IMG/VR virus record: IMGVR_UViG_3300037248_000049
Location: 1-64,000 of that record
Source: a virus
Length of the DNA stretch: 64,000 bases
Reading direction: 5' to 3' (one strand)
The position numbers and the translations under genes are program-made. The notes below the pieces were generated by a model, which saw only the letters and a program-made list of their open reading frames with translations, had not been told where the DNA came from and searched no databases. Position 1 is the stretch's first letter; each line of letters starts with the position of its first letter. Below, in pieces: positions 1-64,000 of the stretch.

Positions 1-390
1 CGCCGTCCGGGGCGGCCAGTTGTCCCGCGTCGAGGGGACCGTCAGCGCCGGGTTGAACGGCATCGCCGCCATCGGCTCCGGCTCCTCCGCCAGCGGCTCG
101 ACCGGCATCGGAACCGGCGCCGTCCGGGGCATCTCGCCCTCCATCCATCTCGCCGCTCCCAGCTTTGTCAAATCGAGAAAATGCTGCGCCTCCGGGTTCT
201 GCGCAAAGTCGCGCCCCGCCATCAGCCACGTCCCGCCGGGCAACAGCGCCATGTCGGTAAACCGCCGGATCACCCGCACGTCGTCCCGCGCCGGCGTGTA
301 AAACCGCGCCGCCCCGACCTGCGTCCAGCCGCGCTCATGACACTCCGCACACCCGGCAACCTCGTCGGCGCACACCAGAAAATACAGCAT
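1..390 (-). CDS. Hypothetical protein, 3' end outside the window
   Basis: Open frame of 130 codons that starts with ATG at 388-390 and runs off the left edge without a stop. The N-terminal part has cysteines in a C-x7-C-x2-C spacing followed by His (VCADEVAGCAECHERGW), possibly a small metal site. The C-terminal visible part is rich in Pro, Met and Glu. The ATG overlaps the stop of the upstream gene (ATGA), the usual junction in this operon, which supports the start. No family recognised. Confidence 0.7.
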   Translation of the reverse strand, partial: MLYFLVCADEVAGCAECHERGWTQVGAARFYTPARDDVRVIRRFTDMALLPGGTWLMAGRDFAQNPEAQHFLDLTKLGAARWMEGEMPRTAPVPMPVEPLAEEPEPMAAMPFNPALTVPSTRDNWPPRTA

Positions 391-626
391 CACCGAACCC
401 CAAACCCATGCCGCTCAATTCCATCTATCTCCAAATCAGGAGTCTGCTCAATCGTCTCGGCTATGGCCCTTAGCTTGGCCGCAAATTCCAGCCTGTGAGT
501 CGGCAATGCCCACACAATCGAAAGAATCCGGTACGGCTCGGGAGCGACAAATTCAAACGTCAACCCCTGGCACGGGACCGGGCCAGCGATTTCGTTGATT
601 CGGACAGACTTTAGTCTCATCACCAC
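390..626 (-). CDS. Hypothetical protein, 78 aa
   Basis: Small soluble protein of unknown function. Its TGA (390-392) overlaps the ATG of the next gene and its own start lies within the end of the preceding gene, so it sits in a translationally coupled leftward operon. No signal peptide, membrane segment or motif seen. Confidence 0.7.
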   Translation of the reverse strand: MVMRLKSVRINEIAGPVPCQGLTFEFVAPEPYRILSIVWALPTHRLEFAAKLRAIAETIEQTPDLEIDGIERHGFGVR

Positions 627-958
627 CCCCTCGCCGGCCCAACCATGCCCATGTCCGCACCGGCCCGCTCCATGATGCCCCGAAATATCGGCCCCAGCAC
701 GTCGTCCCGGTCGGCAATCTCCTCGTCCGCAAACGCCAAAAACGGGATCGGCATCACCTTCACGCCAAACCTCAACGCCATCCCCGACGGCACCCGCGAC
801 ACAATGATCCGCCGCCGCCCCTCCTCATGCGGACCCAGCGACCGAAATTCCCGCAGATACTCGCCCTTCGCCGGCAGCCGTATCCGGTAATGCCGGTCGG
901 GATGGTCGGCAAAAAACGCCTCGTCCGCAGTCTCGACAACAGGAAACTCGTCACTCAT
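620..958 (-). CDS. Hypothetical protein, 112 aa
   Basis: Unknown soluble protein beginning MSDEFPVVETADEAFF. An in-frame ATG exists 39 bases upstream, but the start at 956-958 is preferred because it overlaps the stop of the upstream gene by a few bases, like its neighbours. A middle stretch (RRRIIVSRVPSGMALRFG) looks like beta strands. No family recognised. Confidence 0.7.
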   Translation of the reverse strand: MSDEFPVVETADEAFFADHPDRHYRIRLPAKGEYLREFRSLGPHEEGRRRIIVSRVPSGMALRFGVKVMPIPFLAFADEEIADRDDVLGPIFRGIMERAGADMGMVGPARGW

Positions 959-1283
959 TCCGACACCGCGTCGTAGTAGCCTCGGGTTTGCTCGCATGAT
1001 TTAGTCTGGCCCTTTCCATAGCCAGATAAATATGACATACGATTGATCGTTCCGAATCGAAATCGCGGTTGAAACCGACCAGTTCATTTATGCCCGCTTC
1101 CATCATCGCCGGGGCAATCTCTATCTCGCGGGTTGAGGTGGGCTCGCCCTTTGTTTCCATCTCATCCTCGACGTCATTCGCCATCCCCGTCAGCAGCCGC
1201 GCCATCTCGCGGTCCTCGGAAACCAGCAGAACCGCAAGGGCCCGCATGATCGCAACCTGATTTGACAGCATCAACTCAGTCAC
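951..1283 (-). CDS. Hypothetical protein, 110 aa
   Basis: Acidic, mostly helical-looking protein of unknown function. The frame stays open upstream to a GTG at 1313, but the GTG at 1281-1283 overlaps the upstream TGA (GTGA) and is the likely start. A 17-bp stretch of this gene (1059-1075) recurs exactly at 1765-1781. Confidence 0.68.
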   Translation of the reverse strand: MTELMLSNQVAIMRALAVLLVSEDREMARLLTGMANDVEDEMETKGEPTSTREIEIAPAMMEAGINELVGFNRDFDSERSIVCHIYLAMERARLNHASKPEATTTRCRNE

Positions 1284-1525
1284 TTCCGCTCCAATCTCCG
1301 CTTCGCACGCCACCGCTTCATATACGCCCGCTGGTAGGCGTTGCGATCAAATTTCGGCCTCGACGAATCGGCCCCAGCCGTTACGACCGGGGCCTCCGCG
1401 TTATTCTCCCCAGTTGCGGGTCTATCGGGCACCACCCCCTCTCGCGGCCCAGAGCTTTCGTCCCAGATATGCGGCCCGCCAAGCGCATGCCGACGCCCGC
1501 ACACCCGGCATTTCTGCAATTGCAT
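1280..1525 (-). CDS. Small protein with zinc-knuckle-like N-terminus, 81 aa
   Basis: First gene of the far-left operon. The N-terminus carries C-x2-C followed by H (KCRVCGRRH, residues 5-13), resembling a minimal zinc site. The C-terminus is very basic (RAYMKRWRAKRRLERK) and could contact nucleic acid. The paired palindromes at 1528-1561 lie immediately upstream of its ATG, so it is probably the regulated first cistron. Function unknown. Confidence 0.7.
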   Translation of the reverse strand: MQLQKCRVCGRRHALGGPHIWDESSGPREGVVPDRPATGENNAEAPVVTAGADSSRPKFDRNAYQRAYMKRWRAKRRLERK

Positions 1526-1527
1526 GC

Positions 1528-1561
1528 GTTAGTCTAACGCGTCCGCGATCGTTAGTCTAAC
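1528..1561. promoter_or_regulatory. Paired palindromic operator candidate (GTTAGTCTAAC x2)
   Basis: Two identical 11-bp sequences GTTAGTCTAAC at 1528-1538 and 1551-1561, each a perfect inverted repeat (GTTAG-T-CTAAC), 23 bp centre to centre. They sit directly upstream of the leftward operon that starts at 1525. The symmetry, identity and position suggest binding of a dimeric regulator; which one is unknown. Confidence 0.5.
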
Positions 1562-1817
1562 AAATCGAGAATTTTCTGGGGGCGACGTGTGGGGTGCGTA
1601 ACGAATAATCACAGCGTAGCGTCCCGACGGGGTGGCCGCCTACAACCCTCCCGTGCACGACCATCGGGAGCTTGTGCAGTGCGATTTTCCATAATGGACC
1701 TTACGCGCCATCGGGTGTTGCGCGATATCAATACGTTAGAGGCTTGCGATCGGGTTGTGCTATTGAAATCGCGGTTGAAACACAACATGTTGATCCTAAG
1801 CGGTCCATAAGTGAACC
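1562..1817. other. Intergenic region between divergent genes
   Basis: 256 bases between the leftward gene starting at 1525 and the rightward gene starting at 1818. A 38-codon plus frame at 1694-1810 could be a micro-gene but has no good ribosome site. Contains the second copy (1765-1781) of a 17-bp sequence also found at 1059-1075. No clear promoter seen. Confidence 0.4.
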
Positions 1818-2306
1818 ATGAGATCGTCGGCGTATAACCTCGACATCGGAGCCTTGCTACGGCGATTAGGCCAGAGCAGCTCTGCCCGCGCGCGTCGTCG
1901 TTCTGTTTCCCCGCTGTTTAAGCGGCTTGATGCGAGCGTACCACTTGTGGACCGCGTAGCTCGGGTGTTGCTACCTTGGCGAGTTTACGAATATCCGGGT
2001 CCGATGCCTGTGTTGCAGGTGCTGATCGGGTTGCAATCGAAGGGCACGCTTGCGCGGTGGCGGCGTTATGGGATGACGGCGGAGGCTGCGTCGCGGGCTG
2101 CTCGGTTCCTTGAGGGTCGCGTAGCGGTCGAGATGGCGTTGGTGGCCGAGTTGGACGCGTATGCGGCGAAGCGGGCAACCGAGCGTCAACCGCGATATTT
2201 TGCGCGGATGCCGGTGGACGAGCGTCGGCGGTTGGCTGCGATGGCGCGTGCGAAGCGTGAGGCGGCGAATCGGGCGAGCCGGTCATCCGGGGAAGAGGAG
2301 CTCTGA
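1818..2306 (+). CDS. Hypothetical basic protein, 162 aa
   Basis: Arg/Ala-rich, helix-rich protein on the plus strand, opposite to both flanking operons. It has no signal peptide or recognised domain. A stretch around residues 55-75 (YEYPGPMPVLQVLIG) is hydrophobic but too short and polar-flanked to be a convincing membrane segment. The long antisense frame is Pro/Arg/Ser-rich and looks like a shadow. Confidence 0.6.
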   Translation: MRSSAYNLDIGALLRRLGQSSSARARRRSVSPLFKRLDASVPLVDRVARVLLPWRVYEYPGPMPVLQVLIGLQSKGTLARWRRYGMTAEAASRAARFLEGRVAVEMALVAELDAYAAKRATERQPRYFARMPVDERRRLAAMARAKREAANRASRSSGEEEL

Positions 2307-2732
2307 CAGCCCGTTCGATACGCTGACACGGGCCTACCACGCGAGGGGCGTGCGTCCTCGTCCTTGGTTGACTCGCACCGATGTCCCTCCCGCGCCTGAT
2401 CAGCCTTGCGAGACTGTCTTCCCCTGCCGTATAGCCGCAGTCGCTGGGGGCACGCTTCGCGCCTCCGTGTTTACCCGCTCGTTTTCCGTACCGAGGCTTG
2501 TGCTTTGTCAGCCCGGCTCGACGAGCGCCGGGTCCGGCCGTTCGAACGGCTACGACAGCGGCAAGCTGCAGGCAGAGGGAAGGCGTCGTTTCTGGTTCGT
2601 CCGTACGATCGCGGCTTTCGGCCTCGACCACGGTTGCGGGCTCGTCGCCAATCCGTTCATGCCGATGCTCGTAGCCAATCCGCCACGCCCGGTCAAGCAT
2701 CCAATAAAATACGCGTCACGCTCATTTTGTGA
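2307..2732. other. Region without a confident gene
   Basis: About 430 bases. Open frames exist on both strands, but none has a convincing start, ribosome site or recognisable product. Contains a perfect 14-bp palindrome at 2537-2550 (GCCGTTCGAACGGC). It ends at the promoter for the small genes that follow. Confidence 0.4.
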
Positions 2733-2761
2733 TTGACAGAGATACGCGTCGCGCCTATGTT
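2733..2761 (+). promoter_or_regulatory. Sigma70-type promoter with flanking direct repeats
   Basis: TTGACA at 2733-2738, 17-bp spacer, TATGTT at 2756-2761: close to consensus. The 9-mer ATACGCGTC occurs in the spacer (2742-2750) and again 33 bp upstream (2709-2717), three helical turns apart, so the promoter may be repressor-controlled. It would drive the genes at 2789 and 2986. Confidence 0.7.
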
Positions 2762-2788
2762 GGGTTTGTTGTGAGAGGAGAAAGCGCA

Positions 2789-2968
2789 ATGACATTGGAT
2801 GAAGCGAAGGCGATTGCCCGTGCGCCGTCTCGGCATTCCGTCACCGATGTAACCAAGGCTTTCTTCGCGCTGACCGCGGCGTGGGAAGTCATGCCGGAAG
2901 GCTCACGCACCAGCGAAGCACTCTACAAGCTGCGCATCAAAGCCGCTCGGCGGATCATAAAAGGGTGA
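2789..2968 (+). CDS. Hypothetical small protein, 59 aa
   Basis: Starts MTLDEAKAIARAPSRHSV after a good ribosome site (GAGAGGAG, about 9 bases upstream). This start is preferred over an in-frame ATG at 2729 that lies upstream of the promoter's -10 element. Helical, soluble, unknown function. First gene behind the 2733-2761 promoter; the HTH gene follows 17 bases later. Confidence 0.72.
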   Translation: MTLDEAKAIARAPSRHSVTDVTKAFFALTAAWEVMPEGSRTSEALYKLRIKAARRIIKG

Positions 2969-2985
2969 GGAGTGAAGCTAACGAC

Positions 2986-3153
2986 ATGACGCCCATCGAA
3001 TTCCGCGAGGCATTGAAGGCGCTGGGAATCACTCAGCGCTCTCTCGCGTCCACGCTCGGGGTCGCCGTCACGACCGTCAACCGATGGGCGCGCGGGCTCG
3101 CTCCAGTCCCGCAATATGCCGTGGCATACCTGGAGCTGCTGCGCCGGACTTAG
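2986..3153 (+). CDS. XRE-family HTH protein, 55 aa
   Basis: Single helix-turn-helix domain: ITQRSLASTLGVAVTTVNRW at residues 15-34 is a typical XRE HTH, followed by the AVAYLELL helix. Too short for any effector domain, so probably a Cro-like regulator. It ends 36 bases before the convergent minus gene at 3190. It could bind the ATACGCGTC repeats at its own promoter (inference). Confidence 0.8.
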   Translation: MTPIEFREALKALGITQRSLASTLGVAVTTVNRWARGLAPVPQYAVAYLELLRRT

Positions 3154-3189
3154 GTCCTGCCTGAGCCGATGCGCCGAGGATAACCACCA

Positions 3190-3387
3190 TCACGCCACAC
3201 CCTTCGGCTCGCGGCATCCCGCGCACGTCGGCTTGCTGTTGCTCTTCCAATACGACACCGTCGGGTCGCGCTTGCCGCACAGCGCGCAGTACGCCATCCG
3301 GTTTGCCGCGCTCAGCGGATAATGGCCGGAGAACGGCATCGTGACGCCCGGCGGCACCGCGCGGGGCGGACCTTCGTCAAACCTCAT
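3190..3387 (-). CDS. Small zinc-ribbon protein, 65 aa
   Basis: Two CxxC knuckles (YCALCGKRD near residue 33 and TCAGCREP near residue 54) separated by about 18 residues form a typical zinc ribbon. No other domain. A shorter form could start at an internal Met 16 codons downstream. Last gene of the early-left operon; function unknown, possibly nucleic-acid or protein binding. Confidence 0.65.
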   Translation of the reverse strand: MRFDEGPPRAVPPGVTMPFSGHYPLSAANRMAYCALCGKRDPTVSYWKSNSKPTCAGCREPKGVA

Positions 3388-3592
3388 TCCGCCTTCCTGT
3401 CGCTCGCGTCACAATTCCCGCTGAGCCCCCGTAGCGCACCGGAAGGGCATTCCCGCCCCCGAGCACCACCCCACGCCCTTTCGCGCATCCTGACCCCCTC
3501 AGCGCGGCCCGTATTCGATTCTGAACGGCTTCCGTGGGGCGGGTAGGCGCATTGCTCCAAGCCGGGTTGCACGAATTCGAGGCTCGGCCCAC
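3377..3592 (-). CDS. Possible small hypothetical protein
   Basis: GTG-initiated 71-codon frame, overlapping the next gene's ATG by 11 bases. Low-complexity Arg/Gly/Ala-rich composition and competing frames in the same interval make it doubtful. Listed because the interval between 3387 and 3601 otherwise lacks a gene in a tightly packed operon. Confidence 0.35.
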   Translation of the reverse strand: MGRASNSCNPAWSNAPTRPTEAVQNRIRAALRGSGCAKGRGVVLGGGNALPVRYGGSAGIVTRATGRRNEV

Positions 3593-3600
3593 GCCATCAG

Positions 3601-3912
3601 CTAAACCGGGCGCGCGAGAAAACTGCGTGATGTAATTTCCCGCACAAGCGGCTGATCTGGGTAATGCGCGGCCCGCAACAGCTCGGAGTAGGTGAGCGCA
3701 GGCTCAACTTTGCAGCTCATTCCTTCGTTCAGCTTGATCAAGCTCTGTAGCGAGGGCGCCACCGCATCGTACGCAAGTTGCGGGTCTCGGTTGGCGACAT
3801 AGAGACCGTACACGTCTGACGACGTGTACGCATGTAAGCCATCTATGAATCGATAGGTGACCCGAATTACGCCCACGGCAGCCGCCGCCAGCAACACCGA
3901 GGCGTCGCTCAT
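3601..3912 (-). CDS. Hypothetical protein with N-terminal hydrophobic segment, 103 aa
   Basis: Begins MSDASVLLAAAAVGVIRVTY, one hydrophobic stretch that may be a membrane anchor, followed by a soluble domain of about 80 residues. Starts with an ATGA overlap on the preceding secreted coiled-coil gene, so the two are translationally coupled and may both act in the envelope (inference). No family recognised. Confidence 0.68.
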   Translation of the reverse strand: MSDASVLLAAAAVGVIRVTYRFIDGLHAYTSSDVYGLYVANRDPQLAYDAVAPSLQSLIKLNEGMSCKVEPALTYSELLRAAHYPDQPLVREITSRSFLARPV

Positions 3913-4316
3913 TTTGGCGGAGACTTTGCAGGCTGCGGCGCAACCGACTGCGGCCCGTGCGGGCTCAGCGCCGCGATGCGCTGGTTCGCCGCCGCTAGCT
4001 GCTGGTTGAGGCTTGTGGCCCGCGCTTGGCTGTTCGCCAGCTGTTGCCGCAGGTCGCTCAGTTGCCGCGCCACCGCGTCGGGCGGCGTGACGCTCGCCTG
4101 CGGCTTCGGCGCGTCCTTCTGCGCTTCGAGGCTCGCAATTCGCGCCTGCAGCCGGATGATCGCCTCCTCGTAATTGTCGCGCTGGCCGAACAGGTAGGCG
4201 ATCAGCCGCTGGTCCGGCGACTGCTGCTGCGCCGGCGGCTGCGGGGTCGGCGATTGGGCATGGGCCGCGCCGCCCAACAGGATCAGCGCGGCAGCGGCTA
4301 GCGACAGGTTACGCAT
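3909..4316 (-). CDS. Secreted coiled-coil protein, 135 aa
   Basis: Sec signal peptide MRNLSLAAAALILLGGAAHA with cleavage before QSPTP, then a Pro/Gln linker, a heptad-like coiled coil (roughly residues 40-115, rich in Leu/Gln/Ala) and a Pro/Lys tail. Predicted periplasmic. Its ATG overlaps the stop of the frameshifted DUF6197 reading frame. The architecture is spanin-like, but it is far from the lysis genes, so function is unknown. Confidence 0.75.
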   Translation of the reverse strand: MRNLSLAAAALILLGGAAHAQSPTPQPPAQQQSPDQRLIAYLFGQRDNYEEAIIRLQARIASLEAQKDAPKPQASVTPPDAVARQLSDLRQQLANSQARATSLNQQLAAANQRIAALSPHGPQSVAPQPAKSPPK

Positions 4317-4630
4317 TTACATTTTGCTCCATTGCCGTTGCGACAGCCTTGTCAAACAAGGCGTAAACTTCCTCGACAGTGCGGCCGGGCTGGTCATTCC
4401 AATCAAAAGGTGGGTAACAGTCAACATGCGCACCTAAGATGTCGATAAAGTTAGCCCAACGATTACCTGCCACACTTTTTCATGGCACCCATAATGCACC
4501 GTGGGCCACCATCCACGCCGAAGCCATCCTGCGTCCATCCGTGAATTTCGATGTATCGTTTTGCCGCCAGCAAATCAGCGGCGGTTTGGTTCAGTTGGGT
4601 TTGGTTCAGTTGTGTTCCGTCAAACGGCAT
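4309..4630 (-). pseudogene. DUF6197-like gene split by a +1 frameshift
   Basis: The frame from ATG 4630 (AGGAG 7 bases upstream) encodes DLLAAKRYIEIHGWTQDGF and IMGAMKKCGR, then stops at 4463. The remaining DUF6197 pattern (WNDQPGRTVEEVYALFDKA) continues in another frame to a stop at 4309-4311, where it overlaps the next gene's ATG in the usual way. The frames meet at an A5 run in the coding strand (4476-4480 on plus as TTTTT); removing one A joins them. Either a homopolymer sequencing error, a real inactivation, or frameshifting. DUF6197 function is unknown. Confidence 0.65.
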
Positions 4631-4654
4631 CGACACTCTCCTCTTCGGCTTCAA

Positions 4655-5242
4655 TCATCGCCACGGCTCCCCGGCGATCGTGTCGGGCAAGCAGTCGGCA
4701 ACCGATCGTAAAACAGGCTCTCCAGCGGTCGGCGGCGCTTTCGGCCAGCACAATTCCGGATGCGCAGCGCGCCATGCAGCGGCCTCTGCCCATCGTGCAT
4801 CACGCTCCGCAACCAAGCGCTTCGTCTCGCTGTAATCGACCGGCTCAGCTCGGCGCATCGGTTTCATTTTGAGTGCAGCCAGCATGTCTTTCCGTGGCCC
4901 CGCCAATTCCTCTGTCGCATCGAGAAGCTCATCCAATGCCGGCCAAAAACGATAACGCCGGCGACATGCAGCGACCACCACGTCATCGGGATATCGCCCC
5001 AGCTCGTCCGCATAAGCGGCCAGCACGACGTCGAGATTTTCCTGACCAACTGCCCGGCTGATCGTCACCGCCCGCAAGCGCGCCAACTCGCGCCGAAGAG
5101 TCGCTGCCGAGCATGGTCGCAACGAATGCTCGACCAACGCTACCGCTTCGGCAACCTCGGCTTTCGTCGCGGTGTCGGCGACCCGCAAGACGACACGCTC
5201 GTCATACCCATATTCGCCAATGCTATACGTCCCCTGGGACAC
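4655..5242 (-). CDS. Putative replication-associated phage protein, about 195 aa
   Basis: Helical protein following a DnaD-like replication gene. The central part (AYADELGRYPDDVVVAAC then RFWPALDELLDATEEL) matches the style of helicase-loader-position proteins in alphaproteobacterial phages, where a short helical domain ends in a W/F-P-x-x-x-E-L motif. No Walker motif, so not an AAA+ loader. Start uncertain: the frame is open further up, and GTG 5240-5242 overlaps the preceding stop. Function inferred mainly from position. Confidence 0.65.
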   Translation of the reverse strand: MSQGTYSIGEYGYDERVVLRVADTATKAEVAEAVALVEHSLRPCSAATLRRELARLRAVTISRAVGQENLDVVLAAYADELGRYPDDVVVAACRRRYRFWPALDELLDATEELAGPRKDMLAALKMKPMRRAEPVDYSETKRLVAERDARWAEAAAWRAAHPELCWPKAPPTAGEPVLRSVADCLPDTIAGEPWR

Positions 5243-6017
5243 GAATTCGACTGACGGCGGCAAGGATGCTTTCAGGCTCGTATCGACCTCGGCCGGCGTC
5301 TGCAGATTTCGGCGATCGAGCGAAGTCGGCAGCGTTCTGCACCCAGTTACGCCATGCAGCTCGCCAGTCCGCGAAACGACTGGCGTGCTTGAGGTGGTAG
5401 TCGCGGAACCGCTCGCCGTGCTCGGCAATCCATCCATCGTCGTATCCCTTGGATTTCGCATAGGTGACTTCGTACTCGCCTGGCTCCCAAGCCTCGGCTA
5501 TCGAAAAAGCTGGGTTTTTCCTCTCGCGGGGAAGCTCTCCCGAAGGGAGAGAAGGGGAATCTTTCTTCTTGGGTAAGGGTAAGGGTATAGGGGTAGAAGG
5601 GCCCCCGTTATCCGGAGCGGATAAGGGTTGAGGATTTACCGCAATGTTATCAGGTTGTTGCAGTAGCTTCGGATTGCCGCCTTTTTTACCGTTTTTTACG
5701 GCTAAAACTCGCGCCCTCTCGTCGCGAACCATTCTGCGGTTATAAATCCGCCCCTTTCGATCGCGCGAAAAAACGTGGTTTTCTTCAAGCTCGGCGAGCA
5801 ACGGCATTATCTCAATTTCGTTCTTTCCGACCAGGTCGGACAACTCTAGCGGTGAAAGGGCGCGTCCATTTGCGGACACATAGCCGATGGGCTCGGAGCG
5901 TGCCGCGAGACTTAGCATTCGCATCCACAACCCCTGCGCACCAAGGCTGCACAATCGTAAGCCAAGGTCATTCTCCCAGTCATTCCAATACCAGCGCGTA
6001 GACGGATTCGACGCCAC
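5223..6017 (-). CDS. Replication initiation-type protein with winged-helix N-terminus, 264 aa
   Basis: N-terminal domain (residues 1-110; RWYWNDWENDLGLRLC, ALSPLELSDLVGKNE, NRRMVRDERARV) matches the DUF1376/DnaD-like winged-helix start of many phage replication organisers. A low-complexity Pro/Ser linker follows (about 130-165), then a conserved-looking C-terminal segment with WIAEHGERFRDYHLKHAS. The GTG at 6015-6017 is preferred because GAGGGA lies 9 bases upstream. Between the DnaA-like gene and the loader-position gene, consistent with origin recognition or helicase recruitment. Confidence 0.75.
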   Translation of the reverse strand: MASNPSTRWYWNDWENDLGLRLCSLGAQGLWMRMLSLAARSEPIGYVSANGRALSPLELSDLVGKNEIEIMPLLAELEENHVFSRDRKGRIYNRRMVRDERARVLAVKNGKKGGNPKLLQQPDNIAVNPQPLSAPDNGGPSTPIPLPLPKKKDSPSLPSGELPRERKNPAFSIAEAWEPGEYEVTYAKSKGYDDGWIAEHGERFRDYHLKHASRFADWRAAWRNWVQNAADFARSPKSADAGRGRYEPESILAAVSRIRVPGDV

Positions 6018-6042
6018 TCCAAAGTTTCCCTCACGAGGCTCG

Positions 6043-6480
6043 TCACACCGCCATCGCGAACTGCTCGGGATGCTCGATCCGCTGGCGCAGCATGGCGACC
6101 CGATGCGCCAATACCCAGTCCTCGCGGCACAGCTGCTCGACTCTGCGAATCGCAAGCATGACCGTCGTGTGGTCGCGATTGCCGAAGTACCGGCCGAGCT
6201 CCGGGAGCGAGTGCTCCGTCAGATGGCGCGCCAGGTACATCGCCACCTGCCGAGGACGGGCCACCGCCCGCGCCCGCCGGCTCGACCGCATGTCAATGAG
6301 CGCAATGCCGAAATGCGCGGCGACATGGCGCTGGATCATGGCGACACGGCCTGTCGGGTCGGCGGCGCGCATCGCACGGATTACGGCGGCCTCGTGCTCC
6401 GTCAACTCCCATACCGTGCGCGGCACGTCCCAATCCGGCAGCTCGTGCTTGACCGGGGTGGCAATGTGCGGGTAGGTCAT
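6043..6480 (-). CDS. Stand-alone DnaA domain IV-like protein, 145 aa
   Basis: The C-terminal half reproduces the DNA-binding domain of the replication initiator DnaA, including VARPRQVAMYLARHLT and the signature NRDHTTV (residues 101-107), which contacts DnaA boxes. The AAA+ ATPase and the oligomerisation domain are absent. The first 45 residues are unrelated. It may mark the phage origin, compete with host DnaA, or act as a repressor. It overlaps the upstream gene (ATGGAATGA) and precedes the replication organiser gene. Confidence 0.85.
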   Translation of the reverse strand: MTYPHIATPVKHELPDWDVPRTVWELTEHEAAVIRAMRAADPTGRVAMIQRHVAAHFGIALIDMRSSRRARAVARPRQVAMYLARHLTEHSLPELGRYFGNRDHTTVMLAIRRVEQLCREDWVLAHRVAMLRQRIEHPEQFAMAV

Positions 6481-6701
6481 TCCATCTCCCTCTCCAGCGC
6501 GTTAGGCCAGTCCCACTCGCCGGGCGCCGACAGTAGCCGAGGCCCGTCCTGCAATGCCGTGATCGCGGCGGCGCACGTCATCATCCCGCACCGCGCCACC
6601 GTAACCGAGCGGCCGAGCCGCACCGTCCGCTCGCGCTCCATGTAGCGGTTGAACCGCTTCTCGATGTCGAGCGCGCGCCACACGGAAACGCCGTCGCTCA
6701 C
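6477..6701 (-). CDS. Hypothetical protein, 74 aa
   Basis: Basic small protein starting VSDGVSVWRALDIEKRF; GTG at 6699-6701 overlaps the upstream TGA (GTGA). A short hydrophobic stretch with two cysteine-containing turns follows. It lies directly before the DnaA-like gene with coupled translation. No family recognised. Confidence 0.68.
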   Translation of the reverse strand: MSDGVSVWRALDIEKRFNRYMERERTVRLGRSVTVARCGMMTCAAAITALQDGPRLLSAPGEWDWPNALEREME

Positions 6702-6886
6702 GGCAGGAGGCTCAGCGGTTCGCTCTGCTCGATCCGCAGCAAGGTCGCGAGCACCGCTTCCATCGCCACCAGCTCGAATATCGCGTCGCCCTGCGTCATC
6801 TTCGACCGGCGCACCAAGCCCGGATAGACGACCTTGCGCATCCGAATTTCGCGCCGCACGCACGCGATTTGCTGCCCGATGGTCAT
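6698..6886 (-). CDS. Hypothetical protein, 62 aa
   Basis: Starts MTIGQQIACVRREIRMRKVV, helical, with a long hydrophobic C-terminal helix (FELVAMEAVLATLLRIEQ). Similar short proteins accompany replication modules of alphaproteobacterial phages. ATGA overlap with the methyltransferase gene upstream. Function unknown. Confidence 0.72.
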   Translation of the reverse strand: MTIGQQIACVRREIRMRKVVYPGLVRRSKMTQGDAIFELVAMEAVLATLLRIEQSEPLSLLP

Positions 6887-7587
6887 AGCAACACCTGCTG
6901 TTTGGGCTTTTCGTAGATGTCGCGGATCAGGTCGCCTTGGCGATAAACTTGCTCAATACGGGACAGGCCAATCTCAAACCATCGTTGATCGATTTCGATG
7001 CCGATAAATGCCCGTCCCTCTCGCATGCACGCAAGAGCAGTCGTTGCTGATCCCATATACGGGTCAACTACAGTCTGTGCCGACGTAAAGCCAATTGACC
7101 ATTGCATCACGGCTATGGGCTTTTGCATCGGATGAACTCGGGACTCACCGTGCTCGCCGGCCTTACAAATGCCGTTCCACATGTAGCGGAACAGGCGAGC
7201 CGCGCCCGGCAAACTGCACCACGCCAACTCGCAATCGGCGAAGCTGTTGCTGTCCATACCGTCGCGCTTATCCCACACGAGCCATCGCGAAGAAGCGGGG
7301 AGTTGGTCAGCGAAATGATTCGCTCCCCAAATCACGGCTTCGCGGAAGGAAAGCATTGAAGATGGGTCTATGCCGTCCTTATCGCCAACAACAGCAACTC
7401 GCCCGTGCCGTCGCGCAGGCGCCTTGCGATCGGAAGGGAACCCCGCACCTTTGCCGCTATGCCGATACCCAATTCCATAAGGAGGATCGGCAACGACAGC
7501 ACTAGAATGGTCAAGAGTGGGCAGCACGTCGCGACAATCCCCGAGCCACAGCTCGCAATCGCCGATGACCTCGCGCCGGGGCGTCAT
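6883..7587 (-). CDS. DNA methyltransferase (N6-adenine/N4-cytosine type), 234 aa
   Basis: Catalytic motif DPPYGIGY at residues 34-41 (motif IV) precedes the SAM-binding motif DPYMGSATT at 175-183 (motif I), the beta-class order. HPMQKP at 152-157 is the conserved segment just before motif I. Length fits a solitary phage enzyme and no cognate restriction nuclease is adjacent, so the likely role is protection from host restriction or epigenetic marking. Specificity cannot be read from sequence. Confidence 0.9.
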   Translation of the reverse strand: MTPRREVIGDCELWLGDCRDVLPTLDHSSAVVADPPYGIGYRHSGKGAGFPSDRKAPARRHGRVAVVGDKDGIDPSSMLSFREAVIWGANHFADQLPASSRWLVWDKRDGMDSNSFADCELAWCSLPGAARLFRYMWNGICKAGEHGESRVHPMQKPIAVMQWSIGFTSAQTVVDPYMGSATTALACMREGRAFIGIEIDQRWFEIGLSRIEQVYRQGDLIRDIYEKPKQQVLL

Positions 7588-7751
7588 GCGTGCCCTGCCA
7601 CGCTGATGTTCATCGATTCAAAAAGTTTCGTAAGTCTCAGATAGGATGCGGCGGCCAATGTAAGTTCAAGCGCAGCAGCCGCGTCTCCGGCCTTCGACGC
7701 ACGTTGCGCGCCTACTAACAGACGGCGGGCGGTTGTGAGGTGATCAGTCAC
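7584..7751 (-). CDS. Hypothetical protein, 55 aa
   Basis: Short helical protein (VTDHLTTARRLLVGAQRASK onward). GTG start at 7749-7751 overlaps the stop of the nuclease gene, and its stop overlaps the methyltransferase ATG. No domain recognised. Confidence 0.65.
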   Translation of the reverse strand: MTDHLTTARRLLVGAQRASKAGDAAAALELTLAAASYLRLTKLFESMNISVAGHA

Positions 7752-8110
7752 GCCGACCTCGCAATCCGCGTCGGGATGCGCCAGTCGAGCAGCGCGTTCT
7801 CGACATCCTCGATCGACCGGCACACCCGCACCCGAGCGCCGGCATTTTGCAGCGCCGGGATCGTCTCCCTTTGCGCCGCGCTCAGAATGCCCGTACGCGG
7901 CACCTTTAGCTCGATGAAGTAGGCCAACCCATTGGAAATCAGCAAAATATCCGGCGTGCCGCTTCGGTACCCAAGCCCTTTAAGGATCGCGCCGCGCACC
8001 TTCCCGCCGCCGCCGGCCGGTACGGAAGTGAAAAACACTTCGGGCGGCAGCGCGGCGTTAAGCAACACGGCGACAGACCGATGAAGCGTTTGTTCGGGAT
8101 GGGCGCGCAT
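7748..8110 (-). CDS. VRR-NUC domain nuclease, 120 aa
   Basis: Stand-alone VRR-NUC fold of the PD-(D/E)xK superfamily: GTPDILL (residues 51-57, metal-binding Asp54), FIELKV (65-70, Glu67 and Lys69) and the downstream Gln80 helix. Such small phage proteins are thought to be structure-specific endonucleases, for example Holliday-junction resolvases. Helically phased TTAAC elements at 8144-8169 lie just upstream, suggesting local regulation. Confidence 0.88.
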   Translation of the reverse strand: MRAHPEQTLHRSVAVLLNAALPPEVFFTSVPAGGGGKVRGAILKGLGYRSGTPDILLISNGLAYFIELKVPRTGILSAAQRETIPALQNAGARVRVCRSIEDVENALLDWRIPTRIARSA

Positions 8111-8143
8111 CGCTACGGTTGTCTCAATACACCTGTTTCGGAA

Positions 8144-8169
8144 TTAACCTTTGTTAACAACGCGTTAAC
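8144..8169. promoter_or_regulatory. Cluster of TTAAC elements upstream of the VRR-NUC gene
   Basis: TTAACC at 8144-8149, GTTAAC at 8153-8158 and GTTAAC at 8164-8169 are spaced 10-11 bp, i.e. on one face of the helix. The surrounding 160 bases are AT-rich and carry no gene. They lie 34 bases before the ATG at 8110. Regulator unknown. Confidence 0.4.
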
Positions 8170-8274
8170 GAAATTTTGACGTTGACAGGACGACTTTTTG
8201 CGTGATTAGCTCGTCCCACAGCACAACCGAAAGAAAGTGCGGGGCATGCACGCATCTTTGCGCGACCGATTCGG

Positions 8275-8496
8275 TCATGTCTGATCAGCCTTTCCGAAAA
8301 GAGCTTGGCGGGCGGCCTTCGCCCCTAACGCGGCCCTTAGCTTTTTGTAAAGTCGCAAGTCGTCCGCCGTCATCTCCGGGAGCGGCCCTCCATAAGCCAG
8401 CACTCGCGCTTTCGCCACGTTTGCCCGGTAGACCTCGGGCTGCGCTGCTGCCCGAGCCCGCGCCGCAGCCCGATACCGCGCTGTCGTCTCGCTCAT
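8275..8496 (-). CDS. Hypothetical protein, 73 aa
   Basis: Helical, Ala/Arg-rich protein (MSETTARYRAAARARAAAQ) with a second helix LRLYKKLRAALGAKAA. The start region reads GTGATG and overlaps the stop of the PEP-CTERM-like gene. No recognised family; the basic N-terminus could bind nucleic acid. Confidence 0.65.
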   Translation of the reverse strand: MSETTARYRAAARARAAAQPEVYRANVAKARVLAYGGPLPEMTADDLRLYKKLRAALGAKAARQALFGKADQT

Positions 8497-8750
8497 CACG
8501 ATTTCCTCGCGGGGTCGATGGGGACGACGTTGCCCGCAACGCTCCAGGGGCGCAGAGCGACAGCGCCCGCGAGGAACACCAGCGCCGCCAGCAGCAGCGC
8601 GAAGCTCGACGGCTCAGGGACGGCGACGGCCGCAGCGCCAACACCGGCACCGGCAGAACCGCCGCCGCCTCCCCCGAGCCCAATGGTAGGCCACCAGGCC
8701 CAAGCTACTCCTCCGGCTCCGGCGAGCGGGCCGGCGACGCACACCCACAC
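8496..8750 (-). CDS. Small membrane protein with PEP-CTERM-like signal
   Basis: Gly/Ala-rich protein whose C-terminal region reads VPEPSSFALLLAALVFLAG followed by ALRPW, the pattern of a PEP-CTERM sorting signal (V-P-E-P, hydrophobic span, then basic residues). It departs from the classical signal in carrying about 15 further residues after the helix. A first hydrophobic stretch (WVCVAGPLAGAGGVAWAWW) precedes it. Start uncertain: no ATG downstream of 8913; GTG at 8748-8750 is proposed, overlapping the membrane-protein gene upstream. PEP-CTERM proteins are normally processed by a host exosortase. Confidence 0.55.
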   Translation of the reverse strand: MWVCVAGPLAGAGGVAWAWWPTIGLGGGGGGSAGAGVGAAAVAVPEPSSFALLLAALVFLAGAVALRPWSVAGNVVPIDPARKS

Positions 8751-8857
8751 CCATGCGCCACGCCTTCCCTGAACCCCACGCAGTACGCGGCGATGGCGAA
8801 ACACAGAAGGAAGGTGACTGTGCCGAGTAGCGTGATAGCCGATAGCCAAACGAGCAT
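8705..8857 (-). CDS. Small membrane protein, 50 aa
   Basis: MLVWLSAITLLGTVTFLL begins a single membrane helix, followed by a short Cys/Pro/Glu-rich tail (HGCGCASPARSPEPEE). An excellent ribosome site (GGAGG, 5 bases before ATG 8855-8857) supports it. Second gene after the Cro-like gene. Role unknown; could be an early host-takeover or exclusion protein (inference only). Confidence 0.7.
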   Translation of the reverse strand: MLVWLSAITLLGTVTFLLCFAIAAYCVGFREGVAHGCGCASPARSPEPEE

Positions 8858-8881
8858 GTGGCCTCCAAAGCCATCCGCAGA

Positions 8882-9091
8882 TCACGACGCGGCGTCCTCC
8901 ATCGGCAGCTTCCAAACGTCCGGGCGGATTTCGTGAAGAGGAATGCCCAGCGCGGCGTTAATTTTCAGCGCGCGCTTGACCGGCACGCGGTTGACCGCCT
9001 TCCAATAGTTAACGGTCGTGCGGTCTACGCCGGCAACCTTGCCTAGCTTTGCCGTGCCGCCAGCCAACTCGATAAGCTCGTCAATCTCCAT
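8882..9091 (-). CDS. Cro-like DNA-binding protein, 69 aa
   Basis: MEIDELIELAGGTAKLGK followed by VDRTTVNYWKAVNRVP is a YdaS/Cro-type HTH, ending with the phage-typical PLHEIRPDVW. The ATG at 9089-9091 sits just downstream of a perfect operator (9099-9115). A longer in-frame start exists but would run through the operators. It heads the leftward early operon (nuclease, methylase, replication), divergently from the repressor, so it is the likely lytic regulator. Confidence 0.85.
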   Translation of the reverse strand: MEIDELIELAGGTAKLGKVAGVDRTTVNYWKAVNRVPVKRALKINAALGIPLHEIRPDVWKLPMEDAAS

Positions 9092-9098
9092 GCCGAAA

Positions 9099-9115
9099 GG
9101 TTGGCACAGCCAACC
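9099..9115. promoter_or_regulatory. Repressor/Cro operator O1
   Basis: GGTTGGC-ACA-GCCAACC, a perfect 7-3-7 palindrome, 8 bases upstream of the Cro-like start codon. It is the best copy of a motif found four times around the repressor gene. Confidence 0.75.
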
Positions 9116-9133
9116 CGAGGAGGCAAGTAATTT

Positions 9134-9150
9134 TGTTGGGTCAGTCAACC
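9134..9150. promoter_or_regulatory. Repressor/Cro operator O2
   Basis: TGTTGGG-TCA-GTCAACC: one half-site differs from GCCAACC by one base, the other keeps GTTGG. It lies 35 bp from O1 in the cro/repressor intergenic region and 36 bp before the repressor ATG, the position expected for controlling both divergent promoters. Confidence 0.6.
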
Positions 9151-9185
9151 CATTGAATCGCAAGGTCTGTCACTTTGACGCTGCG

Positions 9186-9533
9186 ATGACGGACCCCCAG
9201 ATATTAGGTGCGCTGCTAAGGCGCTATCGAGAAAGCGCCGGACTCAAGCAGGCCGAGGTTGCGGCGCACATTAGAAGGGACCGTAGCACCTATGCGGGCT
9301 ACGAGAACGGCCACAGCCTTCCGGGGAGGGAGGCGCTTGTGGCACTAGCCGATTTGTTCAAGATTTCCTTGGACTTGCTAGCTTCGGCGGACGGCGGCGG
9401 CACTGACGCGGCGTCGCAGGCTCAAACCGAAGCCGAGGCGCTCGTCCTTCATTGCTTCCGCCGGCTTCCGAGCGATGAAGCCAAGGCGTACCTCGACCTT
9501 CTCCTCGCACGCGTCCGCAATCCCGGCAACTAA
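9186..9533 (+). CDS. XRE-family phage repressor (CI-like), 115 aa
   Basis: N-terminal HTH (LLRRYRESAGLKQAEVAA then RDRSTYAGYENG, residues 9-42), followed by a helical tail (residues 78-115) probably used for dimerisation. No LexA/CI-type Ser-Lys peptidase domain, so induction would not be by RecA-stimulated self-cleavage. The ATG at 9186 is preferred; an upstream in-frame ATG would lie inside the cro gene. Operator pairs on both sides mirror lambda OR/OL. Expected to maintain lysogeny. Confidence 0.85.
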   Translation: MTDPQILGALLRRYRESAGLKQAEVAAHIRRDRSTYAGYENGHSLPGREALVALADLFKISLDLLASADGGGTDAASQAQTEAEALVLHCFRRLPSDEAKAYLDLLLARVRNPGN

Positions 9534-9555
9534 GAGATCGCGGCATTCTGTCGCA

Positions 9556-9572
9556 GGTTAGCTAGGCCAACA
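9556..9572. promoter_or_regulatory. Repressor operator O3
   Basis: GGTTAGC-TAG-GCCAACA: same 7-3-7 layout as O1 with two changed bases. Just downstream of the repressor gene and upstream of the early-right operon. Confidence 0.6.
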
Positions 9573-9590
9573 TTTAGGGTGGACAACCCG

Positions 9591-9607
9591 CGTTGAACCT
9601 GCCAACC
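9591..9607. promoter_or_regulatory. Repressor operator O4
   Basis: CGTTGAA-CCT-GCCAACC: right half perfect, left half keeps GTTG. 35 bp from O3, the same spacing as O1-O2, and 36 bp before the PEP-CTERM start codon, just as O2 is 36 bp before the repressor start. Confidence 0.55.
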
Positions 9608-9642
9608 TGACCCCGTCAAACCTGATGGGGGTCCGCGCACAG

Positions 9643-10266
9643 ATGAAACAGCTACTCCTCGCCGGCACGATCCTCGGCGCGCTCGCGGCGCCGGCATGGG
9701 CCGGCCAAATCACGATCGGCGGCAGCCTCGGCACGTCCTACGACCTCGTGTCCACGGGAAACGGCACGATCGCGGCCAACTCGCCGGGGTATTGGGCGTC
9801 GGCGCTGTTCGACTCGGAGGTCGGGACGGTTCCGGACGGCGCGCATTTCGGCCCGACGACGTTCGCGACCGGCCCCGAGGTCGATGGCGTCTTTACGGTC
9901 GTCTCGGGCGGCGAGGAGGCGCTTTCGGTCGCCTTCCCGGACGGCGACACGGCCAGCGGGACGGCGCAGATTACCCAAATCGACGACGGCAGCCCGAACC
10001 CGCACATCGCATTCGACTGGACGTACGTGTCGTCGGGCGACCCGGCGTTCCTCGCCAGCTTCCCCGGAGGGACGACGGATGGCGAATATATCTTCGCGAC
10101 CGTGACAACCCTGCTCGACCAATTCGCATTGTCGCCGGGCGACGAGTTCCTGACCGGCTCGGCGGGGCAAATCGAGGACACGGCGGCCGTGCCGGAAGCT
10201 GGCACGCTGGCGCTCCTGGGGCTGGCGCTCGTCGGGCTCGGGGTTGCCAAGCGGCGCATCACCTAA
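9643..10266 (+). CDS. Secreted PEP-CTERM protein, first gene of early-right operon, 207 aa
   Basis: Sec signal peptide MKQLLLAGTILGALAAPAWA, then a beta-rich, Gly/Asp/Thr-rich extracellular domain of about 155 residues. It ends with VPEAGTLALLGLALVGLG followed by VAKRRIT: PEP-box (variant PEA), hydrophobic helix and basic tail, the full tripartite PEP-CTERM signal recognised by exosortases in exopolysaccharide-producing bacteria. The middle resembles PEP-CTERM proteins of the host type, no enzyme family seen. It lies directly behind operators O3/O4, so the repressor likely controls it. No exosortase gene is in the window; processing would rely on the host. Confidence 0.85.
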   Translation: MKQLLLAGTILGALAAPAWAGQITIGGSLGTSYDLVSTGNGTIAANSPGYWASALFDSEVGTVPDGAHFGPTTFATGPEVDGVFTVVSGGEEALSVAFPDGDTASGTAQITQIDDGSPNPHIAFDWTYVSSGDPAFLASFPGGTTDGEYIFATVTTLLDQFALSPGDEFLTGSAGQIEDTAAVPEAGTLALLGLALVGLGVAKRRIT

Positions 10267-10285
10267 AACCGAGGATTTGGCGCAA

Positions 10286-10543
10286 ATGGTGGTCATCCTA
10301 AAGGGCAAAGTGCCCAATGCGCCCTGCGACCGCGTATTAGCGATTGAGGCAGTAGCAAAAGCAATTTGCGAGAGCGTCGGAGAAGACCCGGCAGACGGCA
10401 CAATGATGCTACTCACGGCCGCCGTTCATATCGCGATGCAGCACTCCGATAAGTCGATCAAAGATATCGCCACGCTGCTCGCGGAATGCCTCGGATGCGC
10501 GATCGTTGCGGCCGATGATTTCTTTAAACTTCGGAGCATCTAA
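10286..10543 (+). CDS. Hypothetical protein, 85 aa
   Basis: Helical protein with two hydrophobic helices (MMLLTAAVHIAMQHS and LLAECLGCAIVAAD) that look amphipathic rather than membrane-spanning. Codon use is slightly more AT-rich than neighbours. ATG at 10286 chosen over an upstream TTG. Its TAA overlaps the next ATG. Confidence 0.68.
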   Translation: MVVILKGKVPNAPCDRVLAIEAVAKAICESVGEDPADGTMMLLTAAVHIAMQHSDKSIKDIATLLAECLGCAIVAADDFFKLRSI

Positions 10544-10833
10544 TGGCCGACTCCCTCAACGACATGCTGCTGACAATCGCGCGGGCCGGCGCCGGGTTGG
10601 AGCCGCCTCCCGACATTATCGACATTTGCTGCGACACCGCACTGGTCGCGATCCGGCTCGACGCGTTTCTGCGCGTGATCAATGACGACCTGGACGACGG
10701 CCGACTGCGCGAGCCCGACATCATGCGGGCGCGGCTGCTGGAGTTGCGCGAGCTGCGGGACCGGCTGACGGCGATTGTCGGGCAGGCCGAGGTATTGGCA
10801 GGAGAGGCGCAATGCCGTCCTATCTCGGGTTAG
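10543..10833 (+). CDS. Hypothetical protein, 96 aa
   Basis: Acidic, helix-rich protein (VINDDLDDGRLREPDI; LLELRELRDRLTAIVGQ, coiled-coil-like). TAATG overlap with the previous gene. Unknown early phage function. Confidence 0.72.
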   Translation: MADSLNDMLLTIARAGAGLEPPPDIIDICCDTALVAIRLDAFLRVINDDLDDGRLREPDIMRARLLELRELRDRLTAIVGQAEVLAGEAQCRPISG

Positions 10834-11060
10834 GCATTCGCGCGTCCTCCGAGCGCGCCCATGACGAGCGCCGCGCGACTGCCGACCTCGACGCGATCGA
10901 GGCGGCCGAAGCGGAGTTCCGCAACCTCGTGACGGCGTGGGCATTGCGCCACCCGACTTACACCGGCGAGAAGGCGATGCCGCACATCGAGAGCTTCCTC
11001 GCCGACTATTTCGACCATGAGCGCAGAGAGGCGCGCGAGGAGATGGAGGGAGGTTGGTAA
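10812..11060 (+). CDS. Hypothetical protein, 82 aa
   Basis: Charged helical protein (SERAHDERRATADLDAIEAA) with good ribosome site GGAGAGG before the ATG. Overlaps both neighbours. No domain recognised. Confidence 0.7.
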   Translation: MPSYLGLGIRASSERAHDERRATADLDAIEAAEAEFRNLVTAWALRHPTYTGEKAMPHIESFLADYFDHERREAREEMEGGW

Positions 11061-11302
11061 TGCCATACGTCGAAGTCTGGGTCGATCCTGACGAATACGA
11101 TCCTCAACAGGTACGCGCAGTAAGAGACTTGGTTCTGATTGCCGAAAGCATTTGCCCAACTTTACTGCCGCCTCAACAGGAAGAAGTGATTGAAGCAATT
11201 GCAAAAGTCAGGCGAGAGTGTTTGCTTGATGAATCCAATATTGAGCCCTATCCGATCGATATAAAATACAAAAAGTGGCTCTCTGAGAGGGGCGGGGCGT
11301 GA
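11060..11302 (+). CDS. Hypothetical protein, 80 aa
   Basis: Begins MPYVEVWVDPDEYDPQQV. ATG at 11060 overlaps the preceding TAA (TAATG). More AT-rich codon choice than flanking genes. Soluble; unknown function. Confidence 0.7.
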   Translation: MPYVEVWVDPDEYDPQQVRAVRDLVLIAESICPTLLPPQQEEVIEAIAKVRRECLLDESNIEPYPIDIKYKKWLSERGGA

Positions 11303-11616
11303 TTGAGCGGCATTGCCCGGTCTGCGGCGCGACCCTGGTCCCGGCAGAGGAAGAGGGCGCGAAGCACTTTGCCCTTCGCATCACCTGCGGCGAGCGCAAG
11401 TGCGTCAGCGCATTGCGCATCGCGTCGTGCAAGCGGGCCGCCACGGAACGGGATCAGCCGCCGGAAGGCCCGGTGCCGACCGATCGCTGGCCGGCGGAAA
11501 TGGCGCTGACGCGGCCGTTCGCCGACGACGTGCGAACGACGGCGCGCGGCAGCATCGGGTTGCCGGCGACATTGGCCGGCGGGTGTTCTTCATCGTCAGG
11601 GTGGGGAGTGAAATGA
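11299..11616 (+). CDS. Zinc-finger-like small protein, 105 aa
   Basis: GTG start overlapping the previous stop. N-terminal CPVCGATL (residues 6-13) and TCGERKCV (29-36) provide four cysteines in a zinc-ribbon arrangement. The rest is unstructured-looking and ends in a Ser/Gly-rich tail. Function unknown. Confidence 0.68.
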   Translation: MIERHCPVCGATLVPAEEEGAKHFALRITCGERKCVSALRIASCKRAATERDQPPEGPVPTDRWPAEMALTRPFADDVRTTARGSIGLPATLAGGCSSSSGWGVK

Positions 11617-11849
11617 CCAAATTTCTGATTGAGGACGGCATACCAATACCGCCAAAAGGCGGAACAACCCAATATCCATGGCCCGAAATCGGCATGGGTC
11701 AGAGCGTTTTTGTTCCCGGCGACCAGCGTGTCGTCAGGCTAACGCGGACCGCTTTGAGTGCGTGGGCAATCAGTAACGGCCGTAAATTCACGTGCCGCGT
11801 TTGTACGGAGAATGGCGTTGCTGGCATCCGCGTCTGGCGTATCGAATGA
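11613..11849 (+). CDS. Small conserved phage-type protein, 78 aa
   Basis: MTKFLIEDGIPIPPKGG, then YPWPEIGMGQSVFVPG and a C-terminal FTCRVCTENGVAGIRVWRIE. The pattern (PW.. G.S.FVP ... R ... G.RVWR) is widespread among small phage proteins of unknown function. ATGA overlap fixes the start. Confidence 0.75.
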   Translation: MTKFLIEDGIPIPPKGGTTQYPWPEIGMGQSVFVPGDQRVVRLTRTALSAWAISNGRKFTCRVCTENGVAGIRVWRIE

Positions 11850-11865
11850 CCGGGGAAGGCGTATC

Positions 11866-12054
11866 ATGATCGACCCGACAATCCGCAACTACGCGCACGA
11901 GGCCCGGCGGCGCGACTGCTCGCGGCTGCGCCCATTGCCGCAGGTGGAGGCGCGCACGGAAATCGCGGCGGAGTTCGCGCTGGCCGAGGAATTGCGGCTG
12001 GTGGTGCTGCGGTCCCTGACCGTGCCGCTGGCCGAGATTGCGAGGATGGCGTGA
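11866..12054 (+). CDS. Hypothetical protein, 62 aa
   Basis: Helical protein (MIDPTIRNYAHEARRRDC ... LRLVVLRSLTVPLAEIARMA). Start at 11866 has GGGGAAGG upstream; the longer in-frame start would overlap the previous gene entirely. Unknown. Confidence 0.65.
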   Translation: MIDPTIRNYAHEARRRDCSRLRPLPQVEARTEIAAEFALAEELRLVVLRSLTVPLAEIARMA

Positions 12055-12266
12055 CCTTGCAGAAAATTGACTGCCAGAACGAGCGACCGGCGCCCGCCGT
12101 CGATCCTCTCGACTGTCGAGTGACGTATCGACTGGACGAGTACGGCGAGCCGGTCGCGGTGCAGAAGCCCGAATGGTCGCCGCCGTTCCGGTTCTGGGTC
12201 GCGGCGGTGGTCGGCGCCGTCGCCGCGTGGGCGATCTTCTGGCTGACGTGGGTAGAGCTGCCATGA
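12051..12266 (+). CDS. Small membrane protein, 71 aa
   Basis: GTG start overlapping the previous TGA. Soluble N-terminal 45 residues, then one membrane helix (FWVAAVVGAVAAWAIFWL). A C-terminal tail of a few residues. Unknown function, cytoplasmic-membrane location predicted. Confidence 0.7.
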   Translation: MTLQKIDCQNERPAPAVDPLDCRVTYRLDEYGEPVAVQKPEWSPPFRFWVAAVVGAVAAWAIFWLTWVELP

Positions 12267-12291
12267 TCATCAACTGCGAGGAGCAAGGGTG

Positions 12292-12504
12292 ATGGACCCT
12301 ACCGGATATATGCTGGGGATATTTTTCGCGACGGCTGTTGGCGTTTTTGGCGGTGCCCTCATAGTCGGCGCTTGCTGGTCAACAGCAAATGCAAAAGTCG
12401 AATGGGCAATGGACGTGGCGATCCGCGAGGCTCAGCGACAGAAGGCTGACGCCGAGCGCGAATTAATAGCGGCCGCTACCCGAAAGCTCAGTGGCGATAC
12501 CTGA
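12292..12504 (+). CDS. Small membrane protein with cytoplasmic helix, 70 aa
   Basis: One membrane helix (YMLGIFFATAVGVFGGALIV) followed by a charged helix (AQRQKADAERELIAAATRK). GTG then ATG at 12289-12294; ATG chosen. Unknown. Confidence 0.7.
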   Translation: MDPTGYMLGIFFATAVGVFGGALIVGACWSTANAKVEWAMDVAIREAQRQKADAERELIAAATRKLSGDT

Positions 12505-12532
12505 CCTGAAACCCTAGTTAGCGAGAGCTGCC

Positions 12533-13270
12533 ATGAACGCCTTCGAGCGCCACGGCATCAGGCATCTGTCGGCGTCGAGCATCAACCTCTACCGGGCCGA
12601 GCCGGCGCTGTGGGTCATGAAATATCTCTGGCGCGTCAGCGACGACGCCGGCCCCGGTGCATGGCGTGGGCAGGCGGTCGAGGCCGCGGTTGACCTTGTG
12701 CTTTACAAGAACTGCCCGGACGACGAAGCGATCGAAGTCGCGATCCAATCCTTCGAGTCCAAGGCTCAGGGCGACCTGGACGAGAAGGTAGTCAAGGAGC
12801 GCGAGGCGTTGCCGGCTTTCGTGCGCCAGGCCGCAAAGCTGCTACGCCCGCTCGGCGAGCCCGTCGCACGCCAGTACCGGGTTGAGCAATGGCTGGAGGG
12901 GATCGACGTGCCGATTGTCGGGTATGTCGACTATGTGTGGCCCGATCACCTGATGGAATTAAAGACGACGATGCGGATGCCGTCCTTCCCGCGCGACGAC
13001 CATGCGGCGCAGGTCGTGTCCTATGCCGACGCAATGGAGCGGCCGGCGGGGATTGCCTACGTGACGCCGGCCAAGGGGATCATCTACCCGAGCCTGATGC
13101 TCGACGCGACGGCGGCGCGATGGTCGATGCTGAGGGGCGCCAGGGCCATTCGCGGGCTGCTGTCGCGCATCGACGACAAAGAGCAGGCCGCCGCGATGTT
13201 CTCGCCGAACCTGTCGTCGTTCTATTGGACCGATGCGACCAAGGCTGTCGCGATGCAGATATGGGGCTGA
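12533..13270 (+). CDS. RecB/Cas4-type PD-(D/E)xK nuclease, 245 aa
   Basis: Core motifs of the RecB nuclease family in order: GYVDYV (130-135, metal-binding Asp133), MELKTT (141-146, catalytic Glu142/Lys144) and the RecB-specific Q-x3-Y as QVVSY (160-164). The N-terminal SASSINLYRAEPALWVMKY matches the family's first helix. No four-cysteine Fe-S cluster pattern, unlike Cas4. It directly precedes the ERF annealing protein, so it most likely supplies the 5'-3' exonuclease of a phage recombination pair. Confidence 0.88.
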   Translation: MNAFERHGIRHLSASSINLYRAEPALWVMKYLWRVSDDAGPGAWRGQAVEAAVDLVLYKNCPDDEAIEVAIQSFESKAQGDLDEKVVKEREALPAFVRQAAKLLRPLGEPVARQYRVEQWLEGIDVPIVGYVDYVWPDHLMELKTTMRMPSFPRDDHAAQVVSYADAMERPAGIAYVTPAKGIIYPSLMLDATAARWSMLRGARAIRGLLSRIDDKEQAAAMFSPNLSSFYWTDATKAVAMQIWG

Positions 13271-13272
13271 CT

Positions 13273-13992
13273 ATGGATACCGACGCCTGCCGCCGCAGCG
13301 AAGAGTGTGGCGAGTTGTTCACCGCTCTGGCGAGCGTGCAGCAGACGCTCGAGAATGTCGAGCGCGACGCCGAGAACCCCGGCTTCAAGCGCGGCAACAA
13401 GCCCAGCACCTATGCCTCGCTCGGGGCGGTCCTGGACCTTGTGCGGCCGAAGCTCGCGGGCGCCGGGCTGTCCATCTGTCAGATGCCGGTGAACGGCGAC
13501 GGCAGCAACATCGGCGTCACGACGCTGCTTGGACACAAGAGCGGCCAGTGGATCGAGTCGACCCTCTATGTCGCGCCGCAGCAATTCACCGCGCAGGGGG
13601 CGGGCAGCGTGATCACCTACCTGCGCCGGTACGCGGCAATGGCGATGGTCGGGCTGGCGCCGGAGGACGACGACGGCAATGCCGCGTCCATCAATGCGCC
13701 GACGACGACACAAGCGCAGCCAGCTGTCCGGTCGCCACCATCGCGCCCCGGTGGCCCCGCAAGGCGCGCTCCGGTTGACGGGCCTTCCGAGGAGGAATTG
13801 GCGTGCGCGCGCGGCGCATGGAAGCGGCTGCACGACGCGATGGAGAAGGCGAAGCTGCCGAAGCTGATCGACGAGATTGTGGAAATCGGCGCCGACGACC
13901 TCGCCAAGATCAAGGCATCAAGCCCGGACGCCTATGACGGGCTGATCCAATTCTCCATCGCGCGCAAGAACGAGATGTTGTCCGCCGCATGA
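13273..13992 (+). CDS. erf: ERF-family single-strand annealing protein, 239 aa
   Basis: ERF signature segments: NKPSTYASLGAVLDLVRPKL (43-62), GVTTLLGHKSGQW (81-93) and AQGAGSVITYLRRYA then MAMVGLAPEDDDGNA (107-137). A Pro/Ala-rich linker precedes a helical C-terminal part. Anneals complementary single strands during phage recombination or genome circularisation. Two bases after the exonuclease gene, which is its probable partner. Confidence 0.92.
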   Translation: MDTDACRRSEECGELFTALASVQQTLENVERDAENPGFKRGNKPSTYASLGAVLDLVRPKLAGAGLSICQMPVNGDGSNIGVTTLLGHKSGQWIESTLYVAPQQFTAQGAGSVITYLRRYAAMAMVGLAPEDDDGNAASINAPTTTQAQPAVRSPPSRPGGPARRAPVDGPSEEELACARGAWKRLHDAMEKAKLPKLIDEIVEIGADDLAKIKASSPDAYDGLIQFSIARKNEMLSAA

Positions 13993-14465
13993 CCGCGATC
14001 GAAGCGACCTTCGTGGACCTGCGCACGGTGAAAACTAGGGCCGTGCTCCAGATCATCCTTGAATTGCCGTTGGAAAGGGCGGACGAGGCCCTACAGGCCC
14101 TCGGCGGCATTCCGCAGCCCGGCACCGACCGCTGGGTCGGGATCGCCCGCCTGACGCCGCCAGAAGCCCGCGCGGAGCCCGCACAGCCCCACAAAGACCT
14201 CGCCCGGTCGATGGCCGGCAAGGCGCGCTATGCCGCACAGACGCCCGGCGAGAGAGCCGTGGTGCGCGCTGGGGTGCTAGCGAAGGACGAGCGGTTCCAG
14301 GCGTGGCTTGTCAAGATGGGTCGGACAGATCAGGCAAACGAGCACGTCGCGGCGGACTGCATCCGGCGCGCATGTGGCTGTCGTGAGTCGCGCCGTGAGA
14401 TCGCAACCGATCCCGACTGTCTGCGGCGCTTCGAAGCGCTAGAAGCGGCGTACCAGAATTATTGA
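13989..14465 (+). CDS. Conserved phage protein of recombination cassette, 158 aa
   Basis: N-terminal FVDLRTVKTRAVLQIILELP and RADEALQALGGIP give a domain often found next to recombination genes in alphaproteobacterial prophages; function not established. C-terminal half has several Cys residues (DCIRRACGCRESRR). ATGA overlap with erf. Confidence 0.72.
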   Translation: MTAIEATFVDLRTVKTRAVLQIILELPLERADEALQALGGIPQPGTDRWVGIARLTPPEARAEPAQPHKDLARSMAGKARYAAQTPGERAVVRAGVLAKDERFQAWLVKMGRTDQANEHVAADCIRRACGCRESRREIATDPDCLRRFEALEAAYQNY

Positions 14466-14475
14466 GACGGGTACG

Positions 14476-14676
14476 ATGCTCTGTGAAACCTGCCGCGACC
14501 GTGGCGGCCCCATGGGTCCGGGATGGATCATGGAGCTCGGCGCGGACGAGAACGGCCGGCGCACCGTCACATACCGGCCGTGCCTCGAATGTATCGGAGG
14601 GACGGCAAACTGCTGCGGCGACGCAATAACTCAGGCCGGCAATCCTGAACCTTACGGGGAGAAAGCACATGACTGA
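14476..14676 (+). CDS. Small zinc-ribbon protein, 66 aa
   Basis: C-x2-C at residues 3-6 (CETC) pairs with C-x2-C at 36-39 (CLEC), plus NCCGD; a compact zinc ribbon. Unknown role. Confidence 0.7.
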   Translation: MLCETCRDRGGPMGPGWIMELGADENGRRTVTYRPCLECIGGTANCCGDAITQAGNPEPYGEKAHD

Positions 14677-14890
14677 CTTTGAAGGCCGCGCGCATTGGCT
14701 GATCGGCGAAGCGCACGCGAAGTGGGCCGAGCGTTTCCCGGACAGCAGCGAGCCCGTCGCGCCATGCTCGTCCCGCGACGACGAAATCGCCAAGCGGGTC
14801 GCCGAGGACTATTGGCATTATTTCCGCTGGTCGATCGCGCTGATAGCGGTCGCGTACCTGCTCGGCATGATAACGCCGTGGCTGGCGTGA
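14669..14890 (+). CDS. Small membrane protein, 73 aa
   Basis: Soluble 50-residue N-terminus (MTDFEGRAHWLIGEAHAKW) and a C-terminal membrane helix (SIALIAVAYLLGMITPWLA) ending at the last residue, i.e. tail-anchored topology. GGGGAGAAAG ribosome site. Unknown. Confidence 0.7.
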   Translation: MTDFEGRAHWLIGEAHAKWAERFPDSSEPVAPCSSRDDEIAKRVAEDYWHYFRWSIALIAVAYLLGMITPWLA

Positions 14891-14891
14891 G

Positions 14892-15110
14892 ATGGGCACA
14901 ACAGGAATGCCGTCACTAACCGGCATGACAAGCTGGCACGCCGGCCTTCGCTGCATGCAGGCGGATGATCCGGGCGCTTTCCCCGGTAAATTCGAGGTCG
15001 TCTTGCGGTTTGACGACCTGGCTGTCGTCAAGGCGTGGTGCGCCTGGATCATCATGACAAATGATGCGGCATGGCAGGGCGCCGAGATCGCCCGCGAGCG
15101 CGATGGCTGA
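14892..15110 (+). CDS. Hypothetical protein, 72 aa
   Basis: Starts one base after the previous stop. Contains FPGKFEVVLRFDDLAVVKAW; no motif recognised. Overlaps the excisionase-like gene. Confidence 0.6.
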   Translation: MGTTGMPSLTGMTSWHAGLRCMQADDPGAFPGKFEVVLRFDDLAVVKAWCAWIIMTNDAAWQGAEIARERDG

Positions 15111-15348
15111 ACGCTTCCTCCCGCGCGGGCTGACGCCCCGGCTCCTGTCGCGAGACGCCGCCTCTGCCTACTGCGGCATGTCGCCGACCCATTTTGACGA
15201 GCACGTCGCGCCATCCGTCCCGCCGCTCGTCCTGGGGCGGCGAAACCTTTGGGATGTGAGGGCCTTGGACCGCTGGCTTGACCAACGCTCCGGGCTCAGC
15301 GACGTTTTTGTTGCCGAGAACGCATGGTTGGAGAAATTGGGGCGATGA
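15103..15348 (+). CDS. Excisionase-like / MerR-type HTH protein, 81 aa
   Basis: MAERFLPRGLTPRLLSRDAA followed by YCGMSPTHFDEHVAP and LWDVRALDRWLDQRSG is the small winged-HTH pattern of AlpA/Xis-like proteins (HTH_17 type). The in-frame Met at 15061 is rejected in favour of ATG 15103, which overlaps the preceding gene in the usual manner. Two genes upstream of the integrase, so a recombination directionality factor is the best guess. Confidence 0.75.
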   Translation: MAERFLPRGLTPRLLSRDAASAYCGMSPTHFDEHVAPSVPPLVLGRRNLWDVRALDRWLDQRSGLSDVFVAENAWLEKLGR

Positions 15349-15641
15349 GTGACGACTGGCGGCCAATCGCTACAGCACCGCGAGATGGATCAATTTTGAT
15401 TCTGTATTTGGGGGAAGACATTGAACGAACCTACGTGTCTCCAAAGGAAGCCGCGCGTTATTGCCTCGGTTTCTTTGAGGTCGCCGATCCCGAATGGGGC
15501 CGTCGAGGCGAATGGCTATCCATTGAGAGCGCTGAGGAAACATGGGGATATGGGTCAGAACTAACCGGCCCAATGACGGATACTAGCTGCATTCCATGCA
15601 AGCCGACGCACTGGATGCCGCTGCCGGAACCGCCGAAGTGA
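15345..15641 (+). CDS. DUF551-like protein, 98 aa
   Basis: Begins MSDDWRPIATAPRDGSILIL and ends THWMPLPEPPK, the two ends of the DUF551 pattern seen in many phage early regions; function unknown. ATGA overlap with the excisionase-like gene; its TGA overlaps the integrase GTG. AT-richer than neighbours. Confidence 0.82.
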   Translation: MSDDWRPIATAPRDGSILILYLGEDIERTYVSPKEAARYCLGFFEVADPEWGRRGEWLSIESAEETWGYGSELTGPMTDTSCIPCKPTHWMPLPEPPK

Positions 15642-16696
15642 TCGTGCGCATTCGCGGCGTTAAGCGCGTTCGCTCGAAAGGGCGCACCTACTACTACCAC
15701 CGCGCTACCGGCACACGGATCACCGCGCCACCGCACTCCGCCGCGTTTGTCGCCGAGGTCCATCGGCTCGATAAGGCGACCGATAGCACTCTTATTTTGA
15801 CAAAGTCGCGGCTCCAATCGCGGACAGAGCCCTATAAACGCGGCTCGTGGGGCTCTCTGGTGGCGGCATACCGCGCCAGCCCGGAGTTCTCCCGCCTCGC
15901 TCCTCGCACCAAGAGCGATTACGGCAAGGTGCTCGACTACCTCGCAGCGCTCGACGACATGCCGCTTGTTCAACTCACGTCGGCAACCTGCCTCAAAATC
16001 CGCGATCGGGCCTTCGCGCAGCACAAACGCAGGTTCGGCAACTATGTCGTCCACATGCTCTCGGTCGTGCTCGGCTGGGGCAAGCCGCGCGGCTATGTCG
16101 CCGAGAACGCCGCGCTCGGTCTTCCGAAGATCGCCAAGCCGCGCGACGCACCCGAAGCGAACCGCGCCTGGTCGGACGATGAATGCGCCGCTGTGCTCGA
16201 CGCCGCGACCGGCGGGCTCAAGGTCGCGGTCGCGCTCGCCATGTGGGCTGGCCCGCGCGGCGAGGATGTCGTGCGGATGTCGTGGTCGGCGTATGACGGG
16301 CAGCATGTCGAGTGGCGCCAGGGCAAGACCGGCAACGCCGTATGGCTGCCGGCGGACTATCGGCTGCGGGAAATCCTCGATGCGACCCCGAGAGTGGCGA
16401 CGACCATCGTCACGGGCGCGTCAGGACGGCCGTGGAAGCCTGCCACGCTGCGGAAAGAGTTTCGGGCGCTGATCCTGCGGCTGCTGGCGGATGGCCTCGT
16501 GCGGCCCGGCATCACGTTCCATGGGATGCGCACGACGGCGGGGAAGAACCTCGGCGACCTCGGCGGCGACATTCGGGCGATCCAGGCGCGGCTGGGGCAC
16601 AGCTCGCCGAACATGGCGCTGCATTATAGCCGTGGGTCCGATCGGAAAGAGGCTGCCAAAAGGGCGGTGCATGTGCTGGAACGGAGGAAGAAGTGA
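15638..16696 (+). CDS. int: Tyrosine recombinase (phage integrase), 352 aa
   Basis: C-terminal catalytic domain has the full tyrosine-recombinase set: Arg207 in AGPRGED, Lys230 in QGKTGNAVW, His295 and Arg298 in FHGMRTT, His321 in RLGHSSP and the nucleophile Tyr330 in ALHYSRG. The N-terminal basic segment (VRIRGVKRVRSKGRTYYY) is a likely arm-binding part, and residues 60-150 form the core-binding domain. GTG 15638-15640 overlaps the previous TGA; the upstream ATG is less likely. The stop codon is immediately followed by tRNA-Arg, the probable attachment target. Confidence 0.95.
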   Translation: MIVRIRGVKRVRSKGRTYYYHRATGTRITAPPHSAAFVAEVHRLDKATDSTLILTKSRLQSRTEPYKRGSWGSLVAAYRASPEFSRLAPRTKSDYGKVLDYLAALDDMPLVQLTSATCLKIRDRAFAQHKRRFGNYVVHMLSVVLGWGKPRGYVAENAALGLPKIAKPRDAPEANRAWSDDECAAVLDAATGGLKVAVALAMWAGPRGEDVVRMSWSAYDGQHVEWRQGKTGNAVWLPADYRLREILDATPRVATTIVTGASGRPWKPATLRKEFRALILRLLADGLVRPGITFHGMRTTAGKNLGDLGGDIRAIQARLGHSSPNMALHYSRGSDRKEAAKRAVHVLERRKK

Positions 16697-16773
16697 GCAC
16701 CCGTAGCTCAATAGGACAGAGCGTCCGATTTCTAATCGGAAGGCTGAGGGTTCGAGTCCTTCCGGGTGCGCCA
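16697..16773 (+). tRNA. tRNA-Arg (anticodon TCT), CCA encoded
   Basis: Complete cloverleaf: acceptor GCACCCG/CGGGTGC, D-arm GCTC/GAGC, anticodon arm TCCGA-TTTCTAA-TCGGA (anticodon TCT, reads AGA), T-arm GAGGG/CCTTC with loop TTCGAGT, discriminator G, CCA at 16771-16773. The first base follows the integrase stop codon with no gap. It may be the attP/attB tRNA (integrases commonly use tRNA 3' ends), a phage-carried tRNA for the AGA codon, or both. Confidence 0.95.
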
Positions 16774-16990
16774 CCCTGGAAAACGGTTTTCCAAAAATTC
16801 CGGTATATCCGCAGACTTTTCCAAAGTTGCAGAAATGCCACCTTGCAAATCAACACGGAAGAGAATGGGGTCCGGTGACCCCCACGGTCTTCAAATCCGA
16901 GCGGCATTTCCGGTTTCCGCGCTCGGAATGACCAGTTTTCCAAGAATTTCGTCACCCTGCTATCATGGGCTTCACCCTGATATGGAAAAC
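16697..16990. other. Candidate attP region with repeated TTTTCCA motifs
   Basis: After the tRNA, 287 bases to 17060 carry no convincing gene. TTTTCCA or its complement recurs at 16778-16792 (perfect palindrome GGAAAAC-G-GTTTTCC), 16817-16823, 16935-16942 and 16983-16990. CACCCTG recurs beside several of these. The hairpin GGGGTC-CGGT-GACCCC lies at 16867-16882. Repeated short sites next to an integrase and tRNA are typical of integrase arm sites (inference). Confidence 0.5.
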
Positions 16991-17060
16991 CCGAACGCGA
17001 AACCTGATTTCCCTGCGGTCGACGGCAACCAGGATGCGGACGCGAACTTTCGGTTGAGAG

Positions 17061-17399
17061 TCAGCCATTTTTCTCCCCAGTCGGCGCGTTCGGATTCGCT
17101 ACCCCGACTAAATTGCCGAGCTGAAAAATGGCCGCGGCTAGCCGCGGATGATTCTTGACAAGAATATTATCTGGATCATCCCCGCCGCCGTAGCGTAACC
17201 ACGTCACGCGCTGAGCTGCTACAGTGAGGTCGCGGAGATCGCGCATATAAAGCGCGATTCTCCGGTAATCATTGAAAAGCCGCAGGAAATTTTCTGGGTC
17301 ATTGACCGCTGACCAATCATCGGCGTGCCAATTACCTTGCTCTAGCCGCGGCTTGTGGGTCGTCGGCTTGGCGTCGTTCGCCTTGGCGTTGTCAGGCAT
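17061..17399 (-). CDS. Hypothetical protein, 112 aa
   Basis: Soluble protein beginning MPDNAKANDAKPTTHKP with GGAGGA 7 bases upstream of the ATG. Middle part LRLFNDYRRIALYMRDLRDL is helical. ATG overlaps the stop of the upstream micro-gene. Last gene of the lysis-side operon; function unknown. Confidence 0.72.
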   Translation of the reverse strand: MPDNAKANDAKPTTHKPRLEQGNWHADDWSAVNDPENFLRLFNDYRRIALYMRDLRDLTVAAQRVTWLRYGGGDDPDNILVKNHPRLAAAIFQLGNLVGVANPNAPTGEKNG

Positions 17400-17544
17400 T
17401 CGCGATCCTCCGAACAAGACGATAGGCACTCCATCCGACAAGGCCCCAAAACATGATCGGGCAGACCATAAGGGCTAGGCCAACCCAGGCCGGAACCTCG
17501 ATCCCGCCTTGTAGCGTCATCTTCTGATCAGGATTGGTCGGCAT
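17392..17544 (-). CDS. Small membrane protein, 50 aa
   Basis: MPTNPDQKMTLQGGIEVPAW then one membrane helix (VGLALMVCPIMFWGLVGW) and a basic tail YRLVRRIANA, i.e. N-out/C-in by the positive-inside rule. Stop overlaps the next gene's ATG. Size and topology would suit a holin-like or accessory lysis protein, but nothing proves it. Confidence 0.65.
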   Translation of the reverse strand: MPTNPDQKMTLQGGIEVPAWVGLALMVCPIMFWGLVGWSAYRLVRRIANA

Positions 17545-17547
17545 CAC

Positions 17548-17799
17548 TCAGTCTCCAATGGCCGGAGTGGCACCGAAGTAAATGCCGTGTTGGTAGAACC
17601 CGGTGGCAAATGGTATTACGATCCAGCCTGGCGGAAATATCGCTACAAACGCTGCCATCCCTTGATTGCCGCGAACCATGCTGGCATCGCATACGTCTTG
17701 CCACCGATGATGACAGCTCCAATCCAAATCGGCATTAGCCGCCCCGAACGTGGTTATCACGCCAATAGCATAAGCGACGCCGACGATCCGGAGTCTCAT
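17548..17799 (-). CDS. Membrane or secreted protein, 83 aa
   Basis: N-terminal hydrophobic segment (MRLRIVGVAYAIGVITTFGA) that could be a signal peptide cleaved after ANA, and a second hydrophobic stretch (MAAFVAIFPPGWIVIPFATG). Three Cys-containing positions between them (WSCHHRWQDVCD). Ends 3 bases before the next gene's ATG. Unknown. Confidence 0.65.
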   Translation of the reverse strand: MRLRIVGVAYAIGVITTFGAANADLDWSCHHRWQDVCDASMVRGNQGMAAFVAIFPPGWIVIPFATGFYQHGIYFGATPAIGD

Positions 17800-17860
17800 T
17801 GCCGCGCTTCTCGCGGAGCCCCAGACAACCAACGAGGTATGTCGGCCACGATTCCTCATG

Positions 17861-18061
17861 TCACTTCTCCTCGATTGGTCGGTAATCCACCACGGCGATT
17901 AGACCGAGAGCGCGGAGCAATTTCTCCCCAGGATTCCGGTTGCCGCGCAGCACCTCGTTGACGTAGGTCTGCGCTAGGCCATGCTCGCGCGCCCACGCCG
18001 CCTGCGACCCCGCCTGGGCGCAGCGCGATCGGAGCAGGTGGATCACTTCGGACAGTTCCAT
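17861..18061 (-). CDS. XRE-family HTH protein, 66 aa
   Basis: ELSEVIHLLRSRCAQAGSQA then WAREHGLAQTYVNEVLRGN is a typical HTH; NPGEKLLRALGL completes the domain. Single-domain regulator, perhaps controlling the nearby lysis or tRNA region. Frame starts GTGATG; ATG 18061 used. Confidence 0.78.
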   Translation of the reverse strand: MELSEVIHLLRSRCAQAGSQAAWAREHGLAQTYVNEVLRGNRNPGEKLLRALGLIAVVDYRPIEEK

Positions 18062-18074
18062 CACATGGAGCGTT

Positions 18075-18299
18075 TCATTCGTGTCCTAGCCAATCGGGCA
18101 ATCCTTGCAGCATATAGCGCACCATCTCGGTAGCTTGTTCGGCGTCAAAGAGATTGGTTCCTGTCGGCCAATCGTGATCAGCCGGCGGGTGCGCATAATT
18201 CGGCCGCCGGTAGCTGATCCCGTTGTCGGGATTCCACGGCTGCGGCAATCGCCAGCCGAGAAAACGATCAACCATGTGTTTGATCTGATCTTCGGTCAT
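18075..18299 (-). CDS. Hypothetical protein, 74 aa
   Basis: MTEDQIKHMVDRFLGWRLPQ, then SYRRPNYAHPPADHDWPTG and a helical end. This pattern (W.P... ISF..) recurs in small alphaproteobacterial phage proteins of unknown function. GAGGAA ribosome site; ATGA overlap with the next upstream gene. Confidence 0.75.
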   Translation of the reverse strand: MTEDQIKHMVDRFLGWRLPQPWNPDNGISYRRPNYAHPPADHDWPTGTNLFDAEQATEMVRYMLQGLPDWLGHE

Positions 18300-18484
18300 C
18301 AATCGTTCCTCGCATGTGGGTAGCCGCAGTTGCCGGGACGCCCCGGTGTCGGACAAAGGTCAGGCCGCGCGCCGTCCTTGCACTTCCAACAGTTGTGTTG
18401 AGCGAAGATACCGGGGCGTGAATAATCGGGGTCACGAGGATCGATTTTATGAGCCTCGTTAGCGCTGTCTTTTGCGTCAGTCAT
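18299..18484 (-). CDS. Small Cys-rich protein, 61 aa
   Basis: C-terminal half contains NCWKCKDGA, LCPTPG and NCGYPHARND: four cysteines and a His that could bind zinc. First gene behind the leftward promoter at 18518-18546. ATG at 18484 is preferred over an upstream Met that lies before the promoter. Confidence 0.75.
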   Translation of the reverse strand: MTDAKDSANEAHKIDPRDPDYSRPGIFAQHNCWKCKDGARPDLCPTPGRPGNCGYPHARND

Positions 18485-18517
18485 ACGGCGATCTCCCGCT
18501 TGGTGTGCGTCGCCGTC

Positions 18518-18546
18518 TACATAGCGCGGTTTGGGGTTGACAGCAA
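18518..18546 (-). promoter_or_regulatory. Leftward sigma70-type promoter
   Basis: On the minus strand TTGCTG (18541-18546), 17-bp spacer, TATGTA (18518-18523). It points at the gene starting at 18484. Its -35 overlaps the -35 of the rightward tRNA promoter, so the two may compete. Confidence 0.6.
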
Positions 18547-18566
18547 GGGGGAGGACCAACTATGAT
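18537..18566 (+). promoter_or_regulatory. Rightward sigma70-type promoter for tRNA-Arg(CCG)
   Basis: TTGACA at 18537-18542, 18-bp spacer, TATGAT at 18561-18566. Transcription should start about 18573, just before the tRNA at 18577. Strong match to consensus. Confidence 0.7.
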
Positions 18567-18576
18567 CGTGACATTC

Positions 18577-18653
18577 GGCCCCGTAGCTCAATTGGATAGA
18601 GCGCCGGTTTCCGGAACCGGAGGTTCTGGGTTCAACTCCTGGCGGGGTCGCCA
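18577..18653 (+). tRNA. tRNA-Arg (anticodon CCG), CCA encoded
   Basis: Cloverleaf: acceptor GGCCCCG/CGGGGTC (one G-U pair), D-arm GCTC/GAGC, anticodon arm CCGGT-TTCCGGA-ACCGG (anticodon CCG, reads CGG), T-arm CTGGG/CCTGG with two wobble pairs and an unusual T-loop TTCAACT, discriminator G, CCA at 18651-18653. Lies alone on the plus strand inside a minus-strand operon, behind its own promoter. The weakened T-arm hints at a phage-evolved tRNA. Confidence 0.93.
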
Positions 18654-18840
18654 GTCCCGTAGAAAGGTAGCGCCGGTCAGCATGCGCCAGAGTGCCAGGC
18701 AAAGCGGCCTCGCCAGCCACCCCACCGAGGAGGGGATATCAGCGAACAGCCATTGTCTCCGCTGGCTACGGAGCTACTCGGGGCTGTTCAGCATCTTCGG
18801 GCTCTGGTGCATGCTGATTAGCTAGCCGAGGATAGCGACA

Positions 18841-19104
18841 ATGGAATTTCTGGACAAACGTGGGACAATTAAGTTGCAGGTCATGCTGCCGCTGATGATC
18901 CTGCCAGCAATCGGCGGGATGTCCTATGGTGCGGCGCTATCCGTTGGGCCGGCGCTCGGTCTGTTCTTTCTCTGTTTTCTGTGTTTCATAAGTCTGATGG
19001 TGGCGGTAATGAACCACGATGAGATTCAAAAACTGAAAGAAGATAATGCCCGCCTACGCGATGCCGTGCTGGCCGTGTCAGTCGGTCCGGGCGATCAGTT
19101 GTGA
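18841..19104 (+). CDS. Two-helix membrane protein with coiled-coil tail, 87 aa
   Basis: Two membrane helices (VMLPLMILPAIGGMSYGAAL and ALGLFFLCFLCFISLMVAV) then a charged coiled coil (HDEIQKLKEDNARLRDAVL). Ribosome site GAGGA before the ATG. On the plus strand downstream of the tRNA promoter, so possibly co-transcribed with the tRNA. Holin-like topology but no family match. Confidence 0.72.
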   Translation: MEFLDKRGTIKLQVMLPLMILPAIGGMSYGAALSVGPALGLFFLCFLCFISLMVAVMNHDEIQKLKEDNARLRDAVLAVSVGPGDQL

Positions 19105-19178
19105 GCCATGCCGCGATACAGTTTTACGCGATTGCTGATCGTCTGCTTGGCGTCGTCAGCCATCTTGTCTTTCGTCAC
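19095..19178 (-). CDS. Possible 27-aa micro-gene
   Basis: GTG at 19176-19178 overlaps the stop of the upstream membrane-protein gene (GTGA) and opens a 27-codon frame (TKDKMADDAKQTISNRVKLY ...). It overlaps the 3' end of the plus-strand gene by 10 bases. Only the coupling argues for it. Confidence 0.3.
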   Translation of the reverse strand: MTKDKMADDAKQTISNRVKLYRGMAHN

Positions 19179-19405
19179 TGACCGGCCTGACGCTGGTTGA
19201 TCGGCACGACGGCTCCGGTGCGCTGCTGCGGGTCAACCTGCCCCGGCGGGTGCGTGAACAGCCCCGCAAGGCCGGTGAACACCGCCCCGGCCGCCGTCAG
19301 GTAGCCGGCGTAGTATCCCGGCACGACCGGCGCAAATCCGCTGGCGACCAGCGCCAAGGCCAGGAAGGCCATCGCCAGGGAGCGCATCCAATTGGATGTC
19401 GTCAT
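19175..19405 (-). CDS. Small membrane protein, holin-like, 76 aa
   Basis: Two hydrophobic segments (MRSLAMAFLALALVASGFAP and YLTAAGAVFTGLAGLF) separated by a short PVVPGYYAG turn, then a polar Pro/Gln-rich C-terminus. Size and two-helix hairpin topology suit a class II holin. Position in the lysis region agrees, but sequence alone does not prove it. Confidence 0.65.
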   Translation of the reverse strand: MTTSNWMRSLAMAFLALALVASGFAPVVPGYYAGYLTAAGAVFTGLAGLFTHPPGQVDPQQRTGAVVPINQRQAGQ

Positions 19406-19460
19406 TCAGTCCGATCCGCGAATCGGAAGGCGCGACCCGCCCCGGCCGCGCCTCGCCGGA

Positions 19461-20180
19461 TCACATGCCGCTCGTTTCGTTGTACTGCATCGGCGCCACA
19501 AAGGTCGTCGGGGGCGGCGTGACGACGGCGGCCGTGATGTTCACCGTCAGCGGCGAGCCGACGATCGCGGGCTGAACGCCGGCCGGGTCGGTCCAGGTCG
19601 CGAACAGCGTAACCGATTCGGTCGGGGCCGATGCGCCGGCCGTAAAGGTGAACGTGACGCCGTCGGAAGCGAGCGCCACCGAGAGGTCGGACGGGCTCGC
19701 TTCGCTGAGCGGCATCGACCAGGTGATTTGCGAGCCGGGAAAGACCTGCGGCGTCGGAGACGAATCTTCGCACTGAACCCCGTCCGACGACCCGCCGGCG
19801 GTGAGGTTGATGCTCGTAACGACAGACATGGCGGCTGCACTCCAATATTGCAGTGGCGGGGAGAACGGGATTGTCGGGTTGACCTCCGATTCGATCAACG
19901 TCAGCTCGGCGCTGATTGCGTCCAGCTCCGAATTGACGGTGGCGAACTGGCTGTTCAAAAGTGCTGTCAGGGTCGCGGCAGTGGTGGTGACGAGCTGGCT
20001 CAGGGCGGCTATCGCCGCCTTGATGGCGGCAGTGTCGCTTTGCAGGTCGGCGATTACGCTGCCCTGGCTCTTCTGGTTGTTGATGACGACGTTGATGTTC
20101 TCGACGATCTGCACGATGTCGGAATTGGTAGCCGTTTGGGCGACTGCCGCATCAGCGTGGTGGTGGAACGGAGTGTGCAT
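19461..20180 (-). CDS. Virion or envelope-associated protein with coiled coil and Ig-like domain, 239 aa
   Basis: Residues 20-100 are a long coiled coil (VENINVVINNQKSQGSVIAD; heptad Leu/Ile/Val). Residues about 115-220 look like an Ig-like beta sandwich (GVTFTFTAGASAPTESVTLF; PLTVNITAAVV), and the C-terminus is Pro-rich. Composite trimeric fibre or adhesion-module architecture. No signal peptide, unlike the downstream fibre cluster. Confidence 0.7.
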   Translation of the reverse strand: MHTPFHHHADAAVAQTATNSDIVQIVENINVVINNQKSQGSVIADLQSDTAAIKAAIAALSQLVTTTAATLTALLNSQFATVNSELDAISAELTLIESEVNPTIPFSPPLQYWSAAAMSVVTSINLTAGGSSDGVQCEDSSPTPQVFPGSQITWSMPLSEASPSDLSVALASDGVTFTFTAGASAPTESVTLFATWTDPAGVQPAIVGSPLTVNITAAVVTPPPTTFVAPMQYNETSGM

Positions 20181-20212
20181 GGGGCTATTGTAGCACGAGC
20201 CGGGCCATTGGG

Positions 20213-20503
20213 CTATTGGAGGTTTTTACCGGGATCGCGGTCGCCCTTCTGCTCGATCGTTTTCCGCTTTGCCCTCACGGCGTCGTCCAGAGCGTGCAGC
20301 GCCCTCGTGATATGGTGGTCGCGCACCACTCTGCGACTGGCGTGGTAGTGATGCGCCGGCGGGGGCAACAGGATGATTGGGGCGGGCTCTGGTGGAGGCG
20401 GCGCTACAGGCGGGGTCGCCGCAGTGCAGCCGCCGAGCAACAGCAGGGTGGTCACGGCCCTAATCTTTGCGCCGCAGCAATTTGATAAATCTCCAAATTT
20501 CAT
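20213..20503 (-). CDS. Pro-rich lipoprotein, o-spanin (Rz1)-like, 96 aa
   Basis: Lipoprotein signal with basic n-region (GAKIRAVTTLLLLGGC; lipobox LGGC, Cys26), followed by a Pro-rich mature part (TPPVAPPPPEPAPIILLPPP), as in outer-membrane spanin subunits. The start at 20503 lies inside the upstream micro-gene, an Rz/Rz1-style overlap. A GTG at 20455 is possible but would leave no basic n-region. Predicted outer-membrane lysis protein. Confidence 0.7.
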   Translation of the reverse strand: MKFGDLSNCCGAKIRAVTTLLLLGGCTAATPPVAPPPPEPAPIILLPPPAHHYHASRRVVRDHHITRALHALDDAVRAKRKTIEQKGDRDPGKNLQ

Positions 20504-20570
20504 CTGCCACCCAAAGAGCTAGCGCTAAATCTATCAGCACATAAGCAATGATTTGGATGTCATTCATCAT
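20460..20570 (-). CDS. 36-aa membrane peptide
   Basis: MMNDIQIIAYVLIDLALALW then VADEIWRFIKLLRRKD: one membrane helix with a basic C-terminus. Start codons overlap the stop of the spanin-like gene (ATGATGA). The lipoprotein gene starts within it. Possibly a lysis-accessory peptide. Confidence 0.6.
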   Translation of the reverse strand: MMNDIQIIAYVLIDLALALWVADEIWRFIKLLRRKD

Positions 20571-20992
20571 CGTACGTGAATATTTTCCTTCGTCGCGAGC
20601 TGCACCTTCAAGTCGGCGAGAGCCTGGAGCATGATCGCGTTCTGACTGTCGATCTTGTCCCATCGGCTCACGTCGCTCGCGTAGTGCTCCGCCTCTTCCT
20701 TCTCGACATAGGTCAGCCGCTCTTCGACCGAGGCCGCCTTGGCTTCGTCGGCGGCGATCCGGTTGAGGGCGGAGTCGATGGCGTACTGACTGGCGCGCTG
20801 AGATGCGTTGATCGCGTCCGACAGGTGCCAGGTCGTCCCTACCGCAGCGCCGACGATCATCACCGTGCCAGTGACCAGCGTCACAATCATGGAGGCCCCA
20901 GGCGAGACATCCTTCAACGCGGTCAATGCGTTCTCGCCCCACGCCCACAGAGGAAAACTACGTGAGACATATGTACCATTACGAACGGTCAT
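20567..20992 (-). CDS. Membrane-anchored coiled-coil protein, i-spanin-like, 141 aa
   Basis: One membrane helix (MIVTLVTGTVMIVGAAVG, about residues 35-52) followed by a long charged coiled coil (about 60-135: VEERLTYVEKEEAEHYASD). This N-in, periplasmic-coiled-coil topology is that of inner-membrane spanins, and the lipoprotein just downstream would be the partner. No ribosome site is obvious at ATG 20992. Confidence 0.65.
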   Translation of the reverse strand: MTVRNGTYVSRSFPLWAWGENALTALKDVSPGASMIVTLVTGTVMIVGAAVGTTWHLSDAINASQRASQYAIDSALNRIAADEAKAASVEERLTYVEKEEAEHYASDVSRWDKIDSQNAIMLQALADLKVQLATKENIHVR

Positions 20993-21035
20993 GGCGATAC
21001 CGAAAATCTGCCAAATCGCTCATGGCTAACAATTT

Positions 21036-21191
21036 TCAGAACCGGCCGTGCCCGACGAGGAGCCAGATAACCAGGATCACCAGCAAAAGGCCGCCAATGC
21101 CGAACCCGCCACCATAGCCATACCGGCTGTATCCCCACCCGCCTCCGCCGAATATGAGCAGGAGCAGGACGACGATTATCAATAGGCTCAC
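21036..21191 (-). CDS. DUF3309-like small membrane protein, 51 aa
   Basis: Two hydrophobic segments (LLIIVVLLLLIFGGGG and IGGLLLVILVIWLLVG) around a Gly/Tyr-rich centre (WGYSRYGYGGGFG), the pattern of the DUF3309 family of short bacterial membrane proteins. GTG start. Function unknown. Unusual to find in a phage lysis region. Confidence 0.7.
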   Translation of the reverse strand: MSLLIIVVLLLLIFGGGGWGYSRYGYGGGFGIGGLLLVILVIWLLVGHGRF

Positions 21192-21192
21192 G

Positions 21193-21330
21193 TCAGCCTC
21201 CGCCTTGGAGTGAAAGGTAGCTCGCTATTTGCGCAATATACACGATTCCGCCGAGGATCGCCGCCACCAGTAGGATCGCCACCAAGCAGCCCGGCAGCAT
21301 CCAATCCCAAGGATCGCGGCGCTTCGTCAT
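21193..21330 (-). CDS. Small membrane protein, 45 aa
   Basis: MTKRRDPWDWMLPGCLVAIL starts a single long membrane helix after a basic N-terminus. ATGA overlap with the upstream gene. It may be a holin-like peptide. Confidence 0.65.
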   Translation of the reverse strand: MTKRRDPWDWMLPGCLVAILLVAAILGGIVYIAQIASYLSLQGGG

Positions 21331-21833
21331 TTCACCACAGTCGGCGGAGCCGCCACCGTCACGGGAATGGCCGGGGAGTGCGGCAGCGCTACGATCGCCA
21401 CGATGACCACGATCAGGGCAGTAATCACGCTGAGGACAAACCCCGCGACGGCAATGAAGGTCGTCACGTCCGACCGGCGTTCCTGGCGAGTTCCGCGAGA
21501 GCCTTCCGAGGAGCCTTCGCCACGGTCGACTATGCGCTGCAGGGCGTTCATCCGGTCGCTCATGGCGTTGGTGTTTGCGGTCGCGAGGGTCTTTAGTGCC
21601 TCGATCTCCCGCGACACCGCGCTGTCGCTTTTGGTAATGGCGACCTCGTGAGCCGTGTTCAGCGCGTTTGCCAGCTTCTCGAATTCGACAAACCGCTGCT
21701 CGACGAGTTTTTCCAGAGAGGCGATTTCGCGGCGCATGCGGTCTTCAAGATCGACGGCAGCCTGCCGCGTCAGCAGCGTCGGGTCGGGTGAGCCGGGTCG
21801 GTATGGGCCGATACCGTTACGGTCGTCGCTCAT
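21327..21833 (-). CDS. Tail-anchored coiled-coil membrane protein, 168 aa
   Basis: Residues 25-110 form a coiled coil (LEDRMRREIASLEKLVEQRF; SREIEALKTLATANTNAM), then a membrane helix near 128-148 (TFIAVAGFVLSVITALIVVI) and a short Pro/Val tail. Proteins of this design lie beside endolysin genes in many alphaproteobacterial phages and may regulate lysis. Four bases downstream of the endolysin gene. Confidence 0.72.
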   Translation of the reverse strand: MSDDRNGIGPYRPGSPDPTLLTRQAAVDLEDRMRREIASLEKLVEQRFVEFEKLANALNTAHEVAITKSDSAVSREIEALKTLATANTNAMSDRMNALQRIVDRGEGSSEGSRGTRQERRSDVTTFIAVAGFVLSVITALIVVIVAIVALPHSPAIPVTVAAPPTVVK

Positions 21834-21836
21834 TGG

Positions 21837-22208
21837 TCACGCGAAAGGCCCCTGCGCGGCAAACCCGTAAATCCAACCGTCATCCGCGAACGACGTGCCC
21901 CACTGGGATACCTGCCCATACGTGCGGAGCAGCCAGAGGGCCGCGACATCCTGGCTGGCCGGCGAGAAATCCGGCACGCCGGTCGCTGCTTGCGCGCCAG
22001 CCCAGGTCGCGGGCTCGAACTGATATGCCCCAGCGGCGTGCGTCATCGAGCCGTTCTGCAATGCCACCCCGGCCCACTGCGGGAACGTGGCGAACTCGGT
22101 AAACCGCCCAAAGCCGTAGAGGGCGTTGTAGCGGCCCAGCGCCTGCTCTCCGAGGATTTGGCCGAGGATCGACTGCTCTTCCTGCGTCGGGTCGAAGGCG
22201 TATGTCAT
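21837..22208 (-). CDS. Endolysin, lambda R-like (GH104) muramidase/transglycosylase, 123 aa
   Basis: AAGAYQFEPATWAGAQAATG and PDFSPASQDVAALWLLRTYG align by eye with the lambda R core (GRYQLLSRWW ... DFSPKSQDAVAL). The early Glu in LGEQALGRYNALYGFG (residue 21) is the likely catalytic acid. At 123 aa it is shorter than lambda R, lacking much of the C-terminus. No signal peptide, so it needs a holin. Degrades peptidoglycan at the end of infection. Confidence 0.85.
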   Translation of the reverse strand: MTYAFDPTQEEQSILGQILGEQALGRYNALYGFGRFTEFATFPQWAGVALQNGSMTHAAGAYQFEPATWAGAQAATGVPDFSPASQDVAALWLLRTYGQVSQWGTSFADDGWIYGFAAQGPFA

Positions 22209-22546
22209 GGACTACCTGAGCGACCGAAATTATTCATTCTGTCGCGGGTCGCATCGCTGAGCCACACCCCCGGACCATCGTGCTCGATTAACCATTGCAG
22301 CGCATCGTCGACCGCATTGCAGTCGTGATCCGGCATCAGAACGAGCAGCCGATCGATGATCTTCGCGGCGTGACCGAGCCGGATGCGGTTGGAGATGGTC
22401 GTTTGGGATGCCATTGCGCTATGATGACGACATGGGGTGTACACGCACGCCTGGTGGCGTTGACAGGTGCTAATCGGACATTCCTGCCACGGCGTCGCCT
22501 GCTTCCCGTCGCTTGATCCACAATCCGGGCAGCGGTTGCCGCGCAT
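22205..22546 (-). CDS. Protein with zinc-ribbon N-terminus, 113 aa
   Basis: CPDCGSSDGKQATPWQECPI (residues 6-25) with further Cys (TC, ACVYTPC) resembles a zinc ribbon. The C-terminal 70 residues (MASQTTISNRIRLGHAAKII ...) are helical and could be an independent gene starting at that Met. The start at 22546 overlaps the lipoprotein stop (TGATG). Unknown. Confidence 0.65.
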   Translation of the reverse strand: MRGNRCPDCGSSDGKQATPWQECPISTCQRHQACVYTPCRHHSAMASQTTISNRIRLGHAAKIIDRLLVLMPDHDCNAVDDALQWLIEHDGPGVWLSDATRDRMNNFGRSGSP

Positions 22547-22908
22547 CACTGGATGACCGGCGTCGGAGGTATGGTCGTCCCGGTCGGCGCCGTGGTCGGG
22601 GGCGTCACGGGCAATGCCGGCGACGGCACGGTCGGCGGCGAGACGGGGTTTGCCGGGACGATCGGGGTTGTCACCGGCGCCGTCGTACCGACCATCGGCA
22701 CCGTCGTCACCATGCCCGGCGTCGCGTTGACCTGCTGCAGCCCGACCTGCAGATTGTGGAGCGCCACGGCCTTTTCCATGATCAACTGCGGCAGCAGCTG
22801 GTCGATCTGGCTCGAAACATCCGTGACCGCTCCGCCGAGGCTGCCGGCGGCCGTGCAGCCGGAAAGTCCCAGCGCCAGCACGGCGGCGCAAACCGCTTTG
22901 CTCGTCAT
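22546..22908 (-). CDS. Thr/Pro-rich lipoprotein, 120 aa
   Basis: Lipoprotein signal MTSKAVCAAVLALGLSGC (lipobox LSGC, Cys18), a helical stretch, then a long Pro/Thr/Val tail (TAPVTTPIVPANPVSPPT). Second lipoprotein of the lysis region. Could be an alternative o-spanin or a surface protein. ATGA overlap upstream. Confidence 0.72.
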   Translation of the reverse strand: MTSKAVCAAVLALGLSGCTAAGSLGGAVTDVSSQIDQLLPQLIMEKAVALHNLQVGLQQVNATPGMVTTVPMVGTTAPVTTPIVPANPVSPPTVPSPALPVTPPTTAPTGTTIPPTPVIQ

Positions 22909-23132
22909 GATATTTTCACCCCGTCCTTAGCGCCATACGCCTCGCGCTCGACGACGCACACCTTCACGCAATCCTGACCCTCCCGCACCGGGCAATACTC
23001 GCAATGCACCTTCTGCGTGCCGCCGCGCCATTTCGGCTGCCCGGCTGCGTCATAGGGCGTGCGGTCGTCTACCGGGAACAGCTCACGCCTGCGCTTGCCG
23101 ACCGCGTCAGCATCGAACACGCCTGGGTTCAT
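22905..23132 (-). CDS. Cys-rich small protein, 75 aa
   Basis: VHCEYCPVREGQDCVKVCVV (residues 42-61) holds four cysteines in C-x2-C ... C-x3-C, a zinc-ribbon-like cluster. ATGA overlaps at both ends. Unknown. Confidence 0.68.
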   Translation of the reverse strand: MNPGVFDADAVGKRRRELFPVDDRTPYDAAGQPKWRGGTQKVHCEYCPVREGQDCVKVCVVEREAYGAKDGVKIS

Positions 23133-23386
23133 GACGGCTTGTGCCTCGCTTGCTCTTCCAGTGTCAGCGGCTGCGCAGTTTCCTCGCGCCTGATCTCCGC
23201 CAGCCGGTCGCCGATCGCGCCTAAGTCGGCGAATACCGACTGCGGCACCGCGCGCGGCATTGGCTCAATATAGCGCGTATGGCAGGATTGCGCATCCCAG
23301 CTCGTCCTCGCGACGCCGCAGTGCCGACACTTCTCGTCAACCACGGCACCGTTGCCCTCATGCTCAGTGACCGGCTTCCTGCTCAT
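23129..23386 (-). CDS. Cys/His-containing small protein, 85 aa
   Basis: KCRHCGVARTSWDAQSCHTR (residues 19-38) is a C-x2-C/C-H knuckle; the remainder is helical and charged. Adjacent to another Cys-cluster gene. Unknown. Confidence 0.68.
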   Translation of the reverse strand: MSRKPVTEHEGNGAVVDEKCRHCGVARTSWDAQSCHTRYIEPMPRAVPQSVFADLGAIGDRLAEIRREETAQPLTLEEQARHKPS

Positions 23387-23399
23387 CAGGCTATGCCCC

Positions 23400-26300
23400 C
23401 TAGAAATGGTTGTCGTAGAGCCAGCGCGGGTTCGTGTTGAATATCGTCGATATCGGCGCGACCTGCGTCAGGGTAGAGGCAATCGCCGCAGTCGTCGTGG
23501 GGTTGGACCCAGTCAGGGCCTCCCACCAGTTCGCCATTCCGTAGCCCTCGGCGCCGCGCCCGACGGGATTCTGATAATCGTTGCCGCTCTCGATATCACC
23601 GTAGGAGGGAGCCGGGCACGACAGGCCGGTTATGAACCCGAACTGGCTGGCCCCGGTATTGGCCGGGTAGATGACCGCGCTCGGTGGCGTCGCCGTCGAA
23701 AGTGTCGTCAGCGTGCCCTGCGTCCCGGACGATCCCACCTGCGTCCAGATGAACTGCTGGCCCTCGGTAATCGCGATCGAGTGGCCCATCCCATCGGTCG
23801 CGGTGAACGGAAATGCCCCCGATTGGTAGTCATTTGGCGTCGTGCCGTGGGCCTGGTCAATATTGGCCAGAGTGACGATCGTCCCGGTGGGCCACGGCGT
23901 GCTGACCGTCGATGGTTGGGGGCCGGGGTCCGGATAGTCGTTTCTCGGTGAGAAACCTAGCTGGTCATAGAAGACCAACTGGTCGCCGGATGCTGGGCAC
24001 GGCATGTTTGTAGTGCATTCCCACTGCCAGCTTCCCTGTGCGGTCTGCTGAAGGGTGACTGTGGTCCCGCTGATCGACTTGACGCTGATATTCGACCCGT
24101 TCGAGAAGTAATGCGGTGTCACATTCGGGTTGGATACATCCAGGACAAGCTGCCCAGGAACTATTCCGGCATTCGATGCGACTGTCACGGTCGTAGTCGC
24201 AACCGTGGCCGCAGCGGTAGTGGTCGTAGAGATTGATGCCGGCATCGTAACTGAGCCACTCAGAGTCAGGCCGGTAAGGCCGGTAGAGCCGGTAACGTAA
24301 GTGCCCCATGGTACGTTCGCTGGCGTAGTAAGATCGTAAACCTCACTGCCGTCGATGATGGTCGCGGTGCCTCCCGGATTGTAGAAGTTGATCAGGTCGC
24401 CGGAGGCAACGGTCACGGTATTGCTTATCGTAACCGTTGTCGTGCCCACAGCCGAGACCCGCGTTCCGCTCGGGATCGCCGATGGATTCGTGAGGTCGAA
24501 GACGTACTGAGCATTGTCGGAAAACGCGGGGCCGCCGGAGAAGTTGAGGACATTGCTTGCGCTGGTGGCCGAAGTCGTCGCCTGCACGACCGTCCCGTTA
24601 TCCGTGTTGCTGTTGACCGTGATCGTCGATCCCGAAGACGACGCGACTGGGAATGCCCACCATCCCTCGGCGGTATTCGCCGTGTACCCAGCAAGGAACA
24701 CGTCGCTCCCAGCCTCATAGTTAAGCGCGTTGCCGTTTCGATTGTACTGGATATAGGCGTTGCCGGCCTGTAGCGTTGTGGCATCCCAAGACGTAAGCGG
24801 CTGTAGCGTCGTCGTACTTACGAATGTTGGAAATACATAGACGAAGGCATTGTAGATGCACTGCGACAGGTCCGGCATCGCGAAGTTATTGAATACGGCA
24901 TCGGCAACCGTCACCAATGCCGGAATGGCCCCGCCAAGATGCATGTACTCGTTCTCAATCTCCAGATCGGCATAGCCCTCGGTAAAGAACTCCTGCATGA
25001 TGCCGCCATAGGGTGCCGGCGGTGATAGTGGCGTGGTGTACCCGATAAACGGAATGTAAAGGCCATTGGCGGTCATGCTGTAGCCCTTGCTGATCGCCGT
25101 CGGCGACGTAGTTCCGGCGGTTCCGCTTCCGACATAGGGGAACCACGCCGCATACGCGTCCCAAGCCTGGACGGTCTTGTAATAGGCCATCTGGCCGTCG
25201 GGCTCATTGTAGTCGAACAACGCCACCGGCTCGAAAGCATGCATCCCCCAGGCCGACGCGCGCACCGATCCCTGGACCGGCCCCTCGGTATAGTACGTGT
25301 TGCCGTTGAACGCGACGTTGCGAGCCTGTGGCGCGTAGATGTTCATGTCCACAAGCGTGCCGTTGAAGTCCAGCTCGAAGAGCATGTACCGGCGCCCTTC
25401 GGTGATGTACGGGTAGATTGCAAAGTTGCCGAAGTGCTGCACGTCGAATGCGCCGCCGCCTGAGCCTCCGTAGGGCTCATCTAATCCCCAGGCCATATCG
25501 AACTGCGTCGGTGGACCCACGGTTGACCCCATACCAGCATTGGGGCGCACCGGGTCAGTGAACCTGCCGGGTTTCGTCCAGCCTGACGCCCCGTTCGGAA
25601 TCCAGTTGACCGGATTGCTCGTCAATGGCTCGCGTGGGCCGCCGATCTGACCGTCATTGCCCAGCGCCCCGACGCGTCCGCTCTGAGCGAACGAAGCTCC
25701 GCCGTCGGGCGCCGTGTCCTCTACCTCGTAATGCCACGCATTGACCGTAGTCTCTGCGCCGAGCCACCCGTGGTCGCCGGCCTGACCGGAGTCCGACACA
25801 TCGTCGTTGCAGTCGAACGAGTACGGCACGTAGGGGCAAGCCATAAAGGTCGCGCCCATCCAGTCGTGGTCGTCTGTCGCCGGCAGCGTATTGCTCACCA
25901 TCGTAATCTGTTGGAGCGGCGGCAGGATATGCGAGGCGTGCAGATATGTCTTGTCCGATGTCGTCAGGCTGGCGACCACATTATTGTAGGCCGTCGAGCT
26001 CGACAGCGAGCCCCCGACTACCCAGAAGGGCAGCCCCGCAGTATCGACAAACCACCAGGCGCCCCCGCTGGCGACCATGTTGATGCCGGTGTATCCGGTA
26101 TTGCCGTTGGCGGCGCCGTAGAGCTCGGTCGAGTTGTTCAGCAAGTCGGCATTGAAGGTCCAATTCTGGATCGTCCCGCCGGCCGAATAGACGGCATTGT
26201 CGCTCTCGATCGCGACGCTATAGCCCCAAATGCCGCCGCCGGAGTTCTTCCACGCCTCCACGATGGCATGAAACCACACTGGCTGGATGACCGTCTTCCA

Positions 26301-28007
26301 TGAGCAGCTTCCGTCGCTGATTGCGGTCCCGACCCCTACGGGCGCGGTCGAGCCGGACGTGCAGTTGGCGTTCGGCTGGTAGGCATTTCCGAGCGAGCTT
26401 ACCGTGCTGCTGGTCGTGTAAGGGGTGCTCGCCGCCCATGCCGACAGCCCGGCGTCAACGGGATAGCCCCACACCTGGTAGCCGTTCTTGACGCTGTCGC
26501 CGGCGTATTGGCAGACCTGCGACGTGGTGGCGCCCAGGTTGGTGCAGAGCGGCACGCTGGTCGTGCCGGAGAAGATGGCGCCGAGGTCGAAGTAGAATGT
26601 GCCGCTGCCGACAGTCGGGCATCCCGAGCCGGGCGTGTTGACGACGACGCCATTCGGCCAGGTAACCCCGGACCCGTTGACGTAAGAGGTGAACGACAGC
26701 ACCGGGGCCGTGCCCGAGCACCCTTGGACCGTCACGGTGAGGCCGCCGCAATTCGACCCTCCCCCGCCGCAATTAAACCCGAGGATGGGGTTGTCGTTTA
26801 TGACGCCGCTGCTGACCGCACCACTGCCGGACGGCACGACGATCCCGGCGAGCATTCCCTGCGTAATGTTGTTGACGGGGACGTAAGCCGTCGTGACATC
26901 GGTCAGCTTGACCTTGAAATCGGTCCCGGAGAAGTCAGTCGATAGGCTTCCGCCAGTGACGCTCGGCCAACCGCCGGAGCAGTCGAGTGTCCACGAGACA
27001 GTGGAATAGGTGTCGGAGGCGATGTTGGTCGGCTTGAACCCCGAAAATGAGAAGAACCGCGTCGAGCCGTCCTCCCAGGTGTCCGCGAAGTCGCTGGCGC
27101 TCCATTGCGCGAGCGTCACGCCGCCAATGCTGGGGTCCGCGTGGCAGCCGCTCGGCACCGCGCCCTTGGGGAAGTAGACCCCGGAGTTGACCGGCGTTAC
27201 ACCGCTAGGCGACGCGGAGCCGCTGTTGTTGAAAAACGAGTTCGTCTCGACGAACGTGCCGCCGGTAATCGTGAACGCCTGTTGCTGCGGGCTGTTCGAT
27301 ATGCCGGCTTGCGAGATCGAGAGACACACCTGATAGGTGCCGGCCGCCAGCGTGGTCGCCAGCTCGAGGTTCCAGGACGGCGCGCTGCCGGCGACCTGGA
27401 AATCGGCGTTGTTCGCCCCATTCGTCCCGTTGCATGTGGCGCCCGTCGTGGCGAGCACGACCGTTCCCGTGGTCGCGGGCGAGGCCGGCGACATCGGCGC
27501 GGTAATCTGCCCGACGATTGTTCCTGTTCCCAGGCCGCCCGTGAAGGTCGTGTTGGACAAGCTCGGCGCCGGAGTGACAAAGGTCTGCGCGGCCGGCGGA
27601 CTGCACGTCACCACGACAGCCTGCGTGTATGGCGATCCGCCGAGCCCGGCCTGCGTCGCGACGATGTTCAGGTTCAGCGTCGTCGTGCTGCCGCAGGTCG
27701 GCGTGCTACCGTTGGTCGTCAGGTTCGCCGGCAGGGTCGTGCTCGACAGCGAGAAGTCCGCCGCCGCAGTCCCGGTCAGCGACAGCGTGCCGGTAAAGAG
27801 AGGGGACATCGGGCTCAGCGTCACCGCAACGGCGGCGATCACCGTTCCCGAACTCGCCCCGCTCGTATAGCTGCCGGTTGACGGCGAGACGCTGGCAATC
27901 GACTGGCCTGCCGTCGGCGATCCGCCCGTAAAATGCAGTAAACGGGCACTAGCCGGCGAGAGCGCCGCGAGCAGTAAGACCAGCCATAACTGGACGACCC
28001 TCAACAC
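23400..28007 (-). CDS. Giant secreted protein with Ig-like repeats and lyase-like domain, 1535 aa
   Basis: Signal peptide at the GTG start: LRVVQLWLVLLLAALSPASA then RLLHF. Then two or three Ig-like domains (GTLSLTGTAAADFSLSS; AAGTYQVCLSISQAGIS), a segment with VYFPKGAVPSGCHADP and WEDGSTRFFSFSGF reminiscent of the N-terminal domain of PcRGLX/YetA-type polysaccharide lyases, a His/Trp-rich central part (HFGNFAIYPYITEGRRYML), and a C-terminal Thr/Val-rich beta-repeat region. Central part is paralogous in layout to the next gene. Predicted exported and disulfide-rich; tail spike or secreted glycan enzyme. Enzyme assignment is tentative. Confidence 0.7.
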   Translation of the reverse strand: MLRVVQLWLVLLLAALSPASARLLHFTGGSPTAGQSIASVSPSTGSYTSGASSGTVIAAVAVTLSPMSPLFTGTLSLTGTAAADFSLSSTTLPANLTTNGSTPTCGSTTTLNLNIVATQAGLGGSPYTQAVVVTCSPPAAQTFVTPAPSLSNTTFTGGLGTGTIVGQITAPMSPASPATTGTVVLATTGATCNGTNGANNADFQVAGSAPSWNLELATTLAAGTYQVCLSISQAGISNSPQQQAFTITGGTFVETNSFFNNSGSASPSGVTPVNSGVYFPKGAVPSGCHADPSIGGVTLAQWSASDFADTWEDGSTRFFSFSGFKPTNIASDTYSTVSWTLDCSGGWPSVTGGSLSTDFSGTDFKVKLTDVTTAYVPVNNITQGMLAGIVVPSGSGAVSSGVINDNPILGFNCGGGGSNCGGLTVTVQGCSGTAPVLSFTSYVNGSGVTWPNGVVVNTPGSGCPTVGSGTFYFDLGAIFSGTTSVPLCTNLGATTSQVCQYAGDSVKNGYQVWGYPVDAGLSAWAASTPYTTSSTVSSLGNAYQPNANCTSGSTAPVGVGTAISDGSCSWKTVIQPVWFHAIVEAWKNSGGGIWGYSVAIESDNAVYSAGGTIQNWTFNADLLNNSTELYGAANGNTGYTGINMVASGGAWWFVDTAGLPFWVVGGSLSSSTAYNNVVASLTTSDKTYLHASHILPPLQQITMVSNTLPATDDHDWMGATFMACPYVPYSFDCNDDVSDSGQAGDHGWLGAETTVNAWHYEVEDTAPDGGASFAQSGRVGALGNDGQIGGPREPLTSNPVNWIPNGASGWTKPGRFTDPVRPNAGMGSTVGPPTQFDMAWGLDEPYGGSGGGAFDVQHFGNFAIYPYITEGRRYMLFELDFNGTLVDMNIYAPQARNVAFNGNTYYTEGPVQGSVRASAWGMHAFEPVALFDYNEPDGQMAYYKTVQAWDAYAAWFPYVGSGTAGTTSPTAISKGYSMTANGLYIPFIGYTTPLSPPAPYGGIMQEFFTEGYADLEIENEYMHLGGAIPALVTVADAVFNNFAMPDLSQCIYNAFVYVFPTFVSTTTLQPLTSWDATTLQAGNAYIQYNRNGNALNYEAGSDVFLAGYTANTAEGWWAFPVASSSGSTITVNSNTDNGTVVQATTSATSASNVLNFSGGPAFSDNAQYVFDLTNPSAIPSGTRVSAVGTTTVTISNTVTVASGDLINFYNPGGTATIIDGSEVYDLTTPANVPWGTYVTGSTGLTGLTLSGSVTMPASISTTTTAAATVATTTVTVASNAGIVPGQLVLDVSNPNVTPHYFSNGSNISVKSISGTTVTLQQTAQGSWQWECTTNMPCPASGDQLVFYDQLGFSPRNDYPDPGPQPSTVSTPWPTGTIVTLANIDQAHGTTPNDYQSGAFPFTATDGMGHSIAITEGQQFIWTQVGSSGTQGTLTTLSTATPPSAVIYPANTGASQFGFITGLSCPAPSYGDIESGNDYQNPVGRGAEGYGMANWWEALTGSNPTTTAAIASTLTQVAPISTIFNTNPRWLYDNHF

Positions 28008-31000
28008 CCGTACCCCGCTGAGTACGTGCAACCTAAGAGCCAATAGGGAACGGCCCCGCCAGCAGTCGCATTGATCGGGTTGTAATTGGTGATCGTCGTA
28101 TCGGCGTCGGTAAAATCTCCCAACACTGCCTTGGCATAGCTCGCATCGGCCTGGTACTCGGCGAACCGACTGTCGCTTCCAGCGCGGCCAGTCACAATCT
28201 CCCAATTGGCATTACCGCTAGGACACGAGGCGTTCGGCACGATCCCCCAATTGGATTGCGTATTGGCCGTGAAGGTCAGCACTCCGGTACACGATCCGCC
28301 CGAGAATCCCGTTGCGACCTCCCCGTGGGTGGCATCGGTCGGGCAGTAGTAGTACCAGGTTCCCTCTACGGCCGGAGGCGGCGGCCACGGCCCGACGTTG
28401 TATCCATTGGGCGTCATCAGGACCTCGCCGCCCTCATCGACGTTCGCGGGAGTAATTCGCGACCCCGCCGGCATCGGCGTTCCAGACGACAGAGGGTAGT
28501 CGGTCGTGTTTCCTCCGACGCTGGTGAGAACGCTGGACCCGTTAGTCGTCGTCCAACCGCCCTGATGTTCGGGGATGATGGCGCTGAGCATTGGCTGCTG
28601 CGGATTGGTCGGATCGGTGCTGTTCCAGCCCGGTATCGGAGTTAGACCACCGATTGTCGTCAGGAGTTCGTCAGGCACATAGTCGATTGTGTTGTAAGGG
28701 CACGATTGACCCGTTTCCTTGACGAAGTAATTCCGCACCATGTAGGTGATGATCTGGTCCAGGTCAGGAAACGTGTGGTCGTACCACTTGTACTCTTTCA
28801 GCAGCTCCATGACCCAGTACCCGGCCATGAATTGTGCCAGCACCTGATTACCGCCGCAGCTCTGGTACTGACCCATCGTAGCGAAGCTGGCTGAGCGCGT
28901 GTCGCCGGTTGGGCCGTATCCATTGCCGCACTGGCCGACGAACTCGATGACACGCCTGATGATCGCGTAGTCGATGCCGTTCAGGTATTGGTAATACGAC
29001 TGATCAGGTTCGGAGGTTGGAAGGAAAATCGCGGCCTGCGCTATTGCCGACATCGACCAGGCTACTTGCCTAACGCCATCTCCGGTGCAGCCAGCCGTCG
29101 GCGTCGTAACTGGCGACGTGCCGGTGCTGAAATAGATTTGGCGATCGGTCGTGTAGCACTCGATGGCCGCCGCGGATGCGGCATCGTCCATCGCACGCAG
29201 TACCCAGCGCTCGCCCTCGATCATGTAGTCAAGCTGGAAGTGCCCCGAACCCCAGTGACCCCAGTCGAGCACGGTCTGACCGGCTGTCTGTGTCAGGGGC
29301 GTGGCGCCGCTGGCAGTCATGTCGTAGGTCGATGCGGTCGTCCGCACTGGGGTCATAACGGATGCGGAAGACCAGCCCGAGGAGCCGATGTAGTTCACGG
29401 CGTACCCAGTCGCCGGCTCCTTGTTGCCGGCGGTGATCGCGTTCTGCCCCGCTGCGGCCATACGCATGCTCTCGAGCCATCCCCAGCCGTGGTCCGACGC
29501 GATCGGGGCGACGAGATACCACATGGCCTCATTGAGCGGCAGCGGGCCGACGAAGTTGTGCGAGCCGCCGTTCCCGAGCACCAGGACCGCATCCACGCAA
29601 TCGAAACCGAATGGATAGTAGGAACACTCGTCGGTAGACCCGTTCTGCGTTCCCGTCTCTGTCAGCACCTGCGGCGTGACGAGGCTCGACGTGCGCGCGT
29701 TGTCGTCGTAGGGCGGGATCAGCCCCGTACCTTTCAGGTAAGCCTCATCCCCGGTCGTCGGCGTCGGGAAGACTGCCTTCAATACTGCGTCATTGGCCGA
29801 GAGCGCCCCTGTCGAATCGAAATTGTCGACCTGGTTATTGGCATCGTTCGTCAGCCAGCCGCCGAACAGCGGATGCTGAATGCCCTCGTACTCCGGGTTG
29901 GCCGTCACCCCACTGCCGCCGCACCAGCCCCGGATCGGAGCCGAGCCGTTCTGCCAGCACGCATCATACATCCAGCTCGGAACGGTCGTGCTGGCTTGGT
30001 AGAAGCCGGAGCTTATCATCCCGTTCGCACGAAACCCGTAGGTCGTGCCGTCGACGTTCTTCAGGTGCTCGACGATGATGTCGTAGGCCAGCCACGGATG
30101 CGGCGCGCCTCCGGTATTGTCCAAGCACGGGCCGCGAGCCTCCCATGCGTCATCGAGCGGCCCCTTTTTGAACTGGACCGCAGTGGACGCCGTCGTATTG
30201 AACTCGCAGACGTAGCTGCCGGAGCCGTCGACGGCGCAGCCTGAACCGCCACTGACGACGCTTGCCGACGCGGCCAGGTTAGTCGACCCGCTGTAGGTCA
30301 CGTCGACCACGGGCGCTACCGAGCATCCGTAAATCGTCCCGACCGCCTGAGTGCCGCACCCGGCCCCGGAATTAGTACAGTCGTAGCCCAAGGTGGCGAC
30401 GGTGCCGCCCAGGCCGCCCGCGTAGCGCACGAACGCGCTTGTGACAGCGCCGCCGCTGACGTGCCAGCCTATTGCATTGTAAGGCGGGACGCCCGGCAGA
30501 TTGGACGTGACCTGCGACTCATTGTTTAGCTCGACCTTGTAATCCGTGGCGCCAGTCACGTCGGCGACCGTGCCGGAGGACGTGTTGTTGTAGCTTCCGA
30601 GCTGGGAAGTCCAGGTGATTTGTTCCGAGCCTCCCGCCGTCAGCTGAGGCAGAAAGAACGTGAACACCCCGCCGCGCAGCGACCCGTCAGGCCAATACAC
30701 AAGTTCATCGGCCTGGTAGAGAACAGGCGACCCGCCGACGGTCGGAACCGCGATATAGCCCGTGGGCACAACTCCAAGGGCGAACCAAGCCGGCTGCTGC
30801 TTGGGGAAGCAAGTGTTGCCGCTGGTGACGCAGGTCTGTTTCGCAGCCGTCGGAGTCGTCGAGCCGGACGTATTCGTGACCGTCATCGTATAGACGACAG
30901 AGCTTCCGCTGCTCGGCGGCGATCCGCCATGGACCTTGATCAGCAGTGCCGCATCGAGCGGCCCGGCGGCGGCCAGGATCAACAAAAGGGCGAGCCAAAG

Positions 31001-31198
31001 ACGCTGAATGTATGTACGATAGCAGCTGGCGCGGCTCAGGGCCGCGATCCCGGAGGCAAAACGTGAAGCATCTTCGCTCGAACGACGCCGGGCTGTGGCA
31101 GATTTTGCGCGGATTCTGGTGGATGATCCGGTCTTACCGCACGCTGCGGCGACACCAGCTGCCGCTGCCGCCAGGGCCGTAAGGATGTTCCGCGTCAT
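28001..31198 (-). CDS. Large exported lyase-like protein, about 1065 aa
   Basis: The ATG at 31196-31198 overlaps the upstream stop, but a clear signal peptide (IQRLWLALLLILAAAGPLDA) begins about 65 residues later, so the true start may be internal at a non-ATG codon. Then an Ig-like strand, FALGVVPTGYIAVPTVGG and LVYWPDGSLRGGVFTFFLP (PcRGLX/YetA-like first domain), a helical barrel-like middle with HWGSGHFQLDYMIEGERW, and many cysteines. Predicted polysaccharide lyase or binding protein, exported. Paralog of the downstream 1535-aa protein. Confidence 0.68.
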   Translation of the reverse strand: MTRNILTALAAAAAGVAAACGKTGSSTRIRAKSATARRRSSEDASRFASGIAALSRASCYRTYIQRLWLALLLILAAAGPLDAALLIKVHGGSPPSSGSSVVYTMTVTNTSGSTTPTAAKQTCVTSGNTCFPKQQPAWFALGVVPTGYIAVPTVGGSPVLYQADELVYWPDGSLRGGVFTFFLPQLTAGGSEQITWTSQLGSYNNTSSGTVADVTGATDYKVELNNESQVTSNLPGVPPYNAIGWHVSGGAVTSAFVRYAGGLGGTVATLGYDCTNSGAGCGTQAVGTIYGCSVAPVVDVTYSGSTNLAASASVVSGGSGCAVDGSGSYVCEFNTTASTAVQFKKGPLDDAWEARGPCLDNTGGAPHPWLAYDIIVEHLKNVDGTTYGFRANGMISSGFYQASTTVPSWMYDACWQNGSAPIRGWCGGSGVTANPEYEGIQHPLFGGWLTNDANNQVDNFDSTGALSANDAVLKAVFPTPTTGDEAYLKGTGLIPPYDDNARTSSLVTPQVLTETGTQNGSTDECSYYPFGFDCVDAVLVLGNGGSHNFVGPLPLNEAMWYLVAPIASDHGWGWLESMRMAAAGQNAITAGNKEPATGYAVNYIGSSGWSSASVMTPVRTTASTYDMTASGATPLTQTAGQTVLDWGHWGSGHFQLDYMIEGERWVLRAMDDAASAAAIECYTTDRQIYFSTGTSPVTTPTAGCTGDGVRQVAWSMSAIAQAAIFLPTSEPDQSYYQYLNGIDYAIIRRVIEFVGQCGNGYGPTGDTRSASFATMGQYQSCGGNQVLAQFMAGYWVMELLKEYKWYDHTFPDLDQIITYMVRNYFVKETGQSCPYNTIDYVPDELLTTIGGLTPIPGWNSTDPTNPQQPMLSAIIPEHQGGWTTTNGSSVLTSVGGNTTDYPLSSGTPMPAGSRITPANVDEGGEVLMTPNGYNVGPWPPPPAVEGTWYYYCPTDATHGEVATGFSGGSCTGVLTFTANTQSNWGIVPNASCPSGNANWEIVTGRAGSDSRFAEYQADASYAKAVLGDFTDADTTITNYNPINATAGGAVPYWLLGCTYSAGYGC

Positions 31199-32925
31199 GG
31201 CATTAGCGCGAATTTCATAGAGCGCGTGCCGGACGCACCGTTCGAGTCCTGCGTCCACGAGCCGCCGGTGCTCGTGTAGGTGCTGCCGTTGGCGGAGCCG
31301 TAAGCGTTGTTGTTATCGTAGGTAAAAGTTACGGTGCCATACCCGTTGTTGTTCCCGGCTTGGATAATTATTGCATATTGACCCGCAGTCAGCGTGGCCG
31401 GCGAGGACCAGGTGAACAGGGTATCCTGCGGCGACCAAGACAGGGTGCTTCCAGCGACAACCGCAGAGGCCACTGTCGCGCCAGGAGCGGTTCCGGTCCA
31501 AGGCGCCAGCGAGACGGTCACATTTGCCGAAGAGTTGGCAACGAACCCGTTACAGTCGGAGCTGACCGTCCCGCAATTGATCCCGATGACCAGATGCACG
31601 CCATGCGTCGTGCCGGATGGTGCGGTAATGACCTGCAACTTTGACAAGCCGCTGGATATGCCGTTGCTGCCAGCAGCGCTGTTGTAGGTTGGCGTCGCTC
31701 CGTTAATCAGGTAATCCTGAACAGTCGCCCCGCTCGGGGGGCTGGGCGGTGCTGCGGCTGTTCCTCCTATGAGGGTCGTGGCCGGCACGCAATTCGAGAT
31801 CGACAGCGACGTGCCGGAGACGGTGATGATCCCGAAATAATTATTGCTCAGCGCCTGGTTTGGGTAGCCGTCCGCCGTATCTCCCTGCGCCACTCCAGAT
31901 GTCGCAAAGAGCGCGGAATGAAACAGGATGTAGGTGTTCCCGCCAAGCGTCGCGGTATCGTCAAGGAACGGCTGGCCGCCACAGCTTAGCGCCAACAGAG
32001 TCGATCCCGCAGTGGGGGCCGCTGCCGTCAGGCTGGATGGACTGGCGAAATAGTAATATGTGACCCCTACGCCATTGCAATACAGGCATGGCGCCGTACC
32101 CTTCGTGAAGAATACGTTGTTGCCGCTCTGAAATTCGCCGTTTCCTTCGCACTCATATCCAAACCCAGGGCCGAAAGTGCCGGTGCCGGTCAGGCCGTTG
32201 GAGGTCAGCTGCTCGATGTGGCAGGTGAACGTTGAATCATTATAGAGGATGTAATGGTTTCCGCTCCAGTCGAACGGCACCACGTCGTCAAATGGATAGT
32301 TGGCGCCACCCTCTAATGTGGGGGCGGTTCCTGGGTTGGCGCAATCGGTCGACCCTCCTTCACCTATGCCGCCGGGATGCGCACATGATACCAGCCCAAG
32401 CGGAACAGAGGTCTGGCCGTAGACCAAGAACCAAAGATTAAACTGCCCGGTGTTCGTGTTGTAGGCCATCCTGGGCTCGTCGCACCACTTGAAGGCTTCG
32501 GCGCTTTGGCAGATAGAGGCCCAATTCGTCGCGGAGTTAGACGGGTTGAACACATGCCCGATCGGCGTCCACTGCACGCGGTCGGTAGACTTGTAGACAT
32601 TGAAGCCGCAGAACGGCGTGTTGAGTGCGGAGTCGAGAAGATACCCGCATGAGAAGTCAGTCGCGTAGCCATAGAATGTCCCGGCCGGGCAGTTCGCCCA
32701 TCCGGCTTGACATTGTAGGATCGTGCCGTAGAAGCCGCCGATCTGGTTGCCGGACGTGTCGAACAAGGCGACTTGGTTAGCCGGCGCAGTGCCGATCCCA
32801 TCAAAGTTCTCAATGACGGGCGGAGCGCCAGTCCCCCCGTAACCGCCGTTCGGCCTTATCAGGATATGCCCGTCAGCCGATACCGACAACAGCAGCAACA
32901 GGCATGCGAGCGCTCTGAAAAGCAT
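31195..32925 (-). CDS. Exported GH43-like beta-propeller protein, 576 aa
   Basis: Signal peptide [19 protein letters not shown]. Residues 60-390 show propeller-type blades (FNVYKSTDRVQWTPIGHVF; CDEPRMAYNTNTGQFNLWF; GNHYILYNDSTFTCHIEQL; GNTYILFHSALF) like GH43/GH117-type glycosidases. A C-terminal beta sandwich (TLTAGQYAIIIQAGNNNGYG, SMKFALMP) resembles carbohydrate-binding or receptor-binding modules. Many Cys pairs. Candidate depolymerase. TGATG overlap with the upstream fibre gene. Confidence 0.68.
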   Translation of the reverse strand: MLFRALACLLLLLSVSADGHILIRPNGGYGGTGAPPVIENFDGIGTAPANQVALFDTSGNQIGGFYGTILQCQAGWANCPAGTFYGYATDFSCGYLLDSALNTPFCGFNVYKSTDRVQWTPIGHVFNPSNSATNWASICQSAEAFKWCDEPRMAYNTNTGQFNLWFLVYGQTSVPLGLVSCAHPGGIGEGGSTDCANPGTAPTLEGGANYPFDDVVPFDWSGNHYILYNDSTFTCHIEQLTSNGLTGTGTFGPGFGYECEGNGEFQSGNNVFFTKGTAPCLYCNGVGVTYYYFASPSSLTAAAPTAGSTLLALSCGGQPFLDDTATLGGNTYILFHSALFATSGVAQGDTADGYPNQALSNNYFGIITVSGTSLSISNCVPATTLIGGTAAAPPSPPSGATVQDYLINGATPTYNSAAGSNGISSGLSKLQVITAPSGTTHGVHLVIGINCGTVSSDCNGFVANSSANVTVSLAPWTGTAPGATVASAVVAGSTLSWSPQDTLFTWSSPATLTAGQYAIIIQAGNNNGYGTVTFTYDNNNAYGSANGSTYTSTGGSWTQDSNGASGTRSMKFALMP

Positions 32926-35900
32926 CAGGTGCCTTGCTGGGTAAGCGTGCAGCTCGTCTGGCCCGCTAAGCTCGTCGGCGTAGCTTGGAGGTCGTCGACG
33001 CGGATGCCGGTCACGGCGCTGCCGGTCGGAAAAGAACCTGTGCCGCCTACCGTGTAGGTGACCGTTCCGTTGTAATTGTACTCGTTATATGTAATGATCT
33101 TGCTAGCGTCATTGCTGGCCCCTGTCGATGTTGCCAACCCAAGCATGTTAACAACAAAACTGGTGCCAATAGTTCCTGTGGTGGCAGATGAATTACCTAT
33201 AAATCCATTTGTCGCAGGGGACGTAATCTCCGACGGTGCGGTTGCAGAATTTGTATAGAACGAATTATTGACGTAACCAGTCGTTTCCCAGCTTCCGTCA
33301 TAGAATTGAATGCCAACCTGGTTGGTGGCACCGGCAATGATATTACGGCACTGAAGGAGGTAGTTGTTTCGACTGAGGCCGGTATAGGCGACACAGGCCG
33401 TTGAGCCGGGGCAGTTCGCGCCCGTGGCCGCCGCCTGCGTCCACACGCACTGCCCCGAGTAGGTCGAGAGCGTGAAACCGGAGTCGCAGGTAGCGCCGCC
33501 GCTGCCGCTCCCGGTGCAGCCCTGCGACCCGACCGCGATCGTGTAGGTCCCGGCGCCGCCGTTGGTCGAAAGCACCTTGCCGATGACCTGGCCGCTCGAC
33601 GGGCAAGTGGCCGCCCCGGTGTCGTGCCCGTCGCCCGCTGTCGTCGAGCTGATCTGGACGTAATCCCCGGCGGTCGTCGCCCCGTCGAAGGCGAGGCTGG
33701 CCTGCCCTTCCTTGGCAATCTGGGCATTACCGCTCGTTCCGGCGCCGGCCATGACGACGCCTGAGATTCCGTTTGTATCGGTCGTCGCGGCGATGACCGC
33801 CGTGGCCCCGACAATCTTGGCGAGCTTGTTGACCGTCGTCCCGGTCGTCCCGGCATTCGTCACGTCAGTCGTGAAGTAGCTGGTCGCAATGTCGAGCGGC
33901 CCGGTAATGCCAATGCCGTTTGCGCCGGGGCAGGTATTTGAAGACGGAAGGTCCAGGCAGCCGTTGGAGCCGAGGGTCATGTTGTTGACCGGGCTCGTCG
34001 AGCCACTGAGCGTCGTGCCCCAGGTGATCGCTGTCGGCGTCGAGCCGGTAGACCAGGTTCCCGTCGTCACGAAAGACATATTCGCTTGCGAGCCGGTCGT
34101 ATAGGCCGAGCCATTGTAGCCACGGCCGGCGACAGCGAGGATCGTCGAGCTTCCCGCGAGAGCAGTTGGAGACGCGACGGTGCCGCTCGTTGCATACCCC
34201 GTAAAGACAACGTTAGCGCCGTTGCTCGCCAGCGCATTGTACCCACTGTTGCTGCCGTCTACGGCAACATCGAGCACCCCGCCACCTGTCGGCGTCAGGC
34301 CGGACGGAACAGAAGCGGTATTGAAGTTACCGTTGAGGTTGTTGCCGCTGTCATAAAGCCACTTCGGCTCAAACGACACGGCGGTTCCGGTCGTCGCGTA
34401 GTAGGTCGCCGCGCCGGCCACGGTCGAGTTGTTGACCGTTCCCGAGCCACCCCCACTACAGAGATTGCCGGCGACGTTGATCGTCCCGGAGCCGTTGGTC
34501 GTCACGGTCGCCACACACCCGGCATTGACCGCGACGGAACCGCCGGCACCCGTCGTGCCCGCCGCCGACGTGATCACGTCCGGCGAGGTCGCCGCGATCG
34601 TGCCTGCGTTGATCGCGTTGATGACCACCCCGCCGTTTGACGGCAAGGTCGTCGATACCGGCACCGTCGATGTCAGGCTCGCGGAATTGAGGTTGATCGT
34701 CTGTCCCCACGCGAACTGCGCCACGGTCGGCGATGCGCCGGTCCCGGAGGTCGATGTCGTCGCCTGCGTGACCCCGGCCCCGACGATGGTCGACTCGACG
34801 TAGCAGTTCGCCGAGATCGGCGCCGGGCACGAGGTCTCGGCCTGGAAATCGTAGACCTGGCCGTTGTTCAGCAATTCGCCGCCGCCGAGCGCCTGGAGGC
34901 CGGTCGGGGTCATCTTCGCCACCGCTGCGGCCGAGGTGCCGTTGACGCTCAGTGTGGTCGCCCCGGTGTTCGCCGTGCCGATCGTCGAGCGGACGACATA
35001 GCCGTTGGTGAAGACAAAGCCGGTCGGCGCCGTGGTCGCGAGGGTCTGCGCGTTCGCCGAGCCGGCTGTCGGGCCGCCGACGAAGATGACCGCAGTGCCG
35101 CCGCCGGAACCGCAAGCAGCCCCGGCATCTTCTATCCCAGGCCCCCATTCCAGGCAGTGCCCTGTAGTGACAGAGCCGTCCTGCGTAGTGAACGACCCGG
35201 TATTTCCTGGCGTTATTGCCAGCGCCGCAGCAACGCCCGTGCCCAGCCCCGAGAGGCCCGTCGAGACCGGCAGGCCCGTCGCGTTCGTCAGCGTCGCGGA
35301 GGAAGGCGTGCCAAGCGCGGGCGTCACGAATGTCGGGGAAGTCGTCAGCGAGATGGCGCCGGAGCCGTTTACCGCAACCCCCAAGGCCGTCGCGACCCCG
35401 GTGCCTAGACCAGAGACGCCCGTAGAAATCGGAAGCCCGGTGCCGTTTGTGAGCGTGCCTGACGACGGAGTTCCGAGTGCGCCGCCATTGACGACAAATG
35501 CTCCGGCGCTCCCAACGTTGTCGCCGAGAGCCGTCGTGACGCCGGTGCCGGGAACGACCGTGCCGGCAAGTCCGGTTCCTGATGCCCAAATGCCGAATGC
35601 GCCAGTAGAAATCGAGCCGGAGGTCGAGACATTCCCGCCGCCCGACGGCGTGGCCCATGTCCCATCGCCGCGCCAGAAGGTTGACGATGATGCTGACGTG
35701 CCGGAATTAAGATTGCCTACTGGCAAATTGCCCGTTACGCCGCCAGCACCGCCTGCCGCCAGGTTAATTGCCGGCAAGTCGGCGCCAACCAGCGCGCGCG
35801 GCGACACGGCACCTGCCGACCCGTTCGGCGAGGCCAAAACCTCATTTGCGGTTTCGCTCGTCCCGGTGATCGCCAGCGTGCCCGAGCTTGTGACCGGGGA

Positions 35901-36302
35901 GCCGCCAACAGTGAGCCACGCGGGGGTCGTCAGCCCGACGCTGGTAACGGTGCCGGCGCCCGAGGGTGTGGCCCACGTGCCGTCTCCGCGCCAATACGTT
36001 GACGACGAGGCTCCAGTGCCGGAGTTCAGGTTCCCGACCGGCAAATTCCCCGTCACCCCGCCGGCGCCACCGACCGCCAGGTTAATTGCCGGCAAATGGG
36101 CGTTCATGTACGTCGAGAGCTGCGCGGCCGAGGCTTGCACCGAGGGAACCGAGGAGCTGCACCCGTTTGTCGCACAATCCTGAAACGTATCGGTTCCCGA
36201 TACCGACCCGACAGCGGTCATTTGCGAGATGTACTTGTTCTGCGCCCATGCCGGCGAAGACAGCAGCGCCACAATGGCGACCAGCGACCAAAAAAGGCGC
36301 AT
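32925..36302 (-). CDS. Tail-fibre-like protein with signal peptide and repeats, 1125 aa
   Basis: Signal peptide [20 protein letters not shown], then the module [20 protein letters not shown] with [17 protein letters not shown], a cysteine-bearing version of the N-terminal segment common in alphaproteobacterial tail fibres. Imperfect repeats follow ([15 protein letters not shown] ... [13 protein letters not shown] twice; [15 protein letters not shown] and variants three times), typical of fibre shafts, and a cysteine-rich receptor-binding-like C-terminus. AGGAGA 8 bases before ATG. A cleavable-looking signal peptide on a fibre protein is unexpected. Confidence 0.78.
35648..36096 (-). repeat. 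Imperfect direct repeat within fibre gene
   Basis: Two diverged copies of about 130 bp, at 35648-35778 and 35963-36096, encode [17 protein letters not shown] through [13 protein letters not shown]. Probably intragenic duplication of a fibre-shaft repeat; divergence at third positions suggests it is not recent. Confidence 0.6.
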
Positions 36303-36304
36303 CC

Positions 36305-36811
36305 CTAATCTCCTACGCATGTCGTCGTGTCGCCGCCGGCCAAGGTGCAGCTTGTGGTGTCGCCGCCGACCAGCACGTAACCGCTGCTGCCGCCGCCGCC
36401 GGGAGCCCACTGCGAGCCGTTCCAGACGAGGGACTGGCCTATCGTGGGCGCCGTTGACGCCACCGGGCGGCCCTGCAACCCGACGACCGTGGCCGGCACG
36501 GAGCCCGTGCCCGATGCCGTCACGTCCTGCGTGAGCGCCGAGAGGCCGGTCGAGCAAAGCGTGTCGCCGAGCAATGTCCCTTTGGTGTTCGCCCACGTAG
36601 CGCAATGGCCCAAAGTCGTTGCCGCCGGCCCGACCACGCCGCCCGTCGTAAACGGGAATTGGTAATTGGTCCCGTTGATGTTGAAGTACAGCGGCAGCGG
36701 GGCGGCGCCAGCATAGGAATTGTAGCTCAGGAACGCGCCGGTCGCCGGCGTTTGTGCGTGCGCGGCGCCAATGACAACTGCCGTCAACAGAACCGCGACA
36801 AGAAATTTCAT
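36305..36811 (-). CDS. Exported fibre-like protein, 168 aa
   Basis: Signal peptide [19 protein letters not shown] then [16 protein letters not shown]. Followed by [20 protein letters not shown] and [20 protein letters not shown], modules common in phage fibre and chaperone-like proteins, and a Gly/Thr/Cys-rich end. Short; might be a fibre subunit or a truncated relative of its neighbours. ATGA overlap with the upstream gene fixes the start at 36811. Confidence 0.7.
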
Positions 36812-38562
36812 TGCGACCGCCATTCCTCGCGACAGCCCGTCGAGGATGACGAGTTCGCGACGCAGCCAAATCTGATCGCTTGGGAACCAGACGCATTGGC
36901 CGTATAGGTGGCCCCACTCGCCAGATAAATATTGCCGCCTTGGATGATTTCCATTCCAGAAGATACGGGCGGATACAGCGTAAACTCGCGGCCCGGCCAC
37001 ACCCCGCCAATCATCGCCGTAATGTTCGTCGTGCCCGTAAGAACAAAGCAGTCGCCGCTATTAGGCACGACCAGCGATGCTGCGGAGGCCAGTGGCGCGC
37101 ATTGCGGTATGACTGTGCCGGTGTTCGGGAACACTGTCAGTGTCGGCGTATTCGTGTCGATTTCATGGATCGTGATCGGGTTCCACGGCACAGGAGTCGG
37201 AGTGGTTGCAAATGAAACGAAGGGAGCGACACCGCCATGCGCGCTGTAAAAGCTCGCGTGTTCGATGTCCACCGGGCTGTTCGACACTGTGTCCGGCGAC
37301 TGGACCGTGGTATCGATGTAGTTGATCGGCATGGCGGGGCCGCCGTTGACGATCAGGTGGCCGATCTTGACCTGGCCGGCCATGATCCCGGTGCCTCCGC
37401 CGATCGTCAGTCCATCGGTCTGTGCCGCTCCGATAAAAAGCCGTCCAAATGTCGTCGTGGTTGTCGGAACGGAAGAATTCTGGATTACGACATTCTGGGC
37501 AAACGCGCCCGGCACCACCGCGTCGGCGATGCTCACAAAGCCGTTGAAGTCGCCGTAATCCACCAGCAGCCCGATGCTACTGCCCGGCGAGCACGCCGAG
37601 TCGAAGTCCGACCAGATTTTACCGACCTGGAGGATTTGCGGGTTGCCAGAGGTCGCCGACTGTAACTCAATCCCGACGGTCGCATACAGAAACACCAGCA
37701 CGTCATCGACGAAATCGCCCTGGGCATGCTCGAGAAAAAAGCCCTTGCCGGGCCGCACCAGGGCCGTGCAGCCAGTGGCTTGCGAGGTCGATGTCAGCGG
37801 CGAGATTTCGAGGTGCAGGTAATCCCCGATGTCACTGTCATTGCCTCCGTAAATCGCCGCATTCGTGACGCCGGAGCAATCCACTTTGTCGTACTCGACC
37901 CTGGCGCGACTGGACCCGTAGGTATCGATGCAGGTGTCGAAGCCGACAATCACGCTGTTTGTGACGCCGACATCGCGATAGCCGCCGCCGTAGAATGCCG
38001 TGCTGCCGGTCGGGAATGTCGCCGGATTGGTCGTCGGGAACGCCATGCCATTGCGATAGATCAGGCAGTTGGCAATCCGGGCGCCTTGGCCGCCAGCCGT
38101 GATCGTATGGCTGCCGTCCAGCATGATCGCCGGAAGGTTTCCCCACTCGGTGGGCGTATTGTCCTCGTTGTTCGGAAAGCTCGCCTGGCAATTCAGCGTC
38201 GTAAAAGCCGGGATCGTGATGTTGCCGAGCACCTCCAGGGAGACTTGCGGGCTCACCGCGCAAGCGCTGCCGGTAGCCGCATTCAGGCACGCCTGCAATG
38301 CCGAGGTCGCATCCCCGGCCGTGGTGCCAATCGACGCGGCACTGCCGATCGCCGGCAGGTGCGCGTTCATGTACGTCGAGAGCTGCGCGGCCGAGGCGCT
38401 GTTCGACGCGATTGCCGAGCTGCACAAGTTGCCGGCGCAATCCTGAAAGGTGTCGGTTGCCTGGACGGTGCCCACTGGCGTCATTTGCGAAATGGTGCGG
38501 TTCTGCGCCGCCGCCGGCGAGGACAACAGTGCCAGCAGGATTATGAGCCATGCGGCTTTCAT
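36808..38562 (-). CDS. Exported beta-helix (pectate-lyase-like) spike protein, 584 aa
   Basis: Signal peptide [19 protein letters not shown], then the same N-terminal module as the 1125-aa fibre ([37 protein letters not shown]), then a right-handed parallel beta-helix-like region ([46 protein letters not shown]), as in tailspike depolymerases. C-terminal part is a capping beta domain. Likely binds or cleaves surface polysaccharide. Confidence 0.75.
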
Positions 38563-40748
38563 TGGCCGGCAGCCAAGGTGCAGGTGCCTTCGACGGAGAA
38601 GGGGCCGGTTCCACTGCCGAAATCGCTAGCCGGGATCGGCTGGGTAGACACGCCGCCGCCGCTCTCGACCAAAAGCGCCTGACTTGTGCCTCCCGCTGCG
38701 TAGATGCCGCTCATTACGGTGTAATTGGAATCCAGCACAATGCCGGAGTGGCTGGAAATCGAGCAGAACGCGTTCTGGTTTGTCGTGCCGTTCAGGGTGA
38801 ACGGCAGGCCCTTGACCGCCACGCTGCCGGTCATGCCGCTGGTTCCGCTGACGTTGACGTTGAACGAAACCGTCAGCAGCGACCCGTCGTACCAGAACGT
38901 CCCGACCTGCGTCGTATAGGTCACGGTCCCGGCCGTCGTCGTCCCGACGACCGTCGGCGTCCACTGCTGGCGCGTCCCTCGGATCGCATAGGTGCCGCCC
39001 GCCGAAACCGGCGGGATGACCGTGCCGCCGTTCTTCGGGTTGACGACATTCGGCTGGTTGGCGACGGATATCCACCCGGCCGTCCCGGCGTTCAGCCCGA
39101 CCGAGCTATTGTTGTCGTTGTTGAAATTCCACAACTGAGCGTTCGCGATCGAGAGCCGGCCGGCAGCGGTCGGGATGTCCACGCAATTGCTGCCGGCGTC
39201 GAAACACTGGAAATTAGCGATGTCGACCGTGCCGCCGCCGTCGTCGCGATATCCTTCCGAGCCGGCGAGGTATGCGCCGCCGAGAAACACGTCGCCGTCA
39301 GTGCGCAGGTTGCCGATTTGCAGCTGCGTCCCGCTGGCGCCCGGCTTGACCCACGCCGAAAACTTTGTCGCGTCAACTTGGAGAGAGCCGATCTGCGCGC
39401 CGGTCGTAATCCCGTTGGATGAAACGCCGAACGCCATCCCGCTGTGGTAGCCGTAGACAAAGACCTTGCCGACAAAGGGGCTGTCGGCGCGGTCGTACAA
39501 AATCGGGTCTACATTGGCCTGCTGGTAGGCGCCGACGTAGGGGCTGGCGCTCCAAAAGGTCCAGAAGTCGATGTTGTCGAGAAACGAGATGTCGTGCTGC
39601 TGATCCGAAAAAATGCACGCGCCTTCGGGCTGACCGGAAATATTGGCGACGTGGCTGCGTGCCGAGTTGACCAGGCTGATGCAGCCGGTAGTGTTGTAAA
39701 ACAGCAGGTTATCCCAGTCGAGGCGGCCAAGGTTGCCGGTGGCGCTGAACCACGGCGGGTAATTTGTCGGAGCCCAGCCCGGCCCGACAGCGGGCTGCAC
39801 GTCATAGAATGCGATGTTACCGAACCCCGGCGTGGCACCCTGGCCAGTGACGCCCGTGATCGTGACTGGATTGAAGCCGGGGCTCGACCGGGATATCCAC
39901 GTCCCGGTCATGTAGGACGGCGACAGCGATGGTGCCTGGACAGCCTCGTTCCACCCGGCACCCTGAAAGCACGGCTGCTGGGCCGTCATCGTCACGGCCG
40001 AATTCCACTGCCAAATCCCGGCCGGGATCAGGACGCAGCCGACATTCGCGTTGTAAGCCGCCTGAACGTAGGGGGCCATGTCGGCCGACTGGGTTGCTCC
40101 CCAAACGCGGAGGTCTGTGGCGGACTGAGGCTGCTTGTTCCAGCATCCGCCCCCGATTGTCGGCTGGACCTGCGATCCGTTGTCGCCGGCTCCCGTGTTG
40201 ATCGAGCACCCCGAGGTCGAATAGGCATAGGTAGCCGCCCCGCCGTCCCCTGCCAAGTAGAACCCGGCACGGTAGACGACCGCCCCGGTTGGGGGAGCCG
40301 CAATCGCTTTCAATGCGGCATTCGACGGCACCGTAGAGAAACACGGCGCGCCGAGGTCGCCCAGTAGCGTTCCGCCGGTATTGGCCCACAGAGCGCAATC
40401 GCCGACTGCGCTTAATGACGGGCCGACGACCGACCCGCCGCCGCCCCCCGGTGGAGGCCCGACGCTGCCGATGGTGGCCTGCGCCCCCATGCACAGCAGG
40501 CGATACCCGCCCGAGGCCGGGTCGTTGCTTCTGACGCAGCTAGGCGTCCCGGTATTGGTGATCCCGAGCTCGGTCAGATTGCCGTTCTGCGCCCCGCCGG
40601 CGTCTTGCGCGACACCGTTCGTCGTCGCCCGCAACGTATGTCCCGGCGTCAGCGGCCCCTGCTGCCAGATCGGCATATTTTGTGCGTAAACTGGCGCTCC
40701 GACCCATAGGAATAGAGCGAGCAGAGCCAGCATCCGCAGGATGCGCAC
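38559..40748 (-). CDS. Exported beta-helix spike protein, about 729 aa
   Basis: GTG at 40748 gives a signal peptide with basic n-region (RILRMLALLALFLWVGAPVYA); ATG 40733 would lose both arginines. Then MPIWQQGPLTPGHTLRATTN, an N-terminal module frequent in phage fibre proteins, and a large beta-helix-like part (CVLIPAGIWQWNSAVTMTAQ; NISGQPEGACIFSDQQHDIS; IGSLQVDATKFS) and a C-terminal beta sandwich (LTVSFNVNVSGTSGMTGSVA). Probable tailspike. Confidence 0.75.
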   Translation of the reverse strand: MRILRMLALLALFLWVGAPVYAQNMPIWQQGPLTPGHTLRATTNGVAQDAGGAQNGNLTELGITNTGTPSCVRSNDPASGGYRLLCMGAQATIGSVGPPPGGGGGSVVGPSLSAVGDCALWANTGGTLLGDLGAPCFSTVPSNAALKAIAAPPTGAVVYRAGFYLAGDGGAATYAYSTSGCSINTGAGDNGSQVQPTIGGGCWNKQPQSATDLRVWGATQSADMAPYVQAAYNANVGCVLIPAGIWQWNSAVTMTAQQPCFQGAGWNEAVQAPSLSPSYMTGTWISRSSPGFNPVTITGVTGQGATPGFGNIAFYDVQPAVGPGWAPTNYPPWFSATGNLGRLDWDNLLFYNTTGCISLVNSARSHVANISGQPEGACIFSDQQHDISFLDNIDFWTFWSASPYVGAYQQANVDPILYDRADSPFVGKVFVYGYHSGMAFGVSSNGITTGAQIGSLQVDATKFSAWVKPGASGTQLQIGNLRTDGDVFLGGAYLAGSEGYRDDGGGTVDIANFQCFDAGSNCVDIPTAAGRLSIANAQLWNFNNDNNSSVGLNAGTAGWISVANQPNVVNPKNGGTVIPPVSAGGTYAIRGTRQQWTPTVVGTTTAGTVTYTTQVGTFWYDGSLLTVSFNVNVSGTSGMTGSVAVKGLPFTLNGTTNQNAFCSISSHSGIVLDSNYTVMSGIYAAGGTSQALLVESGGGVSTQPIPASDFGSGTGPFSVEGTCTLAAGQ

Positions 40749-40806
40749 GACGTTCCCAATGGGGTTTGCCGGGACTATCCCGATTTGTTCCCCAAAAAAA
40801 CGCACG

Positions 40807-40941
40807 TCAGCGCCTCGCGCCCTTGCGCTTTGCGCGGCTGCCGCCCGCACGCTTCCAGCCGTGGCTTTCCAGTGCCCGCTTGCCGATTTCGGTCACGCGC
40901 GTCTGAGCGACATGCCGGCCTTTGCGGTCAGGCTTCCTCAT
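40807..40941 (-). CDS. Small very basic protein, 44 aa
   Basis: MRKPDRKGRHVAQTRVTEIG then ALESHGWKRAGGSRAKRKGARR: about one third Lys/Arg. ATGA overlap with the upstream gene. Possible nucleic-acid-binding or packaged protein; unknown. Confidence 0.6.
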   Translation of the reverse strand: MRKPDRKGRHVAQTRVTEIGKRALESHGWKRAGGSRAKRKGARR

Positions 40942-41129
40942 CGCCGCACACTTTTCCGCTTCGATCGCGACTTGCCGCGCGCCACGACCGCGTTTGCCTG
41001 ACGGATTGCCGACCCCTCGGAAGCGCCGCGCGAGAGGGCGCTATTGGCGACATCTTTCCATTGGCGGCTCGATTTACCGGAAGACGCCTTGCGGGTGTGA
41101 CGCTTGGCATCGCCAGCCGACCACGGCAT
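40938..41129 (-). CDS. Small conserved phage protein, 63 aa
   Basis: MPWSAGDAKRHTRKASSGKS then QWKDVANSALSRGASEGSAI and RQANAVVARGK. The pattern (SA.DA.RHT.KA ... W..VAN..L..G.....AIR.AN) is common among short phage proteins of unknown role. Start at 41129; upstream in-frame sequence lacks a ribosome site. Confidence 0.78.
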   Translation of the reverse strand: MPWSAGDAKRHTRKASSGKSSRQWKDVANSALSRGASEGSAIRQANAVVARGKSRSKRKSVRR

Positions 41130-41437
41130 CACTTCCTCCGCAGCATGTAGTTCAACGCGAGGATAAAGCCGCCGTAGAGCGCCAGCCCGACCAGCTTCTG
41201 TGGGCTCGGCTCCGGCAGCGTCACGTAAAACAGCCACCATACGCTCGCGGCAGAAGCCGCCATGAACAGGTTGCCGAGCGCAATCACGGCGCGCTGCGAC
41301 AGTGCTCGCAGGCTGACGAACAAAAGGCTGGTCAGGGCGGCGGCGGACGGGCTCTGCGGCGGCTGCGGCGGCGCTTCGGGCTCATCCCCGATCAGGGTGT
41401 CGCCGACCTCGACTGGCGTGAGCCGCGCGCTACGCAT
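41129..41437 (-). CDS. Two-helix membrane protein, 102 aa
   Basis: GGAGG 5 bases before ATG 41437. Pro-rich N-terminal region, then two or three hydrophobic stretches (AAALTSLLFVSLRAL; LGNLFMAASAASVWWLFY; LVGLALYGGFILALNYML) and a basic end. Unknown; lies between virion genes. Confidence 0.7.
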   Translation of the reverse strand: MRSARLTPVEVGDTLIGDEPEAPPQPPQSPSAAALTSLLFVSLRALSQRAVIALGNLFMAASAASVWWLFYVTLPEPSPQKLVGLALYGGFILALNYMLRRK

Positions 41438-41666
41438 CCTTGCCTCCAACGGTTCGCAGCCCAGTCTTCAACGCATCGAACGAGCCGCCCGCCGAATCGT
41501 CGGACGGAAGATTCTTAGCCGCTTTGCTTATGCCGATGTGATAGGTCGTTACAACCTTGAACGCGTCCAATTTATCAGGCAGCGGCGTCTGATCGCGCAG
41601 GGCCACCTCGAGGATTGACCGCGCCAATTCCTCGAGCTGTCTGCCGATGCTCTTCGGGCGGCTCAT
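41430..41666 (-). CDS. Hypothetical protein, 78 aa
   Basis: Helical soluble protein (MSRPKSIGRQLEELARSILE ... LPDKLDAFKVVTTYHIGISK). Similar short proteins occur beside internal virion genes in alphaproteobacterial podophages. ATGA overlap upstream. Unknown. Confidence 0.7.
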   Translation of the reverse strand: MSRPKSIGRQLEELARSILEVALRDQTPLPDKLDAFKVVTTYHIGISKAAKNLPSDDSAGGSFDALKTGLRTVGGKDA

Positions 41667-43069
41667 GGGGGCATTCCGACCCGTGCCGCATATGGGTCTG
41701 TCACCGATTGCGGAAGCGCAGGAGGGTTCTCGGAAGCAGCGGCAGGGATGGCCCGAGCCGCCGTAGGCGACAACGTCACGCCACCTGGTCGCGGGCGAGC
41801 GGCCAAATTCTGTACTGGCCTAGATAGTGCGGCACCCCGCGCAGGACCGCGCAACAGCGATGCGACTGCCGCCTCTGGGTGGCCGGCCGCCGCCGCGCCA
41901 GCGCCGAAGAAGAAATCCAGCACGCTCATATTCTCTTCGTGCCCAAACCCAGCCGGCATTTGCGTGGCCTTTGGGAAAGCCGCCGCTGCATTTGCGATCG
42001 TGTCGAGCTCGCCAGTTAACGGCCGCCCCTTCGCCGCCAACCTCGCGATACCCCGCGCGTTTACGTCTCCGGTCGCAGGATTTGTGGCCCCTTCGACATC
42101 ATAGGAACGCGCAATCAAGCGGCGAGCCTGACGATATTGATCGACCAGCTCCGAGCCCGGCTGCGCCCCCTGAATATTGCGCTCTACCAAGTCGTCGATA
42201 GCGTCAGCGGCTTGCCGCTGGGCTATGCCAAGGGCATGCTTGCTGGGCTCGCCGAGCGCGCGCAAATTAGCGTTTGCATTGAACCGCAGCTCTTTGACAA
42301 TCTCCAGAGCGACATCAGTTGGTATCTGACGTACGCTCTTCATCTCGTCTACCAAATCTTTGATGCCGGGGTTTGCGGTGATTTTCGGAAACAGCTTGGC
42401 CGCCTGACTGTTTGCGCCGCCAAGCCCAGCCACGACTTGATCATAAGCCTGATCTGCATGGATGACCGGGATGGCATTGGCGACTGCCTGATAAGCCTGC
42501 CCGGCCTTGGCGCGGACGGCATTGAATGTCTGATCAGAAAGAACGGTGCCCTCGGGCAGTTCCAGAGCCTTGACGGCGAGGCCATTCGTCACCTCCTGGT
42601 TTCGAGCTGACGCGGCCTGTTGAGTCTTGATCTTTCCACCCCAGCCAGCCAAGACCTGAGAAATGATCCCTGGCTTCTCGCTAATCGCGCCGGGCGGAAG
42701 CACATACCCCGCCTGGCGAGCTGTGACCGCCGCCGGTCGAGCAACCGTTTTGGGAACAGACGCCCCCTCAAGAGAGGCTGGCCCTGCAATAGCCGCCAAT
42801 TGCTCGGCGGTCTGCATGTCGGAGGGGTCGGATACGCGCTGAGCAAGGGTTTCGCCCTTGTGAGCAGCAGCCTGTCGTGCGGCCTCTTGCGGAAAATCCG
42901 CAATTCCTTTGGCGACAGCCGGGATGTCAAGCTGTGGCTCAAAAACGCTGAGGTTCAAAAACGGCCTGCGTGGCGCAGGCGCAGCGGACGGAGCGCCCAA
43001 AACCGCATCGACCGATGGCGTGTCGGATTTCCCGGAAGCCGGTCCCAGCAATTCGTCGACGGTTGGCAT
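41663..43069 (-). CDS. Internal virion (ejection-type) protein, 468 aa
   Basis: Helix-rich, Ala/Gln-rich protein beginning MPTVDELLGPASGKSDTP, with long amphipathic helices (AGQAYQAVANAIPVIHAD; ADAIDDLVERNIQGAQPG) and a hydrophobic patch near residue 395 (FFFGAGAAAAG). TAATG overlap with the lysozyme-containing gene. By position between nozzle and fibre genes and composition it matches podovirus ejection proteins; no specific family. Confidence 0.65.
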   Translation of the reverse strand: MPTVDELLGPASGKSDTPSVDAVLGAPSAAPAPRRPFLNLSVFEPQLDIPAVAKGIADFPQEAARQAAAHKGETLAQRVSDPSDMQTAEQLAAIAGPASLEGASVPKTVARPAAVTARQAGYVLPPGAISEKPGIISQVLAGWGGKIKTQQAASARNQEVTNGLAVKALELPEGTVLSDQTFNAVRAKAGQAYQAVANAIPVIHADQAYDQVVAGLGGANSQAAKLFPKITANPGIKDLVDEMKSVRQIPTDVALEIVKELRFNANANLRALGEPSKHALGIAQRQAADAIDDLVERNIQGAQPGSELVDQYRQARRLIARSYDVEGATNPATGDVNARGIARLAAKGRPLTGELDTIANAAAAFPKATQMPAGFGHEENMSVLDFFFGAGAAAAGHPEAAVASLLRGPARGAALSRPVQNLAARPRPGGVTLSPTAARAIPAAASENPPALPQSVTDPYAARVGMPP

Positions 43070-45162
43070 TACTGAGCCCAACCATGGTCGCGGAGGATTT
43101 TTGCGGCATCGTCTCGACTCAACGTGCCGGCCTTGTATGCCGAAACCACGTCAGCCGACGACTTGTAGTCTGCCGCCGGTGACGGCGTATTGCTGCCCGA
43201 CAAGTTCGGCAATCCACCTTGTTCGCCACCGGCAAACCCCTGCCGGAAGGTCTGCAACATCTCCTGGGGAGCCCGCAAAGCTGCGTTGATTTCTCGGTTG
43301 ATCGCCGCAACAGCGGTTTCGTACTGGCCCTTGCTCCAATTCGTGTTGAGGAGGTTGGTCGCCTGCGACCGGGCGGCATCGGTGAGCTGTGCGTTGCCGC
43401 GACCGATGACCTGCGCATAGGCGTCGATCAATGCGACGTTCGCCTCCACAAAGTTGATCACGTCCTCGTTGCCGGTGCCCTCCATGACTGCGAGTTGCGC
43501 CTTGTTGAGCGACGGAAACTGTGTCCGATCTACCTTGGCCGACGCGGCAAGCGCCAACGGGGTAAATTGCTTGGCTTCCTGCGCGCCAATCGTCAGCTGC
43601 GCGACGCGACCGAAGCCGGTGCGCTCCGCTTGTTGCAGACCACCGTACTCCGCGATGCCAACCGCCAGTCTCCGGCCAATGTCAGCAGAGATTTCTTCCT
43701 TCTCGGCATCCGTAGGCGGACGACCGTGTTGTTCCTGAAACTCTGCCGTAGCGCGGGTCATTTCCTTTTGCGAGATGGCGGTTCGCACGGCCGCGCGGTT
43801 CGTTGCTCCCGTGTTGCCGTAACCGAGACCCTGCAGCACCGACTTGTCGCCGGCGATGTACTGATCCGCCATCTGCGACACAGTGCCTTGATCGAGTTGA
43901 CCGCCGCCCATTCCGCCCATCTGGGCCGTGCGCGACTTGTAAAATTCGGTCTGCGCACGAGTCTTGTCGAGGTCAACCTGCGCTTTTTGCAGCGCGTTGG
44001 TCATCTGGTAGACCTGAACCCAGTTGCCGAGCGCCGCCTGGTCAAGTTGGTTCTGCATCCCGTACAAACGGAACACGTTGTCCAGCTTTTCCTGACGCTC
44101 CGACTCGGTCAGCTTCTCGTTCTCGACAATCTGGTTGATTTCCTGATTCTGGAACGACAGCGCCTGGCTGACGAGCGCCGTCTGGTCGTGCCATTGCGTA
44201 TAAGCGCGCTCGAATTGCTCATGGTTGTTCGTGTTCATCGCCTCCATTGCCGACCCGGCGGCGCCGAGGGCGGCCGTCAGCGGGCGACGAGAGAACAGCC
44301 CCCCGGCCATCGCGATAATCGAGGCGAGAGAGCCGAAATTCTGCATCATGTCGACCGGCTTTTCGGTCGGCGGATGCGCGGCCAAATCCTCGAACGTCCG
44401 CGCCAGCCGCTCGGAATGCTCCATCGCCTGCTGCATGGCCTGCTGGCGTTCCTGAGAGCCGGGGGCGGCCTTGTTCGCCTCTTCCATCAGCTGTTGCAGC
44501 ATTCCGCTCTCGCGCTGCTGGATGTCCTGGTTGCGTTTGACGAATTCCTGAAAGGTCGGCGTGGCGCCAGCCTGCATCTCGCCCGCCGGCGGGCCGGGGC
44601 GCTCGAATTTCGCCTTGAAGGCGTCGTAAGCCGCGCTCTCGGTAGAGGACTTCTTGACCGCCTCGAAAGCCGGCTTCTCCGTCGTGTTCAACTCCTGCCA
44701 TGCGAAGTCGAGCTGCTGTTGCGCGGTCGGACGCGGGCCGTACTGAGCGATCAACCGTCGTTGGCGGTCGGCGCGCCATTGCGCGATCCCCGCCGCTCCC
44801 TGCCCGCCGCCCGCCGGGTTGAAGGCGTCCGGGTCGCCGCCGCTCTCGTCCATGAATGCGCGGGTCATGCCCTTGGCCTGCGCGGGCGTCAGGCCCTTGC
44901 GGACGAAATAATCGGTGATCTGGTCGGGCGGGATGCGGCCGTTGTCGGATGGCGCTGGCGCGGCCGGTGGTGCAGCGGGAGGCGGTTGCGGCGGAGCGGC
45001 AGCCGCAGGCGGGGCAGCGGGTGGCGGCGCGGGTGGCGCGGCTTGGGGCTGCGCCGGGGCAGTTGGAACCGTAACCGAGCGCACCGGGGCGACCGGCGCC
45101 TGAACCGTGACGCCTGGGACGTATTGAATTTGGTCGGACGGCAGGGTTGCCGCGTCGGGCAT
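43069..45162 (-). CDS. Internal virion protein with phage tail-lysozyme domain, 697 aa
   Basis: Pro/Ala-rich N-terminal 75 residues, then a Phage_lysozyme2-type domain (about 80-190): YFVRKGLTPAQAKGMTRAFM with candidate catalytic Glu106, AAGIAQWRADR, LDFAWQEL and the closing KFERPG. The remaining 500 residues are helical and Gln/Glu-rich, with no family. Likely ejected into the periplasm to open peptidoglycan during DNA entry. Confidence 0.82.
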   Translation of the reverse strand: MPDAATLPSDQIQYVPGVTVQAPVAPVRSVTVPTAPAQPQAAPPAPPPAAPPAAAAPPQPPPAAPPAAPAPSDNGRIPPDQITDYFVRKGLTPAQAKGMTRAFMDESGGDPDAFNPAGGGQGAAGIAQWRADRQRRLIAQYGPRPTAQQQLDFAWQELNTTEKPAFEAVKKSSTESAAYDAFKAKFERPGPPAGEMQAGATPTFQEFVKRNQDIQQRESGMLQQLMEEANKAAPGSQERQQAMQQAMEHSERLARTFEDLAAHPPTEKPVDMMQNFGSLASIIAMAGGLFSRRPLTAALGAAGSAMEAMNTNNHEQFERAYTQWHDQTALVSQALSFQNQEINQIVENEKLTESERQEKLDNVFRLYGMQNQLDQAALGNWVQVYQMTNALQKAQVDLDKTRAQTEFYKSRTAQMGGMGGGQLDQGTVSQMADQYIAGDKSVLQGLGYGNTGATNRAAVRTAISQKEMTRATAEFQEQHGRPPTDAEKEEISADIGRRLAVGIAEYGGLQQAERTGFGRVAQLTIGAQEAKQFTPLALAASAKVDRTQFPSLNKAQLAVMEGTGNEDVINFVEANVALIDAYAQVIGRGNAQLTDAARSQATNLLNTNWSKGQYETAVAAINREINAALRAPQEMLQTFRQGFAGGEQGGLPNLSGSNTPSPAADYKSSADVVSAYKAGTLSRDDAAKILRDHGWAQ

Positions 45163-46460
45163 CAGCTCGTCCCCGTGTTCAGCTTCGCCCCGGCAAGGCC
45201 CGCCGCGAACTGGCTAAGGCTTTTCTGGAAGGCCGTATCCTGGTCTAGTGTGGATTTCAGCAATTGCTCGAAGACGCCGCTCGAAAGCTGCGTGTAGTTC
45301 GCCCCCTGCTGTAGAAGCTGTTGAGCAATCTGCTCGCCCTGCGCCGACGCTTGCTGGTCAACCTGCGCCATGCGGTCGGCTTCCCACGTCGAGCCGCTGA
45401 GCCCGAGCTGAGCCGCCGTCGAGCGCACCTGAGACTTTGCCGCCGTCGTCGCGAGGTTGATCGACTCCTGCGCGCCCGGCGGCAACGTCCCGCTCGAAAC
45501 ATACGAGGCGAGCTGGTTGCCCTCCGCCGCCGTCTGCGCGCCGATCGTGTTGAGCTGCGCCTGCTCGGGAAGCGGCTGGTTCTGTTTCAGTGCCTCCAAG
45601 CCGAGAATGCCGGCGCTCGCCACAGCGCCGGGGTTGTTCGCCGCGAACCCGCCGATCTTGCTCAGGAGGCCGCCCCCGCCTCCGCCGGAAAAGTCCTGAT
45701 CCGCCGATCCCGGCGGCAAGGTCGCACCACTGGCTGCCGCAGCCGCCGGGTCGAAGCTGCCGCCGCCGGCGCCCCCAGCGCCAGCACCGCCGCCGATCGC
45801 CCCCGCCCCCACGTCCTGGGGCGCCCCGACACTGGTCAGCCCGTAGCTGCCATATGCCCCGCCGCCTGCCGAGGGGAGCGTTGTCGAAGGGCCGAGGAGG
45901 TCGCCCGACGCCGCAATGCCGCCGCCCGGCAACGCCGCGCTCGCCGCAGAGGCGCCGGCGCCCGCCGTGCCGCCTGCCGGCACCGCCGAGGCGGCTGGGG
46001 AGGGGGTGGCCGTCGTGCCAGCGCCTCCTATTCCAGACAATCCAGCAGCCAGTCCACCGGCACCGCCGGTTAATGCGCCCGAAAGAGGATTCTGCCCGGT
46101 GACTTCTGCGCCAACGAGGCCTCCGCCAGCACCGGCGGCGACATCCCCGATGGTAGCGGCCGTTCCTGCTGAGAGCCCGGTAGCGCCGCCGAGCGCGCTT
46201 CCGATTGCCGGCCCCAAGGCCCCGACGGCACCGCCCGAGATACCGCCGGTTAATGCGCCGAGACCCGGCTTGCCGCCAGTTAGGCCCGCAAGCGCCGCGC
46301 CACCGCCAGCGCCAATCGCGGCATCCGTCAAACCACCCGCTACAGCGGCGCCGAGGCCAGAACCGAGCGCGGGGACAAGGATCCCAGTCAGCGCCTCGGT
46401 TATACCAAAAAACAACAGTTGCCGGGTTTCAATCGATTCGGGATCGTGTTTCCTAAACAT
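45162..46460 (-). CDS. Gly/Ala-rich internal virion protein, 432 aa
   Basis: Highly Gly/Ala-rich first 280 residues with membrane-like repeats (LGSGLGAAVAGGLTDAAIGA and similar), then a polar helical C-terminal third (QLNTIGAQTAAEGNQLASYV; AQGEQIAQQLLQQGANY). Such proteins in podophages form part of the ejected channel. First gene of its block; a 450-base gap lies upstream. Confidence 0.65.
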   Translation of the reverse strand: MFRKHDPESIETRQLLFFGITEALTGILVPALGSGLGAAVAGGLTDAAIGAGGGAALAGLTGGKPGLGALTGGISGGAVGALGPAIGSALGGATGLSAGTAATIGDVAAGAGGGLVGAEVTGQNPLSGALTGGAGGLAAGLSGIGGAGTTATPSPAASAVPAGGTAGAGASAASAALPGGGIAASGDLLGPSTTLPSAGGGAYGSYGLTSVGAPQDVGAGAIGGGAGAGGAGGGSFDPAAAAASGATLPPGSADQDFSGGGGGGLLSKIGGFAANNPGAVASAGILGLEALKQNQPLPEQAQLNTIGAQTAAEGNQLASYVSSGTLPPGAQESINLATTAAKSQVRSTAAQLGLSGSTWEADRMAQVDQQASAQGEQIAQQLLQQGANYTQLSSGVFEQLLKSTLDQDTAFQKSLSQFAAGLAGAKLNTGTS

Positions 46461-46751
46461 GGACAGAGTCCGCCTTCCGTATCCTCACCTCACGATGAGG
46501 AGCCAGCTTAGAGGGTATAGCACTGCTGCCTTGTATCGGGGGCCAGCCGCTCACCCCTGCTTTATGACCTTTCGGCCGTTTGGCGCAGGAAGCCGTAGAC
46601 GAGGATCGTCGCAGTGTTGCCCGCAATCCTAGCTGGCGTCGGAAATGCAGCGGTCGAAAGGTGAAGTGCCCGCCCTCTCCAGCGCTTGCTCCACCACGCT
46701 TCAATTTACGGGAGCATGGGCGACCGTGAGCAGCGATCGGGCATTCGAGGC

Positions 46752-46780
46752 TTGCGAGACGCGGGATCATCGCGTATATC
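46752..46780 (+). promoter_or_regulatory. Rightward promoter candidate for the lipoprotein gene
   Basis: TTGCGA (46752-46757), 17-bp spacer, TATATC (46775-46780). About 130 bases before the lipoprotein ATG; the hairpin 46820-46863 would be in the leader. Confidence 0.45.
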
Positions 46781-46819
46781 CCCGACAGGAAATCAGGCCG
46801 CCACCACGACTGATCTCCA

Positions 46820-46863
46820 GAGCCGGCCTTTGAGGGTGGAGTTTTGACCCCTCGGGCCGGCTC
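46820..46863. terminator. Strong GC hairpin (terminator or leader structure)
   Basis: GAGCCGGCC/GGCCGGCTC (9 bp) enclosing GAGGG/CCCTC (5 bp). Followed by GCTATTTTC on the plus strand; no true T-run on either side, so a classical intrinsic terminator is uncertain. It could separate late transcription from the plus-strand gene. Confidence 0.4.
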
Positions 46864-46912
46864 GCTATTTTCGGATAGCGGGAACTGCCCGCTCTGACAA
46901 TCAGGAACATCC

Positions 46913-47164
46913 ATGAACTTTACGTTCTTTAGCTCATTGATATTAATTGTATCTCTGGGCGGGTGCGCCGCGCCATATCTGCCGATATCGGCCTATCCTC
47001 CGACACCGGACGTTCATGTCGCGAACCGCGCTTGCGTTCACGAAATGCTGGCCGAAACCGAGGGTGCAAATTACTTCGGCCTTGCCGGCGGACTCGCCGC
47101 CATGCCGGAACGGGACGCGATCTATGATTCCTGCATGCGGTCTCATGGGTACGCACAACGTTAG
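46913..47164 (+). CDS. Plus-strand lipoprotein inserted in the late operon, 83 aa
   Basis: Lipoprotein signal MNFTFFSSLILIVSLGGC (lipobox LGGC, Cys18), then a mature part of about 65 residues with two further cysteines (RACVHEML, DSCMRSHGY). AT-richer start than surroundings. Opposite orientation to the virion genes with a private promoter candidate: typical of a lysogenic-conversion gene. Superinfection exclusion is a common role for such phage lipoproteins; here only a hypothesis. Confidence 0.78.
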   Translation: MNFTFFSSLILIVSLGGCAAPYLPISAYPPTPDVHVANRACVHEMLAETEGANYFGLAGGLAAMPERDAIYDSCMRSHGYAQR

Positions 47165-47898
47165 TGGCACGGGTCAAAGCGGATTTCGCCGCCCTCCATC
47201 GTCAGAATGCCGGCGTCGAACCGGATGCGCGGCGGCTCCAGGCTCAGTAGCGCAATCGGCTCATGCCGAGCCGCAGCACACCACCTGTTGTACCACAGCA
47301 CGCCCTTCACAACCTGCCCGGCCTTGATCATTGCGAGCGCAATCGAGACAATCCGATTGTGGTCGGGGTCGGGGTCGTGCGGCTCGCCGACCGAGACCTG
47401 CCGGTTCAGCCATTCGTGAAATCGCGCCCCGTCGTCCTCTGACTCGTGCAGCGCCCAATCCTGGATTGTCAGCGCGTAAATCGTGCATGGCACGCGCTTG
47501 CCACGGAACAGGCACTCCGGCGGCGTCGAGAACTGCACCCGGAACCCCATTGCGCGCGCCAAGGCCGCAGCGGCGACATGGCCCTCGGGGACACGCGTCA
47601 GAATCTCCACCGCGTCGGTTGCCGTGAACATATAGCGCGCGCCGGCCAGCGCAAAATCACGCGCCCACCGCCCGCGCCCTTCCGGCAGGATTTGCGTGTG
47701 AACTTCGAACGTCCCAGGGAAGAACTTGAAGCAGAAGAACGCGCCGTGCTCGCCGACGAGACAGACGTTGCCGGCGTCCGCGACCTGCCGCGACACGTCG
47801 AGCGGCCCTTCCGCAGTGTCCGCCACCCATGGCCGCACGTCGGGATGGTTCAGGATCGCATTGATCCGCTCGGCCGACGTGGCGCGCTCGATGTTCAC
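47161..47898 (-). CDS. GNAT-like virion-cluster protein, 245 aa
   Basis: GTG 47896-47898 overlaps the upstream stop (GTGA). N-terminal MNIERATSAERINAILNHPD, then FFCFKFFPGTFEVHTQILPE and GARYMFTATDAVEILTRVPE with AAAALARAMGFRVQF look like a GNAT acetyltransferase fold in which a canonical acetyl-CoA loop is not obvious. GNAT-like genes sit at this position in several podophages. Possibly structural rather than enzymatic. Confidence 0.65.
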   Translation of the reverse strand: MNIERATSAERINAILNHPDVRPWVADTAEGPLDVSRQVADAGNVCLVGEHGAFFCFKFFPGTFEVHTQILPEGRGRWARDFALAGARYMFTATDAVEILTRVPEGHVAAAALARAMGFRVQFSTPPECLFRGKRVPCTIYALTIQDWALHESEDDGARFHEWLNRQVSVGEPHDPDPDHNRIVSIALAMIKAGQVVKGVLWYNRWCAAARHEPIALLSLEPPRIRFDAGILTMEGGEIRFDPCH

Positions 47899-48437
47899 TT
47901 CGGTTTCCTCAAATCGCGGTGTGCGCCGTCGTAATAATATGCGTAGCATCGGTCGACCAGGTTGCCCCGGTCCATGTCGGAGCCGCCCTCCATCTCGTAC
48001 CGGACGGCGTTTTGGTGGACGCCCCACGCCTCGATGTGCCGGTAGACCCGCAGCATGGCGTTCCACGCCCGGTGCCGCCTTGCGGTCGAGAACATGAAGA
48101 TTTGCCGGATGACGACTGCGCCGTCCATCGGGTCCGCCTCGGCGCGCGCGAGGCCGATCGCCTCGTTGTTGTGAACCAGCATGCAGTCCGGCATGACCAT
48201 GAACTCGCGGACGCGCATCTCGGCACGCTGCGCCGTCATGCCGGGCCAGACCTCGGTGATGCGCGTCAACAACAGGTCGCGCCAGACCTGGAACGACTGC
48301 GGCGTCAACCGGGCAACCTCGCCAAAATCCACGGCGGGCAACGGCGGCAGCGGCCCTTTGTGCCACGGATCCCAGTCCCAGCTCGGCGGCGGAGCCTTCT
48401 TGGGTTGCCAGACGGATTTAACGCGCACCTTGCCCAC
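47895..48437 (-). CDS. Second GNAT-like protein, 180 aa
   Basis: Trp/Pro-rich N-terminus (SVWQPKKAPPPSWDWDPWHK), then REFMVMPDCMLVHNNEAIGL, MDGAVVIRQIFMFSTARRHR and AWNAMLRVYRHIEAWGVHQN: strand-helix order of a GNAT fold. Coupled to the first GNAT-like gene; the pair may form one unit. Confidence 0.62.
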   Translation of the reverse strand: MGKVRVKSVWQPKKAPPPSWDWDPWHKGPLPPLPAVDFGEVARLTPQSFQVWRDLLLTRITEVWPGMTAQRAEMRVREFMVMPDCMLVHNNEAIGLARAEADPMDGAVVIRQIFMFSTARRHRAWNAMLRVYRHIEAWGVHQNAVRYEMEGGSDMDRGNLVDRCYAYYYDGAHRDLRKPK

Positions 48438-48439
48438 CG

Positions 48440-48781
48440 TTACGTGACCCCGAGCATTTGTTCGGCGAGAAGATGCTCATTGCCGTGGAGGCGGACGAAA
48501 TTCTCCAATTCGTCGGAGCGCGTCAGGTCGCCGGTCGTGAAGTCGGCGCCCAAAATCCCCAGGATGCCGTCCTGCGCGTCGTGCGCCTGCTGGTGGTTAC
48601 GCGCCCACGTCTGGTAGTCGAACCACGGGATCGGGTCGAGCGGGTAGGTCGGCACCATGACCCCGTATTTCTTCTGGATCGCCGCCGCGATCTTGATGTG
48701 CGAGTCGGCGTTCGCGAAGCTGAACTGCAGCCAGTCCTCGCGGGAGTGCGGCAAGCTGAACAAGGCCCCGATCGCCATTAC
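48440..48781 (-). CDS. Hypothetical virion-cluster protein, 113 aa
   Basis: MAIGALFSLPHSREDWLQFS, then helix KIAAAIQKKYGVMVPTYPLD and QTWARNHQQAHDAQDGIL. Pattern common to proteins of unknown role near the nozzle gene of podophages. ATG 48781 overlaps the nozzle stop (TAATG). Confidence 0.72.
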   Translation of the reverse strand, partial: VMAIGALFSLPHSREDWLQFSFANADSHIKIAAAIQKKYGVMVPTYPLDPIPWFDYQTWARNHQQAHDAQDGILGILGADFTTGDLTRSDELENFVRLHGNEHLLAEQMLGVT

Positions 48782-51057
48782 AGCCTCGTGGTTTCGTCTT
48801 GGCCGATCACGGTCAGCGACATGACCGTGGCATCGCCCCCGGTAGTCGACACCGTCACACCGATCAGGCTGCCGTTCTGGCCGCACGGGACCGGCCCGAA
48901 CACGTTGAATTCATCCGACGACGCAAGGACGCTGACCGAACCGCCGCCGCTGCCCGGCCCCAACTCGTTGTCAACCGTGACGGTCAGCGGCGCCGACGCG
49001 TTCTGAACGATCCCGAACAGCTCGTTTGCCGTCTTGGTGATCCAATATGCGGGGTTGGCGTACAGCTTCGACTGAAACGTCTTGGTGAAGCCTGTTGAAG
49101 GCTGATCGAACAGCGGAAAGATATTTGTCCCGTCGGTGCCCCAGGCCTGTAAATTCGAGGCTTGCTCAAAGGTCGAAATGTAGGTGAGATTCCGGTCTTG
49201 CTGTGAGGTGAACCACGGCTTTGAAGGACTGTTGCCATCCCACAGCAGTAGCTTGTTGACCGTATCGCCTGTCACCTGGTCAATTACGGGCAACAGCAGC
49301 ATGTAAACCACATTCCCAAATATCTGGGCAACCGCCGACGGGTAGTCGATGCCGCCGAGTGCAGTGGTAAAGTATATGCCATCCAGCGGGGAGGAGACTT
49401 TCGTCACGGCGCCGCCGAGCGACACGTTAATGCCGACAATATTCCCAAACATGACGTTTCGACTATAGACCGTAGTGCTTGACGGCCAAGCCGAGCCTAT
49501 TTGCGGGTCGGCATTCTGGTTGTTGAATGTCGTCGTCGCGGTTGTCGAAGTCGATGTCGTCGTGACGCCGGAGATATAATCCAGCGACGAATCCGCGACC
49601 ATGTAGAGGAAGCCGTTGGTCTGATGCAGCGAATAATAGCCGACGCGGGCGAACGAGTTCGTGACGAGAAACGCGCCCCCGTCGTCGCCGAAGTCGGAGG
49701 GATCGCCACCCGCCGAGTAGATCACGCGGCCCTTGGGCGGGAAACTCGCTGCTGCCGCACCATTGGCGATCCAGACGTGGCCCTGGTAAACCTCCATTGC
49801 CGTGCCTGACACGCCGAACGGCATCAGGTTCAGCGTCGCGACCGCTGGGCCGTCGCCTCCCGCGAAGATCGCCCATGTCGGGTTGGTGTACCCTTTGCCG
49901 CCGGCCTGTATCTGCACCTGGGCAACCGACCCGCCGACTCCGACCGTCGCAATGCCGGTGGCGCCCGCCCCGGTAGCGCCGACGAACTGCACCGTGGGCG
50001 TGGCTTGCAATCCCGAGCCGGGCGTCACAACCGTGACACTGGTGATGACGCCTTGGTCGACGAAGGCCAGGGCCGCAGCGCCTGAGCCGCCGCCTCCCGT
50101 AAAGCTCAATGTGGGCGCGGTATAATTGCTCCCGCCCGACACGATCTGCAGCGACGTGATGATGCCGCCCGCCATCCCGTTGACGATGATCTGCGCCCCG
50201 GTTCCCGTCGAATCGGTGATCACCACCGTTGGCGGCGTCTGCACGCCGGTGGAGCTTTGGTATCCCTGCCCCCCGGACTGCAGGAACGTGCTGGTGATGA
50301 CGCCGTTGCTGATGTTGGCCGTGCCGACCGGGGTAGTCGTGCCGTTGCCGCCGGCAAAGATCACCACCAGCGAATCGCCGATCTGATACCCCGACCCTGG
50401 GTTGACGACCGTGACGAGCGACACTGCCCCGTTGTCGATCTGCGCGGTCAGCACAATGCCCGAGCCGGAGCCGCCGATCGCACTGACGCCGGGAATCGAC
50501 GTGTAGCCCGATCCCCCGTCCGAAATATCGACGATCGGCCCGGCCGTGCCTGAACCGAACAGGCTTGTCCCGTTCCATATCCAGTAGCCGTTCGTCTGGT
50601 CCTTGGCGAACAGCATGTAAAGGCTGCCCCATTGCGAAAAGCCGAAGATGGAAGTGGGGCTTGAGATTGTTCCCGGAGGCATGACGGTGGTCGCCACCCC
50701 GCCCGGCACCGTCACGGCCGTCAACTCGCCGTTTGCATGCAGCACAAAGCAATAATTCGCGTTCCCGATGTTGCCGAAGCCGAACCATACGATGTCGGCG
50801 CCGGTCCCTGACGTGTACAGGATGGGGCCGGTTCCGTGCAGCACGCGCAGCATGTTGGGCGCAACCGGCATCCACCCGTCGCAGACGCTCAGTTCCGTGT
50901 CCTTGATCGCGGCGCGCGGCTCCTTGGTGTTGAGCCCCGAAAACCCTTCGATCAGGATTTGCCGAAGGCTCTCCGGCAGGCCGGGGATTTGCGACGGGGC
51001 GCCAGGGACGCCGGAAGCGCGACCCTCAGACATTGACCGCAGCCCAGCGAAAGGCAT
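48778..51057 (-). CDS. Tail nozzle-like protein with inserted beta repeats, 759 aa
   Basis: N-terminal PESLRQILIEGFSGLNTKEP with VCDGWMPVAPNMLRVLHGTG and the C-terminal half (GYYSLHQTNGFLYMVADSSL; VVYMLLLPVIDQVTGDTV) fit the podovirus nozzle family (T7 gp12-like) seen in alphaproteobacterial phages. Residues 180-420 are a run of GSGYTSIPGVSAIGGSGSG-type repeats, a beta-roll insertion. A shorter start (ATG 51033) is equally possible. Confidence 0.75.
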   Translation of the reverse strand: MPFAGLRSMSEGRASGVPGAPSQIPGLPESLRQILIEGFSGLNTKEPRAAIKDTELSVCDGWMPVAPNMLRVLHGTGPILYTSGTGADIVWFGFGNIGNANYCFVLHANGELTAVTVPGGVATTVMPPGTISSPTSIFGFSQWGSLYMLFAKDQTNGYWIWNGTSLFGSGTAGPIVDISDGGSGYTSIPGVSAIGGSGSGIVLTAQIDNGAVSLVTVVNPGSGYQIGDSLVVIFAGGNGTTTPVGTANISNGVITSTFLQSGGQGYQSSTGVQTPPTVVITDSTGTGAQIIVNGMAGGIITSLQIVSGGSNYTAPTLSFTGGGGSGAAALAFVDQGVITSVTVVTPGSGLQATPTVQFVGATGAGATGIATVGVGGSVAQVQIQAGGKGYTNPTWAIFAGGDGPAVATLNLMPFGVSGTAMEVYQGHVWIANGAAAASFPPKGRVIYSAGGDPSDFGDDGGAFLVTNSFARVGYYSLHQTNGFLYMVADSSLDYISGVTTTSTSTTATTTFNNQNADPQIGSAWPSSTTVYSRNVMFGNIVGINVSLGGAVTKVSSPLDGIYFTTALGGIDYPSAVAQIFGNVVYMLLLPVIDQVTGDTVNKLLLWDGNSPSKPWFTSQQDRNLTYISTFEQASNLQAWGTDGTNIFPLFDQPSTGFTKTFQSKLYANPAYWITKTANELFGIVQNASAPLTVTVDNELGPGSGGGSVSVLASSDEFNVFGPVPCGQNGSLIGVTVSTTGGDATVMSLTVIGQDETTRL

Positions 51058-51066
51058 AGATTGAGC

Positions 51067-51103
51067 GGGACGGGCGAGCGCTGGACACGCTCAGCGCCGT
51101 CCC
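51067..51103. terminator. Hairpin between divergent genes
   Basis: GGGACGG/CCGTCCC (7 bp) and GAGCG/CGCTC (5 bp) form a two-part stem between the nozzle gene and the plus-strand island. No T-run; may be a leader structure or bidirectional block. Confidence 0.35.
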
Positions 51104-51127
51104 TAACCAGCGATGGAGAAGCACCGC

Positions 51128-51448
51128 GTGGCTGACGACAATCCTATCAAAATCCCGGAGATGGTCGAGCGCGTTGCGCAACGGCTTTATGATGGCGACC
51201 GGGAAATTTATTCCCAGCTTTCTGACAAATTGCGGAAAGACGGCTGCCCCGTCGAAATCTGGGCGGATGTATTGCTGCCAAGTTGGCTTGATCAGATGGG
51301 GAAGGCCGGATGGTACAGCGAGGCCCGCGCTGCCGTTGCCGCTATGCGCGAGCCGACCGGGACAATGGTTAGCAACCTGACTGCCCGTAACGCACACTCC
51401 ACAGACGTTGTATGGAGAGCGATGATCGACGCGGCGCTGGGGGAGTGA
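51128..51448 (+). CDS. Hypothetical plus-strand protein, 106 aa
   Basis: GTG at 51128 with GGAGAAG 7 bases upstream; starts ADDNPIKIPEMVERVAQRLY. Has a helical core (AARAAVAAMREPTG-like stretch) and ends AMIDAALGE; similar short proteins with MVERVA and AAIAAMREPT motifs are widespread in alphaproteobacterial phages. Three bases upstream of the homing endonuclease gene. Confidence 0.72.
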   Translation: MADDNPIKIPEMVERVAQRLYDGDREIYSQLSDKLRKDGCPVEIWADVLLPSWLDQMGKAGWYSEARAAVAAMREPTGTMVSNLTARNAHSTDVVWRAMIDAALGE

Positions 51449-51451
51449 GCG

Positions 51452-51970
51452 ATGGGCTACAAAGGCGCGCGGGAAGACCTGACCTACGAACGCGCACACG
51501 AGGTCTTTAGCTACGATCCCGAGACGGGGGTGTTTCGGTACAGGATAGCCCCCTATCGTAGCACAAAGCGTCCAGGCGAAATAGCTGGGTGGATAGGGCC
51601 GGGGGGGCACATCGGCCTGAGTTGCGATAGCATACAGTACCTTGCACATCGCGTGGCTTGGCTGATGATGACCGGGGCATGGCCCATTCTCGGGCTGGAT
51701 CATAAGGATTTGGACCCATCGAACAATAGATGGGCCAATCTTCGTGAAGCATCGCCTACTCAAAATGCCGCCAACCGCGCCAAGCCTCCCCACAACGCGA
51801 GCGGCTATAAGGGCGTAAGCTTCAAGAAAAGCCGAGGCAAGTTCGTTGCCTATCTTGGCCTCAAGAACGCCCAAATATACGTTGGCATTTTTGATACGGC
51901 AGAAGAAGCCTTTGCGGCGCGAACGAAGAAGGCGGCAGAAATATATGGGAGCTTCGCGCATCACTTATAG
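51452..51970 (+). CDS. HNH homing endonuclease with AP2 domain, 172 aa
   Basis: HNH_3-type nuclease: LAHRVAWLMMTGAWP (65-79), LDHKDLDPSNNRWANLR (82-98, catalytic His84 and zinc/structural Asn91/Asn96) and ASPTQNAANRA. Then an AP2-type DNA-binding domain (118-168: GYKGVSFKKSRGKFVAYLG; FDTAEEAFAARTKKA). Free-standing, plus strand, between nozzle and adaptor genes: a selfish mobile gene that would cleave phages lacking it at a nearby site. Confidence 0.9.
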   Translation: MGYKGAREDLTYERAHEVFSYDPETGVFRYRIAPYRSTKRPGEIAGWIGPGGHIGLSCDSIQYLAHRVAWLMMTGAWPILGLDHKDLDPSNNRWANLREASPTQNAANRAKPPHNASGYKGVSFKKSRGKFVAYLGLKNAQIYVGIFDTAEEAFAARTKKAAEIYGSFAHHL

Positions 51971-52885
51971 TCTACCGTATGGGTTTACAAGTAGACGCGG
52001 CCTTGCCCCTGAGCTATATCGGCTGGTCACTTCTTTATACATATCGAACATTGCTCTTGCAGAGTTGAAATTTTGAATCTCTAGGAAGGAGAGCCATGCC
52101 GCATAAAACGGGACCGCATCAGTCCAGGGTTCTGGTAACGCTTCAAAATCTTCGTCATCCTCAAGTTCGGATGGGAGACACAGGCAATCCACTTCCCATT
52201 GGTATAGGGCGTTTGGAAGAGGATATAAATACATCGACCCTCCCGCGCCTTGGCCATATTGAGCCATTACGGTAGGAACATAAAAATACTGTTGAGGATA
52301 CGACCTGACTAAAGATTGATACATACTCCACGGATAATTAAGTAATGTGTACCGGAAATTGTTGAAGATGATCGACCCGGAGAATATCGCGTACACTGAG
52401 CGAATGCCCGGAAGCGTCGTCAGCGGGAAATCCGAGAAGTTGTAGATTTCCTGAAACGGGTTGACGGTCAGGATCGGCGAAACGGTCGCGACCGCAGTGG
52501 CGCCCGAGCCGGTTGGGTCGGTAAAGCTGACGCTGGGCTGAAAATATCCGTACCCGCCATAGGAGACGCTGATGCTGGCAATCTGCCCGCCGATTTGCTG
52601 CGCGAGCCCGGTCGCCTGCGACCCGCCGGGGAACGGCACTGTGCCGGACGGAAAGTCCGGGCCGCTGATCACGACTTGCGGGTTGGTGTAGCCGGAACCG
52701 CCGGCCGTGACCTCGATCGTCAGGACCGAACCGGAGACCGGCGGCAGGCGGCGGATCGACTGCGTTCGCAGCGCGAGGTCGCGGCGGGCGCGGTTGATGT
52801 AGAAAACCAGGTCCTCGGTGTTCATCTGCCGCTGCGAGCGGTCGCGGAGCAGCCCCTCCGTGATTTTGAGGTAGTCGTAAAGCAT
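51965..52885 (-). CDS. Tail adaptor paralog 1, 306 aa
   Basis: N-terminal MLYDYLKITEGLLRDRSQRQ with FYINRARRDLALRTQSIR, and C-terminal SMYLYPLPNALYQWEVDCLC then LPEPWTDAVPFYAAWLSF, the same scaffold as the two genes at 53374 and 54084. It carries an extra beta-repeat insert (EVTAGGSGYTNPQVVISG; SFTDPTGSGATAVATV). Equivalent to podovirus tail tubular protein A/adaptor. Ends overlap the homing endonuclease gene by 6 bases. Confidence 0.78.
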   Translation of the reverse strand: MLYDYLKITEGLLRDRSQRQMNTEDLVFYINRARRDLALRTQSIRRLPPVSGSVLTIEVTAGGSGYTNPQVVISGPDFPSGTVPFPGGSQATGLAQQIGGQIASISVSYGGYGYFQPSVSFTDPTGSGATAVATVSPILTVNPFQEIYNFSDFPLTTLPGIRSVYAIFSGSIIFNNFRYTLLNYPWSMYQSLVRSYPQQYFYVPTVMAQYGQGAGGSMYLYPLPNALYQWEVDCLCLPSELEDDEDFEALPEPWTDAVPFYAAWLSFLEIQNFNSARAMFDMYKEVTSRYSSGARPRLLVNPYGRL

Positions 52886-52897
52886 CTTGATCAGCGC

Positions 52898-53377
52898 TTA
52901 CCCGCCGACATTGGCCCGGCAAACCCAGTTGGCGACGTTCGACGACGTGGCGGTCTGGGTCAGCGTGATGGCCGTCGCCGACACCGCGTAGCTCTGCGAC
53001 GCCAGCGGAGTCGCTTGCCATGTCACGGTGCAATTCGGCGCCGTCACAAACGCCTTGACGAAGGTGATGACGCATCCGGTCGGCGAGCCAGTTCCCATCG
53101 TGACCGTGCCTTCGCCATCGGTGCCGGTGTCGCTTGGGCTGGTTCCGCAACTTGTCAGAGCAGGCGATGTCGAACCCGTCGGCGGAGCGTTGTGGCCGCC
53201 CCTGAACGAGCCGTCGTAGACATACTGCGGCGACGTGCTCTTGGGGCCGACCTGAACCAATTCGTTTCCGGTGACGGTCGCGATCGTGTAGGGCGCGTAC
53301 TGCGCGCCAGCGGCGCCGACAACCCCGGCCAGGACCGCCAGTGCCAGCCCGCCCGAAACAATCTTCCAATTCGTCAT
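52898..53377 (-). CDS. Exported protein between adaptor genes, 159 aa
   Basis: Signal peptide (NWKIVSGGLALAVLAGVVGA then AGA|QYAPYT), then SFRGGHNAPPTGSTSPALTS and a C-terminal CVITFVKAFVTAPNCTVTWQ with SYAVSATAITLTQTATSS, a domain often seen at the ends of phage fibre proteins. Cysteines occur as likely disulfide pairs. ATGA overlap with adaptor paralog 2. Another exported product in the virion operon. Confidence 0.75.
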   Translation of the reverse strand: MTNWKIVSGGLALAVLAGVVGAAGAQYAPYTIATVTGNELVQVGPKSTSPQYVYDGSFRGGHNAPPTGSTSPALTSCGTSPSDTGTDGEGTVTMGTGSPTGCVITFVKAFVTAPNCTVTWQATPLASQSYAVSATAITLTQTATSSNVANWVCRANVGG

Positions 53378-54087
53378 GCTGCTGACCTTCTCTGTTGGAT
53401 GCCGAGCTTGTTGCCGACAGTCGGGTCGGACGTGCCGGCGAATTGGTGGGGCAGCTCGCTCGGCGTTGCGGCGGCGCGCGCTCGCTGCATGAACTCGCCG
53501 TAGTACCGCATCATGTTGTCGGCGTTGTCTTTGTCGCTCTGCTGGAGAAACGCCATGTAGGCGGCATAGTAGGGCACCGCGTCGGTCCACAGTCGCGGGA
53601 TCGCCTCTACTGTCGTGTCGTCAACCAGCGGGATCGGCAGGCAGGCCGTATCGAGGTTCAGCGTGTAGGCGCTGTCCGGGATGTTGACAAAGACCGTCCC
53701 TTGCGTGCCCTGCCCGTACTGCGCCCAGTATTTAGGCGGCCCCGGCACCGGGACCGGTGACGACAGAATGTAGCGATTGAACCACTCCCATTCGCGCGAA
53801 TAGACCTTCTTGGCCCCGCCGGCAATCTGCCAGGTGACGTCCCGCACCGCCTGGACGGCCGCGACGCCCTGCGTGCCGGCCGGGAACGCGATGGCCGAGA
53901 ACGGATATTGCTGGGTCGGGTTGTTGACCGCGAGCGTCGAGTAAACCCGAATGCATTCGCTCTCGCCCGCTATCTGGCCGCGCGCTGTGTTGACCCAGTC
54001 CCGCAGGTCAAACTCGTTGACCTTCACGAACGTCTGATCGTTGAGAACCAAGCGCCGCGTGGTTTGGAGGTACTGGAACAGCATCAT
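53374..54087 (-). CDS. Tail adaptor paralog 2, 237 aa
   Basis: MMLFQYLQTTRRLVLNDQTF, DWVNTARGQIAGESECIRVY, REWEWFNRYILSSP, YWAQYGQGTQGTVFVNIP and AIPRLWTDAVPYYAAYMAFL match paralog 3 motif for motif. Adaptor between portal ring and tail nozzle. Start ATGATG overlaps the paralog 3 stop. Confidence 0.8.
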   Translation of the reverse strand: MMLFQYLQTTRRLVLNDQTFVKVNEFDLRDWVNTARGQIAGESECIRVYSTLAVNNPTQQYPFSAIAFPAGTQGVAAVQAVRDVTWQIAGGAKKVYSREWEWFNRYILSSPVPVPGPPKYWAQYGQGTQGTVFVNIPDSAYTLNLDTACLPIPLVDDTTVEAIPRLWTDAVPYYAAYMAFLQQSDKDNADNMMRYYGEFMQRARAAATPSELPHQFAGTSDPTVGNKLGIQQRRSAA

Positions 54088-54788
54088 GGGCCTCGCCCGG
54101 CCTGCGACGGCGCCGTGAGCGTCGCCTTGAGCGCGGCGGCGTGAGCGCCAATGCCGCCCGGCAGATTGTCGGGCAGGACAGTGGGCGTCGCCTCCTGACG
54201 GCCGCGCATCGCCAGCTCTTTGTACCGCCCCAACATCACCTGCGCGTCGGCTTGGCGCTGGAGCTGCATCATCGCCAGCCACGCGGCATAGAACGGCACC
54301 GCATCGGTCCACAGAGCCGGGATCGCCTCGGGCGTAGAGTCGTTGACCAGCGGAACCGGCAGGCAGGCAACATCGAACGACGCCGTGCCGACAGCGTTCG
54401 GGACCGGGCTGAAATAGAAGGTTCCTGACAGGCCCTGTCCCTCCTGCGCCATGACTGTCGGCACGCCCGACGCAGGGTTGCCGAGATAATACGCGGCGAA
54501 CCACTCCCATGACCTGATTTCCAATGGCATCAGCGCGCCAGTAACCTGCCCGACACGCACCGTGAACGTGCCGAGAGTGCCCCCAATTGTCGGGACAAAA
54601 GCGCTGATCGGATAACTCCGAACGCCAGACGCAAAGGTCAGAGCCGCCGGCGACCTGATGCATTCCGCATCCGCCGCGAGCTGCGCGCGCGCTGTGTTGA
54701 TGTAACTGTCGAGCGTCGGCGTCGAAATCAGCCCGGACCGCACCGACTGGATCAGTTGCTGAACCGCAGTTTCATAGGCTGTGAGCAT
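54084..54788 (-). CDS. Tail adaptor paralog 3, 234 aa
   Basis: MLTAYETAVQQLIQSVRSGL, LDSYINTARAQLAADAECIR, IRSWEWFAAYYLGNP, MAQEGQGLSGTFYFSPVPN and AIPALWTDAVPFYAAWLAMM; same layout as paralogs 1 and 2. The clear GAGG site before ATG 54788 suggests it can be translated independently. Confidence 0.8.
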   Translation of the reverse strand: MLTAYETAVQQLIQSVRSGLISTPTLDSYINTARAQLAADAECIRSPAALTFASGVRSYPISAFVPTIGGTLGTFTVRVGQVTGALMPLEIRSWEWFAAYYLGNPASGVPTVMAQEGQGLSGTFYFSPVPNAVGTASFDVACLPVPLVNDSTPEAIPALWTDAVPFYAAWLAMMQLQRQADAQVMLGRYKELAMRGRQEATPTVLPDNLPGGIGAHAAALKATLTAPSQAGRGP

Positions 54789-54831
54789 CGACTATGCCTC
54801 TGCGGTGCGGGGGCTTCCCCCGCAAGGCGGA

Positions 54832-55278
54832 TCAGGCCGGCTTGTCGGCGGTCGGTGAAACCGGAAGCGTCTGCGCCGGAGGGGCAGTCGCGAACACGAC
54901 GGGGGTTCCCTCGGCTTGCGCCTTCGGGGCGTCTTTGGATGTCTCTTCGTCCTCCGGCGTCGGCGCTTGGACCATCCATGAGAACATGCCGTCGTCAAAA
55001 CCGGCGTACCGAACCATCATCGGCTTGACGGCTTCCCTGATCTCGGCGGACACGTCGTCCGACAGGGCATTGCCGTCCCATCGCGCGGCGACATGGACCC
55101 ACGGATGATCGACGCCGGGGCGGTGGCCGACGACCCGATAGGCGTCGGGCAGCTTTGCGCGAAGCGCCGCCATCGACCGCATCGCGGCCATTTCACCCGG
55201 CGAGCACAGGTGCCGGATGGCGAGCGACTCGATGCCTTCCTTGGTCGGTTTTACCGCGTCGTCGTATTTTGCGAACAT
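54832..55278 (-). CDS. Hypothetical virion-cluster protein, 148 aa
   Basis: MFAKYDDAVKPTKEGIESLA with PGVDHPWVHVAARWDGNALS and IREAVKPMMVRYAGFDDGMF, then a Pro/Ala/Thr-rich tail. Between capsid-side and tail adaptor genes. No family recognised. Confidence 0.72.
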   Translation of the reverse strand: MFAKYDDAVKPTKEGIESLAIRHLCSPGEMAAMRSMAALRAKLPDAYRVVGHRPGVDHPWVHVAARWDGNALSDDVSAEIREAVKPMMVRYAGFDDGMFSWMVQAPTPEDEETSKDAPKAQAEGTPVVFATAPPAQTLPVSPTADKPA

Positions 55279-55284
55279 GGCGCC

Positions 55285-56142
55285 TCAACAGGGCTGAATG
55301 GTCAAAACGTCGTTCGCCGCCGCGACCACGGTCGCCGGGCTGGTCGTCGCCGTGGCGGACGAGCCGACGCCGTTCACCGTCAAGGTCGGCGCCGTGGTCA
55401 GCGACTGGCCGGCATTCGTGAGCAGCAATCCGGTGAGCGTCCCGGCGCCGGTCAGCGCGACGGTCACGAGCCCCGGATTGGGCGACCACAGGACCGCCGT
55501 GCCAGCGATAAACGCCGGGTCGGTTTGGTCGGGAAACAGGTAGATCGGCGGCGCCGAGGTATAGCCGGCGCCTGCGGTGCGGATCGTTACCGTGCCGACG
55601 GCCCCCGACGACAGCGCGCAAGTCGCCGTCGCCGCAATACCTGGGGCGGGAGGCGCCGGGATGACGACGATCGGCGCCTTCGTCCACCCCGAGCCGGCAT
55701 TGAACCCGGTTCCGGTATTGGTCGTAAACGTCCCGAGCGCGCCGCCGACGATGGGCTGCCAGGTCGAGTTGCCGGTCCCTGCGGTTACGGTCGTCGAGCT
55801 TTGCGCGTAGCCGGTGCCGGCCACGCTCACAATGCCGGTGTACCAGCTGTCCGAAAGATTGATCACCCGGTAGTTGGCGCCGTCGCTGAAATATTCGGTC
55901 TGCCATGCGGCGCCGGGGCCAAGCAGGTTGACCCATTCGAGGCGCACCGGGTCGAACCACTGCAACGCGGAAACCGAGCCGGAGACGGAGAGTTGCCACT
56001 TGCCGCGCGGTACATACCACGCCTGCGCCGGCACCAGCGAAATCCGGTTGGTGCCGACCTGATACGGCTCGTTCGTAATGTTGAACGGGTAGACGAATTG
56101 CGGGAACGGCAGGTTGCCGACGCCAATGTCGCTCTGAGGCAT
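55285..56142 (-). CDS. Virion protein with beta repeats, 285 aa
   Basis: N-terminal part (YPFNITNEPYQVGTNRISLV; GKWQLSVSGSVSALQWFDPV) is a conserved-looking beta domain. The rest comprises GTGYAQSSTTVTAGTGNSTW-like repeats, the same unit type as in adaptor 1 and the nozzle. Immediately downstream of the capsid gene; decoration or head-tail protein is plausible. Confidence 0.7.
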   Translation of the reverse strand: MPQSDIGVGNLPFPQFVYPFNITNEPYQVGTNRISLVPAQAWYVPRGKWQLSVSGSVSALQWFDPVRLEWVNLLGPGAAWQTEYFSDGANYRVINLSDSWYTGIVSVAGTGYAQSSTTVTAGTGNSTWQPIVGGALGTFTTNTGTGFNAGSGWTKAPIVVIPAPPAPGIAATATCALSSGAVGTVTIRTAGAGYTSAPPIYLFPDQTDPAFIAGTAVLWSPNPGLVTVALTGAGTLTGLLLTNAGQSLTTAPTLTVNGVGSSATATTSPATVVAAANDVLTIQPC

Positions 56143-56163
56143 TTAGGGGCTAGCTCCCGCTCA

Positions 56164-57219
56164 TCAAATCGGGTTGTTGAACGCCGGGTTGCCGACGCCG
56201 GTAACGATGGCGTTGGCGACGCATTTGCTCGTGACCTGGTTGTATCCCAGCACGACCACGCCCTGCTGGCCCATCTGGCCAAGCGGAATCAGCGGGTAGA
56301 ACCCGGAGAAGTCGAAGGCGGCGTCCTCCGACATGTACATTTTGGTGTACTTGCTGTTTGGAAACAGCACCGTCCCCTGCGGGCAGAAGTGGTCGGCGAA
56401 GATCGGCACGCCCGCGACGTTGAGGTTCGGGAACGACGACCGGACGGCGGTGGACATCGAATATTCGCGACCCGGCGTCACGAATTGCTGCTCGATCCCG
56501 ATAAAGTCGGCATTCAATGTCGCGAGGTCGCCGGGGTTCATCAATCCGAACGTCGGCGGTTCGCCACCGGCCTTGTCGGTTGATTGCATGATCTGGTTGG
56601 ACATCGTCGTCCGGGTGTAGCCGGAGGTTCCCGGCAGCCCGGTCCCGGTCGCGGCAACGTAATACTGGCCTTTCCACGACTGGTTGCCGGGCGCCAGCCG
56701 GTTGATACCGCCGTAGACCGTGACGTTCGTCCCGTCGTCGAAAGCGTCGATCATGCTGTTGGGCAGCAGCGTGTTGGTCTGCGTGTTGTTGTTCAGGAAC
56801 ATCAGGCGCGCGATGTTTTGCACCGTGACGTTCCACACGTCATTCATGCGCGCCTTGACGGTCGAGATCACCGTGTCGGTTGCCTGCAGCACCCGCTCGC
56901 CGAAGTACAACGGAACCGGGACGACCCAGTAGACCAGCGGGAATTGCGCGTTCTGGATCGCCGGGATGATCTGCGGCGCGTTGAAGCCGCCCGCCGGGCC
57001 GGTGAACTGGCCCTGGACCATCGACTGACCCTGGATCGGGATCGTGATCTGCGAAAGACCGCCCGCTGCTTTTTCCGCGCCGCCCAAGAAGAAGAATAAA
57101 CTTGGAGCGGCGTAATAAATTTGAACGAACAGAACGGGAACGAAAGCCCTCCGTACCACGGAAGTTAGTTCCAAATACAAGTTACCTGTTGGTACTACGC
57201 CCTGACCGGGAAGCGGCAT
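56164..57219 (-). CDS. Major capsid protein, 351 aa
   Basis: Position after scaffold, length and composition fit an HK97-fold coat protein. Conserved-looking segments: ITIPIQGQSMVQGQFTGPAG, FPLVYWVVPVPLYFGERVLQ, TDTVISTVKARMNDVWNVTV and MYMSEDAAFDFSGFYPLIPL. No family name is asserted. Confidence 0.78.
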   Translation of the reverse strand: MPLPGQGVVPTGNLYLELTSVVRRAFVPVLFVQIYYAAPSLFFFLGGAEKAAGGLSQITIPIQGQSMVQGQFTGPAGGFNAPQIIPAIQNAQFPLVYWVVPVPLYFGERVLQATDTVISTVKARMNDVWNVTVQNIARLMFLNNNTQTNTLLPNSMIDAFDDGTNVTVYGGINRLAPGNQSWKGQYYVAATGTGLPGTSGYTRTTMSNQIMQSTDKAGGEPPTFGLMNPGDLATLNADFIGIEQQFVTPGREYSMSTAVRSSFPNLNVAGVPIFADHFCPQGTVLFPNSKYTKMYMSEDAAFDFSGFYPLIPLGQMGQQGVVVLGYNQVTSKCVANAIVTGVGNPAFNNPI

Positions 57220-57233
57220 AATTTACGTTCCTT

Positions 57234-57809
57234 TTACTGCCCGGTTGCGCGGAAGTCGGCGCGGGCCTTGTCGATCGCCTGACCGAGGAATTCGTCGTAG
57301 TTCTGGTCGAGCAGCAATTTCACGTCGGGCTGGTCTTTCTCGGCCCCGTCGAACCATCCGAAGCGGGAGGAGCCGTTCATGACCGGGGGCGGGGTCGGGT
57401 GCATCTTCTCGAAAAGCGCCAGGCCCGCCTCGTGGTCGACGATGTTGCGTTCGCCCATCAGCTTTTCGATTTCGCCGATCGCCTCGTCGGACACCCGCAA
57501 CTCGCGCAGCTTCTGCTGGCCGCGCGACCACTGACGGTCCCAGTCGGCCTTGGTCTTTTTGTCCGCCTCCTCGGCCGCCTGCTTGGCGCGCTCGTCGCGG
57601 TCCTTCTGGATGTCCTCGCGGAGCGCCTTCAGCTCGTCATGCAGCGGGTCGGCGGCGTCGAGCTCGGGAATGGCCTTGTCGGGATTGAGCGCCTTGTCGG
57701 CTTCGAGGATTTTGCGCCGCGTCTTCGGGTTGTTGAGCGCGGTCTGCACAAAGCGCGAAAGCTGCTGGTACGTCGCCAGCTGGGCTTCGTCGACTTCGAC
57801 CATCGGCAT
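57234..57809 (-). CDS. Scaffolding protein, 191 aa
   Basis: Highly charged, helical (LKALREDIQKDRDERAKQAA; DKKTKADWDRQWSRGQQKLR), no hydrophobic core, directly upstream of the capsid gene: typical phage scaffold. C-terminal region KLLLDQNYDEFLGQAIDKAR may bind coat. Confidence 0.8.
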   Translation of the reverse strand: MPMVEVDEAQLATYQQLSRFVQTALNNPKTRRKILEADKALNPDKAIPELDAADPLHDELKALREDIQKDRDERAKQAAEEADKKTKADWDRQWSRGQQKLRELRVSDEAIGEIEKLMGERNIVDHEAGLALFEKMHPTPPPVMNGSSRFGWFDGAEKDQPDVKLLLDQNYDEFLGQAIDKARADFRATGQ

Positions 57810-57815
57810 CGCGGA

Positions 57816-57986
57816 TTACCTCGTGGTGCCGGCGTTCGGGACGTGCCGGATCGCCATGTCGCCCTCTTTGTTGGGCGTCGGAATGTGGTCGGTGCGACCG
57901 CCGATCTGCGACTGCGTGAAGTCGATCTTCTTAATCTGCGAATCCGACTTCGGCATCCGCTGGGTATTGTCGCGAAAGATGTCCAC
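57816..57986 (-). CDS. Small virion-cluster protein, 56 aa
   Basis: GTG at 57984-57986 with GGAGAG upstream: MDIFRDNTQRMPKSDSQIKK then FTQSQIGGRTDHIP. Fills the gap between two virion genes. Unknown function. Confidence 0.7.
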   Translation of the reverse strand: MDIFRDNTQRMPKSDSQIKKIDFTQSQIGGRTDHIPTPNKEGDMAIRHVPNAGTTR

Positions 57987-58000
57987 TGGGGCTCTCCGTC

Positions 58001-58504
58001 CTATGCGGCCATTGCGGGCGCGCCGCCGGCGGCCGGGGCGCCGCCTTGTCCGCCTTGCTGCTGTTGCCGCATTGCCTGCAGCCGCATCGCGTTCTGCCGC
58101 GCGGCAAGCTGCATCGCGTCCGCCTGGGTCTTCTCGACGCCCGGCGGCGCCGACTGCGGCTTGGCGTGTTTCGCGATCCGGTTGACCGCATCCGAAATCT
58201 CGCGCTGCTCGTCGGACCCGAACGGCAGCTTGGTGACAAGTTGGGAAATCTGGTGGGCGTGCATGCCGATGGCCATCAGGGCCATTTGCTCCGTCCCGCG
58301 ATTCGCCACTGGCGTCGTCGCCGGGTTTTGGCCGGAGGCCTGACCGGGCTGGGGAGACGCAGGGGCCGTTGGGGGAGGCTGCGGCGAGCCGCCGGGCGGC
58401 GGCGACCCCGGAGCCATCGGCATGTCAGGCATGTCTAGCGCCGCTTGTGACGGCGCTTGCCGCGATACCGCACGCCGGGCATCGTCAACATGGCTCTTCT
58501 CCAT
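58001..58504 (-). CDS. Pro/Gln-rich protein, portal-associated, 167 aa
   Basis: Pro/Ala-rich N-terminal half, then GIMHAHQISQLVTKLPFG-like helix (IGMHAHQISQLVTKLPFG), ISDAVNRIAKHAK and a Gln-rich end. Between portal and scaffold. Unknown; perhaps an assembly factor. Confidence 0.68.
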   Translation of the reverse strand: MEKSHVDDARRAVSRQAPSQAALDMPDMPMAPGSPPPGGSPQPPPTAPASPQPGQASGQNPATTPVANRGTEQMALMAIGMHAHQISQLVTKLPFGSDEQREISDAVNRIAKHAKPQSAPPGVEKTQADAMQLAARQNAMRLQAMRQQQQGGQGGAPAAGGAPAMAA

Positions 58505-58602
58505 CTCTCAGTTGCACACTGCCGGGAGCCCCCGCTAAAGCGGTGCGAGACGAGCCCGGACGGAGCAGCATTTGCGAGAGACCGGAGTTGCGCGCAATTC
58601 TA

Positions 58603-58631
58603 TTGCGGTTGAATCGGTGTGACCGTACAAT
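58603..58631 (+). promoter_or_regulatory. Rightward promoter for the HTH gene
   Basis: TTGCGG (58603-58608), 17-bp spacer, TACAAT (58626-58631). Predicted start near 58638, one base before the ATG at 58639, so the mRNA would be leaderless or nearly so. Confidence 0.65.
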
Positions 58632-58638
58632 AAGGGAC

Positions 58639-58863
58639 ATGAGCGAGCCAAAGCCTGCGCCCGTTACTGAGCTGACCTCTCAGCAGCTTGCCGGTCAATT
58701 AAAGGTGACGCCGCAGACGCTGTTGAACTGGCGCCATCGCGAGCAAGGGCCGCCTTACTACCGGATCGTCAACCGGATCGTCTATTACCAGCACGAGGTC
58801 GACGAATGGCGGGCTCAGACCCGCTGGGCTAAGCGGCCTTCTTGCGACCCCCGCCCTGAATAA
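58639..58863 (+). CDS. Plus-strand excisionase/MerR-type HTH protein, 74 aa
   Basis: LTSQQLAGQLKVTPQTLLNW (residues 12-31) then PPYYRIVNRIVYYQHEVDEW is the HTH_17 winged-helix pattern of AlpA/Xis-like regulators. Own promoter; overlaps the 3' end of the portal gene by 35 bases. Could be a second directionality factor or a lysogenic regulator embedded in the late operon. Confidence 0.82.
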   Translation: MSEPKPAPVTELTSQQLAGQLKVTPQTLLNWRHREQGPPYYRIVNRIVYYQHEVDEWRAQTRWAKRPSCDPRPE

Positions 58864-60550
58864 CCTTCGCGAAGGCTTCCGGGTCTTCCTGCTCCAGCTT
58901 TTGTAGCTGCGCCTGCTGCTGCGCCATCCGCTCCTTGGCGCGCTGGATCAACAGGTCGCGGTTCGGCAGGTTCAGCATTTCCAGTGCCGAAATCGGGTCG
59001 AGAATCCCCGACTTCACCAGGAACGCAATCAGCTGAATGTGGTCGTCGTGGTAGATCGGCGACGACGAATGCGAGTCGACGCTGACGCGCCGCGACTTCG
59101 GCATCTGCGACAACAGAAAGTCCGACCCTTCGTCGTTCGCGTCGGTCCAATAGACCGTCGTGCCCTTGGCCTGCAGGATCGCCAACGTCAGGTCGCCGGC
59201 TTTCGCGCATTGCCGCTCGATCCAGAGCGAACGGTCGCGCAGCCGGGGCGAGCCGGTTTTGACCAAGGTGTCGGCGTGGACCCCCGCGCGCACCCCAGGC
59301 TCGCCGCCGCCCGACATGATGGGCGGGAAACCGGACACCCGCTCCATCAGAAACAGGATTTCGCGGATCAGCGGGATTGCGTTCTCCGGCATCTTCGGCG
59401 TCAGGTCCACCGCGTTGCCGCCAGCCCCGAGGTTTACGAAACCCTGCGCCTTGTCCATCGCGTACTGCTCGGCATTGATGCCGTCGGCCCCCGAATAGGC
59501 GATGAACTTGTCGAATTGCTGCCCCATGATCTTGTTGATGTCGCTGAGGTGCGTCGTCAGCCACGCTTGAAGCTGCATCAGGTCGGCGATTTCGGAACGG
59601 CCCCAGAAATACCCCGGCTCGAAATTCGCCTGGATCATCTGGTACGGATGATACCCCGGCACGCACAGGTTGGTCGGCCTGCCAAAAGGCGAGATCAGGA
59701 TGTCGGGCCGCATCCACAGCATCGTCGTGTAGTCGTCGGTGTCGTCGTCGTGGACCCAAATCTCCTCCATCGGGTAGAGGTCGATGTCCACTTGCGGGCC
59801 GGCATTCGGGTAGTTGTTGCCGCCGCCGGTCTGAACCCAGCCGCCGGGTCGCGGCTGCCCGGCCGCCGCCGGGGAAAGCTCGAGGGTGGCCGTCGAGAGA
59901 ACCTGGTGCATGAAGGAGGTCGGCGGCGACACCCCGGCCTGCTTTTCCGAATTGGCCTTAATGCGCTTCAACAGCTTGTCCGCGTCCGGCAGGTGCCTGA
60001 TCCGGCGCCATACCTCCCATTCGTTCAGCATCATCGTCTCGACAAAGGCTTCCTGCTTGTCGAGGTCGTTGACCGTCTCGTCCATGACGCCAAACATCTG
60101 CGGCATCACCAGGCGAGCGCCGTGCATCTCGGCATTGCCGTCGGCGTCCCGCCCGACGAGCTGCTTCAAGAAGCATGCACCGTAGTCGACCGCCGGCTTC
60201 ACGGCGGCGCCGAACAACAGGTCGATGTTGCCGTTCTTCCATTCGTCAGTGACGGCTCGGGCGCAGACCTGCCCGCGCTCCAACCACTCGCGTCTCAATC
60301 GCTCCTCGAACGGGACGGCGAAGTTCAGCTCGAACGGGCTGAACAGGTAGGCGGCGAGGCGATCGGTATGGCTGTACAGCATGTTGGCGAGCGCCAGCCC
60401 GCCCGCCCCGTCGTCCGACGCCCAGCCGCGCTCGATCCACTGGCCGTAAATCCGATAGGCCGACTCGCGGTGGCCGCGCGACGCCTGGCATTTGGTGACG
60501 ATCATCTCGGCGAGCTTGGCGCGCGCCTGTTGACCGCGCGGGATGATCAT
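58829..60550 (-). CDS. Portal protein, 573 aa
   Basis: Podovirus-type portal (head-tail connector) by position and motifs: SAYRIYGQWIERGWASDDGA, RTDRLAAYLFSP-like (HTDRLAAYLFSPFELNFAVP), WVHDDDTDDYTTMLWMRPDI, GYHPYQMIQANFEPGYFWG and IMSGGGEPGVRAGVHADTLV. Start ATG 60550 overlaps the zinc-ribbon gene stop. Forms the packaging/ejection ring. Confidence 0.82.
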   Translation of the reverse strand: MIIPRGQQARAKLAEMIVTKCQASRGHRESAYRIYGQWIERGWASDDGAGGLALANMLYSHTDRLAAYLFSPFELNFAVPFEERLRREWLERGQVCARAVTDEWKNGNIDLLFGAAVKPAVDYGACFLKQLVGRDADGNAEMHGARLVMPQMFGVMDETVNDLDKQEAFVETMMLNEWEVWRRIRHLPDADKLLKRIKANSEKQAGVSPPTSFMHQVLSTATLELSPAAAGQPRPGGWVQTGGGNNYPNAGPQVDIDLYPMEEIWVHDDDTDDYTTMLWMRPDILISPFGRPTNLCVPGYHPYQMIQANFEPGYFWGRSEIADLMQLQAWLTTHLSDINKIMGQQFDKFIAYSGADGINAEQYAMDKAQGFVNLGAGGNAVDLTPKMPENAIPLIREILFLMERVSGFPPIMSGGGEPGVRAGVHADTLVKTGSPRLRDRSLWIERQCAKAGDLTLAILQAKGTTVYWTDANDEGSDFLLSQMPKSRRVSVDSHSSSPIYHDDHIQLIAFLVKSGILDPISALEMLNLPNRDLLIQRAKERMAQQQAQLQKLEQEDPEAFAKVIQGGGRKKAA

Positions 60551-61080
60551 CGGTTCATCCTGCCGGCCGACACCAGCCTGTCGGCGACCCGCGCATGGTT
60601 CGGCATGATGGCGGTGCTGTGCGTCAGCGCCCCGGCGTCGGGCCGGCCGAGCGCATATTGAGCGCCCGGCTGCTGGGTATTGAACCCGACCATGTTCGGG
60701 TGCTGTTGCATGACCTGCGCGACTGCGTTGCCGGGCGGCATGATGGCGGCGGTGTCGCCCTCGCGCATCTCGCCGGCCTCGCGCATGTTGGTGATCTTGA
60801 TGTGCGACATCTCGACATCCGGCACCCCGGCAACCGATGCAGCCTCCTTGGCGCGCTGGATCGAGGACGCCTCCATTTGCCGGTAGAGCTTGTGCTCGGA
60901 TGCCACCAGGGCGCTCTTGCGGATACCCGGCGCCTTTGGGACAAAGGCCGGCGCTGCATTGTCGTCCAGCACGGCCCCGCACAGTTGGCAGCAGTCGGGC
61001 GGCGGCGAATCGGAAAGGGCGTGGAAGAACTTGAAAATGCCGTTGCACGCCGAGCAGTGGTAGTGCTGGAATTTAGCCAT
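60547..61080 (-). CDS. Zinc-ribbon protein upstream of portal, 177 aa
   Basis: HYHCSACNGIFKFFHALSDS with DCCQLCGAVLD gives a four-cysteine ribbon (residues 9-37); helical middle (RQMEASSIQRAKEAASVAG) and a Met/Asn/Gln-rich end. Coupled to portal; similar genes flank portal in related phages. Role unknown. Confidence 0.72.
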   Translation of the reverse strand: MAKFQHYHCSACNGIFKFFHALSDSPPPDCCQLCGAVLDDNAAPAFVPKAPGIRKSALVASEHKLYRQMEASSIQRAKEAASVAGVPDVEMSHIKITNMREAGEMREGDTAAIMPPGNAVAQVMQQHPNMVGFNTQQPGAQYALGRPDAGALTHSTAIMPNHARVADRLVSAGRMNR

Positions 61081-61327
61081 CGACCCACGCCTTCACTACG
61101 CGCGCTTGCAAAAGGGTCGCCCCCGCGACCATGTCGTGTCGATCGGCGACGCCGGCATTCCAGCCGCTCACAAGGCTGTCGTTGGCGCGAACCAGGAAGT
61201 ATCCGAACCCTTTGATTTCGCGGCGGCGCGCTTGACTCAGAAGGGCGCGGAGATTGCTCACCATTTCAGCGTCAGGCTCTGTAATAGGGCCTGCCTCAAA
61301 AAGCCGATGCACCTTGGATTTCGCCAT
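61073..61327 (-). CDS. Hypothetical protein, 84 aa
   Basis: MAKSKVHRLFEAGPITEPDA, LRALLSQARRREIKGFGYFL. ATG 61327 overlaps the upstream TGA (TGATG). Helical with a short beta hairpin; unknown. Confidence 0.68.
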   Translation of the reverse strand: MAKSKVHRLFEAGPITEPDAEMVSNLRALLSQARRREIKGFGYFLVRANDSLVSGWNAGVADRHDMVAGATLLQARVVKAWVDG

Positions 61328-61575
61328 CACAGAGACTCCACCGGCATAAAGGCTTGCGGATTTGCCCACCACGTTACCTCGCAACCGCAATCAAAGTCCC
61401 CGTCAGGCCACTCTTGCCAATTGGAAACCTGAGAATTCCAACTCGCCATCCTCAGCTTCCCCAACCACACAACAAACAGCGGGACATCTTCCGGGGGACG
61501 AACCTCATGGGGTTGGAACCAGTGTATCGTTCTAACAATACTAAGGGCCTGAAATTCTATAGGCTTTGATATCAT
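61327..61575 (-). CDS. DUF551-like small protein, 82 aa
   Basis: HWFQPHEVRPPEDVPLFVVW, LRMASWNSQVSNWQEWPDGD and VTWWANPQAF echo the DUF551 layout (compare the gene at 15345). AT-richer than neighbours. Unknown function. Confidence 0.62.
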   Translation of the reverse strand: MISKPIEFQALSIVRTIHWFQPHEVRPPEDVPLFVVWLGKLRMASWNSQVSNWQEWPDGDFDCGCEVTWWANPQAFMPVESL

Positions 61576-61587
61576 TCACCGCATCCT

Positions 61588-61842
61588 TTAGCCATTAGAA
61601 TCCCCGCCTCTTAACGCGGCAACTTTCTCATCGTTTTCAGATATAGATATCCTCTCGATTTGCGCCGAGAACCCGCCTCCACCACGCTCCCATACCAAAA
61701 AATCCGCCTCGTCGGGCGCGTCTTCAATCCTGACAATCTGAAGGTGCCCATTCACCAAGGCCACCTTCTGATAATTAAGCTGCCTCTTGATTTGGGCAAT
61801 CTCTTCCGGCGTCATCTTCCTAAGATCGCAATCTCTAATCAT
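61588..61842 (-). CDS. Hypothetical protein, 84 aa
   Basis: MIRDCDLRKMTPEEIAQIKR, NYQKVALVNGHLQIVRIEDA. ATG 61842 overlaps the terminase stop (TGATG); a GTG one codon earlier is possible. Two-domain small protein of unknown role. Confidence 0.66.
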   Translation of the reverse strand: MIRDCDLRKMTPEEIAQIKRQLNYQKVALVNGHLQIVRIEDAPDEADFLVWERGGGGFSAQIERISISENDEKVAALRGGDSNG

Positions 61843-63827
61843 CACCGCATCCTGAAGCCGTGGCGCTGCAATGACGCCAGCCGCGCCGCCTGTCTGCCCG
61901 CAGCCTTACGCTTGAACATGTCCTCAAGCAAATTCTTCTGAAACAGCGCCATCATGTCCACTGGCGAGCCGGCACGCCGGATGCGGTCGGATTCGCGGGT
62001 CCGGTTCGTCCTGTTGAGGTCGCGCCGCAGCCGTTCCTCCCACGCCCGCACACCAAAGGCCAATGCCGAATTGCGGTCGTCGCGCTTGCCCGACGGCGCG
62101 CCGATCTTGTCGCCCTCGCGGGCGATCGTCTTCATCTCCTCCAGCGCGTCATACGACCGGACCAGCACCGTGTCGTTATGAAAATATCCGCGCAGGCCGT
62201 CCATCATCTGCACCTTCAGCTGGCCAGAGGTCTTCCACCACCAATTATGCCCGGTGCTCATCGAATCCGACCGGCTGTAGACGTAGTTCTTGCCATTGTG
62301 GAAGATGTTGTTGATCCCGGCTTCCCTCGCAGCCGAGCGCATGTAGCCGTCTCGCAACAGGGTGCGTGTCACGTTGTACTGCCGCAACACCTCTTCGCCC
62401 GAACCGTTCAATTCGCAAATGCAGACCACCTGGCTCTGGTGCGCCGAGCCGTACCACCCGACCAGCGTCCACAGCAGCCACGCGAACTGATGCGGCTCGA
62501 TGATGGCCGAGGTGTACTCGGCAACCTGCTCGACCGCGTCGGCATAGCAGCGCAGCACCTGAGCGCACGAATTGTTGTTGAACTCGTTGCGCCCATAGGC
62601 GGGGTCGCCCGACACGACGTAGCAGCCGTCGGAAACCGGGTCTTCCCAGACTTTCAGCTCGACCTCTTTCCAGGTCTTCGACGGCTGCACGTCGCAACTG
62701 ATGATCGAATCTCCCGGCCAGAACCGATAGGGCCGGTATTTGATGCTCTTCGCCGCCTGGCTCGCGACCGTGAGCTTGTCGGCGCGGAAAAACGGCGCGC
62801 CGGACTGCTGAAAGGCCTCATCGGCAGTCCACGGCTGATCCTGTATCTGATATCCGTCGGCAGGCTCATCCTCCTCCCGCTCGCGCGACGGGTCGATGTA
62901 GCGGCGGTACCAAGCAAGTTGCTCCAGATCGACTTCAAAACCGTATAATTCCTTGACGGCCTTGATACGCCTCAACTCCGCCTCGGTCGGCGGATCGGCG
63001 CCGTAGACCTTCCACTGCGGCGTGCCGCGCAGAATTCGCTGGTCGTCCTTGGCCCACCATCCGGCGAAGTAGGCTATTTCCTCCAACTCGTTGTTGACGG
63101 CATCCATCCACTCGTCATGCCAGATGTTGAACGAGCGAGCGGTGGACTCCTCGATGTAGACGCGGTCAGGATTGGTCTGCGACAGGGCGTTTTTTAGCGA
63201 AACCAACCCTTCCGTATTCTGCCACGAGCACAACTCGCTTCCCCACAGCAGATTAAGGCCGGACGCCCGCCCAAGAGTCCCGGAGCTTGATGTCTCACGC
63301 ACCCCGGCCGACATGAACAGCAATTGGCTTTGATTTTCTAGTGTCAAGCCATCCCTATTGTCGGCCACGACGCGGGGAAATTTGTAGTTGGCAGGTAGAT
63401 TGTCGATCAGGGTCTTGATCCGCCTGCGCGCAGCCGCCGTATGCGGCCCGGTATCGAAGACCACGCCACCTTGCGTACCGTCAAAGACGCCAATCCAAAA
63501 CGTTACGATCAATTCGACGATCGTCGATATGCCTAGCTGTCGGCTTTTCAGGCATTTAATAGTGTGTTTGTCTTCAGCTAAGCCGTCAAACAGGCGGCGG
63601 ACAAACTGTTTTTGGCCCCAATACAAGCCCTTGACGATCGGGTAGTTGCCGCCCTTTTCCTTGGAATTGATGCGGACGTGCCCGGCGAATTCCCAGAAGG
63701 CCTTCTCGAAAGCCGCGACCTTCTGGGGGTTCCAGCCGAGGTTGACCTCCTCGGGCTCAGGGGCGGCAATCCTGCGGCGCGAGGCGGCGCCGGGGCGGGA
63801 GGGCGTCAGGTCTTTCTTAGAAAGCAC
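61842..63827 (-). CDS. terL: Terminase large subunit, 661 aa
   Basis: ATPase: Walker A-like KSRQLGIST (94-102) and Walker B-like VYIEEST (223-229). Nuclease: first metal Asp in SGDPAYG (Asp408), Glu472 in CELNGSG and Asp583/584 in KRDDRN (RNase H-like fold). GTG start at 63825-63827. Packages phage DNA into proheads through the portal encoded downstream. Confidence 0.92.
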   Translation of the reverse strand: MLSKKDLTPSRPGAASRRRIAAPEPEEVNLGWNPQKVAAFEKAFWEFAGHVRINSKEKGGNYPIVKGLYWGQKQFVRRLFDGLAEDKHTIKCLKSRQLGISTIVELIVTFWIGVFDGTQGGVVFDTGPHTAAARRRIKTLIDNLPANYKFPRVVADNRDGLTLENQSQLLFMSAGVRETSSSGTLGRASGLNLLWGSELCSWQNTEGLVSLKNALSQTNPDRVYIEESTARSFNIWHDEWMDAVNNELEEIAYFAGWWAKDDQRILRGTPQWKVYGADPPTEAELRRIKAVKELYGFEVDLEQLAWYRRYIDPSREREEDEPADGYQIQDQPWTADEAFQQSGAPFFRADKLTVASQAAKSIKYRPYRFWPGDSIISCDVQPSKTWKEVELKVWEDPVSDGCYVVSGDPAYGRNEFNNNSCAQVLRCYADAVEQVAEYTSAIIEPHQFAWLLWTLVGWYGSAHQSQVVCICELNGSGEEVLRQYNVTRTLLRDGYMRSAAREAGINNIFHNGKNYVYSRSDSMSTGHNWWWKTSGQLKVQMMDGLRGYFHNDTVLVRSYDALEEMKTIAREGDKIGAPSGKRDDRNSALAFGVRAWEERLRRDLNRTNRTRESDRIRRAGSPVDMMALFQKNLLEDMFKRKAAGRQAARLASLQRHGFRMR

Positions 63828-63836
63828 ATATGCTGT

Positions 63837-64000
63837 TTAGGCACACCACCGCGCAAAATCAATATCTAGCGTCTTGAGAACCGCAGCCGCGCAACCAGCG
63901 GCGTCGTCACAATTGCCCTCGGCGATAGCCTTAAGCACCGCTTTATGAAGATCGTCCTCGCGGGTGTGCGCCGCTTCGTTATCACCGCTTATTGTTCGGA
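63837..64000 (-). CDS. Hypothetical protein, 5' end outside the window
   Basis: Open frame from the right edge to TAA at 63837-63839: visible C-terminus reads HTREDDLHKAVLKAIAEG then AVLKTLDIDFARWCA. Helical. Upstream of terL, where a small terminase subunit or a small unknown gene would lie; too little is visible to decide. Confidence 0.6.
   Translation of the reverse strand, partial: RTISGDNEAAHTREDDLHKAVLKAIAEGNCDDAAGCAAAVLKTLDIDFARWCA

Follow-up and report, generated by a model that had tools for sequence, protein, structure and literature searches.

The window analysed here, a 64,000-nucleotide stretch of DNA, comprises bases 1–64000 of an IMG/VR virus record of 64,809 bp (locus L096). 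The ends of the record carry imperfect direct repeats (1–281 versus 64529–64809, 96.8% identity), implying that the record, despite not being flagged as complete, probably represents a complete, circularly permuted genome. In the window we found matches to a tape measure protein, a major head protein, a head morphogenesis protein, an integrase, an ERF protein, a VRR-NUC protein and a DNA methylase, together with a weak match to a terminase (E = 4e-5). The DNA of the window is phage DNA; in this respect the first-pass annotation, which had read the region as phage rather than bacterial, is borne out by the head, tape-measure, terminase, integrase and ERF matches and by the end repeats.

The open reading frame at 9643–10266 (+) encodes a PEP-CTERM protein of 207 residues and is the first gene of a rightward early operon. 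It is followed on the same strand by a gene of unknown function (10286–10543), a PD-(D/E)XK nuclease gene (12533–13270, PF12705) in the early region, a gene for an ERF-type annealing protein (13270–13992, PF04404, E = 5e-20) and one for a tyrosine integrase (15596–16696, PF00589), the last being indicative of a temperate lifestyle. Directly after the integrase stop codon begins a complete tRNA-Arg(TCT) (16697–16773, +), and TTTTCCA repeats resembling integrase arm sites lie at about 16785–16950. This tRNA was considered as a pointer to the host and named none: its best matches, in the order of the Acetobacteraceae metagenome-assembled genome (MAG) G041 discussed below, reached only 82%, which makes a tRNA carried by the phage more probable than a copy of attB. 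A second tRNA-Arg (CCG) is found at 18577–18653 (+). The late region contains very large open reading frames (1601, 1085 and 1361 aa, within 23400–38562, −); its proteins of 1085, 576 and 584 aa had no PHROG match, and the 1361-residue protein had no Pfam match.

The protein encoded at 9643–10266 opens with a Sec signal peptide, MKQLLLAGTILGALAAPAWA (9643–9702, +), recognised as an N-terminal hydrophobic stretch, with the cleavage site AWA-GQ placed by eye. The sequence then continues as MKQLLLAGTILGALAAPAWA-GQ... into a body of 162 residues and closes with VPEAGTLALLGLALVGLGVAKRRIT, the PEP-CTERM sorting signal (10186–10266, +), made of a VPEA box (a variant of the commoner VPEP), a hydrophobic helix and a KRR end. 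A profile search of the C-terminus, which the first-pass annotation had suggested as a check, was positive: the protein scored 23.8 bits against the Pfam PEP-CTERM profile PF07589 (curated cut-off 20.7; residues 182–205) and 17.0 bits, just above the cut-off of 16, against TIGR02595 (residues 183–206). The hydropathy plot showed two hydrophobic stretches only, at residues ~3–26 and ~180–206, with no other membrane helix. The earlier description of a Sec signal combined with a complete tripartite C-terminal signal therefore stands. When the last 40 residues were shuffled 20,000 times, the box–helix–basic layout was never obtained.

The mature body has no Lys or Arg and no Cys in its 162 residues, with 12.3% Thr and 9.3% Ser, whereas Lys plus Arg average 6.9% in the large late proteins of the same phage. 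The curated tail profiles, the signal peptide with its topology, and the body composition all place the protein among PEP-CTERM proteins. Bacterial members of the family were described as having the same composition bias, signal peptides and topology (Haft et al., PMC1569441). The best family match was to the profile of flocculation-associated PepA (PMC9850573; NF033554, floc_PepA; E = 1.6e-8, 34.7 bits, residues 72–205), below its equivalog cut-off of 80 bits, and the phage protein is not a member of that family. In a simple consensus scan, no clear −24/−12 match to a sigma-54-type site was seen upstream of the gene in the window phage or in its relative G001 (see below). Such a site is usual for PEP-CTERM genes in Proteobacteria, and is not obligatory. 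A single-sequence AlphaFold2 model was unusable (pLDDT 35), and no fold was recognised for the body.

Comparison with G001 also helped to define the gene. The G-run upstream differs by one base between the two phages (GATGGGGGTCC in the window, GATGGGGTCC in locus L002), which breaks the frame of an alternative ATG at 9625 in L002 and thereby supports the MKQ start at 9643. Third codon positions held 26 of the 35 substitutions, and dN/dS was 0.018/0.184, i.e., about 0.1, values indicating that the gene is under purifying selection. On these sequence criteria, the open reading frame is a real coding gene with a complete PEP-CTERM signal. A second, weaker PEP-CTERM-like open reading frame, also present in G001, lies on the other strand, within the Cro-led operon (8496–8750, −). 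Its tail, VPEPSSFALLL, exceeds the PF07589 cut-off (22.2 bits); it shows no clear signal peptide, a poor basic end and a weak third-position bias (7/7/13).

Upstream of the PEP-CTERM gene lies an immunity region. A CI/DicA-like repressor gene (9186–9533, +; HTH_31, PF13560, E = 5.7e-16; NCBIfam RstR and DicA matches below cut-off) is divergent from a gene for a Cro/DicC/YdaS-like regulator (8882–9091, −; PF15943, 30.9 bits against a cut-off of 30; DicC match below cut-off), which is followed leftward by replication-type genes. The repressor gene is flanked on each side by a pair of operator-like sites, both pairs having a 35-bp spacing. On the Cro side, oR1 (GGTTGGCACAGCCAACC, 9099–9115) has perfect palindromic arms and is the only site without mismatches in the 64 kb, and oR2 (TGTTGGGTCAGTCAACC, 9134–9150) has one mismatch. 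On the other side, oL1 (GGTTAGCTAGGCCAACA, 9556–9572) has two mismatches to GGTTG-N7-CAACC and oL2 (CGTTGAACCTGCCAACC, 9591–9607) has one, the latter ending 35 bp before the ATG of the PEP-CTERM gene. The pattern was derived from the intergenic palindrome of the scanned region itself, and the window contains 44 sites with up to two mismatches against 29 expected; consequently, what carries information is that the best sites cluster and are equally spaced.

In the lambda immunity region the order is oR–cI–oL, and N is the first gene of the pL transcript. The window phage resembles lambda in its divergent repressor and Cro-like genes, in the predicted operators flanking the repressor, and in the PEP-CTERM gene occupying the N position on the strand that leads toward the recombination genes and int. 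The lambda-N-like placement proposed earlier thus agrees with what we found, the gene being the first behind the second operator-like pair on a strand running through ERF to the integrase. Unlike in lambda, this first gene encodes an exported protein and not a recognised antiterminator, and the repressor is DicA/RstR-like rather than of the CI type. We recognised no sigma-70-like promoter upstream of the gene. This arrangement predicts that a stable lysogen keeps the gene silent and that infection or induction switches it on early. The first-pass annotation had expected expression to follow lysogeny versus lytic entry; the operator-side position agrees with this, and the layout adds the direction, repressed in the lysogen and early otherwise. 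It would not, then, be an ordinary lysogenic-conversion gene, unless read-through from the repressor transcript adds a low level of expression in lysogens, which is possible since no terminator-like site was found between the repressor and PEP-CTERM genes.

The only close relative found was G001 (locus L002, 66,965 bp), in which the PEP-CTERM protein is kept at 97% amino acid identity. Between the shared flanks, the window segment at ~8906–9610 has no homology in G001, and the window repressor is absent from it. In its place, G001 has a candidate regulator of its own with TGCGCA palindromes around it, at 7078, 7925 and 7959. The last two are 34 bp apart, and the 7959 site ends ~36 bp before the ATG of the same PEP-CTERM gene; as TGCGCA is not over-represented in the G001 locus, the evidence here lies in the position of the palindromes. 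An operator-like layout thus precedes this gene in two immunity types. The gene downstream of the PEP-CTERM gene has also been exchanged in G001, and no homologs of the window phage's capsid, terminase and tape-measure genes were detectable there. The tRNA-Arg(TCT) is missing from the corresponding place in G001. Among records of complete size, the closest capsid protein (96%) belongs to G002, which lacks the early module and gave no PEP-CTERM match at E ≤ 0.01.

The window phage is a mosaic (compared over 1.7–20.9 kb and 41–64 kb), its early half being ~95% identical to G001 and its late half ~77% identical in nucleotides to G002. A misassembly of two pieces is a less likely explanation, because G001 shares blocks within the late half too (19137–20893, 33394–36398 and 46462–46869). 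The segment 33394–35112, shared at 96.5%, may reflect exchange of a large tail-region gene. When the nuclease and VRR_NUC proteins served as queries for more phages sharing the early module, G001 was again the only one to appear. The capsid protein itself marks a large family of uncultivated phages (L003–L082, 58–100% identity; near-complete members of ~60–67 kb), to which the nearest annotated phages (Manatee Spring) show only 34%.

In none of the ~39 (38 or 39) relatives found through the major capsid protein (MCP) did PF07589 exceed its cut-off, nor did it in any of 14 control genomes. That virion lineage can thus do without the gene; G001, which exceeds the cut-off, had been included because of its early module. 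Since the gene is common to phages with unlike repressor regions, capsids and terminases, it behaves, as far as the compared sequences tell, as mobile cargo in a repressor-controlled position, retained behind whichever repressor is there.

The whole protein, used as a tblastn query, had no match in 50,697 annotated phages or 72,556 plasmids, the tail alone had none among the annotated phages, and a search of genome contigs with the protein yielded no relative. Homologs in other phages, which the earlier annotation had proposed to look for, came from IMG/VR, where scanning with alignments of the tail gave 6 loci in one scan and 44 in another, one of these loci being that of G001. PF07589 exceeded its cut-off in all of the 39 further virus records tested after these scans; as the scans were tail-based, this figure attests to the reality of the tags and not to their frequency, the ~39 MCP relatives being the less selected sample. 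We left out L144 and L145 as phage evidence (an isolate-derived record with five copies, and long bacterial-looking proteins). Most of the proteins are ~180–275 residues long and have an N-terminus resembling a signal peptide by a hydropathy heuristic, and their bodies average 1.3% Lys plus Arg, 12% Thr and 10% Ser, in keeping with the PEP-CTERM fingerprint. Several of them also match the PepA profile. At 14 loci a phage-family gene (DNA polymerase, helicase, primase, SbcC-like nuclease, terminase, portal or virion protein) lies within ~6 kb, helicases and SbcC-like proteins not being phage-specific on their own. By profile and context, PEP-CTERM proteins do recur in other phages.

The bodies of these phage proteins fell into twelve groups of at least two members plus 16 singletons, the window body being related to that of G001 only. 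In 14 of the 39 records, two PEP-CTERM genes lie within ~1.3 kb of each other. Tandem pairs of unlike PEP-CTERM genes, ~0.7–0.9 kb apart, were noted in the phage contigs L149, L150, L151, L154, L155, L157, L167, L168, L164, L175, L130, L140 and L152, and one body family of such pairs recurs next to primase and SbcC-like genes. None of ten selected genes near a PEP-CTERM gene in the other phages had an HTH or repressor match, meaning that the operator-type layout was seen for the pair of window phage and G001 only. Overall, it seems to us more likely than not that exosortase tagging marks a widespread and so far undescribed class of phage cargo: phages of many unrelated kinds would have put the tag on diverse bodies independently, often in tandem, and would use the host exosortase to remodel the surface of the infected cell.

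Exosortase (PF09721) was not detected in any of 57 phage records (the window record, G001, 17 MCP relatives and 38 other PEP-CTERM virus records), and a host enzyme would consequently be required. On the bacterial side, 385 genomes belonging to the same class as G041 were compared, and 51 of them have an exosortase; among the seven whose proteins match the phage protein, mostly via its tail, six do (hypergeometric P = 2.6e-5). One of the matching genomes, G585, has its exosortase gene ~5 kb away from the matching gene. G041 is the sole MAG in which a related capsid gene is present at full length, which makes it a weak pointer to the host; exosortase was not detected in this MAG, which may be incomplete.

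Full-text searches of the literature, with subscription papers and preprints largely outside their reach, yielded no paper that, judged by title and abstract, deals with a phage-encoded PEP-CTERM protein; the study whose title came nearest mentions PEP-CTERM only for genes of the host Microcystis (PMC12642866). The closest known system is the bacterial PEP-CTERM/exosortase (EpsH) cargo (TIGR02595/PF07589; PMC1569441), with which the phage protein shares the signal peptide, the PE box with helix and basic end, and a body low in Lys, Arg and Cys and high in Ser and Thr, besides passing both curated cut-offs. It differs in being phage-encoded, in having operator-like sites in place of a sigma-54 site, and in the genome around it, which has no exosortase and holds one strong and one weak copy. 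Among exported phage proteins, Ltp of Streptococcus phage TP-J34, a lipoprotein encoded in the lysogeny module, excludes other phages (PMC3952083). The likeness extends to phage origin, export and location, whereas Ltp is a lipoprotein of a Gram-positive host and is transcribed in the prophage, in which the PEP-CTERM gene is expected to be repressed.

Phage T5 makes an early envelope protein, the outer-membrane lipoprotein Llp, that blocks the receptor. We propose a comparable manner of working, implying no kinship; Llp has no exosortase tag. Upon infection or induction, repression at the oL-like operators, to which we infer that the repressor binds, would be lost and the first rightward early gene expressed. 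By analogy with the known PEP-CTERM system, Sec would export the protein, the C-terminal helix would hold it transiently in the inner membrane, and a host exosortase would cut at the VPEA box, passing the product to the outer envelope or the EPS. The altered surface might then stop other phages, or released progeny, from attaching or injecting productively. That the gene encodes a phage-borne substrate of the host exosortase, expressed early and altering the envelope for exclusion or receptor masking, is a reading to which we give about even credence. The exclusion role, taken on its own, is its most speculative part and is offered tentatively. For a surface-directed protein expressed early, exclusion or receptor masking appears to fit best, a role in EPS or aggregation coming next.

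This latter role is the main rival, and we regard it as somewhat unlikely: instead of excluding phages, a PepA-like protein would, while infection proceeds, change how floc, capsule or matrix is retained, which would help progeny to get to cells nearby or spare the cell that makes it. PepA is indeed the best full-length-type profile match, shared by several other phage PEP-CTERM proteins, and its overexpression in Aquincola lowers the released soluble EPS and raises the bound polymers (PMC9850573). However, the score falls far below the family cut-off, the shared tail may supply most of it, and bacterial pepA is under sigma-54, for which the phage gene has no clear upstream site. Distinctly less probable is a protein that stays uncleaved in the periplasm, tethered to the inner membrane, and there prevents the injection of DNA in the manner of Ltp or other tethered superinfection-exclusion proteins, its exosortase tag being a relic or unused in the actual host. 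The signal peptide and C-terminal anchor would give such a topology without exosortase, and none was detected in G041, but both phages keep the full tripartite signal with a PEP-CTERM-type composition, the tag occurs in 39 further virus records, and exosortase is enriched in the bacterial genomes matching the tail.

A decoy that saturates the host exosortase, and so deprives the surface of the host's own PEP-CTERM proteins or of EPS, would suit the early, repressor-controlled position read from the layout and a tag common to many unrelated bodies, as expected if the tag outweighs the body. We consider it very improbable, because a pure decoy needs neither the purifying selection on this body nor the conserved families into which other phage bodies fall. 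As for a chance resemblance in an ordinary phage membrane protein, or bacterial DNA binned as virus, the motif is short and reads VPEA in place of VPEP, and host DNA can occur in IMG/VR records in general. Against this, profile, composition and topology agree independently, the cut-off was exceeded by no MCP relative lacking the early module and by no control genome, phage genes flank both sides, and a second phage record has the same gene, so that this explanation is largely refuted and hardly credible.

PEP-CTERM/exosortase is a major system by which environmental Gram-negative bacteria sort proteins to their surface, yet it is poorly understood, most of all in what the cargo does. If our preferred reading of an early, host-processed envelope protein is true, a cargo under a phage repressor, kept through exchange of repressor and capsid, would make cargo function testable by infection phenotypes, and phage infection would be linked to biofilm and EPS behaviour. 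Phages would also have an additional route for placing proteins on the host surface, and the recurrence of tagged proteins suggests that they use the exosortase of the host to furnish the surface of the cell with proteins of their own.
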